The notes under the pieces: model-generated
The model's input: the letters and a program-made list of their open reading frames with translations, nothing else
Told to the model about the DNA's origin: nothing
Database searches by the model: none
Part shown: one piece after another, positions 1 through 64,000 of the stretch
How the letters are laid out: each line of letters starts with the position of its first letter
Position numbering within the stretch: the first letter of the stretch is position 1
Translations under genes and position numbers: made by a program
Assembly (NCBI RefSeq): GCF_000423365.1
Contig: NZ_AUHV01000002.1
Location: 853,270 to 917,269, forward strand
Reading direction: 5' to 3'
DNA: 64,000 nucleotides
Source: Maritalea myrionectae DSM 19524
GTDB lineage: Bacteria > Pseudomonadota > Alphaproteobacteria > Rhizobiales > Devosiaceae

Positions 1-420
1 GATCAGATGCAGGCGCTGAAACAGGACCCGGATTTGATCAAAACCGGGGTTGATGAGTTTTTGCGCTTTTTGTCGCCCAACCAGTTTGGCAACCGCGAAA
101 CCACCGAAGATATTGAGTTGGACGGGTTCAAGTTCCCCAAGGGCACAAACTTACATTTGTGCATTGGCGCGGCCAATCGCGATCCGGTGCAGTTTGATCA
201 GCCAGACCAATTGATCCTGTCACGCAAGCCAAATCGACATTTGGCCTTTGCGGGCGGGCCGCACCTTTGTGTCGGCTTTCAATTGGCACGGATGGAGGGC
301 CGCATTGCGGTCAACCAGTTCCTCAAGGCCTATCCGAATTACAAATTGACGGGCGAAGCAGAGCTGGGCGGACGCATCCGCTTCCGCGGCTATGCGAAAC
401 TGCCTGCGACATTAAAATAG
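1..420 (+). CDS. Cytochrome P450, C-terminal part (5' end outside window)
   Basis: The reading frame is open from base 1 and stops at 418-420, so the start lies upstream of the window. The visible 139 residues carry the haem-ligand loop FAGGPHLCVG, matching the P450 signature FxxGxxxCxG with Cys as thiolate ligand. Upstream of it are the end of the K-helix/meander region and a segment with the Arg of the beta-1 region (FGNRET). P450s are haem monooxygenases that insert oxygen using electrons from ferredoxin or FAD/FMN reductases. The gene ends 10 bases before paaZ on the same strand, so it is probably co-transcribed with the phenylacetate genes. Substrate is unknown; an aromatic substrate is a guess from position only. 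Confidence 0.9.
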   Translation, partial: DQMQALKQDPDLIKTGVDEFLRFLSPNQFGNRETTEDIELDGFKFPKGTNLHLCIGAANRDPVQFDQPDQLILSRKPNRHLAFAGGPHLCVGFQLARMEGRIAVNQFLKAYPNYKLTGEAELGGRIRFRGYAKLPATLK

Positions 421-430
421 AGGGTTTAAA

Positions 431-2470
431 ATGACTTTGATGCAATTAGAAAGCTTTGCTGCAGGCCAATGGGTGGCCCCTTCCGGCAAGGTGCGCAAGA
501 TTTATTCGGCCGTGACCGGTGAAGAAATCGCCGAAGCGGGTTCTGATAAGCTCGACTTCCAGCAGATGATCGATTTTGCCAAACAAAAGGGCGGCCCGGC
601 GCTGCGCAAAATGACCTTTCATGATCGCGCGCGCATGCTCAAAGCTTTGGCGACCTATCTGAATGAGCGCCGCGATCCGCTTTATGAATTGTCCTATAAG
701 ACAGGGGGAACGCTGGCCGACCATAAAATCGATATTGATGGCGGTATCGGCACAGTTTTTGTCTACGCCTCCAAAGGCCGCCGGGAAATGCCCGATGCGC
801 ATATTTACCCCGATGGCGACCTCGAAATCTTGTCGCGCAATGGCACCTTTTTGGGTCAGCATTATTGCACACCCTTGTTAGGCGTTGCGGTGCATATTAA
901 TGCGTTCAACTTCCCGGTTTGGGGCATGTTGGAAAAGCTCGCCCCCACCCTGTTGGCGGGCGTGCCGGCGATTGTAAAACCCGCTACTTCCACCTCGTAT
1001 GTCACCGAGGCGTGCGTGAAAATGATGGTGGAAAGCGGCATTTTGCCGGAAGGCGCGATCCAGTTGGTGATGGGCGGCACGGGCGATTTGCTTGATCGTT
1101 TGGATTGCCAAGATGTGGTGAGCTTTACTGGCTCTGCCGCCACAGCATCCTACCTCAAATCCAACGAAAATATTCAGAAAAATGGCGTGCGCTTTATCGC
1201 CGAGCAAGACAGCTTGAACGCCTCTGTGCTTGGCCCGGATGTGACACCGGAGACACCAGAATTTGACCTGTTCGGCAAAGAGGTTTTGCGCGAAATGACC
1301 GCCAAGGCGGGCCAGAAGTGTACCGCCATCCGCCGGATGATTGTGCCGGACGCGCAGGTGCAGAATGTGATTGATGCATTGAGCGCCAAGCTGGCCAAAA
1401 ATGTGATCGGCGATCCAACCGCCGAGGGCACCCGCATGGGGGCTTTGGCGTCGCTGGATCAGAAAAAGGATGTGCTGGAAAAAGCGGCCGAAATCGGCAC
1501 CGAGTGCGAGCTTGTTTTTGGCGATCAGGACAATTTGCAACTGAACGGCGAAGGTTTGGAAAATGGCGCTTTTGTTGCGCCGATGTTGTTCCATTGTAAG
1601 GACCCGGACAAGGCCACCATCGTGCATTGCACTGAGGCCTTTGGCCCCGTGGCCACGGTGATGGGCTATCGTGACCTTGGCCATGCGATTGAATTGATGA
1701 ACAAGGGCGGCGGCTCGCTTGTGGCTTCTGTCATCACCCACGATGCCGATGTGGCGCGGGAGATGACTATGGGCGCGGCGGCCTGGCACGGGCGGCTCTA
1801 TTTCAACAACCGCGACAGCATGAAAGAATCCACCGGGCATGGTTCTCCCCTGCCCCATATGGTGCATGGCGGCCCGGGCCGCGCGGGCGGCGGCGAAGAG
1901 TTGGGCGGCGTGCGTGGCGTCACCCATTATATGCAGCGCACCGCGGTGCAAGGCAGCCCTGACCTGTTGACCGGCATTGGCGGCACTTATGTGAAAGGCG
2001 CGCGCTTTAAAGAAGGCCCTGCCCATCCGTTCACCCGCACTTTCCACGAGTTGGAAATTGGCGAAACCATCAAGACCAAATCACGGACCGTGACGCTTGA
2101 GGATATTGAGCATTTCGCCCATTTCACCGGCGACACCTTCTATGCCCATATGGATAAGGAAGCGGCGGAAGCCAATCCGTTCTTCCCCGGTCGCGTGGCC
2201 CATGGCTATTTGCTCTTGAGCTTTGCGGCGGGCTTGTTTGTACAGCCCGATCCGGGCCCAGTTTTGGCCAATACCGGGCTGAATGATCTTAGCTTCCAAA
2301 AGCCTGTGAGCCCGGGTGATGAAGTGCGCGTGACCCTGACCGTGAAGCGCAAAACCAAGCGGACTGACGAATATGGCGAAGTGCGTTGGCACGTGAATAT
2401 GTTCAATCAGGATGATGAACAAGTTGCCGAATATGAGCTTTTGACCATGGTGGCGTTTGAGCGTACATAA
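431..2470 (+). CDS. paaZ: Bifunctional PaaZ: oxepin-CoA hydrolase / 3-oxo-5,6-dehydrosuberyl-CoA semialdehyde dehydrogenase
   Basis: 679 residues, the normal length for PaaZ. The first ~520 residues are an aldehyde dehydrogenase: Glu258 (FIAEQDS) and Cys297 (AGQKCTAIR) are spaced 39 residues apart, as are Glu256 and Cys295 of the E. coli enzyme. The last ~140 residues are a MaoC-type (R)-hydratase domain beginning near [10 protein letters not shown], with the hydratase-like segment [12 protein letters not shown]. In the family the C-terminal domain opens the oxepin-CoA ring and the N-terminal domain oxidises the resulting aldehyde with NADP+, in the cytoplasm. It sits between a P450 and paaX. 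The upstream stretch gagggtttaaa before ATG provides a ribosome-binding site. Confidence 0.96.
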
Positions 2471-2475
2471 GGTGC

Positions 2476-3339
2476 ATGAGTGCACCGCATAAGCTGATTT
2501 CACCTTTGATCGACCATCTGCATTCAGATGGTCGATTGCGCGTTTGGTCCGTGGTCATCACCATTTTCGGTGATGCCGTGCAGCCCCATGGCGGCACGGT
2601 GGCCATGGCCGATTTGCAATTCATTTTGGGCCATATGGGCGTGGAAAATGGCGCCTTGCGCACCGCTATGTCGCGCCTGGCGAAAGAAGGCTGGGTGACG
2701 CGCGAGAGGCAGGGCCGCAACAGCTTTTATCGCTTGTCGCCAGCCGGGCTGAAAAGTTTTATCCCGGCCACCGAAAAGATCTACCGCGCCCAATACGCGC
2801 CGACACCGCAAAAGCTAGTTTTTGCCGTCGGCCCGGATGTGATCGGCACCGCCCGCGAACAGCTGAACGCGCTGCTGGCCGGATTTGGCGGCATGGCGCT
2901 GCGCAATGGCGTGGCGCTGTTTGCTGACCCGAGCGAACATTTGCTGCATCAATTGCGGCAAGCCGATCTTATGCTGATCGATGCTGATCTCAACGAATTG
3001 CCAAGCTGGGTTGCCGAGAAGTTGGAACTCACCGAGATTGAGGCGGATTATCAAGCGCTGCTCAATCGGTTCACCCCACTGGGCGAGCAAGCCGAACAGC
3101 TGGCCGCACTCTCCCCGATTGATGCTCTTTGCGCCCGCATTTTGTTGATCCATGAGTGGCGGCGGCTGATTTTGAAACAACCGCCCCTGCCCGCGCATTT
3201 ACTGCCTGAACACTGGCCCGGCGCCGCCGCCCACCATCTGGTGAGCGGGCTTTATCGGCAATTGATTGAGCCCTCTGAAAATTGGTGGTCCAACGGTAAT
3301 GGCGCTGCGGCGCGGAAGGTGTTGGCGAAGCGGTTTTAA
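2476..3339 (+). CDS. paaX: PaaX-type repressor of phenylacetate catabolism
   Basis: 287 residues. The N-terminus shows the PaaX winged-helix pattern (SVVITIFGDAVQPHG then LRTAMSRLAKEGWVTRER), followed by the central PaaX domain and the helical C-terminal region (ARILLIHEWRRLILKQ) typical of the family. PaaX proteins repress paa promoters and are released by phenylacetyl-CoA, the first CoA intermediate. The gene begins 6 bases after the paaZ stop, so it is probably translated from the same message, giving feedback control. A plausible operator for it lies in the paaI-paaA gap at 4294-4327. The start ATG sits inside a short palindrome GTGCATGAGTGCAC (2472-2485) whose meaning is unclear. Confidence 0.93.
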   Translation: MSAPHKLISPLIDHLHSDGRLRVWSVVITIFGDAVQPHGGTVAMADLQFILGHMGVENGALRTAMSRLAKEGWVTRERQGRNSFYRLSPAGLKSFIPATEKIYRAQYAPTPQKLVFAVGPDVIGTAREQLNALLAGFGGMALRNGVALFADPSEHLLHQLRQADLMLIDADLNELPSWVAEKLELTEIEADYQALLNRFTPLGEQAEQLAALSPIDALCARILLIHEWRRLILKQPPLPAHLLPEHWPGAAAHHLVSGLYRQLIEPSENWWSNGNGAAARKVLAKRF

Positions 3340-3840
3340 TTTCACGCAGACCATCCCGGCCCTGGCCGCGCTCCCAACAAAACCCCACATCAAGTCCGGG
3401 GTGGTGTAGAGGGTGCAACAAATGCGTCCTGGATTTCTCCGCGCCTAACAAACCACTCTTACGTCATTACCGGGCTTGACCCGGTAATCCATGCAGCTTT
3501 TTAGTCGGCCACTACCCTCGCGTCTGATCGCCAACACTGCTTGGACCCCGGATCAAGTCCGGGGTGACGCTGTGGGGTTGCGCGACTCAATGCGAAATAA
3601 TTGCGCCGCAAAGTCCCTCCCATTGATGGGGAGGGATTTAGGGTGGGGTGAAAGCCCGCCCCATCCACAGTCGTCACCCCAAGACTTGATCTTGGGGTCC
3701 AATTCACCTGTCCACTCGCGAAAGAGTGCAATGCTTAGACGACGTGCCGTTTGGCCAGCCTGAAATGGATTACCGGATCAAGTCCGGTAATGACGTTTGA
3801 GTTTGTTGTCTAAGCTGGGTCTTAGACCCGCACAACAGTT
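3340..3840. repeat. Intergenic block of short palindromic repeats
   Basis: No convincing gene lies in these 501 bases. The gap holds several imperfect copies of two intergenic elements. One is a palindrome of the form GTCATTACCGG-CTTGA-CCGGTAATCCA at about 3463-3490, 3541-3569, 3673-3701 and 3766-3794, with a partial copy near 3381-3406. Copies occur in both orientations and with compensating changes in the two arms (ACCCC/GGGGT or TTACC/GGTAA), which indicates selection on a hairpin. The other is CCCTCC-ATTGATGGGGAGGG followed by GGGTGGGG at about 3614-3650. They resemble REP-type elements common in alphaproteobacteria and may act as transcript ends between paaX and the convergent paaI. Confidence 0.75.
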
Positions 3841-4275
3841 TTACTCCTCAATATAAGCAAACACGCCCGTCGAGGTAGTTGCCACTTTTTCGCTGCCTTC
3901 GGCCATAATGTCGATGCGGGTGGTGGCGAGGCGTTTGCCGTTGGAAAGGACTTTGGCGTCAAAAATCACATTACCTTCGGGCAAGGGCCGCATAAAGTTG
4001 GTGGCCATGTCCACGGTGACGCAGTTGCGGAAGCGGCCATTGAGATAGCTTAGGGCCAAAAAGCTAACCGTATCGGACCCGGCCATCAGCGCCTGCCCAC
4101 TCACCAAACCACCATTTGGTCCCCTATGCCGCAAGATTTTTTCGGTCGCTGGCATCACGAATCGGGCGCCATTTTCCCCAAGGTCCAGCACCTTAATCCC
4201 AAGCTCCTGCACCCATGGCGCACAAATTTCGACGATCAGCGCTTCCAGCGCTGCTGAATCTAAGCGATTTTTCAT
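3841..4275 (-). CDS. paaI: PaaI-family hotdog acyl-CoA thioesterase
   Basis: 144 residues from ATG at 4275, chosen over GTG 4281 because the stretch ggagag lies at a proper distance upstream of the ATG and abuts the GTG. The protein is a single hotdog fold: the central helix motif NGGLVSGQALMAGSDT has the Gly-Gly turn and a late Asp seen in PaaI-like thioesterases, followed by strands with VTVDMATNFMRP. PaaI hydrolyses ring-hydroxylated or otherwise dead-end phenylacetyl-CoA derivatives to recover CoA. It is divergent from paaA and shares the same control region, which supports the paa assignment. A general medium-chain or aromatic acyl-CoA thioesterase is the alternative. Confidence 0.8.
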   Translation of the reverse strand: MKNRLDSAALEALIVEICAPWVQELGIKVLDLGENGARFVMPATEKILRHRGPNGGLVSGQALMAGSDTVSFLALSYLNGRFRNCVTVDMATNFMRPLPEGNVIFDAKVLSNGKRLATTRIDIMAEGSEKVATTSTGVFAYIEE

Positions 4276-4293
4276 CCCCACCTCTCCAATATG

Positions 4294-4335
4294 TTACGAA
4301 AAATACTTGATATGTTAAATTTCGTGACGTATTAT
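4294..4335 (+). promoter_or_regulatory. paaABCDE promoter with overlapping putative PaaX operator
   Basis: A -35 TTGATA (4307-4312) and a -10 TATTAT (4330-4335) are separated by exactly 17 bases, followed 27 bases later by the paaA ATG at 4362; agagaggg at 4345-4353 is the ribosome-binding site. Overlapping it is an inverted repeat TTACGAAA (4294-4301) and TTTCGTGA (4320-4327), 7 of 8 positions symmetrical. Its arms flank the -35, so a bound repressor would block polymerase. PaaX is encoded nearby and is the obvious candidate. The same repeat may control the divergent paaI. Promoter hexamers are read directly; the operator role is inference. Confidence 0.6.
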
Positions 4336-4361
4336 TAACATCCAGAGAGAGGGATGCCAAT

Positions 4362-5363
4362 ATGTATTCACAAGGATTAATTGGCGCGGATGGCGCCACG
4401 GAAGAAACTGAAGAGTTTCTGGCCAAGTTTCAGGCCCGCATTGACCGGGAAGAAAAGATTGAACCCAATGATGCCATGCCGAATGGTTATCGCAAAACAT
4501 TGGTGCGCCAGATCGGCCAGCACGCCCATTCAGAAATTGTAGGCATGTTGCCTGAAGGCAATTGGATTACCCGCGCGCCAAGCCTGCGCCGCAAGGCCGC
4601 ATTGCTGGCGAAAGTGCAGGATGAAGGTGGCCACGGGCTTTATCTTTATTCTGCGGCCGAAACGCTGGGCGTCACCCGCGAACAGATGACCGAAGAACTG
4701 CTTTCCGGCAAAGCGAAATATTCGTCGATCTTCAATTATCCCACGCCAACCTGGGCCGACATCGGCACCATTGGCTGGCTGGTTGATGGCGCGGCGATTA
4801 TGAACCAAATTCCGCTGTGCCGCTGTTCTTATGGCCCTTATGCCCGCGCGATGATCCGCGTGTGCAAGGAAGAGAGTTTTCACCAGCGCCAAGGCTACGA
4901 AATTCTGATTTCGCTGTGCAACGGCACCGAAGAACAAAAGCAAATGGCGCAGGATTCCATCAATCGCTGGTGGTGGCCATCTCTGATGATGTTTGGGCCA
5001 CATGATGCGGAGTCCAGCCATTCTGAACAGTCCATGAAATGGAAAATCAAACGCTTTTCCAATGATGAGCTGCGGCAGAAGTTTATCGATGCGACGGTGC
5101 CACAAGCCGAATATTTGGGCCTGACCGTGCCGGACCCCGAACTGAAGTGGAATCCGGAAAAGAATGGCGGCAAAGGTGGTTATGACCATGGCGAAATCGA
5201 CTGGGACGAGTTTTGGCGCGTGGTTAAAGGCCACGGCAAAATGAACCGCGACCGCATTAAAGACCGCAAAAAAGCATGGGACGATGGCGCATGGGTGCGG
5301 GAAGCTGCCCTGGCGCATGCTGAAAAACGCGCCGCCCGCCAAACCCAACACGCTGCCGAATAG
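4362..5363 (+). CDS. paaA: 1,2-phenylacetyl-CoA epoxidase, catalytic subunit PaaA
   Basis: 333 residues, matching the PaaA length. It shows ferritin-like di-iron ligand motifs: DEGGH (Glu88, His91) and EESFH (Glu171, His174) with further acidic residues between. PaaA forms the catalytic core with PaaC and epoxidises the aromatic ring of phenylacetyl-CoA using oxygen and electrons delivered by PaaE. First gene of a tight paaABCDE operon with its own promoter immediately upstream; paaB starts 12 bases downstream after the site gggagga. Cytoplasmic enzyme. Confidence 0.97.
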
Positions 5364-5375
5364 GGAGGAATTTTC

Positions 5376-5660
5376 ATGTCTAACGAAACACCACTTTGGG
5401 AAGTTTTTATCCGTCCACGCAACGGCTTGTCCCACAAGCATTGCGGCTCTTTGCACGCCGCTGACGAAGTGCTGGCGCTGCAAGCCGCACGGGACACCTA
5501 CACACGCCGCGGCGAAGGCGTTTCCATCTGGGTAGTGCCCTCAAAGGCCATTTTCGCCTCTGATCCTGATCAGGCAGCGGAAAATTTTGAGCCCGGCGTC
5601 GACAAGGTTTATCGCCACCCCACCTTTTATGACATTCCAGAAGAAGTGGGGCACATGTAA
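5376..5660 (+). CDS. paaB: 1,2-phenylacetyl-CoA epoxidase subunit PaaB
   Basis: 94 residues, the usual small size. Sequence features of the family are plain: the start NETPLWEVFIRPRNGLSHKH, then AADEVLALQAARDTYTRR and the central SIWVVPS strand. PaaB bridges PaaA-PaaC heterodimers in the epoxidase and is needed for activity, though it has no cofactor. The stop codon TAA overlaps the paaC start by one base (TAATG), so the two are translationally coupled. Confidence 0.95.
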   Translation: MSNETPLWEVFIRPRNGLSHKHCGSLHAADEVLALQAARDTYTRRGEGVSIWVVPSKAIFASDPDQAAENFEPGVDKVYRHPTFYDIPEEVGHM

Positions 5661-6412
5661 TGAGCGCGCCTTTGTTCAACGCTTTGCTCGAACTGGCTGA
5701 TGATCATTTGATCCTTGGCCATCGGGTTTCAGAATGGTGCGGCCACGCCCCCTTGCTGGAAGAAGATTTGGCGATGCCAAATATGGCGCTTGATATGATC
5801 GGCGCCGCCCGCAGCCTTTACACCTATGCTGGTGAAATTGAAGGTGAAGGGCGCGACGAGGATCAACTCGCCTATTTGCGCTATGACCGTGACTATAAGA
5901 ACTGCCTGCTGGTGGAACGGCCAAATGAAGATTTTGCCCACACCATGTTAAAGCAGCTTTATTTTGCGGCCTTTATGCACCCCTATTGGGAAGCAGCGTT
6001 GCAATCCAGCGATGAGACGGTGCGCGGCATTGCCGGCAAATCGGTCAAGGAAGTGGCATACCATATCCGCCATGCGGGCGAATGGGTGGTGCGGCTTGGC
6101 GATGGCACCGAAGAAAGTGCGCAGCGCATGCAAGCTGCCGTAACGGAACTGCACCCCTATGTGGAAGAACTGTTCCACATGTCTGCCGATGCGCAAGCAG
6201 CGGCTGATACGGGCGCTTTGCCAGATCGCGAAGCCATGCGCACCCAATGGACCAACACCATTTCCAATGTGTTTGACCAGGCCAAACTGACCATGCCAGA
6301 GGTGGAATACCCACAATTGGGTGGCCGCACCGGGCATCATGGTGAAGAGATGGGCCATCTGCTCAGCGACTTGCAATATATGCAGCGCGCCTATCCGAAT
6401 ATGAGCTGGTAA
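5660..6412 (+). CDS. paaC: 1,2-phenylacetyl-CoA epoxidase, structural subunit PaaC
   Basis: 250 residues with a ferritin-like helical fold related to PaaA but without a complete set of di-iron ligands, as in the family. Diagnostic stretches are LGHRVSEWCGHAPLLEED, ALDMIGAARSLYTYAGE near residue 50 and the C-terminal GGRTGHHGEEMGHLL. PaaC pairs with PaaA to form the structural half of the epoxidase core. The start overlaps the paaB stop and paaD begins 5 bases after its end, so expression is coupled. Confidence 0.95.
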   Translation: MSAPLFNALLELADDHLILGHRVSEWCGHAPLLEEDLAMPNMALDMIGAARSLYTYAGEIEGEGRDEDQLAYLRYDRDYKNCLLVERPNEDFAHTMLKQLYFAAFMHPYWEAALQSSDETVRGIAGKSVKEVAYHIRHAGEWVVRLGDGTEESAQRMQAAVTELHPYVEELFHMSADAQAAADTGALPDREAMRTQWTNTISNVFDQAKLTMPEVEYPQLGGRTGHHGEEMGHLLSDLQYMQRAYPNMSW

Positions 6413-6417
6413 GGGCA

Positions 6418-6930
6418 ATGGCGGACGTACATCAACTTAAACCACCCCGCTCAGCCGACGCGCAAAAGGCATGGGAGGCCGCCGCGCTGGTGCCCGACCC
6501 GGAAGTACCGTGCGTGAATGTGGCCGAGCTGGGCATTTTGCGTGATGTGCAAATGATTGATGGCAAAGCGGTGGCCTATGTGACGCCGACTTACACCGGA
6601 TGTCCCGCTGTGTTGGCCATTGAATTGGCCATTGAGGTGGCGCTGCGCGAAGCCGGGTTTGACCCGCAAATTGAGCGTGTTGTGTCACCACCCTGGACCA
6701 CAGACTGGATTAGCGATGAAGGCCGCGAGAAATTGCGCGCCTATGGCATCGCACCCCCGGTTGATGGCTCCAACTCCAAGCTGGCTTTATTTGGCGAAAC
6801 CGTTGTCGGCTGCCCCAAATGCGGCAGCACCGACACGGAAAAGCTATCTGAATTTGGGTCCACCGCGTGCAAAGCACACTATCGCTGCTCGAGCTGTCGT
6901 GAACCTTTCGATTATTTCAAATGCATTTGA
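6418..6930 (+). CDS. paaD: PaaD, iron-sulfur maturation factor of the phenylacetyl-CoA epoxidase
   Basis: 170 residues. The N-terminal ~100 residues are a MIP18/DUF59 domain (EVPCVNVAELGILRDV, then TPTYTGCPA with the conserved Cys). The C-terminus adds a four-Cys metal knot, CPKCGSTDT with RCSSCREPF, typical of PaaD. Genetic work on the family assigns PaaD to metal-centre assembly for the epoxidase system; it is not part of the purified epoxidase. Located between paaC and paaE with 5- and 12-base gaps. Confidence 0.94.
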   Translation: MADVHQLKPPRSADAQKAWEAAALVPDPEVPCVNVAELGILRDVQMIDGKAVAYVTPTYTGCPAVLAIELAIEVALREAGFDPQIERVVSPPWTTDWISDEGREKLRAYGIAPPVDGSNSKLALFGETVVGCPKCGSTDTEKLSEFGSTACKAHYRCSSCREPFDYFKCI

Positions 6931-6942
6931 GGGCCTAAAAAG

Positions 6943-8022
6943 ATGACCCCTAAGTTTCACACACTGACGATTTCAAAAATTGAAGAACTGACACCAGACG
7001 CAAAAGCGATTAGCTTTGCCCTTAATGACGATTTACGCGACGCTTATGCGTTCAAGCCGGGGCAATATTTAACCCTGCGCAGCACGATTGGCGGCAAGGA
7101 TGTGCGTCGGTCTTATTCCGTCTCCTCTCCCCTCGGTTGCACCGACCTGACGGTGGGCATTCGCCGGGTGGAAGATGGCGTGTTTTCCAGCTTCGCCGCC
7201 AACGATCTTAAAGTGGGCGACCAGCTTGAGGTGATGACCCCTGACGGGCGTTTTGTCGCCGATATTGGCGGCATGAAAAAGGCGCTGTTGATCGCCGCAG
7301 GTTCCGGCATCACACCGATGATGTCCATCGCGCAATCCTTGTTGGAAGGCGATGACGAGGCGGAAGTGACCTTGGTTTATGGCAACCGCGAAACCGGCAC
7401 CATCATGTTCCGCGAGCAACTTGAGTTTTTGAAAGACCGGTTTATGGATCGCTTCACGCTGATCCATATTCTCAGCCGTGAAGATCAGGACGTGCCGATT
7501 TTGAATGGCCGTATTGATGCGGATAAAATCAAGGCCTTGGTGAACACAGGTGCGATTGATCCCAAAGCCGCCGATGGCGTGTTTTTGTGCGGCCCCGGCG
7601 AAATGATTGAAGTGGCCCGCGAAAGCCTTGAAGACATGGGCGTGGCGCACGACAAAATCCACTATGAATTGTTCACCCCCGCCGATGGCCAAACCCCACG
7701 CAAAGCGCCCACCAAGGCACAACGCGAAGCGGCGGAACAGGGCGTGAAGGTCGAAGTGGTGCTGGATGGCACCACCCGCAGCTTCACCCTCTCCAATCCG
7801 GAAGACACAGTACTGGAAGCCGCGCACAAGCACGGGCTGGAACTGCCCTTCTCCTGCAAAGGCGGCATGTGCTGCACCTGCCGTTGCAAAGTGGCGAAAG
7901 GCAGCGCCGAAATGGATGTGAACTATTCACTCGAACCGTGGGAAATTGAAGCCGGCTTCACCCTCGCCTGCCAAACCCGCCCCACCAGCGACGAACTGAC
8001 GCTGGATTTCGACGAGAGCTAA
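6943..8022 (+). CDS. paaE: 1,2-phenylacetyl-CoA epoxidase reductase PaaE
   Basis: 359 residues with three modules in order: an FAD-binding barrel with RRSYSVSSP near residues 50-58, a nucleotide-binding domain with AAGSGITPMMS near residue 120, and a plant-type [2Fe-2S] domain at the C-terminus with CKGGMCCTCRC and a last Cys in LACQTRP. The enzyme passes electrons from NADPH to the PaaABC epoxidase. It closes the paaABCDE operon and is followed directly by a strong intrinsic terminator. Confidence 0.96.
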   Translation: MTPKFHTLTISKIEELTPDAKAISFALNDDLRDAYAFKPGQYLTLRSTIGGKDVRRSYSVSSPLGCTDLTVGIRRVEDGVFSSFAANDLKVGDQLEVMTPDGRFVADIGGMKKALLIAAGSGITPMMSIAQSLLEGDDEAEVTLVYGNRETGTIMFREQLEFLKDRFMDRFTLIHILSREDQDVPILNGRIDADKIKALVNTGAIDPKAADGVFLCGPGEMIEVARESLEDMGVAHDKIHYELFTPADGQTPRKAPTKAQREAAEQGVKVEVVLDGTTRSFTLSNPEDTVLEAAHKHGLELPFSCKGGMCCTCRCKVAKGSAEMDVNYSLEPWEIEAGFTLACQTRPTSDELTLDFDES

Positions 8023-8026
8023 AATT

Positions 8027-8052
8027 AAGGAGGGCATCGCCCTCCTTTTTTA
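8027..8052 (+). terminator. Intrinsic terminator of paaABCDE
   Basis: A perfect 9-base stem AAGGAGGGC (8027-8035) and GCCCTCCTT (8039-8047) closes a 3-base loop and runs into a T tract TTTTTTTAT. It begins five bases after the paaE stop, so the operon ends here and the next gene at 8088 is probably a separate unit. Confidence 0.92.
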
Positions 8053-8087
8053 TTTATGGATTTGCCCCTATTTGCTAGCTTCGCAAT

Positions 8088-8591
8088 ATGGGTACTTATA
8101 ATTATTTGATTGAAGGCATTTCCTGCACCGGCAAAACATCAGTTTGCCAGCTGCTCGCGCAACGCGGCTATCACGCGCTGAATGGTGACAATGTATTTGC
8201 CTATTGCGGCGACCCCGCTACAGGCGCACCGCTTTCCAGTGGCGGGCACCACACACATATCTGGGATGTGGCACAGGTGGAAGAATTGGTGCGAGGCCAA
8301 CAGCATCGAGCCACCTTTTTCTGCGGCGGCAGCCGAAATTTTGAGAAGTTTATCCATCATTTCGACAAGGTCTTTGTGCTGGAGATTGACCTTGAAACCC
8401 TCAATCGGCGCTTGGCCAAGCGCCCAGCTGACGATTGGGGCGGTCGCGAATCCGAACGCGAAATGGTGCGCCAATTGCACGCTTCTGGCGGCGACGTGCC
8501 GAAAAATGGCATTCACATTGATGCAACCCAACCGCTTGAGCAGGTGGTGGATGAAATTCTGACGCAATGCGGCTTGCCGCAACATCTTTAG
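8088..8591 (+). CDS. Small P-loop nucleotide-kinase-like protein
   Basis: 167 residues. A Walker A loop GISCTGKTS lies at residues 10-18, at the very N-terminus, followed by LLAQRGYHALNGD as in small-molecule and nucleotide kinases. The middle has a Walker-B-like strand (VFVLEIDLETLNRRLAKRP) and a basic lid-like stretch. This layout fits the AAA_18/shikimate-kinase-like P-loop kinases, in which substrate cannot be told from sequence. It follows the paaE terminator with 35 bases between and has no obvious partner. Assignment as ATP-binding is firm; the substrate is unknown. Confidence 0.75.
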   Translation: MGTYNYLIEGISCTGKTSVCQLLAQRGYHALNGDNVFAYCGDPATGAPLSSGGHHTHIWDVAQVEELVRGQQHRATFFCGGSRNFEKFIHHFDKVFVLEIDLETLNRRLAKRPADDWGGRESEREMVRQLHASGGDVPKNGIHIDATQPLEQVVDEILTQCGLPQHL

Positions 8592-8932
8592 CGTTGTGCA
8601 CGCTAGGTATGATCCCGGCTCGAGGCCTGGATGGTCAATTCGAGCTCGCGCCTATTCCCCAAACCACCCCGGACTTGATCCGGGGTCGGGTTATTTCAGG
8701 CATCCATTCACCCCCGTCATTCCCGCGAATGCGGGAATCCAGGTGGGCGTTTCCTGCGGCAATTAGTGAGCGATGTGCCTCTTGGTTTGCGCTGCTTGGA
8801 TCCTCGGGTCAAGCCCGAGGATGACGCAGTGCACGTAGAAGTGCCCTGCCCAAGACAGACGCTCTTTTCCCTCCCCTTGATGGGGAGGGATTAAGGGTGG
8901 GGTGCTATCGCCCCCAAATTCGCGCCTATCCC
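8592..8932. repeat. Intergenic palindromic repeats between convergent genes
   Basis: No gene is supported here. Three hairpin elements of the family described at 3340-3840 are visible: CCCCGGACTTGATCCGGGG near 8668-8686, CATTCCCGCGAATGCGGGAATCC near 8717-8740 in the variant form, and ATCCTCGGGTCAAGCCCGAGGAT near 8800-8823. A copy of the second element (TCCCTCCCCTTGATGGGGAG then AGGGTGGGG) spans about 8868-8904. They sit between the 3' ends of the P-loop gene and the oxidoreductase and may serve as transcript ends. Confidence 0.7.
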
Positions 8933-11900
8933 CTAGGCCAGTTCTGCCAATGCCTTGTTATACTTCTCAAGCGCCTGCTCCTTCACCACACCATAGCCTT
9001 TGACCATATCCACCAGCTTGACCTTTTTCATCGCATCGCTGTGGCTATCCGCGGTCAGGTTAGCCGCCAAATCTTCCACCAGCGCGATATAATCATCGCG
9101 CAGTTTGCGTTCGTCGCGGCGGTCTTTGCTGATGCCGAACACGTCAAAGGCGGTGCCGCGCAAGGGGCGCATGGCGTTGAGCAGTTTTAAGCTCGGCAGG
9201 GCGACAGCGCCGGGAATGGCGAACTTTTTCGGGCGACCATTGGGTTCCTTGATCCAATTCAGCATCGGCGGTGCCATATGGAAGGTCATTTTTGCACCCG
9301 CTTTAAACCGACCCTTCATCTCGTTGAGATGGGCCGTTTCAAGATGCAAGCGGGCGACTTCATATTCGTCCTTATAGGCCATCACCCGCGCCAATTGATG
9401 CGCGACTATTTCGGTTAAACCGGTTTTGCCGAGGGCATTTTCTGCAGCCTGCACTTTGCCCACGGTATTCCTGTATTGGTCGGCATATTGAGCGTTTTGA
9501 TAGCGGGTGAGGAAGTCGGCGCGATCAGCGATCAATTGCTCCAGCGTTTGCTCAAACTCAGCATCCTGATCTTCGGCAAAAAGTTCTGGTTGATCAGCGA
9601 TCAAACGCCCCAATTCAAACGCGTTCAAATTAGCTTCGATGGCCTTGCCGTTCAACTCAATCGCGCGGCGGATGGCATCGCCATCCAGCGGGATCTGCCC
9701 TTTTTGCCACGCCATGCCGGTGAGCATCATGTTGGAAAAGACGCTGTCACCAAACAGGGCTACGGACAGATCGGTCACGTCGAAATAGTCCACCTGTTTT
9801 GCACCTTCATTCAATTTTTTGAGGCGCATTTCTTCTTGGAAATCTGCCAAGCCGCGCAGCACAAAATCTGCTGTCGGCAGGATTTTCGTATTGGCGATCA
9901 CGTGGGTTTTGTTCGGGTTTAGGCAGGCCATCGGCTCGGGCATATTGGCCACCACCAGATCGCACGCGATCACTGCATTGGCATCGCCCTTGTCGATCCG
10001 CACCGGTGTATCCAGCCCCGGCTTTTCCAAAATTTTGAGGTGAGAGATCACCGCACCGCCTTTTTGCGCAAAGCCCATAAAGTCGAGCACCGAAGCCCCC
10101 TTGCCTTGCAGATGCGCGGCCATCGCCAACACGGCCCCCACGGTCACCACCCCAGTGCCGCCAACGCCAGTGATCAGCACTTCGCCGGTTGTGGCAAATT
10201 TGGGCTCGGGCAGGCTGGCAATATGGGTCAGCAAATGGTCGCGACGGTGTTGGTCGCCGGTTGCTTTTTCCTCGTCGCCTTCGATGGTGACAAAGCTGGG
10301 GCAAAAGCCTTCAACGCAGGAAAAGTCTTTGTTGCAGGAGGATTGATCAATCGTGCGCTTCACGCCCCATTTGGTTTTCACCGGGCTGATGGAAATGCAG
10401 TTTGATTGCACCGAGCAATCGCCACAGCCTTCACACACATCGGGGTTGATAAAGACCCGCTTTTTCGGGTCTTCAATCAGCCCGCGCTTGCGCTTGCGGC
10501 GTTTTTCGGTGGCGCAGCCCTGATCATAGATCAGAGCGGTGACGCCTGGAATATCGCGTAGTTCGGTTTGGATGGCATCTAGGTTTTTGCGGTGGTCAAG
10601 GCTCAAGCCTTTGCCGCGCATCAAGCCTGAAGCAAACCGTTCTGGTTTATCACTCACCAGTGCGATGCGCTCCACGCCTTCGGCCCTGAGCTGCGCCACG
10701 ATGGCTTCAACGCTCAATTCGCCATCAACATCCTGACCGCCTGTCATGGCCACTGCGTGGTTGTAGAGAATTTTGTAGGTCACATTGGCTTTGGCAGCAA
10801 TCGCCTGGCGAATGGCCATCATGCCGGAATGGAAATAGGTGCCGTCGCCCAAATTCTGGAAAATGTGCTTTTTCCCAGTATAGCTTTCCATGCCGATCCA
10901 ATTGACGCCTTCGCCGCCCATTTGCACAATGCCGCCTGTGTCGCGGTCCATCCAGGAGGCCATGTAATGGCAGCCAATGCCGGGCAGCGCAGTGCTGCCC
11001 TCTGGCAGTTTGGTGGATCGATTGTGCGGGCAGCCTGAGCAGAAATAAGGCACTCGGCCCGCCACGTCGATCTCGTCAAGAGTTGGCGCAGGTGAGGCGG
11101 AAGGAGGAAGGCCTTCAAGGTCCAAATATTCATGAACAACCTGCGCCAAAATGGAGGGGCGCAGCTCACCCGCTTCAGGGATAAGCGGGGCGCCCTCAAG
11201 GTCTTTTTTACCGATAATGGTGAAGTTGCGCTGGTTGAAAAACAGCTCTTTCAGCTGGGTTTCCACCACAGCACGCTTTTCTTCCACCACCAGCAATTTT
11301 TCGGCTTTCGCCATAAAATGTTGATAGCCCGTTGGCTCAATCGGCCACACCAGCCCCACCTTATAAACCCCAAGCCCCATGCGCTTGGCTTTGGCTTCAC
11401 TGATGTCCAGATCGCGCAGGGTTTGCATCAAATCAGCAAAGGCCTTGCCCACGGCAACGATGGCGATTTTGGGCTGTTTGGCGCCAAACGCCACTTCGTC
11501 AATCGGGTTGGCTTTGGCAAAAGCGCGCATCGCGTCCAGCCGGGCGAGCAGTTTTTGCTCCAGAACCGGGCCAAAACTTGTGGCGGGGTCATGGTTTAAG
11601 CCGAAGGGCGGCGGGGTGTAGTCTTCTGGGTCTTTGAAGCGACGGGGTTCCGGCACTTCAATGGCAGCACTGCTTTCCAACACTTCGGAGATGGTTTTAA
11701 AGCCGATCCATGCGCCGGTGTAGCGGGAGGCGGCGAAGCCATAAAGGCCAAACGGAATATAGTCGGCCACGCCGGCCGGGTGCAGCACCGGCATCATATA
11801 ATGCTCGCCGGCCTGATCCGACTGGTGCGGCATTGAAGAGGAGACGCAGCCATGATCGTCGCCGAAAAAGGCGATCACGCCGCCATGTTTGGACGCGCCA

Positions 11901-12319
11901 AGGGCGTTGCCATGCTTCAAGGCATCGCCAGAACGGTCGACGCCGGGGCCCTTGCCGTACCAGATACCGAACACACCATCGACGGTCTTTTCCGGATCGC
12001 TGGCGACTTCTTGCGTGCCGATCACCGCCGTGGCGGCCAAATCTTCATTGATGGCGGGGAGGAAATCAATTTTGTGCTCATCCAGCACTTTTTTGGCTTT
12101 GCCTAAAGCCTGATCATACGCGCCTAGGGGTGAGCCGCGATAGCCGGAAATGAAACCAGCGGTATTGAGGCCATTCGCCTGGTCAATTTTGGCCTGCTCA
12201 ACGGGAATACGCACCAGAACGTCGGTGCCAGACAAAAAGACCCGCTCGCCCACCATGCCGTGGCGCAGTTCATAATCAGGATAAGCGAAAATATCGCGTT
12301 TAAGCGTTGTTAAATCCAT
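8933..12319 (-). CDS. Fused indolepyruvate (aryl-2-oxoacid) ferredoxin oxidoreductase
   Basis: 1128 residues from ATG 12319; agggggacatg upstream gives better spacing to this ATG than to the one at 12322. Domains in order: an N-terminal transketolase pyrimidine-type region (FISGYRGSPLGAYD), a TPP-binding domain (CSGCPHNRST, GIGCHYMASWMDRDTGG, about residues 420-470), a ferredoxin-like segment with CEGCGDCSVQSNC near residue 626, and a gamma-type domain (GVGGTGVVTVGAVLA near residue 716). It is the single-chain IorA/IorB fusion common in alpha- and betaproteobacteria. The family decarboxylates arylpyruvates from Trp, Phe and Tyr to aryl-acetyl-CoA. Proximity to paa genes makes phenylpyruvate to phenylacetyl-CoA an attractive role. 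An Lrp-type regulator is divergent. Confidence 0.9.
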   Translation of the reverse strand: MDLTTLKRDIFAYPDYELRHGMVGERVFLSGTDVLVRIPVEQAKIDQANGLNTAGFISGYRGSPLGAYDQALGKAKKVLDEHKIDFLPAINEDLAATAVIGTQEVASDPEKTVDGVFGIWYGKGPGVDRSGDALKHGNALGASKHGGVIAFFGDDHGCVSSSMPHQSDQAGEHYMMPVLHPAGVADYIPFGLYGFAASRYTGAWIGFKTISEVLESSAAIEVPEPRRFKDPEDYTPPPFGLNHDPATSFGPVLEQKLLARLDAMRAFAKANPIDEVAFGAKQPKIAIVAVGKAFADLMQTLRDLDISEAKAKRMGLGVYKVGLVWPIEPTGYQHFMAKAEKLLVVEEKRAVVETQLKELFFNQRNFTIIGKKDLEGAPLIPEAGELRPSILAQVVHEYLDLEGLPPSASPAPTLDEIDVAGRVPYFCSGCPHNRSTKLPEGSTALPGIGCHYMASWMDRDTGGIVQMGGEGVNWIGMESYTGKKHIFQNLGDGTYFHSGMMAIRQAIAAKANVTYKILYNHAVAMTGGQDVDGELSVEAIVAQLRAEGVERIALVSDKPERFASGLMRGKGLSLDHRKNLDAIQTELRDIPGVTALIYDQGCATEKRRKRKRGLIEDPKKRVFINPDVCEGCGDCSVQSNCISISPVKTKWGVKRTIDQSSCNKDFSCVEGFCPSFVTIEGDEEKATGDQHRRDHLLTHIASLPEPKFATTGEVLITGVGGTGVVTVGAVLAMAAHLQGKGASVLDFMGFAQKGGAVISHLKILEKPGLDTPVRIDKGDANAVIACDLVVANMPEPMACLNPNKTHVIANTKILPTADFVLRGLADFQEEMRLKKLNEGAKQVDYFDVTDLSVALFGDSVFSNMMLTGMAWQKGQIPLDGDAIRRAIELNGKAIEANLNAFELGRLIADQPELFAEDQDAEFEQTLEQLIADRADFLTRYQNAQYADQYRNTVGKVQAAENALGKTGLTEIVAHQLARVMAYKDEYEVARLHLETAHLNEMKGRFKAGAKMTFHMAPPMLNWIKEPNGRPKKFAIPGAVALPSLKLLNAMRPLRGTAFDVFGISKDRRDERKLRDDYIALVEDLAANLTADSHSDAMKKVKLVDMVKGYGVVKEQALEKYNKALAELA

Positions 12320-12432
12320 CATGTCCCCCTCTAATCTAGGAGTATTATCGCCTATTTTGCTTGACAAAGCTGATCAGATTTGCAGGTGATTAACATGATA
12401 AATGCATAATTTTTTCATGATGAGGCGTAATT

Positions 12433-12918
12433 TTGAACAACTCACTCAAGATCGATCAAATTGATGGAAAGATTCTCGAGCTACTGCAAAAGAACAGCCG
12501 CATCTCCAACCAAGAGATTGCCAACCAGGTGGGTAGCTCCGTTTCCTCCGTCTGGCGCCGCATCAACGCGCTTGAAGAATCAGGTGTTATTCAAGGCTAT
12601 GGCCTCACCGTCTCACCGGAAAAAATGGGATATCAGGAGACCATTTTGCTGCAGGTCAGCCTACAGCGGCATAGCGATGACTATATCGAACAGTTCATCC
12701 ATCTCGTGGAATCCATCCCGGAGATTTTGGAATGCTACGCCACCACAGGCGAATATGATTATGTGCTCAAAGTGCTGGCCACCGACATGCGCGCCTTCCA
12801 CCGCTTCGTTCGCAACAGCTTGATGCGGCAGCCCTTCATTTCCAAAACCTACAGCCAAGTGGTGATGGAGAAAATCAAGTTCCAAAAGGCCGTCCCGGCG
12901 ATTGTGAACAAAGGGTAA
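12433..12918 (+). CDS. Lrp/AsnC-family transcriptional regulator
   Basis: 161 residues from a TTG start at 12433; gagg at 12422-12425 gives a 7-base spacing and an in-frame stop lies just upstream, so no earlier ATG is possible. The N-terminal winged helix is clear (IDGKILELLQKNSRISNQEI then VSSVWRRINALEESGVIQGY), followed by the RAM ligand-binding domain (ILECYATTGEYDYVLKVLA). Lrp/AsnC proteins sense amino acids. It is divergent from the arylpyruvate oxidoreductase across a 113-base gap, the usual arrangement for a local activator responding to an aromatic amino acid; that ligand is inference. Confidence 0.92.
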   Translation: MNNSLKIDQIDGKILELLQKNSRISNQEIANQVGSSVSSVWRRINALEESGVIQGYGLTVSPEKMGYQETILLQVSLQRHSDDYIEQFIHLVESIPEILECYATTGEYDYVLKVLATDMRAFHRFVRNSLMRQPFISKTYSQVVMEKIKFQKAVPAIVNKG

Positions 12919-12930
12919 GGCTGGCTTTAG

Positions 12931-13773
12931 ATGGCAGACGATCCAAAATTATTGATCGAGACCTCAGCACCCGACGCATTCATCCGCGCATACCGAAAAA
13001 TTTGGTTGGCTGAAGAACTGGAGCATCGACCCCTTTTGCGGTTGTCAGCCAACTCAATGGCCACAAGGCACTGCTTAACCGTGTATGCAGAGACAAAACC
13101 CATCGGCTTTGCCTGCCTTACTCAGGATGATCAGATCATTTTGTCACCGCTGCCGAAAAGAGCCATTCCGTTACTTGCAGAACATCTCGTTCAGCACGGG
13201 CTGTACGTTCCTGGAATATTTGCCCCGCAACTCGCTGGGTTGGCCCTTGCAGATGCATTGGGCGGACTTAGTGGCGTGCGCTACCGCCTCGCCAAGCGCA
13301 TATTGCATTGGGAAATGGCAAGCCCCGTCGACCCGCCAGAAGTTGAAGGCAAGCTGCGATGTGCAACAAAAGGTGATCGAGATGCACTTGTTGAGATGTA
13401 TATCGCTATGCAAACTGAAATGAACACACAAAGACCGTTCGACGCCGACGCTATGGTCGGGACCGCCATCTCAAGCAAAACACTATTTGTTTGGGAAGTC
13501 GGAAACGGCAAAGTCGCCTGTGCAGGCAAAGTAGATTTAGGCGACGCTGGCAGCAAATATGGTGAAGTCGGCAACATATATTCTGTTCCGGCCTTTAGGG
13601 GACGCGGCATAGCCAGCGCCTTGGTCGGGTGCATGACCAACAAAATTTTGAAGCAAAAGTCTGCGGTGTTTTTGTCGTCAGACGCGGCAGATGCGCCGTC
13701 ATCTAAGCTCTACAAAAAAATAGGGTTTAATGTTGAGGTTGAGATGGTCAATCTGCGTCAGTTGGAAAGTTAA
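12931..13773 (+). CDS. GNAT-family N-acetyltransferase with N-terminal extension
   Basis: 280 residues. The C-terminal half (about 140-275) is a GNAT domain with the acetyl-CoA loop motif VGNIYSVPAFRGRGIASALV and the late helix SSKLYKKIGF. The N-terminal ~130 residues look like a degenerate companion GNAT-like half, common in this group. Substrate unknown. The gene starts 12 bases after the Lrp gene and may be co-transcribed with it. Its stop overlaps the stop of the convergent rhodanese gene by 4 bases. Confidence 0.85.
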   Translation: MADDPKLLIETSAPDAFIRAYRKIWLAEELEHRPLLRLSANSMATRHCLTVYAETKPIGFACLTQDDQIILSPLPKRAIPLLAEHLVQHGLYVPGIFAPQLAGLALADALGGLSGVRYRLAKRILHWEMASPVDPPEVEGKLRCATKGDRDALVEMYIAMQTEMNTQRPFDADAMVGTAISSKTLFVWEVGNGKVACAGKVDLGDAGSKYGEVGNIYSVPAFRGRGIASALVGCMTNKILKQKSAVFLSSDAADAPSSKLYKKIGFNVEVEMVNLRQLES

Positions 13774-14159
13774 TTCTTTTTGGGCGCAATAATTTCACCT
13801 TCCGCATCGCGCCACGCCCCAAAGCCGCCCTCCATATGGGCGACATGGTTAAAGCCCATATCTTTTGCCGTTTTGGTGGCCAAGGCCGAGCGCCAACCGG
13901 CGGCGCAAAAGAAGATGAGCTTTTTGTCGGTCGCTAATTCCGGCTTGTGATAGGGCGATGTGGGGTCAATCCAGAATTCAAGCATGCCGCGGGGCACATG
14001 CACCGCGCCAGCAATGCGCCCTTCCCGGTTCAATTCCCGGATATCGCGAATGTCGACAAACTGAGCCTCGCCCGCAGCGACAGCGCCTTTGGCCGCGTCG
14101 ACGGACAAGGTTTCAATTTCTGCCGTCGCGGTGTCGACCAGCTCTTTGACGGTTTTCAT
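13770..14159 (-). CDS. Single-domain rhodanese-like sulfurtransferase
   Basis: 129 residues from ATG 14159, which has ggggatg upstream; an earlier in-frame ATG lies inside the neighbouring gene. One rhodanese domain with the active-site loop CAAGWRS, Cys85 being the persulfide carrier, and the flanking motifs FVDIRDIRELNREG and HMEGGFGAWRDA. Such proteins move sulfane sulfur in the cytoplasm; the physiological acceptor is not evident. Ten bases separate it from the upstream acetyltransferase on the same strand. Confidence 0.9.
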   Translation of the reverse strand: MKTVKELVDTATAEIETLSVDAAKGAVAAGEAQFVDIRDIRELNREGRIAGAVHVPRGMLEFWIDPTSPYHKPELATDKKLIFFCAAGWRSALATKTAKDMGFNHVAHMEGGFGAWRDAEGEIIAPKKN

Positions 14160-14169
14160 CGCATCCCCA

Positions 14170-14463
14170 CTATGCCGCGATGTCATCCCAGTCTTTATGA
14201 CGCTTAAACTGCATCACCACATAGGGGCACACCGGCTCAATTTTTTTGTCATGGTCACGGGCATATTGAACGCCGGCCTTCACCAGTTCAAGGGCAATCC
14301 CCTTGCCTTCAAAGGGTTTGGGCACGCCGGTATGGTCGACCACAAAGGTACCATCGCGGTCCAAAAAGGTCATTTCAGCCTCCTGCCCACCGCCAAGATT
14401 GATAAAGAAACGGCCACGATTGCCGGACTGTTCAAATTGCACGTCATGTTCCAAATCGGCCAT
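14170..14463 (-). CDS. Small GNAT-fold acetyltransferase (NATD1/YidJ type)
   Basis: 97 residues. The pattern matches the minimal GNAT group often named YidJ or NATD1: LDRDGTFVVDHTGVPKPFEG, then GIALELVKAGVQYARDHD and the closing strand VCPYVVMQF. It has the acetyl-CoA loop but is only a core fold. cggag lies 8 bases before the ATG. Function unknown; likely co-transcribed with the rhodanese. Confidence 0.85.
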   Translation of the reverse strand: MADLEHDVQFEQSGNRGRFFINLGGGQEAEMTFLDRDGTFVVDHTGVPKPFEGKGIALELVKAGVQYARDHDKKIEPVCPYVVMQFKRHKDWDDIAA

Positions 14464-14537
14464 AATATACTCCGTGAATGATCACTATTCTCAGTACCAT
14501 AATGCATAGGCACGCCAGATGTTGCATCACATTTGTT

Positions 14538-15434
14538 TTATGCCAAGGCATCAATTGCTGCCGACAAAAGCGCAACTTCGGTACCCGCCAAACCGGCCGA
14601 AAGAAACAAGGTCAGGTCTCCTGGCCCCCGCTCATCCTGATATTCGCCCAAATGCTGAATGTTAAGAGACTGCCCGAAAAACATGTGGTTTTCGCCTTGG
14701 GCCGCGATTTGCTGTGGGCTATCGGACGCACAGCTGCGCACACGCGGCAAAATATCCAACGGCAATTCATGTCGGTTTTTGAATTTTGGACCTAACGTGG
14801 TGAGGTGACAGCCTTGTCCAAGCCAATCGGTTTCGATCACCGGTTCGGCTGCATTGGTGGCCAGCACCACAAAGTCTGCATCCATCACCGCTTGGCGCGG
14901 GTCGTCCACTGCCGCAACGGAAACACCCAGCTGCGCGGTCATCCGCTCTGCGAACGCGGTTCGCTTGTTCGCATTGCGGCTAAAGGTTTGTACCTGTTCA
15001 ATCTCGCGCACAGCGGCAATGGCCAGCAATTGGGTTTCGGCCTGGGTGCCCGTGCCGATCAGTCCCAGCTTTTTGATCGGCTTTTTCGCGGTCATCACAT
15101 CTGCCGCCACACCGCCCAAACAGCCGGTGCGTAGCGCGCCCAGCCGCTCACCAACAAACAGGCCGTTGAGCCTTGCGGCGGCACGATCATAAGCGATCAC
15201 CACCTGATCTTCGTCGACCCCTTCGGCTTTTGGAAAAGTGTCATACACTCGAAACCCGGCCAGCGTGTCATTGCCGCCGCAGGTAAAGGTCAGCCCGCCA
15301 TCGCCAAAATCCACATTATGGCGCGGCGGCGCGACGGCGCACCCCTCAGCATCCGCAACGATCTGCGCCCGCACGGCGTCGACCAGAATGGACATCGGCA
15401 CTTTGTTCAGTTCGGCTTCGGTCAGGAGGCGCAT
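14538..15434 (-). CDS. Ornithine cyclodeaminase / mu-crystallin family protein
   Basis: 298 residues, a little shorter than bacterial ornithine cyclodeaminases. The Rossmann motif LGLIGTGTQAETQL with SRNANKRTAFAERM and the following VDDPRQAVMDADFVVLATNA strand are family hallmarks; the N-terminal dimerisation part is present. Members include ornithine cyclodeaminase, alanine dehydrogenase and ketimine reductase, all NAD(P)-linked; which applies here cannot be read from sequence. No neighbouring amino-acid operon clarifies it. Confidence 0.82.
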   Translation of the reverse strand: MRLLTEAELNKVPMSILVDAVRAQIVADAEGCAVAPPRHNVDFGDGGLTFTCGGNDTLAGFRVYDTFPKAEGVDEDQVVIAYDRAAARLNGLFVGERLGALRTGCLGGVAADVMTAKKPIKKLGLIGTGTQAETQLLAIAAVREIEQVQTFSRNANKRTAFAERMTAQLGVSVAAVDDPRQAVMDADFVVLATNAAEPVIETDWLGQGCHLTTLGPKFKNRHELPLDILPRVRSCASDSPQQIAAQGENHMFFGQSLNIQHLGEYQDERGPGDLTLFLSAGLAGTEVALLSAAIDALA

Positions 15435-15765
15435 GGTGGGGTCCTATTGATGATTTTTTGAACTTTGGGACATTGTCCGGGCTCACGCAAGACCCGCCAT
15501 CGTTTTGGAGCACCCCACCCCGGCCCTCCCCATCAAGGGGAGGGAGAAGAGGGCGCATCGCCTTAGGTGCTCGCCCCATCAAATCAGCAGGGCCTATTTC
15601 CCTCCCCCGCCGTGGGGAGGGATTAAGGGTGGGGCGCAGCCTTTGCGTTGGGCACCGAAACCATCTGTGGCCGTCCCGGACTTGATCCGGGACCCCGCAA
15701 CAAATACGGGGTGGTGCCGTCGCGGTTTCGCCTACTTTAAAACACAGCGCTATTGCGCTGGCCGT
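15435..15765. repeat. Intergenic palindromic repeats upstream of the ornithine-cyclodeaminase-like gene
   Basis: No gene is supported. Two copies of the GGGTGGGG/CCCTCCCC element lie head to head, at about 15510-15548 and 15597-15638. A CCCGGACTTGATCCGGGACC hairpin lies at about 15674-15697. They separate the start of the cyclodeaminase-like gene from the 3' end of cobO, both on the minus strand, so part of the block may contain the cobO terminator and part the promoter of the downstream gene. Confidence 0.7.
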
Positions 15766-16395
15766 CTAAAACTCAATCCCCACTTGCGCCTTCACGCCAG
15801 AGCGGAACGGGTGTTTCACCTGCGTCATATCGGTCACTAGATCAGCGGCCTCGACCAGCTCATCCTTGGCGTTGCGGCCGGTGATGATCACGTGTTTCAT
15901 CTCAGGCTTCTTATCGAGCACCTCGAGCACTTCCTCGATCGGCAGATAATCGTAGCGCAGCACGATGTTCAGCTCGTCGCAAAGCACCATATCGTGCTCA
16001 TCATCCAGAATGAAGTTTTTCGCCTGTTCCCAGGCGGCGCGGGCGGCGTCTATATCGCGTTGACGGTCTTGAGTTTCCCAGGTGAAGCCTTCGCCCATGG
16101 TGGCGAGGGACACTTGATCGGGGAATTTGTCGAGCACGTTGCGTTCGCCCGTGCCCCATTTGCCTTTTACAAATTGCACCACAGCCACTTTCATGCCGTT
16201 GCCCAGGGCGCGGAACACCATGCCGAAGGCGGCTGTGGATTTGCCTTTGCCCTTGCCAGTATGGACGATGGTGAGGCCTTTCTCGATGGTTTTGGTGGCG
16301 ATGATTTTGTCGCGCGCCGCCTTTTTCTTTTTCATTTTTTCCGCGTGGCGGGCGTTCAATTCATCTTCTGTCATATTGTCAGTTTTTTTGCTCAT
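15766..16395 (-). CDS. cobO: Cob(I)yrinic acid a,c-diamide adenosyltransferase
   Basis: 209 residues from ATG 16395, overlapping the cobN stop as ATGA; this start gives the normal CobO length, while upstream ATGs lie deep in cobN. The P-loop HTGKGKGKSTAAFG spans residues 45-58, followed by VVQFVKGKWGTGE and the DELNIVL strand, all standard for the CobA/CobO family. The enzyme attaches the 5'-deoxyadenosyl group to the reduced corrinoid. Last gene of the cobW-cobN-cobO operon. Confidence 0.96.
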   Translation of the reverse strand: MSKKTDNMTEDELNARHAEKMKKKKAARDKIIATKTIEKGLTIVHTGKGKGKSTAAFGMVFRALGNGMKVAVVQFVKGKWGTGERNVLDKFPDQVSLATMGEGFTWETQDRQRDIDAARAAWEQAKNFILDDEHDMVLCDELNIVLRYDYLPIEEVLEVLDKKPEMKHVIITGRNAKDELVEAADLVTDMTQVKHPFRSGVKAQVGIEF

Positions 16396-19300
16396 CCGTT
16401 CCCTCCATCGAGAAATGCATAGATCGAATTGCGTTTTGGCGACCAAAAACCGCGCCGCACCGCCTCGTTAAATTTATCAATCAACTCATCATAGCCATAT
16501 TTGTTGTTGGCCTGAATAAAATCGCGCACCTCATCATTGAGCACAAAGGCTTCAAAAGCCAGATCAAAATGGTGCGACTTGACCGCACCTGTGGTGGCGG
16601 CAAAGGCGAACATATAATCGGTGGTGGCGATGATTTCGAACGCACCCTTATAGCCATGGCGCATGACGCCATTGATCCATTTCGGGTTCACCACGCGGGA
16701 GCGCATCACCTTGGCGATTTCTTCCTCCAGCGTTTTGGCCACTGGGCGCTCCGGGCGCGAATGATCATTGTGATAATTGGCCGGGGCGACCCCCTGCAAA
16801 TGTTTGGCAGTGGCGCTTAGGCCGCCTTCAAACTGGTAATAATCATCACTGTCCAGCAGATCATGCTCGCGATTGTCCTGATTGTGCACCACCGCATCAA
16901 TATTTTTCAGGCGGTTGATCAGTGCGCCGCGGGCCACGGTGCCATTGGCTTTGGTGCCGTAGGCATATTGCCCCCAATTGAGAAAGGTTTCAGCAATGTC
17001 GCCCAGCTCGTTCCAGCGGCCCGAATCCATAATGCCTTGCAGCCCGGCGCCATAGCTGCCGGGTTTGGAGCCAAAGATGCGATAGCCTGCCTCCATGGCG
17101 GCGGCGTCTTCATCACGACCCTTCTGCATCAGCTGCAGTGCATCGCTGCGCATGCGGGCGGCGATCGGGTTCATGTCTTCCGGTTCATCCAGCGCCCCAA
17201 TGGCGCGGATGGCACGGTCAAACAGTTCGATCTGCGCCGGGAAGGCATCGCGGAAAAAGCCTGAAATGCGCAGGGTCACATCCACGCGCGGTCGGTTCAT
17301 TTTCGCCAGCGGGATGATCTCATAACCGCTGACGCGGGTGGAGCCGAAATCCCATTTCGGCTTGGCCCCGATCAACGCCAGGGCTTGGGCGATATCGTCG
17401 CCGCCGGTGCGCATATTGGCGGTGCCCCACACCGACAGGACGATGGATTTGAGATAAAGTCCATGATCCTGAAAATGGCGGGTGACCAGATTTTCGGCCG
17501 ACTTTACGCCCAGCTCCCATGCGGTCTGTGTGGGCACCGCGCGGTTATCGAGCGAATAGAAATTACGACCTGTGGGCAGCACATCCAACCGCCCGCGCGT
17601 TGGTGCGCCGGACGGGCCTGGGGCCACAAATTTGCCGTCTAACCCGCGCAGCAGATTGGCTTTTTCCAACGCGCCGGACTGATCGAGCTTCGGCGCGATG
17701 TCGCTTTGGATCGCGTCGAGAATGGCGCGGGTCGCGGTCCAGTCCGCGTCGGGCTCAATCTCGCCAGCGACAAGGGCAAAGGCGAGTTGTTCCAGCCGTT
17801 CCACCGTGTGGCCCGTATGTCGCCAATTCTCGTCCAGTTGGGACTGCAAGATTTCGGGACGCGGGCCTGTCCATTCTTTGCCCAGCTCGGCCGACAACGG
17901 ATCGAAGCCAAGGCCCAAATCATCGGCCAGCGCACGGATGATGGAATGGTCCTGATCGCGTTCGCTGCCGCGCGGCACGCGGGTGAGCGCCACCAGCAGA
18001 TCGTGCTTCAGCCGCCCCTCTGGTGCTTGGCCAAGTATATGCAATCCATCACGAATTTGCGCTTCTTTCAGTTCACACAAAAAGGTGTCGATGGTTTGCA
18101 AGGCGTCATCGTCTTGCGCGTCACCCAGCCCCATATCGGCGGCCAAGCTGGTGTCGGCGCATAGGTCGAAAATGCGCTGCTTCAAGTCTTTGATGCGGCG
18201 TTGGTCCATGCCGGAGGCGTTGTAAAATTCGTCCGCCAGCGCTTCGAGATCTTTGAGCGGGCCATAGGTCTCAGCGCGGGTGAGCGGCGGGGTCAGATGG
18301 TCGATAATTACCGCCCCGGTGCGGCGTTTGGCCTGTGTGCCCTCGCCCGGATCGTTGACGATGAAGGGGTAAAAATGCGGCAGTTGCGCCCACAGCACGT
18401 GCGGGTAGCACGCGTCAGAAAGCGCGACGGCTTTGCCCGGCAGCCATTCCAAATTGCCATGCTTGCCATTATGGATCAGTGCGTCGGCGGCAAATTGGTG
18501 CTTCAGCCAGAAGTAGCCGGCGAGATAGCCATGGGGCGGCACCAGATCGGGATCGTGATAGATCGCTTCTTCATCCAAATCATAACCACGGGCGGGTTGG
18601 ATCAAGATGGCCGCATGGCCAAATTGGATGGCGGGCAGCTCAAAATGATCATCGCGGAAGAAGGGATCAGTTTCTGGAGTTCCCCACCGTTCTTCAATAG
18701 AATTTTTTAGAGTTTCAGGCAGAATTTCATAGAGTTTTCTATAATTTTCTAGAGTTATCTGCGCCTGACTGATGCCGCGTTTTGGGGCGGCATTGGTGGG
18801 GCCGTTTTGCAGCATTTCAATCAGCGCATTGCCGCTTTCGGGCAATTGATCAAGCGCGTACCCCGCCTCTTGCAAAAACTGCAAAATATTGAGCGTTGAG
18901 GCCGGGGCGTCATAGCCGACGCCATTGGCCAAGCGGCCATCGCGGATTGGATAGTTGGCCAACACGATGCCGACCTTGCGCTCGGCAACTTGCTTTTGCC
19001 GCAAGGTGACCCAGTTTTTCGCCAGCTTGGCGGCGGCGTCAATGCCCGGGACATGGGGTTCGTTGACGGATAGTGGGCACTCGCTGGCATCGTGCCAGAT
19101 GTTTTGCGCCTTGTGGGCAATCAGAATATTGCCTGCACGACCATCCAGTTCCGGCAGCACAATTTGCATCGCCAAATCTTTGGCGTTGAGGCCCTGAATA
19201 TCGTCCTGCCACACTTCCTCAGCACGGCCCGCCTGCACCAATTGCAGGATCGGCGCGTCGGTATGGGCGAAGGGATTATCTTCATCGCTGAGATCATTGA

Positions 19301-20105
19301 CGCCCAGGGCGAAGCCGGTGGCATTGAGGATTACTTGTGGGTCGAACCGCGCGAACAGTTTTTGGGCAAACTGCACGGGTTCCGCCTGTTTCAAGCTGGT
19401 CACCAGCAGGATCAGCGGGGTCAGCCCCTCTTTGTGCGCTGCCCTTGCCATGCGTTCGATGGGGCGCAGATTGCCGCCATCCATCAGGGCGCGATAGGCG
19501 ATGATGGGGGCATATTTTGCGGCGGGGTCGACGGTGATTTCATCTATATTGCTCACCAATTGCCGCTCGTGCCAGATGGCGGCATTGGGGGCGGGTTGTG
19601 GTGCGGGCAACTCTGCTGCTTCGCCTTTGGCGCGGTGACGCAGAAAAGTGAGCAAGCTGCTTAGATTTTGCGCCCCGCCTGCGATAAAGGCTTGATGCAA
19701 TTGGTCGTAAATCTCGCCATCAATGGTCGAGCGGCTTTTCAAATCCGGGTCCGGATTGGCATCGCCGGGCAGAAGTGCCAGTTCGATGCCGCGATCGGCG
19801 CAAATGGCGGTGAGTTGATCGACGCCATAGGTCCAATAGGCCCTGCCACCGAGCACGCGCACCACGATCAATTTGGCATGTTGTGCTGTGTCGTCGAGCC
19901 AGAGGTCGATGGAATAATTGTGACTCAAGCGCATGGTGTTGGCGAGGCGCACATCATCAGCGCCTTGGGCATCAACCGCGCCTGCGAAGGCAGCCAGTTC
20001 GCTATCGGCTGCCGACAGGATGAGCAGCGGCGCAGGCGATTGGCCTAAGTCAATCGCCTCCCCCTCTTGCTGGATGGCCCCAGCTTGGGCTGATAATAAA
20101 TGCAT
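16392..20105 (-). CDS. cobN: Aerobic cobaltochelatase subunit CobN
   Basis: 1237 residues, full length for CobN. Recognisable family stretches include GNLEWLPGKAVALSDACYP, VNDPGEGTQAKRRTGAVIID, TGRNFYSLDNRAVPTQTAW and the closing KWINGVMRHGYKGAFEI. CobN, with CobS and CobT, inserts Co(II) into hydrogenobyrinic acid a,c-diamide using ATP in the aerobic pathway; CobS and CobT are not in this window. It overlaps cobW by one base and cobO by four, so the three are one translational unit under the riboswitch at 21210-21400. Confidence 0.97.
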   Translation of the reverse strand: MHLLSAQAGAIQQEGEAIDLGQSPAPLLILSAADSELAAFAGAVDAQGADDVRLANTMRLSHNYSIDLWLDDTAQHAKLIVVRVLGGRAYWTYGVDQLTAICADRGIELALLPGDANPDPDLKSRSTIDGEIYDQLHQAFIAGGAQNLSSLLTFLRHRAKGEAAELPAPQPAPNAAIWHERQLVSNIDEITVDPAAKYAPIIAYRALMDGGNLRPIERMARAAHKEGLTPLILLVTSLKQAEPVQFAQKLFARFDPQVILNATGFALGVNDLSDEDNPFAHTDAPILQLVQAGRAEEVWQDDIQGLNAKDLAMQIVLPELDGRAGNILIAHKAQNIWHDASECPLSVNEPHVPGIDAAAKLAKNWVTLRQKQVAERKVGIVLANYPIRDGRLANGVGYDAPASTLNILQFLQEAGYALDQLPESGNALIEMLQNGPTNAAPKRGISQAQITLENYRKLYEILPETLKNSIEERWGTPETDPFFRDDHFELPAIQFGHAAILIQPARGYDLDEEAIYHDPDLVPPHGYLAGYFWLKHQFAADALIHNGKHGNLEWLPGKAVALSDACYPHVLWAQLPHFYPFIVNDPGEGTQAKRRTGAVIIDHLTPPLTRAETYGPLKDLEALADEFYNASGMDQRRIKDLKQRIFDLCADTSLAADMGLGDAQDDDALQTIDTFLCELKEAQIRDGLHILGQAPEGRLKHDLLVALTRVPRGSERDQDHSIIRALADDLGLGFDPLSAELGKEWTGPRPEILQSQLDENWRHTGHTVERLEQLAFALVAGEIEPDADWTATRAILDAIQSDIAPKLDQSGALEKANLLRGLDGKFVAPGPSGAPTRGRLDVLPTGRNFYSLDNRAVPTQTAWELGVKSAENLVTRHFQDHGLYLKSIVLSVWGTANMRTGGDDIAQALALIGAKPKWDFGSTRVSGYEIIPLAKMNRPRVDVTLRISGFFRDAFPAQIELFDRAIRAIGALDEPEDMNPIAARMRSDALQLMQKGRDEDAAAMEAGYRIFGSKPGSYGAGLQGIMDSGRWNELGDIAETFLNWGQYAYGTKANGTVARGALINRLKNIDAVVHNQDNREHDLLDSDDYYQFEGGLSATAKHLQGVAPANYHNDHSRPERPVAKTLEEEIAKVMRSRVVNPKWINGVMRHGYKGAFEIIATTDYMFAFAATTGAVKSHHFDLAFEAFVLNDEVRDFIQANNKYGYDELIDKFNEAVRRGFWSPKRNSIYAFLDGGNG

Positions 20106-21154
20106 CAGGAAAAGGCTTTTTCGAGCCGTTCTGAGATTGCGGCCTTATCCAATGGCGATTGTCCAATCACCACCAGCGAGGTTTGTTTTTCCTCGTCGCT
20201 GGTCCAAGGCCGATCAAAATAAGTGTCGACGCGCGGACCGACGGCCTGCACGGAAAGCCGCGCTGGTGCATCTTTAATGGCCGCGAAGCCTTTGAGGCGC
20301 AGAATGTCGAAATCCTTGATCACATTACTGATCGCATTCCCCAGTTGCACCTTGTCTGCCGCAGCGGGCAGGCGAATGGAGAAGCTGTCAAAATCATCAT
20401 GTTCGTGATGGTGGTGTCCATCTTCATGATGATGTTCATGGTGGGACTTACGCCCATCCATATCCAGTTCGCTGCCCGCTTCAATGCCGAGCAAGGCGGC
20501 CATATCAATTTCGCCTTTGTGGGTGCGTACCAGCTTTACACCGTCGCGCAATTCCTTGCGGATGGCGGCTTCGACTTTTTCCAAATCGTCGGGCGACACA
20601 AGGTCGGATTTGTTGAGCAATACGAGATCGGCACAGATCAATTGATCTTCGAACAATTCGCCCAATGGGGTTTCATGGTCGAGCATTTCGTCTTGCTGGC
20701 GCTGGGCATCTACCGCCGCCTCGTTTGAGGCGAAACGGCCCGCCGCAAGGGCTGACGCGTCAGCGACGGTGACCACGCCATCGACGGTGACGTCGGCTTT
20801 GATCTCAGGCCAGTTAAAGGCGCGCACAAGCGGTTGCGGCAGCGCCAAGCCGGAGGTTTCAATCACGATGTGATCTGGGCGATTGTCGCTTTGCAGCAGG
20901 GCGGTGATGGTGGGAATAAAATCTTCGGCCACGGTGCAGCAAATGCAGCCATTGGCCAGCTCGACCATATCAGTTTCGCTGCACGCTTCGTCGCCACAGC
21001 CTTGCAGCACGTCGCGGTCCACGCCGACATCGCCAAATTCATTGATGATCAAGGCGATGCGCTTGCCTTTAGCATTGTTCAACACATGGCGCACAAGGGT
21101 TGTTTTGCCCGCGCCAAGAAAACCGGTGATCACCGTTGCTGGAATCTTTTTCAT
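20105..21154 (-). CDS. cobW: CobW-type GTP-dependent metallochaperone
   Basis: 349 residues from ATG 21154 with aaggagc at a proper distance. G3E GTPase: P-loop GFLGAGKTT (residues 11-19), metal-binding CICC (residues 70-73), NKSD guanine motif, then a His-rich linker (HHEHHHEDGHHHHEHDD) and the CobW C-terminal domain. The family delivers cobalt to the cobaltochelatase using GTP; the position directly before cobN supports cobalt rather than zinc. A cobalamin riboswitch precedes it. Confidence 0.95.
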   Translation of the reverse strand: MKKIPATVITGFLGAGKTTLVRHVLNNAKGKRIALIINEFGDVGVDRDVLQGCGDEACSETDMVELANGCICCTVAEDFIPTITALLQSDNRPDHIVIETSGLALPQPLVRAFNWPEIKADVTVDGVVTVADASALAAGRFASNEAAVDAQRQQDEMLDHETPLGELFEDQLICADLVLLNKSDLVSPDDLEKVEAAIRKELRDGVKLVRTHKGEIDMAALLGIEAGSELDMDGRKSHHEHHHEDGHHHHEHDDFDSFSIRLPAAADKVQLGNAISNVIKDFDILRLKGFAAIKDAPARLSVQAVGPRVDTYFDRPWTSDEEKQTSLVVIGQSPLDKAAISERLEKAFS

Positions 21155-21163
21155 TTTTGCTCC

Positions 21164-21179
21164 TTGAGGCATTTGCCTC
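21164..21179 (-). promoter_or_regulatory. Hairpin abutting the cobW ribosome-binding site
   Basis: On the minus strand TGAGGCA and TGCCTCA form a 7-base stem with a 2-base loop that ends immediately before the aggagc site of cobW. Placed between the riboswitch core and the start codon, it is a candidate for the expression platform, where ligand binding would change access of ribosomes. The structure is read from sequence; the switching role is inference. Confidence 0.45.
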
Positions 21180-21209
21180 ACCGTCCACCCGACGGCATTC
21201 GAGTTATGT

Positions 21210-21400
21210 TGGCGTCGGCAGGTCTCCTGGCTCGCGATTCGAGCGATCTCAACCAGCCTTCCCGAAATTTCAGTGGCACATTGGTTGCGATCTCATCGCT
21301 TACAGTTGCGGGGGCAGCCTTGGATTCGTTCCCCGAATTGGGTCGAACTCACCATGTTCCCTTTTCACTTATAAGGTGCTTTTGCACCCATAAGACCGTC
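21210..21400 (-). promoter_or_regulatory. Cobalamin riboswitch of cobWNO
   Basis: Reading the minus strand, the conserved elements occur in order: an AGGGAA-type 5' element near 21360, CTGCCCCCGCAACTGTAAGC near 21300, GCCACTG near 21272, CGGGAAGG, then the B12 box AGCCAGGAGACCTGCC at 21217-21232. This is the adenosylcobalamin aptamer order. It lies 55 bases upstream of cobW and predicts repression of cobW-cobN-cobO when cobalamin is plentiful. Confidence 0.93.
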
Positions 21401-21437
21401 GCATGAACCTTATGAATTGCACGTGCAGCAAGGGGCG

Positions 21438-22145
21438 TCAATCATTCAATTGGTCAGTGGCTTTTAATTGACCGCACATCATTTGCCGCTTGCCCGCATG
21501 ACCCTTTTTGCGGGTTACGTCAAAACCTGCCGCCTGCAAATTGCGGCGCACCCAGCCCGCTGCCGTGTAGGTGGCGAATGTGCCTTTTGGGTGGGTATGC
21601 GCTGCGAGTGCTTGCATCAATTCTTCGCCCCACATGGCCGGATTTTTGGCGGGGGCAAACCCGTCCAAATACCAGGCGTCCGCCATGCCCTGCCATTTGG
21701 GCAAGGTTTGGGTGACATCGCCAATTTGTAGCTGGAGTACAATTCCCGGTTCAATCTCCACCGCGTTGCCAATAGCGACTTGATCCCAATGGTGCAGCAT
21801 CAGGTCGCGCAGTTCCGTCAGCATCGGCCATGGTTCGAGTGCGCGCTCAATCTGCGCTGCGGTCATGGGATAAAGCTCGAAGGAGGTGAAGTGAAGCACT
21901 TGGCCATCGCCTCGCACGTCGCGCCATTGCCACCATGTTTCGAGAAAGTTTAAACCGGTGCCGAAGCCGAGCTCGCCGATGGAAAATTGATCCGTCTGCG
22001 TCCAACGCTCGGGAATAGTGTTGGACTGGATAAAAACATAATCACATTCCAACCGCCCGTCGGCATGGGAATAGAAATGATCGCCAAATTCGGGTGAAAA
22101 CGGCATGTCATTTTCATGCCATTCAAGATGGGGAGGTTTGGTCAT
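21438..22145 (-). CDS. mnmD: tRNA (mnm5s2U34) methyltransferase MnmD
   Basis: 235 residues equal to the N-terminal methyltransferase domain of E. coli MnmC. The SAM-binding motif IGELGFGTGLNFLETW and the catalytic-region motif WYLDGFAPAKNPAMWG are diagnostic. It methylates nm5U34 in the wobble position of several tRNAs. The FAD domain that precedes it in enteric MnmC is absent, so this is the stand-alone MnmD form. A separate FAD-dependent oxidoreductase at 31110-32225 resembles the missing half. Monocistronic, following the cob operon promoter on the same strand. Confidence 0.9.
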   Translation of the reverse strand: MTKPPHLEWHENDMPFSPEFGDHFYSHADGRLECDYVFIQSNTIPERWTQTDQFSIGELGFGTGLNFLETWWQWRDVRGDGQVLHFTSFELYPMTAAQIERALEPWPMLTELRDLMLHHWDQVAIGNAVEIEPGIVLQLQIGDVTQTLPKWQGMADAWYLDGFAPAKNPAMWGEELMQALAAHTHPKGTFATYTAAGWVRRNLQAAGFDVTRKKGHAGKRQMMCGQLKATDQLND

Positions 22146-22229
22146 TTTAACAATCCTGCACCGTAGGTTGTGCGGACGCTTAGCATAAAATTCTGGTGAC
22201 GTCGCGGTGCGTTTCAGTTGGCCTGTTTC

Positions 22230-22266
22230 ACCTCACCTCAAATCCCTCCCCTTGAAGGGGAAGGAC
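22230..22266. repeat. Single copy of the CCCTCCCC/GGGGA intergenic element
   Basis: AAATCCCTCCCCTTGAAGGG followed by GAAGGAC is a degenerate copy of the element seen in the gaps at 3614, 8868 and 15510. It lies between the TRAP large permease stop and the mnmD promoter region. Confidence 0.6.
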
Positions 22267-22277
22267 TTTTGCGAAGG

Positions 22278-23582
22278 TTAGTTGAACATTGCGTTGGGCA
22301 ACATGAGTGCGATTTCTGGGAAAATCACAATCAGCGCCAAGGTAACGATCATGGCCAACCAGAACGGCATGATGCCCGCAAAGATGGTTTCGATCTTCAC
22401 ATCTTGCACCACGCTTTTCACAATGAAAACATTGACGCCAACTGGGGGTGAGATAAGCCCCATTTCCAAAACGATCACCATCACCACGCCAAGCCAGATT
22501 GGATCAAATCCGAGACCCACGACCAGCGGGAACACGATCGGCAGGGTGATCACCAAAAGCGACAAGCCTTCAATAAACATGCCCAAAATCACATAGCCCA
22601 GCAAGATGAGCGCCAAGGTACCGTATGTGCCCAAGGCCAAGCCTGCCATGCCCGTAGCGATGGTTGCCGGCAGGTGTGACAGGGAAACGAAGGGCGCAAA
22701 CACATTGGCGCCGATCAAGATGAAGAAGGCCATGCCTGTGGTTTTGAGCGTTTCGGCGCTGACATCATAAAGTGTTGCCCACGTGCATTTGCGGCGGATG
22801 ATCAGCATGAACAAAGCGAAGAAAGCGCCTACGCCTGCCGCTTCGACCGGGGTGAACAACCCGGTATAAATGCCACCGATGGTGATCAACACAATGCCAG
22901 CAATGCCTGTGGCACGAAACAGGCTGGTCAGTTTTTCCTTTGCTGTGAATTTAGGCCCGCGTGGTCCTTCCTCTGGCCAGAAAAAGGTGACCACGGCAAT
23001 GGCCAGCAAAAACATGGTGGTGAGCAAAATGCCGGGCAAAACGCCCGCCATAAACAGGCGACCGATGGATTCTTCGGTGAGCACCGCATAGATCACAAAA
23101 CCAGTCGAGGGCGGAATAAGGATGCCCAATGTGCCACCCGCAGCGATGGACCCGGTGGCCAATTTGGCACCATAGTTGAAACGCCGCATTTCGGGATAGG
23201 CGACTTTGCCCATTGTGATTGCCGAGGCGATGGACGAGCCAGACAAGGCGGCGAAGCCGGCACAGCCAACAATCGTGGCCCCCGCAAGTCCGCCTTTAAA
23301 TCGACCAATCATTTTGTGGGCCGCTTCGAACAAATCACGACTCAGACCCGCTGCCGACGCCAAATTGCCCATGAGAATGAACAATGGAATTATGGTCAGT
23401 TCATAGACGGTGACGGTGGCAAAAACCTGCCCGCTGAGCGTGAAGGCGGCGGCTTGGAAGCCCGACAGAAAGATGGTGCCGACAAAGCCCACCACAAGCA
23501 ATGCGATCGCCACCGGCGCGCCCATTGCTAAAAAGGCGAATAGGGCGACAAAGCCCAAAATACCATATATTTCGGGGCTCAT
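22278..23582 (-). CDS. TRAP transporter large permease (DctM family)
   Basis: 434 residues from ATG 23582, which overlaps the stop of the small permease as ATGA; earlier in-frame ATGs lie inside that gene and are not used. About twelve hydrophobic segments and the DctM motifs GSSIASAITMG and GGTLGILIPPSTGFVIYA identify the Na+-coupled translocating subunit. It works in the inner membrane with the 165-residue DctQ protein and the periplasmic DctP protein upstream. Regulation is likely from the MarR-side control region at 25125-25162. Confidence 0.95.
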   Translation of the reverse strand: MSPEIYGILGFVALFAFLAMGAPVAIALLVVGFVGTIFLSGFQAAAFTLSGQVFATVTVYELTIIPLFILMGNLASAAGLSRDLFEAAHKMIGRFKGGLAGATIVGCAGFAALSGSSIASAITMGKVAYPEMRRFNYGAKLATGSIAAGGTLGILIPPSTGFVIYAVLTEESIGRLFMAGVLPGILLTTMFLLAIAVVTFFWPEEGPRGPKFTAKEKLTSLFRATGIAGIVLITIGGIYTGLFTPVEAAGVGAFFALFMLIIRRKCTWATLYDVSAETLKTTGMAFFILIGANVFAPFVSLSHLPATIATGMAGLALGTYGTLALILLGYVILGMFIEGLSLLVITLPIVFPLVVGLGFDPIWLGVVMVIVLEMGLISPPVGVNVFIVKSVVQDVKIETIFAGIMPFWLAMIVTLALIVIFPEIALMLPNAMFN

Positions 23583-24076
23583 CGCAAGACCCTTTCGACC
23601 AGCAACAGAACGGCGCTTAAGCCGCTGCCCGCGGCAATCGCGTAATAGGAAGGACCAAAGGGCAATTGCAGCAACAAGGTGCTTTCGCCAAAGGTAGCCG
23701 CTTCCAGCGCATTGGAAAAGGCACGCCATGTCAGGTAGCTCAGAATAACAACACCCATGATCGTGACGACCCAATCCAGCAGGTTTTGCACCGCGTTGGG
23801 CAGCATATTGGTGATGGTATCAATGGCGATTAGCCGCCCCGAAAGCACACAGAGTGGCAGGCATATGGCGACGGCAAAGGACAACAATATTTGCGCGTAA
23901 TCATTGGCCCCAAAGATGGGCATATTAAAGAGCGACCGCAGCAGGGCATCAGCAAAGGAAAGCCCCATCAGCATGAACACAAGGGCGGCGCCACAGATCA
24001 CCAATGGCGCCTCCACCCAGCGGCGCCAGGCAGCATTTTGTTGCTGCGCTGGCGCCCCAAATTTTTCGTTTTCCAT
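23579..24076 (-). CDS. TRAP transporter small permease (DctQ family)
   Basis: 165 residues with four hydrophobic segments, the DctQ size. The family stretch FGANDYAQILLSFAVAICLP follows TM2. It partners the DctM subunit, with which it overlaps by 4 bases, and starts 3 bases after the binding-protein gene, forming a three-gene operon. Confidence 0.92.
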   Translation of the reverse strand: MENEKFGAPAQQQNAAWRRWVEAPLVICGAALVFMLMGLSFADALLRSLFNMPIFGANDYAQILLSFAVAICLPLCVLSGRLIAIDTITNMLPNAVQNLLDWVVTIMGVVILSYLTWRAFSNALEAATFGESTLLLQLPFGPSYYAIAAGSGLSAVLLLVERVLR

Positions 24077-24079
24077 GGC

Positions 24080-25096
24080 TTAGTTGCCAGCCAATGCGTC
24101 AACAATCATTTGACCGTCAACACCCTTTTCCTGACCAACTTTTTCGATAAATGCGTCCAGCGTCGGCTTCATCGTTTCCCGGAACTCGGCATCTGCTTCA
24201 CCATCAATCTGGATCAGTTCAACACCACTTTCGCGTGCCAGTTCCAGCCCGGCTTGGCCCGCCTCATAAAAGGCCTGTGCACCGCGGAGGCTCAAATAGC
24301 GCCCTGCAAGTTCGTCCAGTTTCGTTTTATGCTCATCGCTTAGTTTGTCCCAGCTTGATTGGTTCATCAGCAGGTAAAAGCTATCCAACGCAGATGGGAT
24401 ATTGGTTGTGACATATTTGGCGGTTTCATTGAGCTTGTAGGATCGAATGCCTGATGGCCCGATCATAACCGCGTCAATCACACCGGTGTTCATGGCGTTA
24501 TAGGTGTCTGTGGTGGGCATAGACACTGGAATGCCGCCCCAGGCTTTGACCAATTCGGCCATCACCGGGTTCGGCGTGCGGATTTTCATGCCTTGCATAT
24601 CAGCAACCGTGCGCACTGGCTTTTCGCGGGTGATCAATACTGAGGGGTTGTTGGCCCATAGGCCGAGCAACTTCACCTGCGCATATTCATCCTTGATCAG
24701 GTCCAAATTGTCCCACAATGCATGGGTTGCGGCTGTGCCATCCGGAAACAGACCCGGAATGTGTACCATCGCCGTTTTACTGAATTGTTTTGGTGTGTAT
24801 TCAGGAATGCCAAACACAATATCGGCCACACCAGTGACCACTCGTTTATATTGCTGTACGGGGCCTTTGCCCAGCTCACCCGATGGGTAAATGCGGATTG
24901 TCAGTTCGCCATCTGTTGCCGCTTCCAACTGCTTGGCCAATGGCGTCATCACCCCTTGGTCCATTGGGTGCATCGACGGCATAAAGTGCGCCAGCTTCAA
25001 CTCCTCCGCTTGAACTGACACAGCGCCCAACATCAGCCCAACACTGGCCAAACCGACCGAAATGGCCTGTCTAAAATTCGTGAATTCAATTCGCAT
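24080..25096 (-). CDS. TRAP transporter periplasmic substrate-binding protein (DctP family)
   Basis: 338 residues. A signal peptide of about 30 residues ends at SVQA-EELK. The mature protein shows the DctP pattern, including GMKIRTPNPVMAE with the Arg that pairs with a ligand carboxylate, and the long hinge-spanning helix. TRAP proteins of this type import organic acids with sodium. The genomic setting (divergent MarR regulator and reductive dehalogenase) makes a halogenated aromatic acid a plausible ligand, but this is inference; C4-dicarboxylates or other acids cannot be excluded. Confidence 0.93.
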   Translation of the reverse strand: MRIEFTNFRQAISVGLASVGLMLGAVSVQAEELKLAHFMPSMHPMDQGVMTPLAKQLEAATDGELTIRIYPSGELGKGPVQQYKRVVTGVADIVFGIPEYTPKQFSKTAMVHIPGLFPDGTAATHALWDNLDLIKDEYAQVKLLGLWANNPSVLITREKPVRTVADMQGMKIRTPNPVMAELVKAWGGIPVSMPTTDTYNAMNTGVIDAVMIGPSGIRSYKLNETAKYVTTNIPSALDSFYLLMNQSSWDKLSDEHKTKLDELAGRYLSLRGAQAFYEAGQAGLELARESGVELIQIDGEADAEFRETMKPTLDAFIEKVGQEKGVDGQMIVDALAGN

Positions 25097-25124
25097 GATC
25101 TCTCCCCCTCATTTGAATCTCGTT

Positions 25125-25162
25125 TAGTACTTAACATAGATAGTTATCCATGTTAACTACAT
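25125..25162. promoter_or_regulatory. Long inverted repeat in the TRAP-marR gap, putative MarR operator
   Basis: Two 18-base arms, TAGTACTTAACATAGATA (25125-25142) and TATCCATGTTAACTACAT (25145-25162), are symmetrical at 14 of 18 positions around a 2-base centre. It lies 29 bases upstream of the dctP start and 51 bases upstream of the marR start, suited to control both directions. The symmetry is read directly; binding by the adjacent MarR protein is inferred from the usual autoregulatory layout of that family. Confidence 0.65.
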
Positions 25163-25212
25163 AAAAGAATATGATGTGGGGCAAGTCAACTGGTTTGTTA
25201 TGGAGGCGATCA

Positions 25213-25662
25213 TTGGCTGAGGAATTTACACTTCATAATCGCGTCGGGTTCAAAGTCACCCGGTTGGCGCGGATTATGGAAGCAAAGTTGGAGAAGCAAC
25301 TCTCCGAGCACGGCGTGACGCGCCTCATGTGGTGCGTGTTGCGCGGCGTGGGCATGGAGGGGGTGCATTCACCTTCTGGGCTTGCCGATTATATCTGCAT
25401 CGCGCGGCCAGCTGTTTCACGTCTCCTTCGCGACATGGAAAAGCGCGGCTTTATCGAACGCAACGGCATTGATGACGATAAACGATATCGGGACATCGCA
25501 CTAACACCATTAGGCGAGGAAAAGATGAAAGCGTGCCACGTGTTGGTGCGCGAACTGAACGAGCACTTTGCAAGCAAATTGGACGCGGAAACTTACGCGA
25601 TCATGATGAACGCTATCGACCAAATGACCGAAGGTGAAGACGTAAAATTGATGCGACTTTGA
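25213..25662 (+). CDS. MarR-family transcriptional regulator
   Basis: 149 residues from TTG 25213, chosen because ggagg lies six bases upstream, whereas the in-frame ATGs at 25171-25174 lack a ribosome-binding site. MarR winged helix: LADYICIARPAVSRLLRDME is the recognition region and KRGFIERNGIDDDKRYRDIA the wing. Members bind aromatic or phenolic ligands and are commonly repressors. It is divergent from the TRAP operon and leads the threonine-aldolase/dehalogenase genes, so it may control both. Confidence 0.9.
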   Translation: MAEEFTLHNRVGFKVTRLARIMEAKLEKQLSEHGVTRLMWCVLRGVGMEGVHSPSGLADYICIARPAVSRLLRDMEKRGFIERNGIDDDKRYRDIALTPLGEEKMKACHVLVRELNEHFASKLDAETYAIMMNAIDQMTEGEDVKLMRL

Positions 25663-25691
25663 GGCTTTGTTTAGGGGGGGGATGATCGAAC

Positions 25692-26759
25692 GTGCCAGAT
25701 AGGGAAGCTGTGATTGACTTGCGCTCCGATACGGTGACCAAGCCGTGTGCGGGCATGTTGGCCGCGATGGCTGAAGCACGCGTGGGCGATGATCAATATG
25801 GCGAGGATATTGAAACCAACTTGTTGCAAGACGAGGTGGCGCAGCTTTTGGGCAAGGAGCGCGCGCTATGGCTGCCGTCGGGCACCATGGCCAACCAAGT
25901 CGCCATGAAAACAACAACCCAACCCGGCGATGATGTCATCGTCGCTAAGCAAAGCCATGCGGTGTGGCATGAGACAGGCGGCAGCGCAGCCAATGCGGGC
26001 GTGCAATTCTCCGAAATCGGTGAACAGGGTTGGTTCATTGTGGACGCATTTGACGCCGCCATCAAACCGAAAAACCACCACATCTTTCCGCCCACCACCA
26101 TGGTGCAGGTGGAGCAAACCCACAATCGGTGTGGCGGCACGCTTTTTCCGCCAGAAGTGGCGCAAGAGATTTGCCAATTGGCCAAAGAACGCAACATTTT
26201 CAGTTATATGGATGGCGCACGGCTTTGGAATGCGGCGGTTGCAAGCGGCCAAACGGTTGCAGATTTAGCAGCGCCATTTGATGCCGTAATGGTGTCTTTT
26301 TCCAAAGGGCTGGGCGCGCCCGGCGGCTCTATGCTGGTCGGCGATAATGACTTTATTGAACGCGCCGTGCGCTTTCGGCGCATGTTTGGCGGCGCGATGC
26401 GCCAAACAGGGTACTACGCCGCAACGGCACGATTTGCCTTGTCCCACAACATGGCGCGATTGACAGATGATCACGCCAACGCCAAAGCGCTTGCCGCACG
26501 TTTGGCGGAGTGCCCACACCTCACACTGAACCCCGACAGCGTGCAAACCAACATTGTGGTGTTCGAATTGACAACGGAGGCGATACGCGCGGGCGAGTTG
26601 GTTCGTGCAGCAAAAGCGCATGGTGTTTTGATCAATGCCCTCGGCCGCAACACGGTGCGGCTTGTCACCCACAAAGATGTATCCCGCGCAGATTGTGAAC
26701 ATGCTGCCGATCAAATCATCAAAATCCTTTCCCACCAGCCGATTCCAAACGCGGCATAG
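25692..26759 (+). CDS. Low-specificity L-threonine aldolase family enzyme
   Basis: 355 residues from GTG 25692; the conserved N-terminal motif [11 protein letters not shown] begins at residue 8, so a later start would truncate it. PLP fold type I with the Schiff-base Lys in [17 protein letters not shown] and the HIF/VEQTHN region of beta-eliminating aldolases. The family cleaves beta-hydroxy amino acids to glycine and an aldehyde. It lies 29 bases after marR and ends 12 bases before the dehalogenase, implying co-transcription with it. No metabolic link to dehalogenation is obvious. Confidence 0.9.
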
Positions 26760-26771
26760 AGGACGATTGAG

Positions 26772-29700
26772 TTGAAGTATTTTTCGAATAAAAAACGCCC
26801 GTTTCACCTTGGCTCATTTCCGCTGGAGCGGCTTAAGCGCGTCGACCAAGCTGCCCATTTGGACAGGCTACCCAAATTTGAGCAAATGCGGTTTCGCTAT
26901 GATGCAATGCCGGAAAACATCATCAATGCGATGGCGGAAAGCCAGGCGATGCTCGACGCAATCCGCGATGGGTTGGTCAACAAGGCCAAAGCAGAAGTAC
27001 CCAATGATCTGACCGAACGGCAAAACCATTTAAAGGCATTTGGCTATTTCTCTGATGTGGCCATGGCCGGGACATGTGCGTTCACTCCCGAGATGTCGCT
27101 CGACGTGCCGTTTCGCAATCCTGACATTGAACGTCTGGCGCAAAAATTGCGGACGGACCAAACCAAATCACTCGCGTCTGGCGTCGATATGATCATGGCG
27201 GATTTGCGCGATGCGATGAACGCGCCGCCGCGTGAAATGACCCATCATCGGCACGCTCTTGTGTTTCTGGTAGAGCATCCGCGCAAGATTTGGCCGGACG
27301 AGCCCGGTGCTGAGTGGCTGAATGGGGCGCAGGCGCACCGTTCTGCCCTGCGCGCCAATGAGGCCGCTGTGGTATTGGCGCAATATATCAGGCTGCTGGG
27401 TTATGATGCCCGTGCCCACTCCCACTCTACCAGTGATGTGGATTTGAACCGACTGGCTGTGGAAGCCGGGTTAGCAAACGTCGAAAATTGCTGTCTGATC
27501 AATCCGTATTTGGGACCGCATTTTTCCATCGCGGCGGTGACCACCGATTTCGAGTTTGCTCATGATCGTCCATTGGCACCGCTTACAGAACAGCCGAAAT
27601 CTCAGATGAAAGGTTGGGCGTGGCAGCTGGGCTATGGCACCGGCAAAAGCGCGAAGAATGCTGATCCTTATGCGCGCCGACGTTTTATGGATGGTGCCCA
27701 TCCATTTGAAACCTTGAAGCGGGTGGATGAGCCGACCACTTTTATCGATGAAGACCGCGTGCCGCGCGTGCCGAAGCGTACGGATATGTTCGCCCGCTCG
27801 CTTTTTGGCGATATGGGCAAACGCAATCAAGAGGCGTCGCGCGGGGGCAAATATGTGCGCAAATCTGCGCCTTCCATGGCGCAGCGGCGGGCTTTGGGCG
27901 CGTTCGTGCTGTTGCAAGATGGTGAAGCGTCGGAAACACCATCTCGCACAACATCAGATGCGCAGCGAAATGCAGATAATGTAAAAGCCATGTCGCATTT
28001 TTTGGGTGTCGACGCCGTGGGCATTTCGCGTTGTCCTGACTGGACATGGTATTCTCACGACGCGGTGGGCGACCCGATTGATCCGCCGCATGATCAAGCC
28101 ATTTCCATGGTGATCGACCAAGGATATGACACAATGGAAGGGGCCTCTGGCGACGATTGGATTGCCGTATCGCAATCTATGCGCGCCTATTTGCGCTTTT
28201 CGATCTTGGGCAGCATTGTGGCCAAACAAATCCGTTCGCTTGGCTACGGCGCCCGTGCCCATACGGTGATGGATGGTGAAGTATTGCAACCACCATTGAT
28301 GCTTCTGTCTGGCCTTGGGGAAGTGAGCCGCATTGGCGAAGTGATCCTCAACCCGTTTTTGGGGCCAAGGCTCAAATCTGGCGTGGTGACCACCACCATG
28401 CCCCTGACCCACGATAAGCCCATCTCCTTTGGATTGCAGCAATTTTGCGAAAGCTGCAACAAGTGCGCCCGCGAATGTCCCTCCGGGGCGATTACTGCCG
28501 GGCCGAAGCTGATGTTTAATGGCTATGAGATTTGGAAATCAGATAGCCAGAAATGCACCACCTATCGCATCACCAATGAGGGCGGCGCCATGTGTGGTCG
28601 CTGCATGAAAACCTGCCCGTGGAATTTGGAAGGTGTTTTTGCTGAAGCGCCCTTCCTCTGGGCCGCAATGAACATCCCCAAAGCCGCGCCTGCCTTAGCT
28701 AAACTGGATGACGCATTGGGCAATGGCGAGCGCAATTTGGTGAAAAAATGGTGGTGGGACATTGAGCTGCATGAGGATGGTGGCTATCGCCCCACCCCAC
28801 ACAAGGTGAATGAGCGCGATCTGCAAAAGGATTTGGATCTGAAGTTTGAAGACCAAACCTTGGCGGTTTATCCGGCCAATCTGGCGCCGCATCCTTGGCC
28901 ATTTCCCTTCCCCATGGATCGGGAAAAGGGCATTGAAGCCTATCAGGCAATGATCACGGCGGAGCAATATAAGGTAAAGCTGGCGCGGGGCGAGACGGAA
29001 GGATTGGCGCACGAATATCGCATTGAGGGCGACGCGCCGGTGATCCGCGTACAGATCACCAAGGCCGAAGCCATGACCGATAGCGTCACCAAATATGAAT
29101 TTAAAACGCTTGATGGCAGTCCCCTGCCCGAATGGACAGCGGGGGCGCATCTGGACATTGTGGTGGCGCCAGAATTTTTGCGGCAATATTCCATGTCCGG
29201 CGATCCAGCAGACAATTCGAAATATCAAATTGGCGTGTTGCGCGAAGATGAAGGGCGCGGCGGTTCGCAATTGCTGCACCGCATTTTCACTGAAGGGCGG
29301 AAGATTTTTATTTCCAAGCCGATCAATCATTTCCCCTTAGAGGAGCAGGCCAGCAAGAGCTTTTTGATGGGCGGCGGCATTGGGGTGACCCCGATGATCG
29401 CCATGGCCCACCGTTTGCATGCGATTGGCGCTGATTTTGAGTTGCATTATTGCTGCTCGTCTCGCAAAAATGCCGGTTTCTTGGACGATCTAGCGCAGTT
29501 TGAATGGGCGGATCGGGTGCATTATCACTTTAGTGATGAGGGCACGCGTGCCGACCTTGATGCGGTTTTGCGCGACTATCAGCCGGGGCAGCATGTTTAT
29601 TGCTGCGGCCCCGACCGCTTTATGGCCGGGGTGATGGAAAGCGCCGAACGGCACGGTTTTGCCGAAGACGAGCGGCATCTTGAATATTTCAACGTGCCCG

Positions 29701-29987
29701 AGCTGCCCGAATATGAAAACCACCCCTTCACCTTGAAACTGGCCAAGTCAGGCCAAGAATTCCTGGTGCCAGCGGATAAATCCGCCACCGACGTGTTGCA
29801 GGAAAACGGCATTCAGATTGATGTGAAATGCTCGGACGGGATTTGCGGCGTGTGCAAATGCGGTATCGTTTCTGGCGAGGTGGAGCATCGGGATTTCGTG
29901 TTGTCGAAAAAGCAAAAGGAAGACAGCATTATCCTTTGCCAATCGCGCGCGGCAGATCCTGATGGTGTGTTGGAAGTGAATTTATAG
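26772..29987 (+). CDS. Self-sufficient cobalamin-dependent reductive dehalogenase fused to flavin/[2Fe-2S] reductase
   Basis: 1071 residues from TTG 26772 (agagga 8 bases upstream). No TAT or Sec signal, so cytoplasmic and catabolic, like BhbA and NpRdhA. Order: a degenerate copy of the corrinoid core (about 200-268), the catalytic core (about 470-550), two [4Fe-4S] sites (Cys559, 562, 565, 569 and 595, 608, 611, 615), then a phthalate-dioxygenase-reductase-like module with RQYS (804-807), the NAD loop GGGIGVTP (867-) and a [2Fe-2S] centre (Cys1020, 1025, 1028, 1056). Ser469, Tyr473, Lys535 and Arg599 keep the spacing I recall for Ser422, Tyr426, Lys488 and Arg552 of NpRdhA, where they bind the phenol and donate the proton. 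Predicted: NAD(P)H-driven removal of halogen ortho to a phenolic hydroxyl. Confidence 0.93.
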   Translation: MKYFSNKKRPFHLGSFPLERLKRVDQAAHLDRLPKFEQMRFRYDAMPENIINAMAESQAMLDAIRDGLVNKAKAEVPNDLTERQNHLKAFGYFSDVAMAGTCAFTPEMSLDVPFRNPDIERLAQKLRTDQTKSLASGVDMIMADLRDAMNAPPREMTHHRHALVFLVEHPRKIWPDEPGAEWLNGAQAHRSALRANEAAVVLAQYIRLLGYDARAHSHSTSDVDLNRLAVEAGLANVENCCLINPYLGPHFSIAAVTTDFEFAHDRPLAPLTEQPKSQMKGWAWQLGYGTGKSAKNADPYARRRFMDGAHPFETLKRVDEPTTFIDEDRVPRVPKRTDMFARSLFGDMGKRNQEASRGGKYVRKSAPSMAQRRALGAFVLLQDGEASETPSRTTSDAQRNADNVKAMSHFLGVDAVGISRCPDWTWYSHDAVGDPIDPPHDQAISMVIDQGYDTMEGASGDDWIAVSQSMRAYLRFSILGSIVAKQIRSLGYGARAHTVMDGEVLQPPLMLLSGLGEVSRIGEVILNPFLGPRLKSGVVTTTMPLTHDKPISFGLQQFCESCNKCARECPSGAITAGPKLMFNGYEIWKSDSQKCTTYRITNEGGAMCGRCMKTCPWNLEGVFAEAPFLWAAMNIPKAAPALAKLDDALGNGERNLVKKWWWDIELHEDGGYRPTPHKVNERDLQKDLDLKFEDQTLAVYPANLAPHPWPFPFPMDREKGIEAYQAMITAEQYKVKLARGETEGLAHEYRIEGDAPVIRVQITKAEAMTDSVTKYEFKTLDGSPLPEWTAGAHLDIVVAPEFLRQYSMSGDPADNSKYQIGVLREDEGRGGSQLLHRIFTEGRKIFISKPINHFPLEEQASKSFLMGGGIGVTPMIAMAHRLHAIGADFELHYCCSSRKNAGFLDDLAQFEWADRVHYHFSDEGTRADLDAVLRDYQPGQHVYCCGPDRFMAGVMESAERHGFAEDERHLEYFNVPELPEYENHPFTLKLAKSGQEFLVPADKSATDVLQENGIQIDVKCSDGICGVCKCGIVSGEVEHRDFVLSKKQKEDSIILCQSRAADPDGVLEVNL

Positions 29988-30008
29988 TCCCGCGCCTTGC
30001 GCAATAAA

Positions 30009-30038
30009 AAGGCACCCGGCGCGGGGCCGGATGCCTTT
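30009..30038. terminator. Bidirectional terminator between dehalogenase and cobalt transporter genes
   Basis: Arms AAGGCACCCGGC (30009-30020) and GCCGGATGCCTT (30026-30037) pair at 11 of 12 positions around a 5-base loop. Flanking AAAAA on one side and TTT on the other give T tracts in both directions. It lies 21 bases after the dehalogenase stop and 24 bases before the convergent stop. Confidence 0.85.
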
Positions 30039-30061
30039 CACATCTTCAATTTGCAAATCGA

Positions 30062-30739
30062 CTATGCGCTGGCGAAAAGACGTTTTTCAAACAGGTCGCT
30101 ATCTTTGAGATGGTGCGCATTTTTGGCGATGGCCAATGCGCCCAAATCAACCAGTGGCTCGACAATCACCACCAGCATGTAGGCTGCGCCAAAGCTGAGC
30201 ACTTGCGCCACATTTTCAGCGCCGAAACCCTGACCGTAAAAAGCCCAGAACATGACCCAAGCAACGATGCCACCCTGATACGTGGTGGAGAGCTTGAGCG
30301 CCTGTGTGTAGCTGACATCTTTATAGGCGGTTTTTGCGGGAATGATGCGTTGCGCCAAGGCTGACATGGCGAACAGCGGCACCAAAAGCGTTGTGACATT
30401 GATGCCATATTGCGGCAGATCAAATGGGGCAAACAGGAGGCCCTGCAACATCAACCCGGCCAACAGGCCAATGGCGGCAGGAGCTGCACCAAACAATAAA
30501 AGCAAAGTGGAGCCCATGATCAAATGGACCTCTGAAACGCCTACCGGGTGATGGGGCAGCACTTGGAAATAGGCAAAAACCATCGCCGTGGTGATGATTG
30601 ACCGCACGGCCAAGGCGGCGACGCCATCCGCTTTGATCGTGTCCAAAGCGATTTTGGCGCCATAGCCGATGGCGGCGGTGGCGGTTGCATAGCTCAGCAC
30701 CATTTTGGCGCCATCTACAATTCCGGGTTCAATATGCAT
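30062..30739 (-). CDS. CbiM-like cobalt (ECF-type) transporter permease
   Basis: 225 residues from ATG 30739, where gaggaac precedes the start; the open frame continues upstream through the riboswitch but that part is not coding. It begins MHIEPG with His2 in the position used by CbiM/NikM to hold the metal, and has about six hydrophobic segments, with HHPVGVSEVHLIMGST in the core. CbiM proteins import Co2+, usually with CbiN, CbiQ and CbiO, none of which is adjacent. The cobalamin riboswitch upstream supports a cobalt role. It is convergent with the cobalamin-dependent dehalogenase. Confidence 0.82.
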   Translation of the reverse strand: MHIEPGIVDGAKMVLSYATATAAIGYGAKIALDTIKADGVAALAVRSIITTAMVFAYFQVLPHHPVGVSEVHLIMGSTLLLLFGAAPAAIGLLAGLMLQGLLFAPFDLPQYGINVTTLLVPLFAMSALAQRIIPAKTAYKDVSYTQALKLSTTYQGGIVAWVMFWAFYGQGFGAENVAQVLSFGAAYMLVVIVEPLVDLGALAIAKNAHHLKDSDLFEKRLFASA

Positions 30740-30834
30740 TTTGTTCCTCGAACATATTTCACAGGCGCAACGTTTCCCCGTGCGCGTGCGAAGGCTAAAG
30801 ACTGGCTTTCTCATTGGAAAACCGCTTATGCGTT

Positions 30835-31038
30835 CAGGCCGGTCTCCGGACTTGCAAGCATGGTTTTCACCATCGGAGTTCAGCCACCTTCCCATCATCA
30901 TGACAGTGGTTTTTGGCCGGTCCTTAACTTGCCTACCGTTGCGGGGGCAGTGCCGGAATTGATCCCCGAATTGGGTCGATCGCACCAGCTTCCCGTTTCA
31001 CCCAGAGAATCGTTAAACAGCAGATTTCTGGGCACCTG
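30835..31038 (-). promoter_or_regulatory. Cobalamin riboswitch of the CbiM-like gene
   Basis: On the minus strand the elements run GGTGCCCAGAAATC, GGGTGAAACGGGAAGCTGGT, CTGCCCCCGCAACGGTAGGC, ACCACTGTCATGATG with GGGAAGG, and the B12 box AAGTCCGGAGACCGGCC ending at 30838. It is about 100 bases upstream of the start ATG and predicts that cobalt import falls when cobalamin is abundant. A second copy of this class precedes cobW in the same window. Confidence 0.93.
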
Positions 31039-31109
31039 ATCGCCGAAGTAAGCTAGTTAGGCCAAAACAACCTTGTCAATTCCATTTTTTTCTGGTCAAT
31101 CCCATAGCC

Positions 31110-32225
31110 ATGGAAAGATTTGACCTGATCATTATCGGTGGCGGCATTGTGGGCCTTTGGAGTGCCTATTTTGCAGCCCAACGCGGGCTCAAAACTGTGC
31201 TCGTGGAAGAGCATGGCATTGCCGCTGGCGCGAGCGGCGGTGTGTTGGGTGCATTGATGCCGCACAGCCCGGATCGATGGAATGCGAAGAAACAATTCCA
31301 GTTTGAAGCCCTGAACCAGTTGCCCGGCCTGCTGCAAGAAATTGAAGCGCGTACGGGGCAAAATGTCGGCTATCGTCGCGTGGGTCGCATTGCGCCTATT
31401 TTGAAAGAACATCATGTGGACGACGTGGCGCGACGGGCTGAAGGCGCAAATGAGTTTTGGCAGACCGAACAGAGTGCCTTTGCCATGCAGCATATGGACG
31501 CCGGGCCTGCCGCCAACTGGCCCGCTGTTGAGGCGATGCCATTTGGGGTCGCCGCTGATAATTTCAGCGCTCGGCTTTCGCCGCGCAAACTGATTATGGC
31601 GCTGGCCGGTTCGCTACATGGCAGCATTGATATGCGCTTTGCCACCCGCGCCGCATTTCTGGGCGAAAAGCAGGTGACCTTGGGCGACGGCAGCATTTTG
31701 CATGCTGACAAGGTTTTGGTGTCTGCTGGTTTGGCCAGCTTTGACATGTTGCGGCCCTATGCACCCAGCATCTCCGGGCGCGGCGTGAAGGGACAAGCCG
31801 CCGTGTTGGGCACGGATTTAGATCCGAACTTGCCGATCATTTATTCGGACGGTGTTTATTTGATTGTGCATGATGATGGGACCACAGCTATCGGCTCCAC
31901 CAGCGAGAAAGAATTTACCGAAGGGCGCGAAACCGATCACTTGTTGGACGATGTGGTCGAAAAAGCGCGCGCGCTTTGCCCATTGGTCACGGACGCACCC
32001 GTGATTGAGCGTTGGGCCGGTGTGCGCCCACAAGCGCAGGGGCGCGACCCATTGTTAGGCGTAATACCTCAACATGATTGGCTTTACGTGGCCACTGGCG
32101 GGTTCAAAATTAGCTTCGGCATTGCGCATTTGATGGCACAATCTGTTTTAGGCGCCTTATGTGGCGATGAAACCGCCCCTTCCATCCCAAAAGAATTCAC
32201 TCCAGGCAATAGATTGCTTCGATGA
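31110..32225 (+). CDS. FAD-dependent oxidoreductase of the DAO family, possible MnmC2 counterpart
   Basis: 371 residues. N-terminal dinucleotide-binding motif IIGGGIVGLWSAYFAAQRG at residues 8-26, then a D-amino-acid-oxidase-type fold with ISGRGVKGQAAVL and the closing FAD loop YVATGGFKISFGIAHLMAQ. Such enzymes oxidise C-N bonds in amino acids or modified bases. The two-domain MnmC of enteric bacteria carries a similar domain that removes the carboxymethyl group from cmnm5U34 before methylation by the MnmD part, and a stand-alone MnmD is encoded at 21438-22145. Glycine or D-amino-acid oxidase remains equally possible. The ribosome-binding site is weak. Confidence 0.7.
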   Translation: MERFDLIIIGGGIVGLWSAYFAAQRGLKTVLVEEHGIAAGASGGVLGALMPHSPDRWNAKKQFQFEALNQLPGLLQEIEARTGQNVGYRRVGRIAPILKEHHVDDVARRAEGANEFWQTEQSAFAMQHMDAGPAANWPAVEAMPFGVAADNFSARLSPRKLIMALAGSLHGSIDMRFATRAAFLGEKQVTLGDGSILHADKVLVSAGLASFDMLRPYAPSISGRGVKGQAAVLGTDLDPNLPIIYSDGVYLIVHDDGTTAIGSTSEKEFTEGRETDHLLDDVVEKARALCPLVTDAPVIERWAGVRPQAQGRDPLLGVIPQHDWLYVATGGFKISFGIAHLMAQSVLGALCGDETAPSIPKEFTPGNRLLR

Positions 32226-32286
32226 CAATTGCGGCTGAAATTTTATTTGTGATAGGATCGCACTTGGCAAATCTTAGGACGTATAA

Positions 32287-33129
32287 ATGACCAATTCTGA
32301 CGGACTCTCCCATCGCTTGAGAGAGTCGCAACAATCTGTAAATGATGGCAAACCCCGTGACGCGCTATTTGTCGGTTCCGTGGAGAAAGCATTCCGGGTG
32401 CTTGAAGCATTTCGCGGCCATAGCTCGCTTAGCCTATCTGAGGTGGCGATCACCACAGGTTTAGGAAAAAGTGCCGCCCAGCGGTTTTGCCACACACTGG
32501 TGGAATTGGGTTATTTAAAACGCGATCCGCGCAGCCGCCAGCTTAAGCCAGCTTTGCGGCTGCTGGAGCTGGGCTTCAGCTATTCCATTTCTGAGCCAAT
32601 CATTTCTACCGCGGCGCCATTTTTGCTGCGGGCGCGGGAAAAGTCGAACAAGGCTGTGAACCTGGCGCTACCGCGGGGCACCGACGTTGTTTATGTGATG
32701 CGGCAAACCTATGAAGACAGCCCCTATGGCAACCCGCCGGTCGGTGGGCGCGTGCCCATGTTTTGTACGGCGAGCGGTCGCGCTTATCTTTCGGCTTTGC
32801 CAAGGGAAGAGTGTGATGCCATTTTGGCGCAATCGCCTTTGCATCCCTTCACTCCACACACCTTGACGGACCTTGATCAACTCAACGAAGCATTGGAGAT
32901 TGCGCGCAAACGTGGCTTTGCCAGCGCAGATCAAGAATGCATTGTGGGTGAGCGCACCATTGGCGCACCGATCTATGATCGGTTCGGACGGGTCATCGCC
33001 TCCATGAATATTTGCGTTTATGGTAATGACTGGACCATGGCCAAAGTGGACAAGACCTATGGTGATTTGCTGTTGCGCACAGCACAGCAGATTTCAGAAG
33101 CGGTATCGAACAACCCCAATTTTAGTTAA
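32287..33129 (+). CDS. IclR-family transcriptional regulator
   Basis: 280 residues. N-terminal winged helix at about 28-90 (SVEKAFRVLEAFRGHSSLS, TTGLGKSAAQRFCHTLVELG) and C-terminal effector-binding domain with GRVPMFCTASGRAYLSALP and the late CIVGERTIGAPIYDRFG. IclR proteins sense small organic acids. The target is unclear: it lies 61 bases after the FAD oxidoreductase and is convergent with the peptide-binding protein gene. Confidence 0.92.
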   Translation: MTNSDGLSHRLRESQQSVNDGKPRDALFVGSVEKAFRVLEAFRGHSSLSLSEVAITTGLGKSAAQRFCHTLVELGYLKRDPRSRQLKPALRLLELGFSYSISEPIISTAAPFLLRAREKSNKAVNLALPRGTDVVYVMRQTYEDSPYGNPPVGGRVPMFCTASGRAYLSALPREECDAILAQSPLHPFTPHTLTDLDQLNEALEIARKRGFASADQECIVGERTIGAPIYDRFGRVIASMNICVYGNDWTMAKVDKTYGDLLLRTAQQISEAVSNNPNFS

Positions 33130-33152
33130 GCCGACTAGCGATCAGCCATGAA

Positions 33153-33180
33153 AAAGGGCCAGCCCGAAGGCCGACCCTTT
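33153..33180. terminator. Terminator between iclR-type and binding-protein genes
   Basis: Arms AAAGGGCCAGCC and GGCCGACCCTTT pair at 10 of 12 positions around a CGAA tetraloop. On the minus strand the stem is followed by a run of T, so it fits best as the terminator of the binding-protein gene, with possible use from the other side. Confidence 0.75.
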
Positions 33181-33209
33181 GGGGGTTAGTTTTTGGGAGA
33201 GTGTGGCTC

Positions 33210-34844
33210 TTATTCGGCCACTTTATACAAATCGCGGCTGTACCAGTTTTGTTGAATATTGTTCATCGGCCAGCCTTTCACCTGCGTATTGAGCATAATC
33301 ACCGACGTGTAGTGATAGATCGGAATCACCGGCATATCGCGCGCCAGGATTTTCTCAATTTCCGTGTAGATCGGGCCAGGCTTTGAAGACACTTTGGCGT
33401 CGGCCATCATCTGATCGACCTCGTCATTCACATAGTTTGCCCAGTTTTGGGGACTATTTGAGGTGTAAAGGTCGAGGAAAGTTGAAGCTTCGTTGTAGTC
33501 GCCAATCCAGGCATAACGCACCATGTCGAACTCATCATTACGTGCTGTTTCCAGCATGGTCCGCCATTCCATATTGTTCAGCTCAGCATCTACATTCAGC
33601 TTTTGCTTCCACATTTGCGAAATGGCTGTCGCAATCTTTTTGTGGGTTTCCGACGTGTTGTAGAGCAGCTTGAAGTTGAGTGGATTGTCGTCGCCATATC
33701 CAGCTTCTGCCAAAAGCGCCCGCGCTTTTTCATCGCGTTCTGCTTGAGACCAATTGCCATAATCGGTGTCAGGATCGGTAAAGTCTGCTGTGGCCAAAGG
33801 CACCACATTATAGGCTTCGCGCTGACCGCCTTGCAGGATATTCTCCACAATCACCTTGCGATCAACCGCATAGGAGAGGGCTTTACGCACCCGCACATCT
33901 TTGAAGGCTTCAGGGCCGTTATCAGCCAAGTTGAAGCTGTAATAATAGGAGCCGAGATAAGGCAAAGACAGCGTTTCGTCCGGGCGTTCTTGCTTAAGTC
34001 GCGTGAACTGGCCAGACGGCACCGCAGTCATATCCAACTCGCCCGCATTATAGCGCGTGAAGGCGACATTTTCTTCGCTGATCACATAGGTCAAAACCTT
34101 ATCAATGATGGTTTCATCATTGTTCCAGTAGTAGGGGTTGCGCTCACGTACGGTCCGCTCATTCAACACCCATTCGGTCAGCTTATACGCCCCGTTTGAG
34201 ACCATATTCTCTGGCCGGGTCCAGTCGTTGCCATATTTTTCAACGGTCGCTTGGTGCACTGGGAAAACGGTGGCCAATACGGTCATTGATGCGAAATAGG
34301 GCAACGGTGTGGTGAGGCGCACTTCAAAGGTATAATCGTCAACAGCGCGGACGCCCAACTCTGATTTATCCTTCTCACCAGCTAGAATTTCGCTGGCATT
34401 TTCAATTGCCATCAATTCAACATACCAAGCGTAGGGCGAGGCCAGTTCCGGATCAATTGAGCGTTGCCACGCATAAACGAAGTCGTGGGCCGTGACAGGA
34501 TCGCCATTGGACCATTTTGCATTTTCACGCAAATGGAATGTGTAGACATCATTCGTGTCGTTCACGTCCCAGCTCGTGGCCACACCAGGCACCAAATTGC
34601 CGTCTGCATCTTGATTGAGCAGGCCCTCAAACAGATCGCGCGCGAAGGCAAAGCCCATCACTTCTTCCATCATTTGTGGATCAAGCGTTGGAATGCCGTC
34701 CAGCAGGCGGTAGGTAAAAACTTGTTCCTCAGCAAGTTTTTCGCCCGTGTCAGGGTGCGTCATCGCCGCAAGGCTTGGCGCAGCGATGCCAGTGGCCAAC
34801 AACGCGCCCAAGGAAACGGCTCTCAGTAATTTAGAAAATTTCAT
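33210..34844 (-). CDS. Periplasmic oligopeptide-type ABC substrate-binding protein (SBP_bac_5)
   Basis: 544 residues from ATG 34844, with ggaggg five to six bases upstream. A signal peptide ends near APSLA-AMTH. The mature protein has the OppA/DppA pattern: YTFHLRENAKWSNGDPVTAHDFVYAWQRS, then VRKALSYAVDRKVIV and a C-terminal DMPVIPIYHY. No permease or ATPase gene accompanies it, so it must use components encoded elsewhere. It is downstream of murQ and the sugar kinase on the same strand. Capture of cell-wall peptides, as for E. coli MppA, is an attractive inference but general peptide uptake is as likely. Confidence 0.9.
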   Translation of the reverse strand: MKFSKLLRAVSLGALLATGIAAPSLAAMTHPDTGEKLAEEQVFTYRLLDGIPTLDPQMMEEVMGFAFARDLFEGLLNQDADGNLVPGVATSWDVNDTNDVYTFHLRENAKWSNGDPVTAHDFVYAWQRSIDPELASPYAWYVELMAIENASEILAGEKDKSELGVRAVDDYTFEVRLTTPLPYFASMTVLATVFPVHQATVEKYGNDWTRPENMVSNGAYKLTEWVLNERTVRERNPYYWNNDETIIDKVLTYVISEENVAFTRYNAGELDMTAVPSGQFTRLKQERPDETLSLPYLGSYYYSFNLADNGPEAFKDVRVRKALSYAVDRKVIVENILQGGQREAYNVVPLATADFTDPDTDYGNWSQAERDEKARALLAEAGYGDDNPLNFKLLYNTSETHKKIATAISQMWKQKLNVDAELNNMEWRTMLETARNDEFDMVRYAWIGDYNEASTFLDLYTSNSPQNWANYVNDEVDQMMADAKVSSKPGPIYTEIEKILARDMPVIPIYHYTSVIMLNTQVKGWPMNNIQQNWYSRDLYKVAE

Positions 34845-34884
34845 ATGTCCCTCCATTATTTTTCGTGCTTTGTATCAGCACTTA

Positions 34885-34906
34885 ATTGCAAGTATTGTAT
34901 TGCAAT
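34885..34906. promoter_or_regulatory. Inverted repeat upstream of the peptide-binding protein gene
   Basis: ATTGCAA (34885-34891) and TTGCAAT (34900-34906) form a perfect 7-base inverted repeat with an 8-base spacer, about 40 bases upstream of the start, in AT-rich sequence. It looks like a regulator site; no regulator can be named. The rest of the 225-base gap to the kinase gene shows nothing clear. Confidence 0.4.
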
Positions 34907-35069
34907 TTATGTTATTGTATTTAAATAATTGGAGTCTGACAAGACGTGTTTTGATGTCGACACGGCAATCGTGGGCCGCGCAAATTGCAGCAAAACGGAA
35001 CGCACAATTTGTCAAATTTGGATTGAGGGATTTTCTGCTCGACGCTCGCGCATCGCGAGGCTCATCGCC

Positions 35070-35948
35070 CTAGAGCGCAAATTCTTTTTGTGCCAGCCAA
35101 TAGGCCCCATCAAGCGCGGTGCCTTTGGCAGCATGGCAAATCGCCTGATAGGCCGCTGGCATAAGTTTTTGATAAGTTGGACCGAGCCCACCCAAAAAGC
35201 ATAAATGTTGCCCCGGCACGTCAGCAGCAGCGCCGATCGTTTCGCACAGCATGGCGACAGCGCGGTCAAAAATTTCAACCGCAACTTTATCCTGTTTTTC
35301 ATAAGCTGCGACCAGGAGCGGAGCGAGTTTGGCAAAATCTGCAGCGTGAGCGTCGCGGGCAAAAGGCACCATCGCTTTGGGCGTTCCCTCGAACCGGTCC
35401 AACATTTGAGCGGTTAGCTCACTTCTGGGTCCCACATCATCATAGGCGTGGATCGTCGCCCGCAGCATTTCACGCCCCAACCACGCGCCACCACACTCGT
35501 CACCCAGGATAAATCCCCAGCCGCCAACCCGGCGCACCTGGCCTTGATTGCGCCAGACGAAAAATGAGCCGGTGCCCAACATCGCCACCAACCCATCCTG
35601 CTCGGTGCCCAATGCGGCGGCCAAAGTCACATCTACGTCTGTGGCCAGCTGCATTTTTTTAAAGCCGAATGAATTGATGAGGTCTTGTCGTTTGGTGCTG
35701 GCCCCTGCCCCGGCTAACGCCACATAGGCATAGTCCTGCGACCAGCAGGATGTCGGCCGGCCCGCCTGTTGATATACTGACTGGGCCAAAGCATGAAGGT
35801 TGGCCGATGCGGCCGCAAAGTCTGTGCTTAAATTGGCTGGCCCACCATTGCCCGTGGCCAACACGTCACCGTCGATAGTGCAAAGCCGCGCCCGTGCGCC
35901 GCTGCCGCCCCCATCGATCAACAGCAAACAAGATTGAATATTGTTCAT
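35070..35948 (-). CDS. BadF/BadG/BcrA/BcrD-type amino-sugar kinase (MurK/NagK-like)
   Basis: 292 residues. ASKHA fold: phosphate-1 loop LLIDGGGSGARARLC near the start, AMLGTGSFFVWR and the diagnostic GGWGFILGDECGGAWLGR in the middle, FLGGLGPTYQ near the end. In this family MurK of Clostridium phosphorylates N-acetylmuramate and N-acetylglucosamine, and others phosphorylate GlcNAc. It starts 6 bases after murQ, which needs MurNAc-6-phosphate, so a MurNAc/GlcNAc kinase role fits well. Activity towards either sugar is inference. Confidence 0.85.
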   Translation of the reverse strand: MNNIQSCLLLIDGGGSGARARLCTIDGDVLATGNGGPANLSTDFAAASANLHALAQSVYQQAGRPTSCWSQDYAYVALAGAGASTKRQDLINSFGFKKMQLATDVDVTLAAALGTEQDGLVAMLGTGSFFVWRNQGQVRRVGGWGFILGDECGGAWLGREMLRATIHAYDDVGPRSELTAQMLDRFEGTPKAMVPFARDAHAADFAKLAPLLVAAYEKQDKVAVEIFDRAVAMLCETIGAAADVPGQHLCFLGGLGPTYQKLMPAAYQAICHAAKGTALDGAYWLAQKEFAL

Positions 35949-35954
35949 GCCGCT

Positions 35955-36905
35955 TTATTTTGCCTTTGCCAACGCCTGACGTAAATGTCCACCTGCTTGG
36001 TCGATTTTTGCACGCGCCGCAGCCGCATCCAAGCCAGTTTTGCAGATCAATATCGCCACTTTAACGTCCCAATTGGCCGCCACCAAGGCGCGCAAGGCAA
36101 CTTCTTTGTCTGCCTCGGTCAATTCACGCACAAGATTCAGCGCACGCGCGCGCAATTTCTCATTGGTGACATTGAGATCAACCATGCGGTTTTGGTAGCA
36201 TTTGCCATAACGCACCATCGCCCCAGTGGAAATCATATTGAGCACCATTTTTTGCGCGGTACCAGATTTTAGGCGTGTTGATCCCGCCAGAATTTCCGGG
36301 CCAACTTCTGGCGTGATGGCGATGTCGGCTTGCTGATCCAAAGCACTGCCTGTATTGCACGAGACACCAACAGTGACCGCACCGCGCTTTTTCGCCTCGT
36401 CCAGTGCCGCCAACACATAAGGCGTGCGGCCAGAAACGGCGAGGCCAATCACAAGGTCATGTTCGCCGACTTTGGCCGCATCAAGGTCTAGTGCCCCTTG
36501 CTCTCGGTCATCTTCGATGCCTTCCTGGGCCTCGAAAATCGCGGCTTCCCCGCCTGCAATAATCGCATGAAACATGCTCGGGGATGCCGAAAATGTGGGG
36601 GGAATTTCTGATGCATCCAAAACGCCGAGGCGGCCACTGGTGCCTGCGCCGACATAAATGATGCGCCCTCCAGATATGAGGGCATGGTGCGCTGCATCAA
36701 TAGCTGCGGCGATAGGTTCAAGCACCTTTTCGACCGCCGTTGCAACAGTTTGGTCTTCGCTGTTCATCACTTTCGCGATATCCAGCGCAGACATTTGATC
36801 AAGCCGTTCAGACCGGGCATTATTGCCTTCTGACGCCAACCCCTCAAGAGTAGACGATAGAAGCAATAGATTATCTTCGGCGGTTTTGTTATGGTCAGCA
36901 GTCAT
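35955..36905 (-). CDS. murQ: N-acetylmuramic acid 6-phosphate etherase
   Basis: 316 residues, normal MurQ length. SIS-domain motifs YVGAGTSGRLGVLDASEIPP (residues ~90-109) and STRLKSGTAQKMVLNMIST are diagnostic, with the catalytic Glu in the DASE segment. The enzyme cleaves the lactyl ether of MurNAc-6-phosphate to GlcNAc-6-phosphate and lactate, in the cytoplasm. A promoter reads TTGACG-17-CATAAT with the expected transcript start at the ATG itself, so the message may be leaderless. Two copies of the 15-bp palindrome at 36909 and 36940 overlap this promoter. Confidence 0.95.
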   Translation of the reverse strand: MTADHNKTAEDNLLLLSSTLEGLASEGNNARSERLDQMSALDIAKVMNSEDQTVATAVEKVLEPIAAAIDAAHHALISGGRIIYVGAGTSGRLGVLDASEIPPTFSASPSMFHAIIAGGEAAIFEAQEGIEDDREQGALDLDAAKVGEHDLVIGLAVSGRTPYVLAALDEAKKRGAVTVGVSCNTGSALDQQADIAITPEVGPEILAGSTRLKSGTAQKMVLNMISTGAMVRYGKCYQNRMVDLNVTNEKLRARALNLVRELTEADKEVALRALVAANWDVKVAILICKTGLDAAAARAKIDQAGGHLRQALAKAK

Positions 36906-36908
36906 ATT

Positions 36909-36954
36909 GGAATTATGTATTCCTATAAAATTTACGTCAAGAATTTATTATTCT
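36909..36954 (-). promoter_or_regulatory. murQ promoter with two copies of an RGAAT-N5-ATTCY palindrome
   Basis: Minus-strand -35 TTGACG (36940-36935) and -10 CATAAT (36917-36912) are 17 bases apart. Two palindromes, GGAAT-TATGT-ATTCC (36909-36923) and AGAAT-TTATT-ATTCT (36940-36954), have perfect 5-base arms and centres 31 bases apart, about three helical turns. One covers the -10, the other touches the -35. They lie between murQ and the divergent RpiR-type regulator and are the likely binding sites of that protein. Confidence 0.7.
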
Positions 36955-37011
36955 TTGCCGTTCTTTTTGCACGCTTCGGTTAAAACATCAAGAAACGAAA
37001 GCACGTCGCAT

Positions 37012-37863
37012 ATGCAGAATGCCCAAAATCTGATCTCTCATCTAAATGCCATTGTTGAGGATTTATCGCAAAATGAACAGCGAATCGCCCATTGGATTTT
37101 GAACGAGCCGTCAAAGGTCACCACCATGACCTCGCAAGATTTGGCGCAGCAGTGCGGTGTGAGCCAGTCCAGCATTATTAAATTTTGCAAAAAAGTCGGC
37201 CTATCTGGATTTCCAGCGCTTAAGATTGCTTTGAGCGCGGACGTCGCACGCGCCCAAGATGCGGAACAGATTCACGGCGATATTTTTAGCGACGACCCGC
37301 TGAGCGAGGTGGCGCAAAAAATGTACAACAGTAAAGTTGCAGCACTATCAGAGACGCTAAGGGGCAATTCGAGCGAACAATTGGCGCAAGCTGTGGATAA
37401 GCTTGTTGAGGCAAATCGAATTATCATTCTCGGTGTTGGTGGCTCCGCACTTGTCGCGGCCGACTTCGCCTCGAAATTGACCAAACTGGGCAAAGCTGTC
37501 GTGCAAGGCAATGATGCGCATGTGCATTTGGCCAATTTGGCACGCTTTGATGAAAATGATTTGCTGTTCCTTATCTCTTACTCTGGTAAAACCAAGGAGA
37601 TCTTGGTGGCGGCAGAATATGCTCGGCAACATGGTATTCCCACGCTCTATCTGGTTGGTCCCGGCACGAATATAGAACCCATGGCCCATGAACTGCGCTT
37701 GCGTTGCCTGGCCAGTGAAAACCTTGTCCGCTCCTCTTCCATCGCGACGCGCACGGCGCAATTGGCAATCACAGACCTCCTTTTCATTCTGCATGCCCAA
37801 CGGGCAGAGGACATGCCCAGCAAGATACAAGACAGCCAGGCCCTGGTTAATCGAATTAAATAA
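37012..37863 (+). CDS. RpiR/MurR-type transcriptional regulator with SIS domain
   Basis: 283 residues from ATG 37012; the frame is open further upstream but overlaps murQ and the control region. N-terminal RpiR helix-turn-helix (about 35-65; MTSQDLAQQCGVSQSSIIKF) and a C-terminal SIS sugar-phosphate domain (IIILGVGGSALVAADFAS, LISYSGKTKEILVAAEYAR). Divergent from murQ exactly as MurR is in E. coli, whose ligand is MurNAc-6-phosphate. Palindromes matching one consensus precede both murQ and the sugar ABC operon. Confidence 0.9.
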   Translation: MQNAQNLISHLNAIVEDLSQNEQRIAHWILNEPSKVTTMTSQDLAQQCGVSQSSIIKFCKKVGLSGFPALKIALSADVARAQDAEQIHGDIFSDDPLSEVAQKMYNSKVAALSETLRGNSSEQLAQAVDKLVEANRIIILGVGGSALVAADFASKLTKLGKAVVQGNDAHVHLANLARFDENDLLFLISYSGKTKEILVAAEYARQHGIPTLYLVGPGTNIEPMAHELRLRCLASENLVRSSSIATRTAQLAITDLLFILHAQRAEDMPSKIQDSQALVNRIK

Positions 37864-37897
37864 TCTTTCCCAACAGCCCGTCAGTGATTTTTTATTA

Positions 37898-37928
37898 TTG
37901 ACATAATGAAATAAGAATTTAATATTCC
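37898..37928 (+). promoter_or_regulatory. Promoter and third palindrome upstream of the sugar ABC operon
   Basis: A perfect -35 TTGACA (37898-37903) is followed after 16 bases by TAATAT (37920-37925). The palindrome AGAAT-TTAAT-ATTCC (37914-37928) covers the -10 and matches the two sites at murQ. A weaker half copy GGAAT-AAAAA-ATCAC is at 37976-37990. The start of the binding-protein gene is 38086, so the leader is about 155 bases; nothing else was recognised in it. Confidence 0.65.
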
Positions 37929-38085
37929 TAACAAGAAGAATGGGACGTAAAGCTGGGCGTTCAGCGCGGGCGATTGGAATAAAAAATCACTTCGCCAGGT
38001 TTAACCCTACTTTTCGACCATTCTCTTCACCCCAACTCTTGGCACCCCTAAACGCCAGTTTTCACTTTGAGGGAGGAAACCAAAA

Positions 38086-39309
38086 ATGAAATCAATTCGT
38101 AAAATCGCCAGCATGGCGGTACTCGGTGTGGCGACATTCGCCTATGCCGGTACAGCACTGGCCCAAACAGAACTCGACTTCTGGTCTTGGAGACAAGAAG
38201 ACGTAAAAGCTTACAATGAAATCATTGCAGCTTTCGAAGAGCAGAACCCTGACATTAAAGTCACGTTCACTGCGCATGAAGCCACAAGCTACAACACCAT
38301 CTTGACCACTGCGCTGGCTGGTGGTGCGGGCCCAGACATTATGCACACCCGCTCATATGGGTCGCTGGAAGCGATTGCCGCGCCTGGTTATTTGGAGCCA
38401 TTGGATGGCCAGATCGATTTGTCTGCTCTAAGTGCAGATGAGCTTTTGGGCACCACTTTGCGGGCCGATGGCCATGTTTATGCGGTGCCTTTCGCGTCGC
38501 AAACCATCGTTGTTTTCTACAATAAAGATTTGTTTGAAGAGCACGATGTTGCTTTGCCTGAAACTTGGGACGAGTTTTTGGCCGCATCACAAAAGTTTAA
38601 AGATGCTGGCGTGATCCCATTGGCCAACGGCCTTGCAGATGCATGGACCATGGAAATTATGTCTGGTGCATTTTTGCCGAACTTTTATGGCAAAGATTTC
38701 TTTGGCGAAGTCACATCAGGTGCGACGGACTTTGAAGACGAGCGTTTTGTAAACGCTTTGGAAAAGTTCTCAACGCTGAAAGAATTCATGCCGCAAGGTT
38801 ATGAAGGCGTTGACTACGCAACCATGAAGCAATTGTTCAATGTTGGCCAAGCTGCGATGTTTGTGGGTGGCTCATTTGACATCCCAACCTTTGTAAATGC
38901 TGGCGTGAACTTTGACATTATGCCTGGCCCTGCTGCTGAAGCAGGTGGCCCGCGCATGGTCGCCACATGGCTCGATGGCGGTTATGGCGTGAATGCCGCT
39001 TCTGAAAACAAAGAAGCTGCGCTGAAATTCATCCAGTTCACCGCAACACAGCCTTTCGCGCAAATGTTGACCGACAAATTGGCCAACGTGCCTGCGGTTG
39101 ATGGTGCCGAAATTTCTGATCCAATGTTGGCGAAAGTTTCCGCCATGCATGAAGAGGCAACGCCTTACATCATGTTGGTTGCATTCCGCTTCAACACACC
39201 AACGGGTTCAACGCTGCTGCAAAACGGCTTGCAAGAATTGTTCACAGGCAAAAAGTCTGCTGAAGAAGTTGCTGCTGACATCAGCGAAGGCATCAAAAGC
39301 GCCGAATAA
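38086..39309 (+). CDS. CUT1-type sugar ABC transporter substrate-binding protein
   Basis: 407 residues. Signal peptide of about 26 residues ending ALA-QTEL; strong site gggagga upstream of the ATG. The mature part has the family-1 solute-binding pattern: DFWSWRQEDVKAYNEIIAAF, GAGPDIMHTRSYGS, YNKDLFEEHDVALPETWDEF. It captures an oligosaccharide or amino sugar in the periplasm for the permease pair encoded at 40510-42314. Shared palindromes with murQ suggest MurNAc or a muropeptide-derived sugar; the ligand is inference. Confidence 0.92.
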   Translation: MKSIRKIASMAVLGVATFAYAGTALAQTELDFWSWRQEDVKAYNEIIAAFEEQNPDIKVTFTAHEATSYNTILTTALAGGAGPDIMHTRSYGSLEAIAAPGYLEPLDGQIDLSALSADELLGTTLRADGHVYAVPFASQTIVVFYNKDLFEEHDVALPETWDEFLAASQKFKDAGVIPLANGLADAWTMEIMSGAFLPNFYGKDFFGEVTSGATDFEDERFVNALEKFSTLKEFMPQGYEGVDYATMKQLFNVGQAAMFVGGSFDIPTFVNAGVNFDIMPGPAAEAGGPRMVATWLDGGYGVNAASENKEAALKFIQFTATQPFAQMLTDKLANVPAVDGAEISDPMLAKVSAMHEEATPYIMLVAFRFNTPTGSTLLQNGLQELFTGKKSAEEVAADISEGIKSAE

Positions 39310-39324
39310 GGCGACATAAACACG

Positions 39325-39350
39325 ACCGAAGGGGATATGTCCCCTTCGGT
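39325..39350 (+). terminator. Strong intercistronic hairpin after the binding-protein gene
   Basis: A perfect 11-base stem, ACCGAAGGGGA (39325-39335) and TCCCCTTCGGT (39340-39350), closes a 4-base loop and is followed only by ATTT. It lies between the binding-protein and ATPase genes, where such hairpins raise the amount of binding-protein message over the rest of the operon by partial termination or 3'-end protection. Confidence 0.75.
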
Positions 39351-39413
39351 ATTTGGCCTAGGCTTTGAGAGCGGCCACACCTCATTCCATTCAAGATTTA
39401 GGGCAACAGAAAC

Positions 39414-40505
39414 ATGGCAACAATTGAATTGCGCGACGTGACCAAAGACTTTGGCGGTGTACAAGTTATTCATGGCGCGAACCTGTCGGTTCAGGACAAT
39501 GAGTTTGTCGTTTTTGTTGGTCCCTCTGGCTGCGGCAAGTCAACATTGCTGCGCCTTCTTTCCGGGCTGGAGGAGCTTAGCTCCGGCGAAATTTATATTG
39601 ATGGCGAACGCATTGACCACTTGCCCCCTGCACGGCGCGGCTTGGCGATGGTGTTCCAATCCTACGCGCTTTATCCGCACATGAATGTGCTTCAAAACAT
39701 GTCCTATGCGCTCAAAGTTGCGAAAAAGAGCAAGCAAGAAATTGAAGAAAAGGTGCATGCTGCGGCGGAGATCTTGCAGCTCACTGAGTTACTGGACCGT
39801 AAGCCCAAGGCGCTTTCCGGCGGCCAGCGACAAAGGGTTGCGATCGGCCGCGCGATTGTGCGTGATCCAAGCGTATTTTTGTTTGATGAGCCTTTATCAA
39901 ACCTTGATGCGAAATTGCGGGTGCAAATGCGCCTTGAGCTGACGAACCTACACAAGCAATTGCAGTCGACCATGATTTATGTGACCCACGATCAGGTGGA
40001 AGCCATGACCATGGCCGACAAAATTGTGGTGATGCGCGCGGGCAATATTGAGCAAGTTGGCCCTCCGCTGGAACTGTTTAACAAGCCAGCCAACAAGTTT
40101 GTCGCGGGCTTTATCGGATCGCCTGCCATGAACTTCTTCCATGGGCAGGTGGTTGGCGTGAACAACGCCACCTATGAAGTGAAGCTGGAAAATGGTGCGC
40201 AATTTACCTTCACTGCCCAAAACAGCAATTTGGCAGAAGGCGATGAGGTCGATCTCGGCGTGCGGCCCGAAGATTTACAACCCGGCACAGGCGGCCATGG
40301 CACAATGGCCGGCACCGCGACAGCGGTTGAGCGACTGGGCGCACAGACTTACGTTTATTTGCGCTCGCCCATCGAGGAAAGCATGATCATCCACCACGCA
40401 GGCGATCTGGACGTGCAGTCAGGCGAACAGATTGATGTGAGCTTTGACTTGAAGAGCTGCCATCTGTTTGGCCCGGACGAGCAACGCATCGAGTTTGAGG
40501 GGTAA
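39414..40505 (+). CDS. Sugar ABC transporter ATP-binding protein (MalK/UgpC type)
   Basis: 363 residues. Walker A GPSGCGKSTLL (residues 36-46), Q-loop MVFQSYALYPH, signature LSGGQRQR, Walker B VFLFDEPLSNLD and switch His in VTHDQVEA, followed by the OB-fold regulatory domain typical of CUT1 ATPases (GVRPEDLQ). It energises the two permeases downstream. Ends 4 bases before the first permease. Confidence 0.96.
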   Translation: MATIELRDVTKDFGGVQVIHGANLSVQDNEFVVFVGPSGCGKSTLLRLLSGLEELSSGEIYIDGERIDHLPPARRGLAMVFQSYALYPHMNVLQNMSYALKVAKKSKQEIEEKVHAAAEILQLTELLDRKPKALSGGQRQRVAIGRAIVRDPSVFLFDEPLSNLDAKLRVQMRLELTNLHKQLQSTMIYVTHDQVEAMTMADKIVVMRAGNIEQVGPPLELFNKPANKFVAGFIGSPAMNFFHGQVVGVNNATYEVKLENGAQFTFTAQNSNLAEGDEVDLGVRPEDLQPGTGGHGTMAGTATAVERLGAQTYVYLRSPIEESMIIHHAGDLDVQSGEQIDVSFDLKSCHLFGPDEQRIEFEG

Positions 40506-40509
40506 AGGG

Positions 40510-41475
40510 ATGGCACAACTTACCAAATCTATCAAAACCCCGTTTGACAATGCGGTGGTGCGACGCCGCCAGATGCGCAAGCTCTGGCTGGCGTTTTTGC
40601 TGTTCCCCGCCATGGCGATTTTGCTGACCTTCGTGTTCCTGCCGATGGCCTCGGCCATTTGGTATTCGGTTTACGAATGGGACGGGCTGGTGCGCGGGGA
40701 ATTTATCGGCTTGGGCAATTTCCAAGAGGTTTTGTTCGACCCGCGCAACAACAAATTTTTGATCAATGCGTTTTTCAACAATGTGAAAGTGTTTATCGCC
40801 CTCATGGTGTTTCAAAACGGGTTGGCACTCATTCTCGCGCTATTCCTGGCGCGTGAGCCTAAGGGCTACCGCTTTTATCAAATTGCGTTCTTTTTGCCGG
40901 TGATCCTGTCGACGGTGATTATTGGCTTCCAGTGGAAATTGTTCCTCAACCCCATCTTTGGCTTGGTGAACACTTTGCTGCGCAATGTGGGGTTGGGCGA
41001 CTGGGCTGTGCCGTGGTTGGGCCTGCCTGAAACGGCATTGGGCGCGATGATTTTGGTAAATGCTTGGCACTGGGTGGGGTTCCCAACCCTAGTGTTTCTT
41101 GCTGCCATCCACCGCATTCCAAAGGATTTGATTGAGGCGGCGCGGCTTGATGGCGCCAGCGAATGGATGATTGCCCGCGACATCATTTGGCCGTTGATGG
41201 CCCCTGCGGTCACCATCATTGTGGTGTTGACCTTTATTGGCTCGTTCAACTGGTTTGAAATTCCCTATATTATGGGTGGTCTTGAAGGCTCGCCTTCCTA
41301 TTCCACCGACATGTTGGGCCTTCTGTTCTATCGTACAGCCTTTGGTTCTGTGAGCGCGGGCAATTCAGATTTCGGCACAGGTTCCGCCCTTGCTGTACTG
41401 ATCTTTATCTTCATTTTCACCTTCTCGACGATCGCCACGCGCTATCTCACCAGCCGCGAAGTGGAGCTGAGCTAA
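40510..41475 (+). CDS. Sugar ABC transporter permease (MalF type)
   Basis: 321 residues from ATG 40510, with gagggg seven bases upstream; an earlier in-frame ATG lies inside the ATPase gene. Six hydrophobic segments and the EAA loop EAARLDGASEWMIARDIIWP. It forms the channel with the next gene product, with which it overlaps by one base (TAATG). Confidence 0.94.
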   Translation: MAQLTKSIKTPFDNAVVRRRQMRKLWLAFLLFPAMAILLTFVFLPMASAIWYSVYEWDGLVRGEFIGLGNFQEVLFDPRNNKFLINAFFNNVKVFIALMVFQNGLALILALFLAREPKGYRFYQIAFFLPVILSTVIIGFQWKLFLNPIFGLVNTLLRNVGLGDWAVPWLGLPETALGAMILVNAWHWVGFPTLVFLAAIHRIPKDLIEAARLDGASEWMIARDIIWPLMAPAVTIIVVLTFIGSFNWFEIPYIMGGLEGSPSYSTDMLGLLFYRTAFGSVSAGNSDFGTGSALAVLIFIFIFTFSTIATRYLTSREVELS

Positions 41476-42314
41476 TGGCCAATGTAATTAAAAAACCCGG
41501 TGATCTCGGCAGCTGGTTGATGCATATTTTTCTCGGTGCAAATGCCGTTATTATGCTCTATCCGATCCTGATGATGGCCCTGTCGTCTTTCAAGACGAAC
41601 AAGGAGATTTTCACGTCGCCATTCAGCCTGCCGCGAAGCTTTAGTCTCGACAATTTTGCGGTGATCTGGTCGCAAACCAATGTGCCACGCTATTTTATCA
41701 ACTCCACCATTGTAACCGGCTTGTCGGTTTTGGTGTTGCTGGTGGTGGGCACCATGGCTGCCTATGCATTGTCGCGTTATAAGTTCAAAGGCAATATCAT
41801 GATTTCGCTGTTCTTTTTGAGCGGTCTTATGCTGCCTTTGCGCTTGGCGATTATCCCGCTGTTTATTCAGCTTAAAGCCCTTGGATTGGTGGACAATCTT
41901 TTGGGTCTGATTTGCATTTACACGGCCATGTCTTTGCCCGCCACCGTGTTTATCATGACGGGCTTTTTACGCTCGTTGCCTTCTGAATTGGAGGATAGTG
42001 CACGCATGGACGGGGCCAGCGAGTTCCGCATTATGGTGGAAATCATGGTGCCCCTGATCACCCCTGCGATGGTGATTGCGGGCATTTATAATGCGGTGCC
42101 GATTTGGAATGATTTCTTCTTCCCGTTGATCTTTATCCAGTCACCCGAATGGAAAACATTGGCGCAAGGGTTGACCGCATTCTTCGGCGAATATTCGGTC
42201 AATTATGGCGTGCTTTATGCCGGACTGACGCTTGCCGCCCTGCCGATCATGTTGGTGTTTATTGTGCAGTCTCGTCGCTTCATTGCAGGCATGACGGCCG
42301 GGGCCATCAAGTAG
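41475..42314 (+). CDS. Sugar ABC transporter permease (MalG type)
   Basis: 279 residues with six hydrophobic segments, the MalG-type N-terminus (IMLYPILMMALSSFKTNKEI) and the EAA loop ELEDSARMDGASEFRIMVEI. Second half of the inner-membrane channel. Starts on the stop of the first permease and ends 6 bases before the serine hydrolase gene, keeping the operon tight. Confidence 0.94.
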   Translation: MANVIKKPGDLGSWLMHIFLGANAVIMLYPILMMALSSFKTNKEIFTSPFSLPRSFSLDNFAVIWSQTNVPRYFINSTIVTGLSVLVLLVVGTMAAYALSRYKFKGNIMISLFFLSGLMLPLRLAIIPLFIQLKALGLVDNLLGLICIYTAMSLPATVFIMTGFLRSLPSELEDSARMDGASEFRIMVEIMVPLITPAMVIAGIYNAVPIWNDFFFPLIFIQSPEWKTLAQGLTAFFGEYSVNYGVLYAGLTLAALPIMLVFIVQSRRFIAGMTAGAIK

Positions 42315-42320
42315 GACAAC

Positions 42321-43355
42321 ATGGCCACGATTGAAGATTTGGTGCAGCGCCACATCGCTAAGGGCACATTTCCCTGCGCGGAGATATTGGTGGCAACTGG
42401 GGACAAAGTACGCTTTCATCAAGCCTTCGGTTTTATGGAGGGGAGCGATATTGCCCCGTTGAAGAAAGGCGCAATGTTTGATCTTGCGTCGCTCACCAAA
42501 CCATTGGCCACGGCCAATCTGCTGGTGCAATTGGTGCGGGAAGGTCGTATCGGATTAGACGACCCTGTCAGCGATTATCTGCCCGAATTTATCGCCGGGC
42601 GGCACACTTCCATCAGCGTACGCCAACTGGCCTTGCACCAAGCCGGCTTGCCCGCAGAGGCCCCTTTGGCCAAACAGGCAGACAGTGCTGACGCCGCATG
42701 GCAATTGATCTATCGAATGCCCCTCGCCTATGCGCCGGGCAAAAAGGTGATTTATTCTTGCCTTGGCTATTTGTTGCTGGGGCGGATTATTGAGCAGGTG
42801 CTCGATATGTCGCTTGATGAAGCCTTTGCCGCGCGTATTGCTGGGCCACAAAAGCTACAACACACCTTCTTCAGTCCTTTGGAAGCCGCGCCGCATTTGC
42901 CCGAAATTGTGCCAAGTGTGCCTGCCATTCGGTCCAGCGGATTTATCCGCGGTGTCGTGAATGACAGCACCGCTCGCCGATTGGGCGGCAAGGTGGGCAA
43001 TGCGGGCCTCTTTTCAACTGCGCCAGACGTACAGAAAATGACGTGCGCACTACTAGATGCAGCAGATCCGTTGATTTTTGAAAACGGCAACGGTCCAGGT
43101 CTTACCCCACGCACAATCGGCTTTGAATTTAATGATCCCGACATTTTGGGCTGCAGTTGTGGCGATCAGTTTTTTCCCGGCGCTGTCGGCCATACCGGAT
43201 TTACCGGAACGTCTTTGTGGATGGAGCCGCATTCCAAACTGATTGTGATCGCGCTCACAAACAGGGTCTATCTGTCGTACCGCGATACAATTGAGGCGAT
43301 GCGCACATTCCGTGCTGAATTACATGCCACCGCTAAAAAAGTTTATGGCGTATAG
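42321..43355 (+). CDS. Cytoplasmic serine beta-lactamase-fold hydrolase (AmiE/YbbE-like candidate)
   Basis: 344 residues with no signal peptide. Serine acyl-enzyme motifs: SLTK (Ser57, Lys60), Tyr145 in YSCLG in place of YxN, and HTG (291-293) in place of KTG. The stretch LGGKVGNAGLFSTA belongs to the beta-lactamase-related group that includes B. subtilis YbbE, described as a muramoyl-L-alanine amidase in the murQ-nagZ cluster. As last gene of the sugar ABC operon, removal of a peptide or other acyl part from an imported muropeptide is plausible. An esterase or other amidase is possible. Its 3' end overlaps the convergent transporter gene by 36 bases. Confidence 0.8.
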   Translation: MATIEDLVQRHIAKGTFPCAEILVATGDKVRFHQAFGFMEGSDIAPLKKGAMFDLASLTKPLATANLLVQLVREGRIGLDDPVSDYLPEFIAGRHTSISVRQLALHQAGLPAEAPLAKQADSADAAWQLIYRMPLAYAPGKKVIYSCLGYLLLGRIIEQVLDMSLDEAFAARIAGPQKLQHTFFSPLEAAPHLPEIVPSVPAIRSSGFIRGVVNDSTARRLGGKVGNAGLFSTAPDVQKMTCALLDAADPLIFENGNGPGLTPRTIGFEFNDPDILGCSCGDQFFPGAVGHTGFTGTSLWMEPHSKLIVIALTNRVYLSYRDTIEAMRTFRAELHATAKKVYGV

Positions 43356-44774
43356 CACCATAAAGACGGTGTAAAACAATCCCGCCGCAACCATCAGCCC
43401 ATTGGTGACCAGTCTTGGGCGCACGCCCTCGGGCAGATTGAGATTGAGCGCAAAGGTGGTAAACACGATAAACGGCGTGTGCACAGCCGCAATAATGCCG
43501 GAAAATGACATGATTTTAACCGGGTCTCCAATGGCCAAGATCAGCGCGGTTGAGGCTACGCCGGTAATGCTCACGAGATAAAAGATTTTCAGCGCTTGCC
43601 GATATCCCATTTTGGACGGACGCCAAAACACCATGGGGTGCATCCATTTCGGCGGCGCCTTTTCCTTGACCTGTTCATCGCCCCCTTTTTCGTAACCACT
43701 GAGCGGTAAAAGCAAAGTGATGTCGGCAAAGGAGCGAGCCCAGCCATCCTGATTGGCAATGACACTGCCGCCCAAAATAACGACAATCGCCATCATCATG
43801 ACCCAATAGCCGAGTGATCCCCATATTTCAGAAAGAAGCTTTGTGAGTTGCAGCGCCACATCCACACCCGACGGCACAATGCCTTCAGGCTTGAGCAGTT
43901 CAACGCCCAACACCAGAAAACTGGTGATGGTCAATGTGCCGATCAGTACGCCAATAAGCGCGGTGTTCGACATGGTACGCATCCAGGCTTTCAAGCCATC
44001 TATCGCGGCATAATAGTCCTTTTCGGAGCGGCCTTCCTCTTCAACATCGTCGACATCTTCGCCCTTATGCAACTCGCCCACAGCACCGCCATAACCTTTG
44101 GTGGCCACCCAATAGGAATACCACAAGATCCCCATGGACCCGGCGAGTATGGTGCCGACCCAAGGCAAGATAAAAGGGATGTCGAGATTGTCAGGAATGT
44201 TGGGGGCAAGGCCCGCGGTGAAGCTTTGCAGATCAGGCTTTGATTGAAGGGCAGCCAAAAAGGTCACCACAACCATGATTAGCGCAAAAATCTGCGCCAC
44301 GCGGGAAACCCATTTGTAACCCCCGAACCCCACAAGAAAGACTGAAGCCCAGAGCAATGCGATCGACCACAAGACCAAGCCGCCCGGCAAGACAGTCTTA
44401 AGGGCGCTACCTGCCAAGCCAGAAAGCCCTGCCACGCCGACAGCAGCAGCAAATAATTGTGGCACGAAAATCAACCACAAAGCCCAGTTGCGGGGGCCGG
44501 GCAAGGTGCTAAACCCATCGAGCACGGTACGCCCGGTGACCACCGAAAAGCGTCCTGCCTCACGGATCATAATCCACATGAGAAAACACACCATCAACAA
44601 CAGCCACAAGAACGAGTAGCCATATTCCGAGCCAATACGCGGTGTGAATAAGATCGAACCAGACCCAACTGAAGATATGGCCCACAGGATACCCGGTCCC
44701 CACCATTTGACACGGTTTTTACCTTGTGGTGCTTCTGGCACAAATGAGCGTATTTGAATGGGCTGTTGTGGCAC
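43320..44774 (-). CDS. Nramp-fold transporter lacking canonical metal-binding motifs
   Basis: 484 residues from GTG 44774. About eleven hydrophobic segments; the opening GPGILWAISSVGSGSILFTP aligns with the Nramp TM1 region, where metal transporters have DPGN, but here it reads GSGS. The TM6 region reads GSMGILWYSYWVATKG where MPH is expected. A charged insert (GEDVDDVEEEGRSEKD) follows TM6. Nramp proteins carry Mn2+ or Fe2+ with protons; without the Asp, Asn and Met ligands this one probably carries something else, or is a member of a non-canonical clade. It has no partner genes and overlaps the convergent hydrolase by 36 bases. Confidence 0.75.
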   Translation of the reverse strand: MPQQPIQIRSFVPEAPQGKNRVKWWGPGILWAISSVGSGSILFTPRIGSEYGYSFLWLLLMVCFLMWIMIREAGRFSVVTGRTVLDGFSTLPGPRNWALWLIFVPQLFAAAVGVAGLSGLAGSALKTVLPGGLVLWSIALLWASVFLVGFGGYKWVSRVAQIFALIMVVVTFLAALQSKPDLQSFTAGLAPNIPDNLDIPFILPWVGTILAGSMGILWYSYWVATKGYGGAVGELHKGEDVDDVEEEGRSEKDYYAAIDGLKAWMRTMSNTALIGVLIGTLTITSFLVLGVELLKPEGIVPSGVDVALQLTKLLSEIWGSLGYWVMMMAIVVILGGSVIANQDGWARSFADITLLLPLSGYEKGGDEQVKEKAPPKWMHPMVFWRPSKMGYRQALKIFYLVSITGVASTALILAIGDPVKIMSFSGIIAAVHTPFIVFTTFALNLNLPEGVRPRLVTNGLMVAAGLFYTVFMVLYAINFFSGGM

Positions 44775-44828
44775 TTTGACTCTGGACGTCGATTTAAAAT
44801 TTCAGGGCACTGTCGCGAAGATGCAGCC

Positions 44829-44845
44829 GCCGTCCCCCGGACGGC
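44829..44845. terminator. Short hairpin downstream of the nos operon
   Basis: GCCGTCC (44829-44835) and GGACGGC (44839-44845) pair perfectly around CCC, 72 bases beyond the nosX stop. There is no T tract on the minus strand, so it is only a weak candidate for the nos operon end. The remaining part of the 142-base gap shows nothing clear. Confidence 0.35.
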
Positions 44846-44916
44846 AGCTATTGTTTAAATGCGACGCCTACTGAAATGTTCCAAATCTGAAGCCTACGGG
44901 GCCAGCCTCGTTCAGG

Positions 44917-45828
44917 CTAAGTGAGAATGGGATCGCCAAAAATCAACTTATGTTCACCAGGCACGGCTTCAATTTTCGCTCGGCTCATCAGGCAAAATGC
45001 GGTGGAAAGCCCATCTGCGCGCGCTGCCGACTTGTCGACCACGCTTAGGCTTTGCCACATGCCGCCGGGTTGGCCGGTGTGCGGATCCAGAATATGCCCG
45101 GCTTGGCCGCCTTGATCGAACGCAGTTCCGCTGGGTGCGGATGTTGCGATGGCCGCATTTGACAGATTGAGCTGCTCATTTTTGTAGGCCAAGGAAACAG
45201 GCCAAGGCATACCATTTGGAGCAACGCCTTGGGCCGAGATTTCTCCGGTATTGACCAGCACATTTTTGACGCCCTCTTGCCGCAGCAAGTCGGCAACTTT
45301 GTCGGCAATATATCCCTGTGCGATACCATTAAAGGTCAATGCCATATCCGGTTTTGAAAACTCGACCTGAGATGGCGATGCGGAAACGCCCATCCACCCT
45401 GATCTGGCACGCGCGGTGGCGATCTCGTTTGGCGTCGGCTGTTCACCCCTGGCATATTTTTGAGCATGCAGCGCCCAAAGTGGCTGCACCGACGGATCGA
45501 AAACGCCAGCCGTCTCGCGGTAAATACGATCACTAATATTGATCAGTTCGAGCAATTCGACGGCGGGATCCGCCAACACCCCGTCTCGGTTTAATCGCGC
45601 CAATTGGCTATCTGGCAGATAGAGTGAAAACACCTTTTCCAACCGCGCAATTTCCAGCAGCGCCTTTTGGGTGAGTGCTTTTGCGTCGTCATGGTCGAGA
45701 ATAATGTTGGCATTGGCCCCAAGTGCAACACCACTCCATTTATAGGTTGAGGCGCGAGCACCCTGCCCGATTAGCGGCAATGCGGCAGCTCCCGCCAAAA
45801 TAGAAATCATCCGGCGTCGAGTGATCAT
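44917..45828 (-). CDS. nosX: NosX, ApbE-type FAD:protein FMN transferase
   Basis: 303 residues. N-terminal twin-arginine-like sequence RRRMISILAGAAALPLIG with cleavage near ARAS. ApbE domain: FSLYLPDSQLARLN, AGVFDPSVQPLW, LTFNGIAQGYIADKVADLL and VLVNTGEISAQG. It covalently attaches FMN to a Thr in NosR in the periplasm, which is needed for nitrous oxide reductase function in vivo. Starts on the nosL stop (4-base overlap); last gene of the nos operon. Confidence 0.94.
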   Translation of the reverse strand: MITRRRMISILAGAAALPLIGQGARASTYKWSGVALGANANIILDHDDAKALTQKALLEIARLEKVFSLYLPDSQLARLNRDGVLADPAVELLELINISDRIYRETAGVFDPSVQPLWALHAQKYARGEQPTPNEIATARARSGWMGVSASPSQVEFSKPDMALTFNGIAQGYIADKVADLLRQEGVKNVLVNTGEISAQGVAPNGMPWPVSLAYKNEQLNLSNAAIATSAPSGTAFDQGGQAGHILDPHTGQPGGMWQSLSVVDKSAARADGLSTAFCLMSRAKIEAVPGEHKLIFGDPILT

Positions 45829-46364
45829 TGGCTAACCTCTTCGTTTGTCTCGTCATGATCTACAGGGGCGAGCACGTGGTCTTGTGTTATGTCTTGCAAA
45901 TGGCGTACTTCCCCACCGCGCAAATTGGCGAAGGCAAGCGCCGCGTCCTCCTCAGCAAAGGGCACAAGTTCTGGTGCGCCCATGCCCCCGAGGGCGTCAG
46001 ACCCCACCACATAGAAGGCTTCGTCCGCGCGAATCCAATTGTCTTCACCTGGTTCGGACCAATTTTTGGCTTTGCCCATATCGTTCACATACATCACCAC
46101 AATTTCCGCTGATTGCTCGGGTGACTTTACATAGGCGAGACCGTCGCGCACTTGCGAGAACCACAAGGGGTTCTCCATGCCCGCCAGGTACATTTGGGCC
46201 TTTGGCCCTTCGTGATCCAAAATAATCATTTGGCAATAATGCCCCGCCGCTTCTGCTGTCAAAGCGATGGGTTCAGGGGTTGGCGTCACGGCAGCTTCAC
46301 TTGCGCAACCCGCCAGCACAAGCGCTGCGCTGGCAATAATGATTAGTTTTTTCGCGTGGATCAT
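45825..46364 (-). CDS. nosL: NosL, copper-binding lipoprotein
   Basis: 179 residues from ATG 46364, overlapping nosY as ATGA. Lipobox LVLAGC with lipidated Cys20. The Cu(I)-ligand region is CQM in AGHYCQMIILDHEG, and VVMYVNDMGKAKNW follows as in NosL. It is an outer-membrane-anchored copper chaperone that supplies NosD for the CuZ site of NosZ. Length is normal. Confidence 0.93.
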   Translation of the reverse strand: MIHAKKLIIIASAALVLAGCASEAAVTPTPEPIALTAEAAGHYCQMIILDHEGPKAQMYLAGMENPLWFSQVRDGLAYVKSPEQSAEIVVMYVNDMGKAKNWSEPGEDNWIRADEAFYVVGSDALGGMGAPELVPFAEEDAALAFANLRGGEVRHLQDITQDHVLAPVDHDETNEEVSQ

Positions 46365-47182
46365 GGCTCGACCTTTCTGAAGGCTAGAAGCGCAAACAAG
46401 AGGGCCGCAATTGGCCACACCAGTAAAGATGCAAGTTGGCCGCCCAGCCCTGTCGCACTACTTGCTGCGCCCAGGCCGGAGGACAACATGTTGACGGATT
46501 GATCAGGCATGTTCAGCAGCCGAAATGCATCGGCTGGATTGGCCACCAAGGCGTAAGGGAAAATGGTTTTGGTAAAGGTGCCGCCTGCATCAGCGACCAA
46601 CGCGCCGAGCAAGCCCAGATCATAAAGCACCACAGCGATCAACCATAAGGCGATGGCGACGCCGGACGCAGCCCCGGTTTGTTTGACAAGCGCTGAAATG
46701 GTGTAGCCGAGGCCCAGAAAAGTGGCCCCCAGAGCCAATGAGGTGAAATAGAGCACGATCAGAGCGCGCCACTCGGTGGCAGCAACTTCGTGACGAAAGG
46801 CGATGATTGCGGCGGTGATGCTAAGGCCGATGGCCACAGCCACGCCGAGCACCAGTAGGTGTGCGAAAAACTTGCCCAACAAGATTTCTGCCCGCGATAA
46901 TGGATAGGACAGGCTAAGGGTCAATGTGCCGCGTTCTGCTTCGCCGGATATGGCATCAAACGACAAAAGCAGCCCGATCAGTGGCATCAAATAAACGGAC
47001 AGCGTTGTAATGGAGGTGATGGACACAGTCATCGGCCCAGCGCCCAACACGCCTGTGGGCGCGTTGCCAGCTATGGTCAGCACCACATTGAAGGTGGCCA
47101 TCAAAACAATAGCCGTGGCGACCCAAAGGTTGCGGCGTGCAATCAGCAATTCTAAACGTGCAATCGACAAGATTGATGTCAT
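46361..47182 (-). CDS. nosY: NosY, ABC transporter permease of the nos system
   Basis: 273 residues with about six hydrophobic segments and the ABC-2 type N-terminus (IARLELLIARRNLWV) plus FDAISGEAERGTLTLSLSYP. With NosF and NosD it forms the inner-membrane assembly that matures the CuZ centre. Overlaps nosF and nosL by four bases each. Confidence 0.93.
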   Translation of the reverse strand: MTSILSIARLELLIARRNLWVATAIVLMATFNVVLTIAGNAPTGVLGAGPMTVSITSITTLSVYLMPLIGLLLSFDAISGEAERGTLTLSLSYPLSRAEILLGKFFAHLLVLGVAVAIGLSITAAIIAFRHEVAATEWRALIVLYFTSLALGATFLGLGYTISALVKQTGAASGVAIALWLIAVVLYDLGLLGALVADAGGTFTKTIFPYALVANPADAFRLLNMPDQSVNMLSSGLGAASSATGLGGQLASLLVWPIAALLFALLAFRKVEP

Positions 47183-48078
47183 GATGATTTCTCCTCAATT
47201 CGAGAGAAATGTCGATAAAGCTCTTCCAGACTGGCGGGCGTCACATCGACATCTTTGACCACTGGCCCCAACGCGGTGATGGCAGACAAAACGCCGATTT
47301 TCTCGTCGGGGCGGCACATCAACTCCACGGACTGGCAATTGACGCGCGTGCCGCCGAGCTTATCGCTGACGCTTTCAATTGTGTCGGTGGACGCAGTGAC
47401 TTTAAACCTGATCGGCAGGCTGGCGCGCTCGCGCAATTGTTGCAAACTATCATTGGCGACCAACTGGCCTTGCGACAGGATTGCGATGCGGTCCGTGCGC
47501 AATTCCAATTCAGTAAGTGCGTGAGACGACAGCATAACCGCTGACCCATTGTGCGCCATCTCTTCGACAATATCATAGAATTCATGGCGGCTGACCGGAT
47601 CTAAACCACTGGTTGGTTCATCCAAAATCGCCAATTTCGGCTGGCCCAGCACAACTTGTGCCAAACCAATGCGCTGCCGCATACCTTTTGAGTACGTGCT
47701 GATCCGACGATCCGCTGCGTGCCCCAGACCAACGCGATCCAGCAAATCATCCGCTTGCTTCAATGGCACTGATTTTAATCGCGCGAAATGGTGCAGCTGC
47801 TCGCGCCCTGTTAAGGCGCCATGAAAGGCAACACTTTCCGGCAGATATCCGGTTTGCCGACGGGCTGCAGCCGAACCGGGATGATTGCCAAGCACATCAA
47901 TCGTGCCTTGGCTGATCGGCATCAGGCCCAGCACCATTTTGATGATGGTGGTTTTGCCCGCCCCATTGTGGCCAAGCAACGCAACACGTTCCCCCGCTTC
48001 AACGGTAAGCGAAACGTCTGAAACGGTTTCCAGATCTCCGTGACGTTTGACAACATGTTGGATATTGAGAGCAGTCAT
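47179..48078 (-). CDS. nosF: NosF, ABC transporter ATPase of the nos system
   Basis: 299 residues. Walker A LLGHNGAGKTTI (residues ~33-44), signature YSKGMRQRIG, Walker B LAILDEPTSGLD and His switch SSHALTELE. Partner of NosY and NosD. Its ATG follows the nosD stop without a gap. Confidence 0.94.
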   Translation of the reverse strand: MTALNIQHVVKRHGDLETVSDVSLTVEAGERVALLGHNGAGKTTIIKMVLGLMPISQGTIDVLGNHPGSAAARRQTGYLPESVAFHGALTGREQLHHFARLKSVPLKQADDLLDRVGLGHAADRRISTYSKGMRQRIGLAQVVLGQPKLAILDEPTSGLDPVSRHEFYDIVEEMAHNGSAVMLSSHALTELELRTDRIAILSQGQLVANDSLQQLRERASLPIRFKVTASTDTIESVSDKLGGTRVNCQSVELMCRPDEKIGVLSAITALGPVVKDVDVTPASLEELYRHFSRIEEKSS

Positions 48079-49338
48079 TTAAAATTCCTCCCATTCAGGG
48101 ATTTCAGGCTGGACCGGTTGCATGAGCGGATGACGATCCACTACGCCCCCGGGCAGCAGAGCGGGAAAAGCGGATTGGGACCACCGGATCAATTGAACAG
48201 CGGGCGAGCCCAACAGCGATTTTGCCATAGGCTGCGTCCATAAAACGTGGTCCATAATATCGTTTGGGCGGTAGGCCGCGTCGGCAATGCCGTTGCCGTC
48301 CAGATCGTAGGCGGCGTGATCAGACCAATAATTACCCTTGCCGTCGACGCTCCAATCGAGCCATTTTGATCCGACATATTTCACCTGAGTTCGATTGCCG
48401 ACAAAGGCATTTTCAACAATGCTATTGCGCTCGGACCCGGCGGTGAAATGCACGCCGATCTGGCATTGTGAAAACAGATTGCCGCGAAAACTGTTCTTGT
48501 GGGCATTATAGATGAACACACATTTTTCGCCGCCCTGCTCGATGCGGTTGGTGAGGATGGTGCTTTTGTTGGTGTAATTGAGCATGATGCCGTGATCGCG
48601 GTCATTGCGCGACAGGTTCCCCTCAATCACCACATCATCAGAATACATAATTGCATAGCCAAGGTGATTGCCGAGGGAGATATTGTTGCGCACGACAGAT
48701 TTGTTCGCGTGCATATAGTGGATGGCAAACCGCAGATCGCGCATGCGATTGCCAATGAATTCGTTCTGTTTTGAGGTGTTGACGAAAATGCCGTCGCGGC
48801 CATAGCGAATATCGTTGCCCACGACCTTCGAGCCCGGTGCGTTCCAGACATAAACACCATTGCCCCGCTCATTCATGCGGTGGTCGAGCCGGCCCTCAAT
48901 CTTGTTCGCCCGCACCATAGCATCCTTGGTGCCGTGAACATCGATGCCGACGAGGTTGCCGAGCAGCACATTGTTTTCGATGAGCGCTCGATCTGCACTT
49001 TGGGCCGTGACGATACCAGAATCCCGATTTTGGCCATCGGAACCAGAGCCCGTGACCTTGATGCCGCGCACGGTAACGTCTGTGGCGTTGACGACAATCA
49101 CCGAACCGGTTTCGTTGCCTTTGATGTGGGCTTTCCCTTGCCCATCCAGAACCAAAGGCACGTCAATCTGAATCGGCCCTGCATAGGTGCCTGGCGCGAG
49201 GCGGACATAATCGCCCGCCTCCGCTTTTTCGAGGATGACGGACAATGCCTCACCTTCAGGCGTCACTTGCCAATCGCGGGCCATGGCGGTGGCCACGTTC
49301 AATAGCAATAGTAGACAAGCAAGAAGGCGAAGCATCAT
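48079..49338 (-). CDS. nosD: NosD, periplasmic right-handed beta-helix copper-insertion protein
   Basis: 419 residues from ATG 49338 (another ATG follows at 49335). Signal peptide of about 20 residues ending ATAMA-RDWQ. The rest is a long parallel beta-helix of NosD/CASH repeats, visible as recurrent N-x-I/V and G-N/D units (NNVLLGNLVGIDVHGTKD, RNNISLGNHLGYAIMYSDD). It receives copper from NosL and, with NosFY, builds CuZ in NosZ. Confidence 0.93.
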   Translation of the reverse strand: MMLRLLACLLLLLNVATAMARDWQVTPEGEALSVILEKAEAGDYVRLAPGTYAGPIQIDVPLVLDGQGKAHIKGNETGSVIVVNATDVTVRGIKVTGSGSDGQNRDSGIVTAQSADRALIENNVLLGNLVGIDVHGTKDAMVRANKIEGRLDHRMNERGNGVYVWNAPGSKVVGNDIRYGRDGIFVNTSKQNEFIGNRMRDLRFAIHYMHANKSVVRNNISLGNHLGYAIMYSDDVVIEGNLSRNDRDHGIMLNYTNKSTILTNRIEQGGEKCVFIYNAHKNSFRGNLFSQCQIGVHFTAGSERNSIVENAFVGNRTQVKYVGSKWLDWSVDGKGNYWSDHAAYDLDGNGIADAAYRPNDIMDHVLWTQPMAKSLLGSPAVQLIRWSQSAFPALLPGGVVDRHPLMQPVQPEIPEWEEF

Positions 49339-49350
49339 GTCCGACAATCC

Positions 49351-51264
49351 TTATTTGGGCTCAACAAACATACGGCCGCGCATTTCCATGTGCAGCGCGT
49401 GGCAGAACCATTGGCAATAGAACCAATGCACACCTGGACGCCCTGCAATGAATGTAACAGACGCTGTAGCTTGTGGAGCAACTTCCATCGCCACATTGTG
49501 GTTAGACAGGCAGAAGCCGTGGGTCAAATCATCAATCTCATCGAGGTTGGTGACATACACAGTGACTTCATCACCCTGTTTGACGGTGAAGCTCTCCAAT
49601 GAGAAGGCCGGGGCCACGGAGAACATGTAGACGCGAACCTTGTTGCCGTCGCGAATAACGGTGTCGTGACCATCTTCCAACACCACGCCATCGGCCGCAG
49701 CTTGCGCTTTGGCATCATCGAACATTGGATCATTGCGATCCCAAACAGCGTTTGGATTCACTTTTGACCGGTGCACAATGATACAGTCGTGTGGCTCTGC
49801 GAAAGTTGGGCCATCGTGAACGACCTTCATCTCATCAGAGCTGATGTCAATCAGTTGCTCATTTTCAGGTTTCAGCGGACCAACGTTCAAGAAACGGTCT
49901 TTTGAGAACTTGTTCAAAGAGATGAGCCATTTGCCATCAGCTTCTGCTGTTTCACCCATGGATGTTGAGTTGTGTCCAGGCTGATAAGCCACATCAACTT
50001 TTGAGATGATTGGATCAACATCTTCACCCGCGTAAGCGCGCACAGCGTCTTCAATGTTCCATTTGACCACTTGGCTGTCCAAGAACAATGTTGTGAAGGC
50101 GTTGCCTTTGCCATCAAACGCTGTGTGAAGAGGGCCAAGACCCAATTGTGGTTCTGCAACAATGCATGAACGTGGATCGATATCTTCTTCAAACAATGCG
50201 TCCAATTTGGTCACATCGATCACAGATACAGTTGGTGACAATTTGCCAGCAACACAAACGTGACGTTTGTCAGGTGCAGTGTTGATGCCGTGTGGGCTGT
50301 TTGGAATTGGAATATAGCGTGTGTATTTCTTATTGGAGCCTTTACGACCATCAATAATAGGCACGCCATTCAACACTTCCACATCACCATTGGCGACGCC
50401 TTTTTCGATTTCCTTGATGTTGAACACAACAACATGGTCCATCTCGCTCTCAGTCATTTCGGCAAGGTTCATGCCCATTTCTGAGTTGTAAGATGTTGAG
50501 AAGGCATATTTGCCTTGATAGTCACAGTCGGTGTTATCAAGGTTGCCGGAAACCATCACCTGCCAAGACACCTTCATTTCGTCGCCATCGATGGCTGAGA
50601 AGATGTTTGTGTAGGTGGAAACGTCATGCATTGTAGAGCCGTCATTCACCAAAGGTGCTTCATGCTCTGAGTTGGCAAACACATAGCCAGTACGTGGGTA
50701 TTTTTGAGGGCGCATGCCGTGAATGTCATGTGCGTTCGGGATCTCAATGATCTTGTCACACTTCATCACGTCAACGCGCACACGAGCAACCCGTGTGTTG
50801 GCTTTGTCGTTCATGAAAATGTAGCGACCGTCATAGGTGCCGTCAGTGAAAGACATATGAGGGTGGTGAAGGTCACCATTGTCATATGTTTTCATGCCGG
50901 AATCGGCCAAGAATTGTTTGGTTTCGTCGGTCAAACCTTCAGTCAAAATTTTCAATGACTCGTTGGTTTGGCCCCAACCGGTTGCGGAACAGCGATTGAA
51001 TACGGGTACCCGCATCAATTCACGCATGGAAGGCATGCCCATAATGCGCAATTCGCCTGTTTGGCCGGAAGACCAAAAGCCGTAATATTCGTCCAGCTCA
51101 CCCGGAGCCAGCGTATGGTCATTTTCCGCTGCTGCCGCAGGTGTTGCCATAAGTGCGGCACCACCAGTGGTTGCCAAAGCGCCAGCTAAAAACGCGCCGG
51201 CACCTGTGCCTGTGAGAAGTTCCCGACGGGAAATCCCAGCTGATTTTACTTTATTGTCAGACAT
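49351..51264 (-). CDS. nosZ: Nitrous-oxide reductase NosZ (TAT-exported, clade I type)
   Basis: 637 residues. Twin-arginine signal [12 protein letters not shown] at residues 12-23, cleavage near AAAA-ENDH. A seven-bladed propeller with the His residues that hold CuZ, then a cupredoxin domain whose CuA site [12 protein letters not shown] (Cys, Cys, His, Met ligands) is near the C-terminus. It reduces N2O to N2 in the periplasm. TAT export and the NosR-dependent operon place it with clade I enzymes. nosR ends one base upstream of the start. Confidence 0.97.
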
Positions 51265-51265
51265 G

Positions 51266-53494
51266 TTAGCTCTCCTTTTTGCTAATGCCTTGCGGTGGAT
51301 TTTTTTTACTCAGCAGGGCTTCCATTGCCGCCTTTGATGCCGTGTCATTTGCTGAGCGACGCTCGCGTCCTTTTCGTTGTTTGATGCAGACGGGACATTT
51401 CTGGTCGTCCTGATAGAGCACTTGGCAGTGCAAGCAGGACAGACATTCATTCGGGTTGATTTCCCCAGTTGGGTGGATCGCTTGCACAAAACATTCGTTT
51501 GCACAGGTTTGGCAGGGGTTGCCGCATTCTTTGTAGCGCTTGAGCCAATCAAACATCCGGATACGGCCTGGAATGGCCAGTGCCGCGCCCAACGGGCAGA
51601 GATAGCGGCAATAAAAACGCTCAATGAACAGGCCAGCGCCCAACAGCACCGTGGCGAACACCACGAATGGCCATGCGCGATCAAACTTCAAAATGATTGC
51701 TGTTTTGAAGGGTTCGATTTCGGCATATTGCTCCGCCATCGGAATGGAGACGAGCGACAAACCGAATAGACCTAGAAAGATCATATATTTCAGCGGCCAA
51801 AGCCGCTCATGTAGGCCCCAGGGCAGTTCCCACTGAGGTACTTTGAAAAAGCGCGCGATCTGGTTGGTGATTTCTTGCAAGGCGCCGAAGGGGCATAGCC
51901 ATCCGCAAAATGCGCCGCGTCCCCAAAACAGCAGTGCGGCCGCAACTGAGAACCACAGAATAAACACAAGCGGGTCGAGCAAAAATGCATCCCAACTGAA
52001 GCCGCTTTGCAAACTTGCACCCAAGGCCATCAGGTTGACGATGGAAAGCTGCGCGTTTTGTCCCCAGCCCAAAAACACCAGCGTGACCACCAGAAAACTC
52101 ATGCGGAACCAGTAGAAGAACCGCGCATTCCGGGTGAATTGTTTTTGGAAGAAGAAGGTTGCTGTGAGCACCGCCAACATGACGCCAAGCACGGTGATTT
52201 CAAATTGCTTGTCGCGCCAGATTCGTTGCCACAATGCGGCGCGGGCAGCATCATCATCGTTGGTGTCAACCGCTGAGGCGACTGGTGCAACTTTAGGCAA
52301 AGGCTTCAAATATTGCTCTGGCAATTTATAGCCGAGATCGAAGGTCAAAAAGGTCTTTTCAACCGGGCCGACTTCGCGGTGGGCCAGCAATTGCAACCGC
52401 CACGGTTTGGCGGGATCAAACTCGGCGTTTGCCGGAATTCTAAAAATATCCAACTCCGTAAAGCTGGGCGCACCATCCGCTGCGATTTCGCCGAGCCGAC
52501 GATGGTTTTTATCGTGAAAGCGGACGGAAATGTCGCCCTGAATGAGCTGGATACGGTCAAAAATGCCGCCGCGCACGTAACCAGAGCCTTTAAAGGAATA
52601 AAGGCCACGTCCCGCGATCAGAATTGCATGTTCACCTTCATCCAGCCAGGATTGCAAATTGCCATATTCGGCCTCGCCCAAAAGGCTGAGGCCAATGCTG
52701 GGGGCAGACACCAAAGCGGCGTGCATATCGATGAACGTGGTTTCGGGGTCTTTTTCGATGGGCCGCTCAATCGCGCGTGGATCGCCCGCCTGCACGAAGG
52801 CCTCATTGATTTGACCAACATCCAAGGTCAGGCGACGGATGGAGCCATCGCCGGACATGGTTTGCCAGTCAGACACAAGACTTTCATCGTCATTCAACTC
52901 GCGCTGCGGGCTATTGTCCTTCGCTTCAGTGGACAGACCACCCAAGCCCAATGCGCGTGCCACCTTAATGGCCGAACGCACAATTGAGTCGTCGATGATC
53001 ATGATGGTCACCGTCGCGCCAGAAATGATGTCGAGCTCGTGGGCTGATCCCCCTTGAGCCGCTTCCTGAACGACATCAAGGCCTTTGTAACTTGCAGTGA
53101 GCTTTTTGATTTTGCTGTCTGGAATGCCGATCAAAACGATTGGTTCAGAGTGTTCAACCAACTCAGCGCCGAGCAATTTACCCTCAAGGTCGATGGCGGC
53201 CATAACGTGAATGGGTTTGCCGGAATAGCCAGTGGTGCCGACGAAATCTGAAGTGACGAAGGCATAGCCAATCAGGTCTTGGTCCTGATAGATCGGCGCG
53301 ACGGGCAGGTCTTGCTGAATGTCGCCATATCCGGACGCATCAGGCGCAAAAAGCTGAACGTCAGTCTTGGACAGGAATTTTTCAAGGACGGGGCGGTTGG
53401 TCTGCGCTGAAGCTGTAGAAACGCTTAGGATAAGACCCAACGCTAACGTTGATAGCAGGAATAAAAGGCGGGAAAGAATATTTGATTTGCTCAT
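51266..53494 (-). CDS. nosR: NosR, flavin/iron-sulfur membrane regulator and electron donor
   Basis: 742 residues. Signal sequence, periplasmic FMN domain with the flavinylation site SGATVT (Thr163), several membrane helices from about residue 410, then NosR/NapH-type cytoplasmic ferredoxin motifs ([32 protein letters not shown]) at the C-terminus. NosR feeds electrons to NosZ and is needed for nos expression. The FMN is attached by NosX from the same operon. The start overlaps the upstream small gene by ATGA. Confidence 0.95.
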
Positions 53495-53901
53495 GAGAAA
53501 ACTCGTGCATCACAAGTACTGGCGGGCGGTCCTCGCAGCATTTGATTGTGGATTGGCGCTGGTGTTTTGATGGTTTGGAATCGAAACGGGGCGGAAGAGT
53601 TGGCAGCAACAGTTAGAAAATGCATTGCGCCTTCAGGCGGGAAGCCGCCAAATTGCTCGGAGTCGGCAAGGCAAATTGCGCAACTGGCGCAGTCGGGACA
53701 TGGGGTGTCCTGGTCACCATCGACCGCAACGACAAGTGCAGACTGTGAATCACAAATAACCGCTAGCAAGGGAGCTGCCTGCGCCGCAAAGGGTTGGGCC
53801 AACAAGAACACTACCGCACATGCCAGCAAAAAATCTGCACATAGCGCGTACAACGCCTTGCACAATGTCTTCCAGCTGGTTTTTGGGCGTGAAGCGTACA
53901 T
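53491..53901 (-). CDS. Small Cys-rich membrane-associated protein leading the nos operon
   Basis: 136 residues from ATG 53901. One hydrophobic segment (about 22-44) that could be a signal anchor, then a Cys cluster CPDCASCAIC (Cys68, 71, 74, 77) and a proline-rich tail. I do not recognise it with certainty; it recalls the DUF2946-type proteins found near copper genes. The 4-base overlap with nosR and the FNR/NnrR-type box upstream make it the first gene of the nos operon. The four Cys could hold copper, but His ligands are few. Confidence 0.7.
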   Translation of the reverse strand: MYASRPKTSWKTLCKALYALCADFLLACAVVFLLAQPFAAQAAPLLAVICDSQSALVVAVDGDQDTPCPDCASCAICLADSEQFGGFPPEGAMHFLTVAANSSAPFRFQTIKTPAPIHNQMLRGPPASTCDARVFS

Positions 53902-53955
53902 GGACAACCTTTTTTAGTTACAGTTGTCAAATACGCCTTGGTGGGGCGTTGGTCT

Positions 53956-53969
53956 TTGCGCTAGATCAA
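53956..53969 (-). promoter_or_regulatory. FNR/NnrR-type box of the nos operon
   Basis: TTGCG-CTAG-ATCAA on the plus strand, TTGAT-CTAG-CGCAA on the minus strand. One half matches the FNR/FixK consensus TTGAT-N4-ATCAA and the other the NnrR-type half site. A -10-like TATTTG is at 53933-53928, placing the box near -41.5 of a start at about 53921. This is the class II activator position and predicts induction by low oxygen and/or nitric oxide. Confidence 0.65.
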
Positions 53970-54059
53970 GTAAGGCGACAGATTTGTGGATTAGCGATCG
54001 TGCCTGTCACATTTCGGGACACGCGAAAACGGAAAGTTGCACTGGGACGTTGGCCAGGT

Positions 54060-54449
54060 TTAAACGGTTTTACGCGCCTCTTGCGACACCACGCGCAGAT
54101 AGTTCAGGCAAGCAATTACTTCCCTGCCTTGGAAAGGCTTGGTGAGATAGACATCTGCGCCTAAGGACTTGCCGTAGCTAACATCGGACGCGTTGGCGCG
54201 TGAGGTCAGCATCATCGTTGGAATATCAGCAGTTTGTGGTGACGCATTCAGATGCCATAGAAACTGATAACCATCAATGCGCGGCATCATGGCATCAACC
54301 ACGATGAGATCAGGCGTTGTTGTTTTCAGCAGATTCAGGCCAGCTTCGCCATCGGCACAGCTTAGAACGCGAAAGCCCTCTTCCTGCAGAAGCGGCGTGA
54401 GAAAGTCGATAATCTGGTCATCATCGTCGATCAATAAAACTGTTTCCAT
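54060..54449 (-). CDS. Single-domain response regulator (CheY-like)
   Basis: 129 residues from ATG 54449; a start 36 bases earlier is possible but the receiver fold begins METVLLIDDDDQ. Acidic pocket IDDDD, phosphoacceptor Asp in IVVDAMMPRIDG, Thr in MMLTSRA and Lys in YLTKPF are all present. It has no output domain. It is divergent from the histidine kinase at 54701 and may be one of its phosphate acceptors. Confidence 0.9.
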   Translation of the reverse strand: METVLLIDDDDQIIDFLTPLLQEEGFRVLSCADGEAGLNLLKTTTPDLIVVDAMMPRIDGYQFLWHLNASPQTADIPTMMLTSRANASDVSYGKSLGADVYLTKPFQGREVIACLNYLRVVSQEARKTV

Positions 54450-54700
54450 CTGAAATCTCGTCGGGTTTTTGCACTCAATACTCACTGATCATAATCTCAG
54501 CTTAAAAACATATTGTTACAAACCCATTGTTCATAAAATTAAAGTAAATAGGATATTATACTAACTAGGTATAATTTAATCTTAAATATAATTGTATCTA
54601 CTCATGTTAACCTGAATGAAATCATTTCTGAGCCCAATAGTATAATGCGGCTCGCTTTTTATGTGCGCCCAGTTATGTCTTTTTGAAATGGTCGGCGCAT

Positions 54701-57700
54701 ATGAATATGATTTCGAACCGGAAAAAAACGCTTTTTGGTGCCATCCTGATGGCATTGGGCGTGGTCGCAAGTCTCTATCTTACCGCACATTACGAAAATA
54801 TACCCCTTATCTGGATACCTACAGGCATCGCCACGTGGATGTTTCTAACGTGCCAAAAACGATGTGCGATTGCCCTCTTGATCGGCATGCTGGTCGGCAC
54901 ATCTGGGTATTTTTTATTGCTTGATTGGATTGGCGGCCCAAACCTCAAGCCGGCCATTGTGCTGCTGATTGCGGCAAGTTCCATGGCCTTTGCCGCAATC
55001 GTTTCTAATGTCATACAACGCTATTTTATGGTCAAAACCGGTGGCATATTTGCCACCCACAAAGTCCAGCCTGTCATAATTGCTGTGGTTGGGTGCATCG
55101 CACTTTCCCTTGCCATTGCGTGGATCATTGTCAGTTTTTTGGGTGGCACATCAGATTCCATTCTATTAGCAACGCTAAAAATCTTTGCCAGCAACACCTT
55201 GGGCATCATCGCTCTCTTCCCACTCATTATCGGAAAGGTTCAGCTGGAATTTTTCCGGGAAACAAATCGAACGCGCAATCGACGCGAATATTTGGCCATC
55301 GCCGTTTTGGTGTTCGCGATTTTTGCAGCCACGGTTTTTGCATGGCATGCCACAAGCACCAGCCAGTTTGAAAAGAACACCGCTCGTTTTGATGCCCTCA
55401 CTGAAGAAAGTGAAAAGGCGCTCAAGAACCGCCTATTGTCGTATGAAGACGCCATTCTTGGTGGAGCCGGCCTTTTTTATGCGTCTGAGGAGGTCAATCG
55501 TGCCGAATGGCGCCAATATGTAAGTGCGTTGGATGTCGTCAACCGCTATCCCGGCATCAACGGCATTGGCTATATTGGGCGCGTTGATGTTGACGATTTG
55601 GAGCGCTATATCGCGAACGAGCGCTCGTCCGGCATGCCCGACTTCAGGTCTCATCCGGAAGTGGATCACGACACCCACTATGTGATCACATTCATCGAAC
55701 CCGTGGAAATCAACGGCCCAGCTGTTGGCCTTAATATCGCATTTGAAACCAACCGCCGAACGGCGGCTGATCTGGCAGCAACAACCGGAAAGTCTGCCAT
55801 TACACAGCGCATTCTACTGGTGCAGGATGCAGCGAAAACCCCGGGCTTCTTGTTGCTCTACCCGATTTATTCAACCGGTGTATTTGATGAGCTGACCAAC
55901 CCGGAAACCGACTTGCAGGGCTGGGTCTATGCGCCTTTCATCGGCAAAAATCTGCTTGGTGATTTGACTGCCAGTCAAGGTCAGCAATTCAATGTCAGCA
56001 TTTACGATGGGGCCACCACAAATAAGAACCAATTGATCTATGCTGAAAGTGAGACACAGGACGCAAAAGCGGCCGAGCCACCGCACTTTAAAAAAGTGCG
56101 GACCTTTAACGTCATGCAGCAGGATTGGACGATCGAGTGGACCAGCACAAAATCGTTTGAAGCCTCCACGATCGATTTTCAGGCAGAACTGATCCTGATT
56201 ACCGGCATTGTGATTGGTGGCCTGTTGGGGCTTATGCTCGTCTCCATTGCGCATCGTGCCGCCAGCATTCAAACCGAAGTTGATCGCAAAACCAGAGAAA
56301 TCAACAAGGCACGCGGGGGACTACAAGCGGTGCTGGACACGGTTGTGGATGGGATCGTTGAGATTTCAGCCGGTGGTCGCATTCTGGCGTTTAATCCATC
56401 TGCAGAGCACATATTTGGCTACGCCGCTGCCGATGTCATTGGCAAACCTTTTCACACGCTTTTGCTCAAACGTGACCACAGCAAAATGAAAGCCTATCTT
56501 GAAGGCGAAAGCCGTTGGTTGGAAGAAAATGGCATGGCCAATGGCATCACCATTACCGGCGTCCGTAAAGACAAAAGCACCTTCCCGATGGAGCTGGGCG
56601 CAAGCGCGTTCGATTTGGATGATGTGCGCCGTTATGTGGCAAGTGTGCGTGACATCACAGAGCAAGTTGAGGCGCAGCGCGCATTGGAGCTGAGCGAAAG
56701 AACGTTCCGACAAACCCTGGAAAATGCGCCCATTGCAGCCCTGTCGATCTCGCCGCAACGCGAGCTGATTCATATGAACAAGACCGCCAACGACATGCTC
56801 GAATATTCGATGGAAGAGCTGCAAGACCCTTCGATACTTTTGGCTCACCCCGACGATATGGATGTTGATGCCGAACAATTATTGTCCCTGGCGAATGGGT
56901 CCGCACAGAATTTTGTTGTTGAGAAGCGATTGATCACAAAGTCTGGCCAGACCATATGGGTCGAACAACATGTCTCCCCGGTTTACAATGCGGACGGGTC
57001 CATCAAATATTTCATCAAACAGATGATCAATTTGACTGAACGCAAAAAGACTGAGCGCATCAAGAACGAGTTCATTGCCACGGTCAGCCACGAACTGCGC
57101 ACCCCAATCACTTCAATTTCTGGCTCACTATCGCTAATTTTAGGGGCATTTAAGGAAGAAATATCTCCCAAGGTGCACGGCCTTCTCACCATCGCACAGC
57201 GCAACAGCACACGGCTGATTGCCCTTGTGAACGACATCTTGGATATGGAGAAACTGGGCAATGGCGGCATGCATTATGAAATCGCAAATGTGCAACTGAA
57301 TGAACTTTTGCCGCAAATCGTTGAAGACAACAGATCCTATGCCGCAACGTTCGAGGCAGATCTGAAGCTTGAGGCTGTCGATTCTGGACTATACATCAAT
57401 GTCGACAAATGGCGCTTCAACCAGGTGCTGTCCAACTTTATTTCCAATGCCATTAAGTTTTCGCCCGCTGGCGGCACGGTTAAAGTGCGTGCGGACCAAA
57501 ATGGTGATTATGCAAGGATCAGCGTTAGCGACAATGGTATTGGCATTTCCGATGAATTTCGGAACCGAATTTTTACCAAATTCGCGCAAGCTGACTCTTC
57601 GACAACCAGAGAGAAAAGCGGGACAGGTCTTGGACTGATGATCTCCAAGCAGTTGGTTGAACAAATGGACGGCAGGATTGGTTATACATCCGAACCGAAT

Positions 57701-57781
57701 GTGGAAACTGTTTTCTGGGTCGAGTTCAAACTGGCAGCCCATGAAAATGAAGATGGAGAATCCATCCGTAAGGCTGGTTAG
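54701..57781 (+). CDS. Large membrane hybrid-sensor histidine kinase (MASE1/CHASE-like, two PAS)
   Basis: 1026 residues from ATG 54701 (alternatives at 54707 and TTG 54683; ribosome-binding sites weak). Order: about eight hydrophobic segments of MASE1 type (10-215), a CHASE-like periplasmic domain (about 225-465; NRYPGINGIGYIGRVDVDD, TFIEPVEINGPAVGLNIAFE), a membrane helix, PAS (about 530-650), PAS (about 670-775), HisKA with His797 in ATVSHELRTP, and HATPase (NQVLSNFISNAIKF, DNGIGISDEF, GTGLGLMISK). No receiver domain of its own. CHASE domains sense small ligands such as adenine-type compounds or short peptides; the ligand here is unknown. Heads a run ending in a glycosyltransferase. The preceding 215 bases are strongly AT-rich and probably hold its promoter. 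Confidence 0.93.
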   Translation: MNMISNRKKTLFGAILMALGVVASLYLTAHYENIPLIWIPTGIATWMFLTCQKRCAIALLIGMLVGTSGYFLLLDWIGGPNLKPAIVLLIAASSMAFAAIVSNVIQRYFMVKTGGIFATHKVQPVIIAVVGCIALSLAIAWIIVSFLGGTSDSILLATLKIFASNTLGIIALFPLIIGKVQLEFFRETNRTRNRREYLAIAVLVFAIFAATVFAWHATSTSQFEKNTARFDALTEESEKALKNRLLSYEDAILGGAGLFYASEEVNRAEWRQYVSALDVVNRYPGINGIGYIGRVDVDDLERYIANERSSGMPDFRSHPEVDHDTHYVITFIEPVEINGPAVGLNIAFETNRRTAADLAATTGKSAITQRILLVQDAAKTPGFLLLYPIYSTGVFDELTNPETDLQGWVYAPFIGKNLLGDLTASQGQQFNVSIYDGATTNKNQLIYAESETQDAKAAEPPHFKKVRTFNVMQQDWTIEWTSTKSFEASTIDFQAELILITGIVIGGLLGLMLVSIAHRAASIQTEVDRKTREINKARGGLQAVLDTVVDGIVEISAGGRILAFNPSAEHIFGYAAADVIGKPFHTLLLKRDHSKMKAYLEGESRWLEENGMANGITITGVRKDKSTFPMELGASAFDLDDVRRYVASVRDITEQVEAQRALELSERTFRQTLENAPIAALSISPQRELIHMNKTANDMLEYSMEELQDPSILLAHPDDMDVDAEQLLSLANGSAQNFVVEKRLITKSGQTIWVEQHVSPVYNADGSIKYFIKQMINLTERKKTERIKNEFIATVSHELRTPITSISGSLSLILGAFKEEISPKVHGLLTIAQRNSTRLIALVNDILDMEKLGNGGMHYEIANVQLNELLPQIVEDNRSYAATFEADLKLEAVDSGLYINVDKWRFNQVLSNFISNAIKFSPAGGTVKVRADQNGDYARISVSDNGIGISDEFRNRIFTKFAQADSSTTREKSGTGLGLMISKQLVEQMDGRIGYTSEPNVETVFWVEFKLAAHENEDGESIRKAG

Positions 57782-57787
57782 ATCAAA

Positions 57788-58213
57788 ATGATGAATGCAG
57801 CTCAACAAAGCGTAGGCCCAAAAGGGCATATCTTATGTGTTGACGATGAACACGATATTTTGAGCATTGCGCAAACCTCGCTCGAAGCGATTGGTGGCTT
57901 TGAGGTAACGGTTTGCAATAGCGGTCCGGAAGCACTGGATGTATTGCGCAACTTCCAGCCTGATTTGGTGTTGTTGGACGTCATGATGCCCAATATGGGC
58001 GGCCCTGCGACATTGAAGGCCATCAAGGAGTTGCCGAATTGTACTGACTTGCCCATCGTGTTCATGACCGCGCGGGTTCAACCCTCCGAAGTTGAAGCCT
58101 ACCTGGCCATGGGGGCAAAACAAGTCATCTCCAAACCATTTGATCCGATGACATTATCTGATCAGGTCCAAGGCATTCTTGATCTTCAATTGCAGCACAA
58201 GAAAACCGAATAG
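57788..58213 (+). CDS. Single-domain response regulator (CheY-like)
   Basis: 141 residues. Acidic pocket CVDDEHD, phosphoacceptor Asp in LVLLDVMMPNMGG, Thr in FMTAR and Lys in SKPFDP. No output domain. Starts 6 bases after the kinase gene and ends 10 bases before the Hpt-REC-REC gene, so it is part of the same phosphorelay. Confidence 0.92.
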   Translation: MMNAAQQSVGPKGHILCVDDEHDILSIAQTSLEAIGGFEVTVCNSGPEALDVLRNFQPDLVLLDVMMPNMGGPATLKAIKELPNCTDLPIVFMTARVQPSEVEAYLAMGAKQVISKPFDPMTLSDQVQGILDLQLQHKKTE

Positions 58214-58223
58214 GTGGTGACAT

Positions 58224-59411
58224 ATGCAGCGTGAGGGTGGAAATTTTGCTGACGCGATGCACGCGCTGCGACGTACATATATTCAGGATTTGTGGGAACG
58301 TGAGGAAATCGTTCTTGATGTTCTGACCAAACTTGAGGCCAACGATCTTAACGACGATGACCTCAAGGATTTGGAAGAGGTTGCACACAAGTTTGTTGGC
58401 ACCGGTCGCACCTATCAATTTCCCGCCATAAGCGAGACTGGATTGATTGTCGAAGACCTGGCTCGCGACCGGGTGGGCGCCAACGATCCGAATTTGCAGC
58501 CGGCCATCCTGGCGCTTTTGAATGCGTGCGCGGATGCACGCACAGAGTTCGAAGCGCTCGACATGGCGCAGCAGCCTGCAACCGAAGAACAGCCCATATC
58601 TGTTGAAACGCCCAAGCCCGCTGCGTTGGCGAATTTACCGGCCGTTCTAATCGTTGACGATGACGCGGACACGCGCAGTTTGCTCGGGCAATTTATGTCC
58701 GACTATGCAGAATGTACGATGGCCGAGAATTCAGATCAGGCCGAAGAGTTTATGGCGAAGATACCTTTTGATCTGGTGCTTCTGGATAACAAAATGCCAG
58801 GTGGAAAAACCGGACTTGAATTGCTTAAACACATCAAGGCGGATGCTACCCTGCGCCATATGGACGTTGTGATGATTACCGCCAGTGGTGAACCGCAGAT
58901 GGTATTGGATTCACTGACCGCGGGGGCTTCAAATTATGTTCTTAAGCCCTTTAAAGCAGAAGCGGTGGCGCAAAAGCTTAAGACAAGATTGGCCCATTTG
59001 AAACAAACCATATTGTTGGTGGATGATGATCAGGCTGTGCAGAATTTGCTTCAAGCCAAATTCCGCACGCTTGGCGTGAAATGCATCGGCTATGACGATG
59101 GCCTGCAGGCTCTCCAAGATATGGAGGACATCAAGCCTGACCTTGTTATTCTTGATCGCATTTTGCCGGGTCTTGAGGGCATGGCCCTGCTGCACAATAT
59201 GCGTCAAAATACGTCGCTCAAGGATATACCAGTGGTGATTTTGAGCGCGAAACGAGACAATAAAGACATTATGGCTGGCTTGCAGCTCGGGGCATCAGAC
59301 TATGTGGTCAAGCCCTTTAGCCTGGATGAGCTGGTGCTCAGGTGCCAACGCTTGTTGGAACGGGCGGCAGTTGAAGGCAAACCAATGGGCGCTCACGCGT
59401 ACGGTGCATAA
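58224..59411 (+). CDS. Hpt-REC-REC phosphorelay protein
   Basis: 395 residues. N-terminal four-helix Hpt-like domain with candidate His55 in VAHKFVGTGRTYQFP, a linker, then two receiver domains: LIVDDDADTR with Asp in LVLLDNKMPGGKTG and Lys in VLKPFK (about 145-265), and LLVDDDQAVQ with Asp in LVILDRILPGLEG and Lys in VVKPFS (about 270-390). No DNA-binding or enzymatic output is present. It can collect phosphoryl groups from the kinase through its Hpt or receivers. Its output is probably a protein contact, perhaps with the HEAT-repeat protein encoded next. Confidence 0.9.
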   Translation: MQREGGNFADAMHALRRTYIQDLWEREEIVLDVLTKLEANDLNDDDLKDLEEVAHKFVGTGRTYQFPAISETGLIVEDLARDRVGANDPNLQPAILALLNACADARTEFEALDMAQQPATEEQPISVETPKPAALANLPAVLIVDDDADTRSLLGQFMSDYAECTMAENSDQAEEFMAKIPFDLVLLDNKMPGGKTGLELLKHIKADATLRHMDVVMITASGEPQMVLDSLTAGASNYVLKPFKAEAVAQKLKTRLAHLKQTILLVDDDQAVQNLLQAKFRTLGVKCIGYDDGLQALQDMEDIKPDLVILDRILPGLEGMALLHNMRQNTSLKDIPVVILSAKRDNKDIMAGLQLGASDYVVKPFSLDELVLRCQRLLERAAVEGKPMGAHAYGA

Positions 59412-59480
59412 AGCGCAAACAGCTTTTCAGGTTAAGGGCGTGAAGAGCAAAGCGGGGATATTCTGAGAGAACAAATCTTA

Positions 59481-60524
59481 GTGTCGATTTGGGTGCTGAG
59501 CGGCATCTTGGCCTTGGCGGCAATTTCTATTCTGCTTTTACTTGTCCTACGGCGCATCTTTTTACCGCGGTGGGGGCAGAAGTTCAAAGATCGACGACAC
59601 GAAATCGAGCAATATTTGGTGCTCGCGGTGAGTAGCCCAGTGGATCTGAGCGGCACAACAAAGCCAGACATTTCCCCGCGCGAATTTCCTTTGGTATTGG
59701 CAGCCGCATTGGATTTGGTGAGATCCGTTACCGGACAGGACGCAAAAAGGGTTGCGCAAATTGTTGATCATTGGCTTGGTCGTAACACGCTGCAGCGCAT
59801 CGTGCGGGAGAGCGGACGGGGTCAGATCATTCAAGTCCTCACACTGCTTTCCAACCTTGATGACCCGGAAAGCAAAAGCACATTGTACGCCCACTTAGCG
59901 CATACTGACCCTTACGTGCAGCTGGCCGCTTTGCGCGGTTTGGCGCAACGGGCTGACGACGACGAGCTGCCCGAAATATTTGAACATATTCCGAAAATGG
60001 ACCGCACAAACGCGGCCTTTATGGCGGACGTGCTCACACAATTTGGGCCACAATCAACCCCCTTTTTGGTGGCTTTGCTGGCGCAACAGGCCGAGGAGAG
60101 CTGGTGTGCGGCCATCATCATGGCGCTGGGCAATGTGGGGGATATGACCACGGCGCCCCACATCGTAGATTATGCCCAATCCCCATCTGTTCAGGTGCGC
60201 CGGGCTGTCGCGCGCGCATTGGGCGAGTTGCAGGCGACCGATGTGATCGACACGCTGCATTTACTGGCCCAAGATGAGCACGTGGATGTACGCAAAGACG
60301 CTATTGTTGCGCTGGGATCTGTTTACACGGACCAAACATATGCTGTTTTGCTTGAGGCCCTGGACGACACCGATTGGTGGGTCACCTATCACGCCGCCCA
60401 AGCCTTGCTAAAGATAGGGTCAAAGGGCGAAGCGCTTTTATTGGCCTACACCAACGCACAAGGTCCGCACGCGGCGCTGACCCAGCAAATCATGCTTGAG
60501 CAGGGTGGAACGCAATATGCTTGA
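59481..60524 (+). CDS. Membrane-anchored HEAT-repeat protein
   Basis: 347 residues from GTG 59481. One N-terminal membrane helix (residues 5-26) then a helical array of HEAT-type repeats from about residue 110 (VQLAALRGLAQRADDDELPE, VRRAVARALGELQATDVI, VRKDAIVALGSVYTDQTYAV, TYHAAQALLKIGSK). HEAT arrays are protein-binding scaffolds. The gene overlaps the glycosyltransferase start by 8 bases, so the two are made together, and the HEAT protein may hold or regulate the transferase in response to the phosphorelay. Function otherwise unknown. Confidence 0.85.
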   Translation: MSIWVLSGILALAAISILLLLVLRRIFLPRWGQKFKDRRHEIEQYLVLAVSSPVDLSGTTKPDISPREFPLVLAAALDLVRSVTGQDAKRVAQIVDHWLGRNTLQRIVRESGRGQIIQVLTLLSNLDDPESKSTLYAHLAHTDPYVQLAALRGLAQRADDDELPEIFEHIPKMDRTNAAFMADVLTQFGPQSTPFLVALLAQQAEESWCAAIIMALGNVGDMTTAPHIVDYAQSPSVQVRRAVARALGELQATDVIDTLHLLAQDEHVDVRKDAIVALGSVYTDQTYAVLLEALDDTDWWVTYHAAQALLKIGSKGEALLLAYTNAQGPHAALTQQIMLEQGGTQYA

Positions 60525-61971
60525 GCAAATGGCCCAATCGCTCAGTGCATTTTTTCTCACCCATATTTTTTGGGTCTATGCGTTTTTGGGCGTCATTTTT
60601 GCTATTGGATTGCTGCAAAACTTGATCAGCGCCATCCAACTGCCGGCAGCCTATGCGGAGATGAAACGGCACTCGCAGGCACAAGACAGCGAAACCAATT
60701 GGCAATTGCTGATTTCAGAAGAAGTCATGCCCATGTCAATTTTAGTCCCCGCCTACAATGAAGAGCAAACCATTGTCGCCAACATTCGGTCGATGCTGTT
60801 TTTGCAGTTTCCGAATTTGGAAATTCTGGTCGCGAACGACGGTTCAAAAGATAACACATTGCAAGCGATGATTGACGCGTTTGGCCTTAAGCCCATGACG
60901 CGTGCCCATGAATTGACCCTACCCCACGCCAAGGTGCGCGGGGTTTATGGCTCACCCGCCTATCCGCAATTGGTGGTGATCGATAAGGAGAATGGAGGCT
61001 GCAAAGCCGATGCTGTCAATGCAGCGCTAAACTTCTCACGGCACCCACTTTATTGCGTTGTCGATGCAGACTCCCTGCTGGAGCCAGAATCGCTGCTGCG
61101 CTGCGTGCGTCCTTTTATGGAGGAGCCCGAACGCATGGTTGCGGTTGGTGGCACCATTCGTGTGCTCAATGGCTGTACGGTTAAAAATGGGCGCATCACC
61201 AAAATCGACTTGCCGACAAAGTTTGTCCCCTTAGTGCAAACGATGGAATATATCCGTGCGTTTCTCATGGCCCGTCTGGCATGGAGCCACTGGAATATGT
61301 TGTCGATCATTTCCGGCGCCTTTGGTATTTTCCGCCGTGATCTTTCAATGAAGGTTGGTGGGTGGTCGTCAGATACGATTGGTGAGGACTATGATTTCAT
61401 TGTCAAATTGCACCGATATTTGGCGGAGCAAAAGATCGATTATAAGATGCGCTATGTGCCAGAGCCCGTATGCTGGACCGAAGCACCCGAGCAACTAAAG
61501 GTTTTGCGGACCCAGCGCACGCGATGGCAACGGGGCGCACTTGAGGTGGCGTCCAAAAACAAAGATATGATCTTGAACCCGAAATATGGACGTTTTGGCA
61601 TGCTGGCCATGCCCAATAATATTTTGGTGGATGTGATCGGGCCGCTGGCAGAATTTATCGGCTATGTCGCCTTCCCGTTTTTGTTTTTCCTCGGGATTCT
61701 GGACCAAGCATTTCTGCTTGCATTTCTGGCGATCTTTTTCATTTTTGGCACTTTTATCAGTGTTAGTACCTTGATCTTGGAAGAGCTGGAGCTCGCCCGG
61801 TCCCCCAGAGCGCGCGACCTTTTGAAACTTGGTCTGGTGGCGCTAGTCGAGAATTTTGGCTATCGACAACTCAATAGTTGGTGGCGCATCGTTGGCTGGT
61901 GGCAATTTTTGCGCAAGGTCGAGGGTTGGGGCGACATGCCGCGCACTGGCGCAAACGACACCAAAGAATAG
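60517..61971 (+). CDS. Membrane GT2 family glycosyltransferase, processive synthase type
   Basis: 484 residues from ATG 60517. N-terminal membrane helix, GT2 domain (about 70-330) with SILVPAYNEE, VANDGSKDN, VVDADS, the acceptor-site acid in GEDYDF and QRTRWQRG (the QxxRW motif of processive synthases), then three C-terminal helices. Such enzymes make cellulose, hyaluronan or poly-GlcNAc-type polymers, moving the chain across the inner membrane. Sugar and partners are unknown; no export or outer-membrane gene follows. It is tightly linked to the HEAT and phosphorelay genes. Confidence 0.92.
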   Translation: MLEQMAQSLSAFFLTHIFWVYAFLGVIFAIGLLQNLISAIQLPAAYAEMKRHSQAQDSETNWQLLISEEVMPMSILVPAYNEEQTIVANIRSMLFLQFPNLEILVANDGSKDNTLQAMIDAFGLKPMTRAHELTLPHAKVRGVYGSPAYPQLVVIDKENGGCKADAVNAALNFSRHPLYCVVDADSLLEPESLLRCVRPFMEEPERMVAVGGTIRVLNGCTVKNGRITKIDLPTKFVPLVQTMEYIRAFLMARLAWSHWNMLSIISGAFGIFRRDLSMKVGGWSSDTIGEDYDFIVKLHRYLAEQKIDYKMRYVPEPVCWTEAPEQLKVLRTQRTRWQRGALEVASKNKDMILNPKYGRFGMLAMPNNILVDVIGPLAEFIGYVAFPFLFFLGILDQAFLLAFLAIFFIFGTFISVSTLILEELELARSPRARDLLKLGLVALVENFGYRQLNSWWRIVGWWQFLRKVEGWGDMPRTGANDTKE

Positions 61972-62019
61972 CGCAATTTCGCTTCCCCCAACCCACAAGA
62001 TGCCAGCCTAAATCCGTGG

Positions 62020-63042
62020 CTAGGTAACCAGCCTTTGCAACAGCGAATCCGATGTGACCATGCCGACCGGCGCACCGTTTTTGGTGACCACAACGGATGC
62101 CTTGCTCGCGGTCAATTCGGCGGCGAATTCCATCACAGGTGTGTCTTCATCAACGTGTAAGTCGCCGCTGATGTCGGCATCGGTCATCACGTCTTTTGCC
62201 CGCAAAAAGGTGAGCGGGTTGGAGTGGGCGACAAATTCTTCCACATAGTCGCTGACCGGGTTGTTGGCGATGCCGTTCGGCGTATCGCATTGCACAATGC
62301 GGCCGCCTTCCATGATGGCGATGCGGTTGCCCAGCTTAAAGGCTTCGTCCAAATCGTGGCTCACGAAAATGATGGTGCGTTTCAGCCGTTTTTGCAGTTC
62401 CAAAAGCTCGTCCTGCAGTTTTGTGCGGATAAGCGGATCAAGCGCCGAGAACGGTTCGTCCATCAACAGGATAGGTGCTTTGGTCGCAAAAGCGCGGGCG
62501 AGGCCAACCCGCTGTTGCATACCGCCCGATAGTTCACTGACCTTATTATCTGCCCATTCGGACAAACCCACCAGTCCAAGTTGTTCGAGCACGACTTCAC
62601 GACGCTTGGCTTTGGACATGCCGCCCAATTCCAGACCCAATCCCACATTTTCAGCGACACTACGCCAAGGCAGGAGGCCGAATTGCTGGAAGACCATCGC
62701 CACGCGTTCGCGGCGAATGCGGCGAAGATCTACCTGCGCCGCTTCGGTCACGTTCATCAGACCTTCGCCATTGCCCTCGTCTACATGCACAGCGCCGCGC
62801 ACGACGGGGTTAAGGCCGTTGACTGCGCGTAAAAGCGTTGATTTTCCCGAGCCGGACAGCCCCATCAACACCAGAATTTCACCTTCGTTCACATCAACAG
62901 AGCAATCATGAACGCCCAGGACCTGATTGGTTTTTTCTTGAACCGTGGTGCGGTCTAGCCCTTCATCCATAAAGGGGAGCGCACTTTCCGGCGCATCACC
63001 GAAGACGATGGACACATTTTCGATTTTAACAGCTACACTCAT
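62020..63042 (-). CDS. Choline/glycine-betaine ABC transporter ATP-binding protein (ChoV/ProV type)
   Basis: 340 residues. Walker A GLSGSGKSTLL (residues ~60-70), QFGLLPWRSVAENVG, signature LSGGMQQRVG, Walker B LLMDEPFSALDPL, then a single CBS-like regulatory region (KDVMTDADISGD to MVTSDSLLQ). Members of this group take up choline or betaines for osmoprotection or catabolism. Overlaps the permease gene by four bases (ATGA). The choline reading rests on the operon type and is not certain. Confidence 0.88.
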   Translation of the reverse strand: MSVAVKIENVSIVFGDAPESALPFMDEGLDRTTVQEKTNQVLGVHDCSVDVNEGEILVLMGLSGSGKSTLLRAVNGLNPVVRGAVHVDEGNGEGLMNVTEAAQVDLRRIRRERVAMVFQQFGLLPWRSVAENVGLGLELGGMSKAKRREVVLEQLGLVGLSEWADNKVSELSGGMQQRVGLARAFATKAPILLMDEPFSALDPLIRTKLQDELLELQKRLKRTIIFVSHDLDEAFKLGNRIAIMEGGRIVQCDTPNGIANNPVSDYVEEFVAHSNPLTFLRAKDVMTDADISGDLHVDEDTPVMEFAAELTASKASVVVTKNGAPVGMVTSDSLLQRLVT

Positions 63043-63875
63043 TGTTCCGACCCTCTGTTCAGCATGCGATCCAGCAAGATAGCGACCACAACAATGACAA
63101 TGCCGCTTTCAAAGCCTAGGGCTGTATTCACTTGGTTCAGGGCGCGCACGACTGGCACACCAAGTCCATCAGCACCCACGAGGGCGGCGATCACCACCAT
63201 GGACAGTGCCAACATAATGGTTTGGTTCAACCCCGCCATAATCTGCGGAAGTGCATAAGGCAGTTCAGCTTTGATCAGCACATCGCGGTCTGTTCCACCA
63301 AATGCGCGCACGGCCTCCGTCAAGCGACTTGGCGTGGAGGAAATGCCCAACTGGGTCAGACGAATTGGCGCGGGGAGCACGAAGATTACTGTCGCAATCA
63401 AGCCGGGCACCATGCCGATGCCGAAAAACACAATCGCGGGAATGAGATAAACAAAGGTCGGCAGGGTCTGCATCAAATCAAGCACAGGGCGCATCATGGC
63501 GTAAAGGCGCGGTCTGTGGGCGGCGGCAATCCCAATTGGTACGCCAACCGACATGCACACAATACAGGCGGAAAGCACCAGCGTGAGGCTTTCAGTGGTT
63601 TCTTCCCAATAGCCCTGGTTGAAAATAAAAAGGAAACCGAGAGCCACGAGCAAACAGGTTTTCCAATTGCGTTGCATGAGCCAGGTGAACGCAACGAATG
63701 CAGCGATCACCAAGAGCGGATGTGGTGTCTGAAGAATCCAAAGAAACCCATCGATCATGGCTTCGAGTACAAGGGACAGCAGGTCAAGCGCGCCCTCCGC
63801 ATGATCCCGAATCCATTCGAAAATCGCACTCGCGACTTTCCCCACTGGAATTTTGTAAGACGTCAGCCAATCCAC
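63039..63875 (-). CDS. Choline/glycine-betaine ABC transporter permease (ChoW/ProW type)
   Basis: 278 residues from GTG 63875, after aaggggg; the ATG further upstream extends into the intercistronic hairpin region and gives an unusual N-terminus. Six hydrophobic segments; the permease loop LTEAVRAFGGTDRDVLIKAELPYALPQIMAGLNQ (listed as positions 190-225) is the ProW EAA region. Inner-membrane partner of the ATPase downstream and of the binding protein upstream. Confidence 0.88.
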   Translation of the reverse strand: MDWLTSYKIPVGKVASAIFEWIRDHAEGALDLLSLVLEAMIDGFLWILQTPHPLLVIAAFVAFTWLMQRNWKTCLLVALGFLFIFNQGYWEETTESLTLVLSACIVCMSVGVPIGIAAAHRPRLYAMMRPVLDLMQTLPTFVYLIPAIVFFGIGMVPGLIATVIFVLPAPIRLTQLGISSTPSRLTEAVRAFGGTDRDVLIKAELPYALPQIMAGLNQTIMLALSMVVIAALVGADGLGVPVVRALNQVNTALGFESGIVIVVVAILLDRMLNRGSEQ

Positions 63876-63916
63876 GACCTGTTTCCCCCTTCGTCGTCTA
63901 CATGCGAGACTTAATA

Positions 63917-63942
63917 CGGCCCTGCACAAAGGCGCAGGGCCG
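63917..63942 (-). terminator. Intercistronic hairpin between binding-protein and permease genes
   Basis: CGGCCCTGC (63917-63925) and GCAGGGCCG (63934-63942) form a perfect 9-base stem with an 8-base loop, between the end of the binding-protein gene and the permease start. There is no long T tract, so it more likely protects the upstream message or gives partial termination. Confidence 0.65.
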
Positions 63943-63959
63943 CAATTTATAGCCTAAGA

Positions 63960-64000
63960 TTAAAGGCCGAGTGCTGATTTCACAGCAGGCAACGCTTCGC
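63960..64000 (-). CDS. C-terminal end of a substrate-binding protein, probably ChoX type (partial)
   Basis: The minus-strand frame from the window edge reads EALPAVKSALGL then a stop at 63960-63962. Position, directly upstream of the permease behind a hairpin, and the KSALGL-type end suit the periplasmic binding protein of a choXWV operon. Only twelve residues are visible, so the call rests on context. Confidence 0.55.
   Translation of the reverse strand, partial: EALPAVKSALGL

Follow-up and report, generated by a model that had tools for sequence, protein, structure and literature searches.

Two reductive dehalogenases in which a reductase is fused to the dehalogenase, BhbA and JtRdhA, are reported to use phenols with an ortho halogen as substrates (for BhbA in PMC10463259 and PMC13101508; for JtRdhA in PMC10463259). 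JtRdhA, found in the marine bacterium Jhaorihella thermophila, is the characterised model for the fused enzyme and carries an insertion over the active site. According to that report (PMC10463259), its ratio of NADPH to product is 1.0 both with and without air, only brominated or iodinated phenols are substrates, and the tested chloro compounds were not converted. This enzyme type is thus already known, and it is common in bacterial genomes; the RdhA protein of Maritalea described below is a good further example. What is new here is the setting of the gene: rdhA is located beside a MarR-family regulator gene and divergent TRAP transporter genes, together with a conserved palindrome.

The window, that is, the whole stretch of 64,000 nucleotides that was analysed, originates from Maritalea myrionectae DSM 19524, a member of a marine genus. 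The rdhA gene occupies positions 26772–29987 of the forward strand, and its frame is intact from a TTG start to the stop (1071 codons). An AGGA motif is found 8 bases 5′ of this TTG, and the open frame upstream of it adds just 4 codons (1075). Profile and structure-sequence matches divide the product, a protein of 1071 residues, into a dehalogenase and a reductase. The dehalogenase part (26772–28982, forward strand; approximately residues 1–737) consists of an N-terminal half, an insertion at residues 108–157, and a core carrying two [4Fe-4S] motifs (Cys559 to Cys615). It scores 193.4 bits against the NCBIfam reductive dehalogenase model TIGR02486 (cut-off 160.35), and among solved structures it matches the catabolic NpRdhA best (4ras; E = 3.5e-163). 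Residues 2–107 and 158–737 align with NpRdhA residues 2–103 and 112–693 of 704, from which, at the level of sequence, the vestigial N-terminal duplicate of the core is seen to be present; the insertion stands opposite 8 NpRdhA residues. The module of the phthalate dioxygenase reductase type (29043–29984, forward strand; residues 758–1071) contains the flavin, NAD(P)H and plant-type [2Fe-2S] motifs (RQYS at 804, GGGIGVTP at 867, CSDGICGVC at 1020, and the last cysteine at 1056), and residues 758–1068 match phthalate dioxygenase reductase itself (2pia; E = 7.2e-61). The AlphaFold model was poor (mean pLDDT 66, pTM 0.55, below 50 in the Fe–S region). A Foldseek search with this weak model placed 14 NpRdhA chains on top (38–39% identity), followed by CYP116B self-sufficient P450s and the phthalate dioxygenase reductase.

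The dehalogenase core is also shared with the PceA structure (4uqu; E = 2.6e-32), as would be expected if RdhA were a respiratory, exported and membrane-bound enzyme. That reading is extremely improbable: the twin-arginine motif RR-x-F-[LI] was not found in residues 1–60, the NAD(P)H reductase is fused to the chain, and the match to NpRdhA is far stronger. These results bear out what the preliminary description had read from the letters, namely a reductive dehalogenase core and a fused FNR-type/[2Fe-2S] reductase in a protein that, as judged by the twin-arginine motif, lacks an export signal.

That description had also pointed, from their spacings, to a correspondence with four active-site residues of NpRdhA and had proposed an alignment. 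In the alignment the positions coincide: Ser469, Tyr473, Lys535 and Arg599 correspond to NpRdhA Ser422, Tyr426, Lys488 and Arg552, and Met470 corresponds to Met423. All eight cysteines that it had assigned to two [4Fe-4S] clusters (559, 562, 565, 569, 595, 608, 611 and 615) likewise fall on those of NpRdhA (512, 515, 518, 522, 548, 561, 564 and 568). The retention of the five catalytic-site residues, and the passing of the reductive dehalogenase cut-off, also weigh against a QueG-like epoxyqueuosine reductase, or some other B12 reductase of class III, whose substrate would carry no halogen; a match to TIGR00276 does exist, but at 30.2 bits it is far below the cut-off of 200 bits, and we consider this reading highly unlikely.

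As far as genomes are concerned, the preliminary description was mistaken about the supposed rarity of such self-sufficient enzymes. At least 564 relatives were confirmed for the dehalogenase part; the fusion was checked in the best 80, which were kept as loci, and all 80 were fused. The 13 dehalogenase positions (five of the catalytic site and eight cysteines) are identical in all of these 80 best loci of at least 564 and in the five plasmid loci, and an insertion region of 50 or more residues is present in 80/80. Exceptions among the same 80 were seen in the reductase: one locus has X at three [2Fe-2S] cysteines, and one has F in place of Tyr806. The structure alignment comprised 32 of these 80 loci and the window. 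JtRdhA was not recognised by title among them and was left out of the alignment. The Yoonia locus (L013), whose frame is interrupted in the plasmid record, was for that reason excluded from the full-length alignment, the residue counts and the tree.

This Yoonia copy, which is split over two frames, is one of the observations that would fit a decayed or unexpressed rdhA in Maritalea as well; the others are that the gene is absent from one of five Maritalea congeners and that no match was found among the scanned genomes of other Devosiaceae genera. Such a state has very little probability for the gene studied here, as its full-length frame is open and the protein is 92, 92 and 80% identical to those encoded by the open frames of three named congeners, in which every ligand is conserved.

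Taken as a whole, RdhA very probably belongs to the self-sufficient catabolic reductive dehalogenases represented by BhbA and JtRdhA and works in the cytoplasm, as part of a putatively inducible TRAP/MarR module. NAD(P)H-driven, B12-dependent dehalogenation of phenols is supported as a prediction from the residues and domains described above. In the proposed mechanism, FMN in the reductase module at the C terminus would accept a hydride from NAD(P)H, and electrons would then travel one at a time through the [2Fe-2S] cluster and both [4Fe-4S] clusters until they reach cob(II)alamin. The phenolic hydroxyl of the substrate would lie near Tyr473, Lys535 and Arg599, with an ortho bromine (or iodine) above the cobalt; the carbon–halogen bond would be cleaved with a proton from Tyr473, and the halide would be released. 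As to the earlier proposal that the halogen removed is ortho to a phenolic hydroxyl, the ortho position agrees with the reports on the two fused relatives. The word halogen is, however, better narrowed to bromine or iodine as a best guess, because the tested chloro compounds were left unconverted by JtRdhA (PMC10463259).

The genes upstream of rdhA provide the other half of this reading. The MarR-family regulator is encoded on the forward strand (25171–25662 as the listed frame; an alternative in-frame TTG lies at 25213 behind GGAGG). On the reverse strand, homology identifies the three TRAP transporter components: the substrate-binding protein DctP (24080–25096), the small permease DctQ (23579–24076) and the large permease DctM (22278–23774). 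Because the listed DctM frame runs into that of DctQ, the actual start of DctM probably lies further downstream. Between the divergent genes, an operator-like pair of palindromes is found at 25128–25159: TAGTTATCcATGTTAACTA at 25141–25159 of the forward strand, and its inverted copy at 25128–25146 with 3 mismatches. The TRAP transporter may bring in a halogenated phenolic acid, and the MarR protein may act as a repressor on the palindrome between the two transcripts, freeing both when the acid is present. A sigma-70-like site was not found in the TRAP–marR gap by the promoter scan, and the counts of the promoter and terminator scans were below those for shuffled sequences.

Among the best 80 loci of at least 564, the layout with a divergent TRAP transporter and MarR beside rdhA was found in seven (L018, L019 and L022–L026), and also in Aminobacter; a co-directional TRAP transporter within 100 bp of rdhA was found in three (L027, L061 and L082), and also in Yoonia. 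Both MarR and TRAP occur in 8 of the 64 loci that, within the same best 80, have 4.5 kb or more of upstream DNA. In 57 of the 80, matches to MarR and to a TRAP permease were both absent, and thus the module is restricted to a minority. The palindrome could be aligned in all seven loci of the same layout. In three of them one arm pair is altered on both sides, and in the three Stappiaceae-type loci (L022–L024) the outermost arm pair is lost; the Aminobacter match is weak. Since these loci are related to each other, their agreement in palindrome and layout is not independent. When the window was shuffled 100 times, the pattern was not matched once; as the pattern was derived from its own site, this shows just the absence of chance occurrence elsewhere. 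Genome-wide, with up to 2 mismatches, one site was found versus two for the reversed control pattern; the site is therefore unique, not enriched.

The fate of the product was considered from the host genome. No catabolic gene for a dehalogenated product was recognised beside rdhA. The searches for the protocatechuate-forming and ring-cleaving genes of the BhbA-type pathway (PobA, PF00775, HpaB and the LigB family) did not reveal them in the host: PobA was not found above the cut-off in any of six Maritalea genomes including the host, PF00775 (intradiol dioxygenase) and HpaB were not found in the host, and the one match to the LigB family there belongs to the 4,5-DOPA-extradiol-dioxygenase type (248.7 versus 233 bits). 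HPPD (399.4 bits; cut-off 277) and HmgA (709.5 bits; cut-off 510.75) are present on contig 2, approximately 4.4 kb apart. This combination suggests that the product might be channelled into the homogentisate route, or else that the enzyme might serve in detoxification. It is accordingly possible, at less than even chances, that the same enzyme detoxifies or salvages brominated or iodinated acids of the tyrosine type (halotyrosine, halo-hydroxyphenylpyruvate or halo-hydroxyphenylacetate), with the product entering the 4-hydroxyphenylpyruvate–homogentisate route or being excreted, as opposed to the growth on a halo-hydroxybenzoate described for BhbA. JtRdhA is reported to convert 3-bromo-4-hydroxyphenylacetate as fast as dibromo-hydroxybenzoate (PMC10463259), which fits this role; the distance of the HPPD and HmgA genes from rdhA does not. 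Also against it, a pobA homologue (56% and 53% identical to PobA of Nitratireductor OM-1) directly follows rdhA in two of the best 80 loci of at least 564 (L031 and L047), whose dehalogenase parts are about 69–70% identical to that of RdhA, and on the OM-1 plasmid pobA and an extradiol dioxygenase gene lie 2–4 kb from rdhA on the opposite strand. In those relatives, the proximity of pobA points to 4-hydroxybenzoate as the product.

A broader proposal, which we hold to be doubtful, concerns Maritalea together with its relatives in the Stappiaceae. In these bacteria the MarR palindrome, the divergent TRAP genes and rdhA would form a module for uptake and debromination that is induced by its ligand and has the fused dehalogenase at its centre. 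Its substrates would be marine phenolic acids that derive from tyrosine and carry bromine or iodine; it would serve tolerance or feed homogentisate, not the protocatechuate route of bromoxynil degraders.

Other neighbours do not appear to belong to the module. A PLP aldolase gene of the GntG/threonine-aldolase type (25692–26759, forward strand) is situated between marR and rdhA. It had no match in the available flanks of any of the best 80 loci of at least 564 (some flanks are short, and L066 has no upstream DNA) or in two further loci (L014 and L015), and this genome has two such genes where each of five congeners has one (41–42% identical). Convergent to rdhA, a putative CbiM-like cobalt uptake gene (30062–30985, reverse strand) is above the Pfam CbiM cut-off and below those of the NCBIfam CbiM models; a cobalamin riboswitch (30820–31054, reverse strand; 108.6 bits) overlaps the listed 5′ end of its frame. 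The CbiM-like gene is present in three of six Maritalea genomes, and no match was found in L014, L015, L017 or the plasmid loci (L006 and L016 have little or no downstream DNA). The cobN and cobW genes of cobalamin synthesis (16392–21181, reverse strand) lie behind a second cobalamin riboswitch (21200–21415, reverse strand), and together with the TRAP genes they hold their position near rdhA in L014 and L015. A conserved link between the cobalamin genes and rdhA is not supported.

The locus thus supplies a concrete, testable module of transporter, regulator, palindrome and enzyme. As its host lacks the usual hydroxybenzoate genes, what this common enzyme naturally does in marine bacteria becomes directly testable, and RdhA may join the candidates for removing bromine from pollutants under aerobic conditions.

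Compared with the known systems, RdhA shares the dehalogenase family and catalytic residues with NpRdhA of Nitratireductor pacificus (4ras, 6zxu and 6zy1), whose chains of 704–725 residues are without the fused reductase and miss most of the stretch 108–157. The C-terminal electron-supply module is the same as in 2pia and the CYP116B self-sufficient P450s (6kbh and 6laa), in which the catalytic partner is another. Ros_A3X954 of Roseobacter sp. MED193 (PMC13101508) is a marine alphaproteobacterial debrominase that likewise has no TAT signal. It is not the fused MED193 homologue found in locus L044, since its cluster motifs lie at 283–294 and 337–345 with other letters (PMC13101508), and therefore its oxygen sensitivity is not transferable to the fused enzyme. 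The comparison with BhbA (Comamonas sp. 7D-2 plasmid pBHB; WP_015585978), which had been suggested at the outset, revealed the same fused layout, 50% identity over the whole length and the same 13 dehalogenase residues. BhbA differs in being plasmid-borne amid ring-cleavage and tricarboxylate-type transporter genes, in its distance from the group of RdhA in the tree, where it was used as the outgroup, and in its reductase, which has F for Tyr806 and A for Gly867. JtRdhA, compared by its description, is of the same fused kind as RdhA and also has a marine host.

The rdhA gene (window 26772-29987, plus strand) is an open frame of 1071 codons with a TTG start, and AGGA is located 8 bases 5′ of this start. 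Its product passed the NCBIfam reductive dehalogenase model (193.4 bits against the cut-off of 160.35), and two parts are seen in it: residues 2-107 and 158-737 align with NpRdhA (4ras; E 3.5e-163), and residues 758-1068 align with phthalate dioxygenase reductase (2pia; E 7.2e-61). The preliminary description had claimed a core with eight cluster cysteines, four residues with the spacings of their NpRdhA counterparts, and a fused reductase. In the alignment to NpRdhA, all eight cysteines coincide with NpRdhA cysteines, and Ser469, Tyr473, Lys535 and Arg599 coincide with the NpRdhA residues named in that description; RxYS, GGGIGVTP and four [2Fe-2S] cysteines are kept in the reductase part. Thus, the observation was right to the residue, and both it and the interpretation of the enzyme are sound.

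One scan of genome contigs confirmed at least 564 relatives of the dehalogenase part, and the best 80 of them were used for the fusion and residue counts. In each of these 80, one uninterrupted frame of 1063 codons or more encodes the protein, reductase part included. The eight cysteines and the Ser, Met, Tyr, Lys and Arg are invariant among them, and, for the four [2Fe-2S] cysteines, one is found in 80 and three in 79, the odd row having X. By record title, these best 80 are mostly Alphaproteobacteria, many of them from marine genera; a few are Granulosicoccaceae, and one is a MAG labelled Flavobacteriales. A plasmid scan gave 10 matching records, 7 of which have one place covering at least 80% of the query; the plasmid of BhbA (50.9%) is among these 7. 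Based on the scan counts and the plasmid matches, the earlier statement that such self-sufficient enzymes are few is true of characterised enzymes only, but not of genomes. The window rdhA is a further member of a known, widespread enzyme kind; PMC13101508 has already pointed out putative bhbA homologues in the Roseobacter clade. It was also found that the rdhA copy in a MAG labelled Flavobacteriales (locus L089) is almost the same as that in a Rhodobacteraceae MAG (L080), and the former is probably misbinned. In a Yoonia plasmid (L013, 7956-11157), rdhA lies in two frames that overlap near residue 350-371, reflecting either a frameshift or a sequencing error.

The window genome (3.54 Mb, 99% complete) carries a single rdhA-type gene: a second match (E 4.9e-6) covers the reductase part only and is the PaaE gene (6943-8022). 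Among 136 Devosiaceae genomes, the dehalogenase part was found at E ≤ 1e-20 in five, namely the window genome and four of the five congeners; the whole-protein identity is 92% for Maritalea mobilis, 92% for M. mediterranea and 80% for M. porphyrae. The paper library searched contained no paper joining Maritalea and dehalogenase.

On the plus strand, marR, a PLP aldolase gene and rdhA follow one another, separated by 29 and 12 bases, and a TRAP transporter is divergent from them. The aldolase gene (25692-26759) is an extra one of the GntG/threonine-aldolase type. In the congener loci L014 and L015, rdhA comes after marR, and neither the aldolase nor the CbiM-like gene has a match; the congeners compared have no aldolase match at the place between marR and rdhA, and the congeners carry one other copy each elsewhere in the genome (41-42% identical). 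When the loci of the best 80 of the at least 564 relatives are grouped, a MarR gene adjoining rdhA with a divergent TRAP transporter accounts for 7, a co-directional TRAP permease within 100 bp of rdhA for 3, and loci with neither a MarR nor a TRAP permease match for 57; Aminobacter and Yoonia plasmids have one TRAP layout each. Two cobalamin riboswitches, at 21200-21415 (minus strand, before cobW/cobN) and 30820-31054 (minus strand, at the CbiM-like gene), flank the dehalogenase module.

Between the divergent TRAP and marR genes, the palindrome TAGTTATCcATGTTAACTA occurs at 25141-25159, and a less perfect inverted copy of it spans 25128-25146. With up to three mismatches, its pattern is matched twice in the window versus 0 times in 100 shuffles; with up to two, a single genomic site remains, versus 2 for the reversed control pattern, and it is therefore a single local site rather than a regulon-wide motif. 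The palindrome can be aligned in all 7 same-layout loci, which are kin. In three of these (L022-L024), one arm pair is altered on both sides (G-C to A-T) and the outermost pair is lost, and the Aminobacter match is weak. On sequence grounds, the palindrome is a candidate MarR site.

The neighbours of rdhA in relatives include a three-gene molybdenum hydroxylase, 3′ of rdhA in 9-11 loci, with examples in Ruegeria (L088 11336-14930, L073 and L084); it resembles xanthine dehydrogenase/4-hydroxybenzoyl-CoA reductase, with scores under the family cut-offs for the two proteins scanned. Upstream of rdhA in locus L063 lies a gene of the sulfatase family (6312-7985), which stays below curated cut-offs and might fit sulfated algal bromophenols; its cluster spans 5 loci, and in 3 of them it is no more than 1.5 kb from rdhA. 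Elsewhere in the window (49351-53494, minus strand), nitrous oxide reductase propeller repeats (49351-51264) are followed by a gene with 4Fe-4S and FMN-binding domains, and we read these genes as NosZ/NosR-like.

As for the fate of the product, growth on halo-hydroxybenzoate has a serious rival. In 2 loci (L031 and L047) among the best 80 of the at least 564 relatives, rdhA is followed after about 10 bases by a pobA homologue, and the Nitratireductor OM-1 plasmid carries pobA together with an extradiol dioxygenase gene, both on the opposite strand and 2-4 kb from rdhA. In the window genome, PobA is below the cut-off (best 30.6 versus 538.7 bits), as it is in all six Maritalea genomes. Neither PF00775 nor HpaB was matched in the window genome at E 0.001. 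The LigB family gave one match there, which belongs to the 4,5-DOPA-extradiol-dioxygenase type. The same genome encodes HPPD and HmgA, with about 4.4 kb between them, and an aromatic-acid region lies 14-26 kb upstream of rdhA: a phenylacetate degradation cluster (PaaZ, PaaX-like, PaaA, PaaC, PaaD, PaaE-like) and indolepyruvate ferredoxin oxidoreductase, at 431-8022 and 8933-12367. This gene content suggests, as a lead rather than a result, a tyrosine/homogentisate outlet or plain detoxification as an alternative to such growth. Worth following are the rdhA module and the hydroxybenzoate genes that the host lacks.

Structures of NpRdhA in the PDB include, by title, a K488Q variant and a 3-bromo-4-hydroxybenzoate complex. 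For function, PMC10463259 reports for JtRdhA FMN, [2Fe-2S], two [4Fe-4S] and cobalamin as cofactors and an NADPH:product ratio of 1.0 whether or not air is present; bromo- and iodophenols are turned over, while the chloro analogues are inhibitors and are not reduced. By analogy, the cofactor content, oxygen tolerance and substrate of the window protein would be as in JtRdhA. The same mechanism is the best reading for the window protein, because ligands and catalytic residues are held in common, and JtRdhA serves as its functional model.
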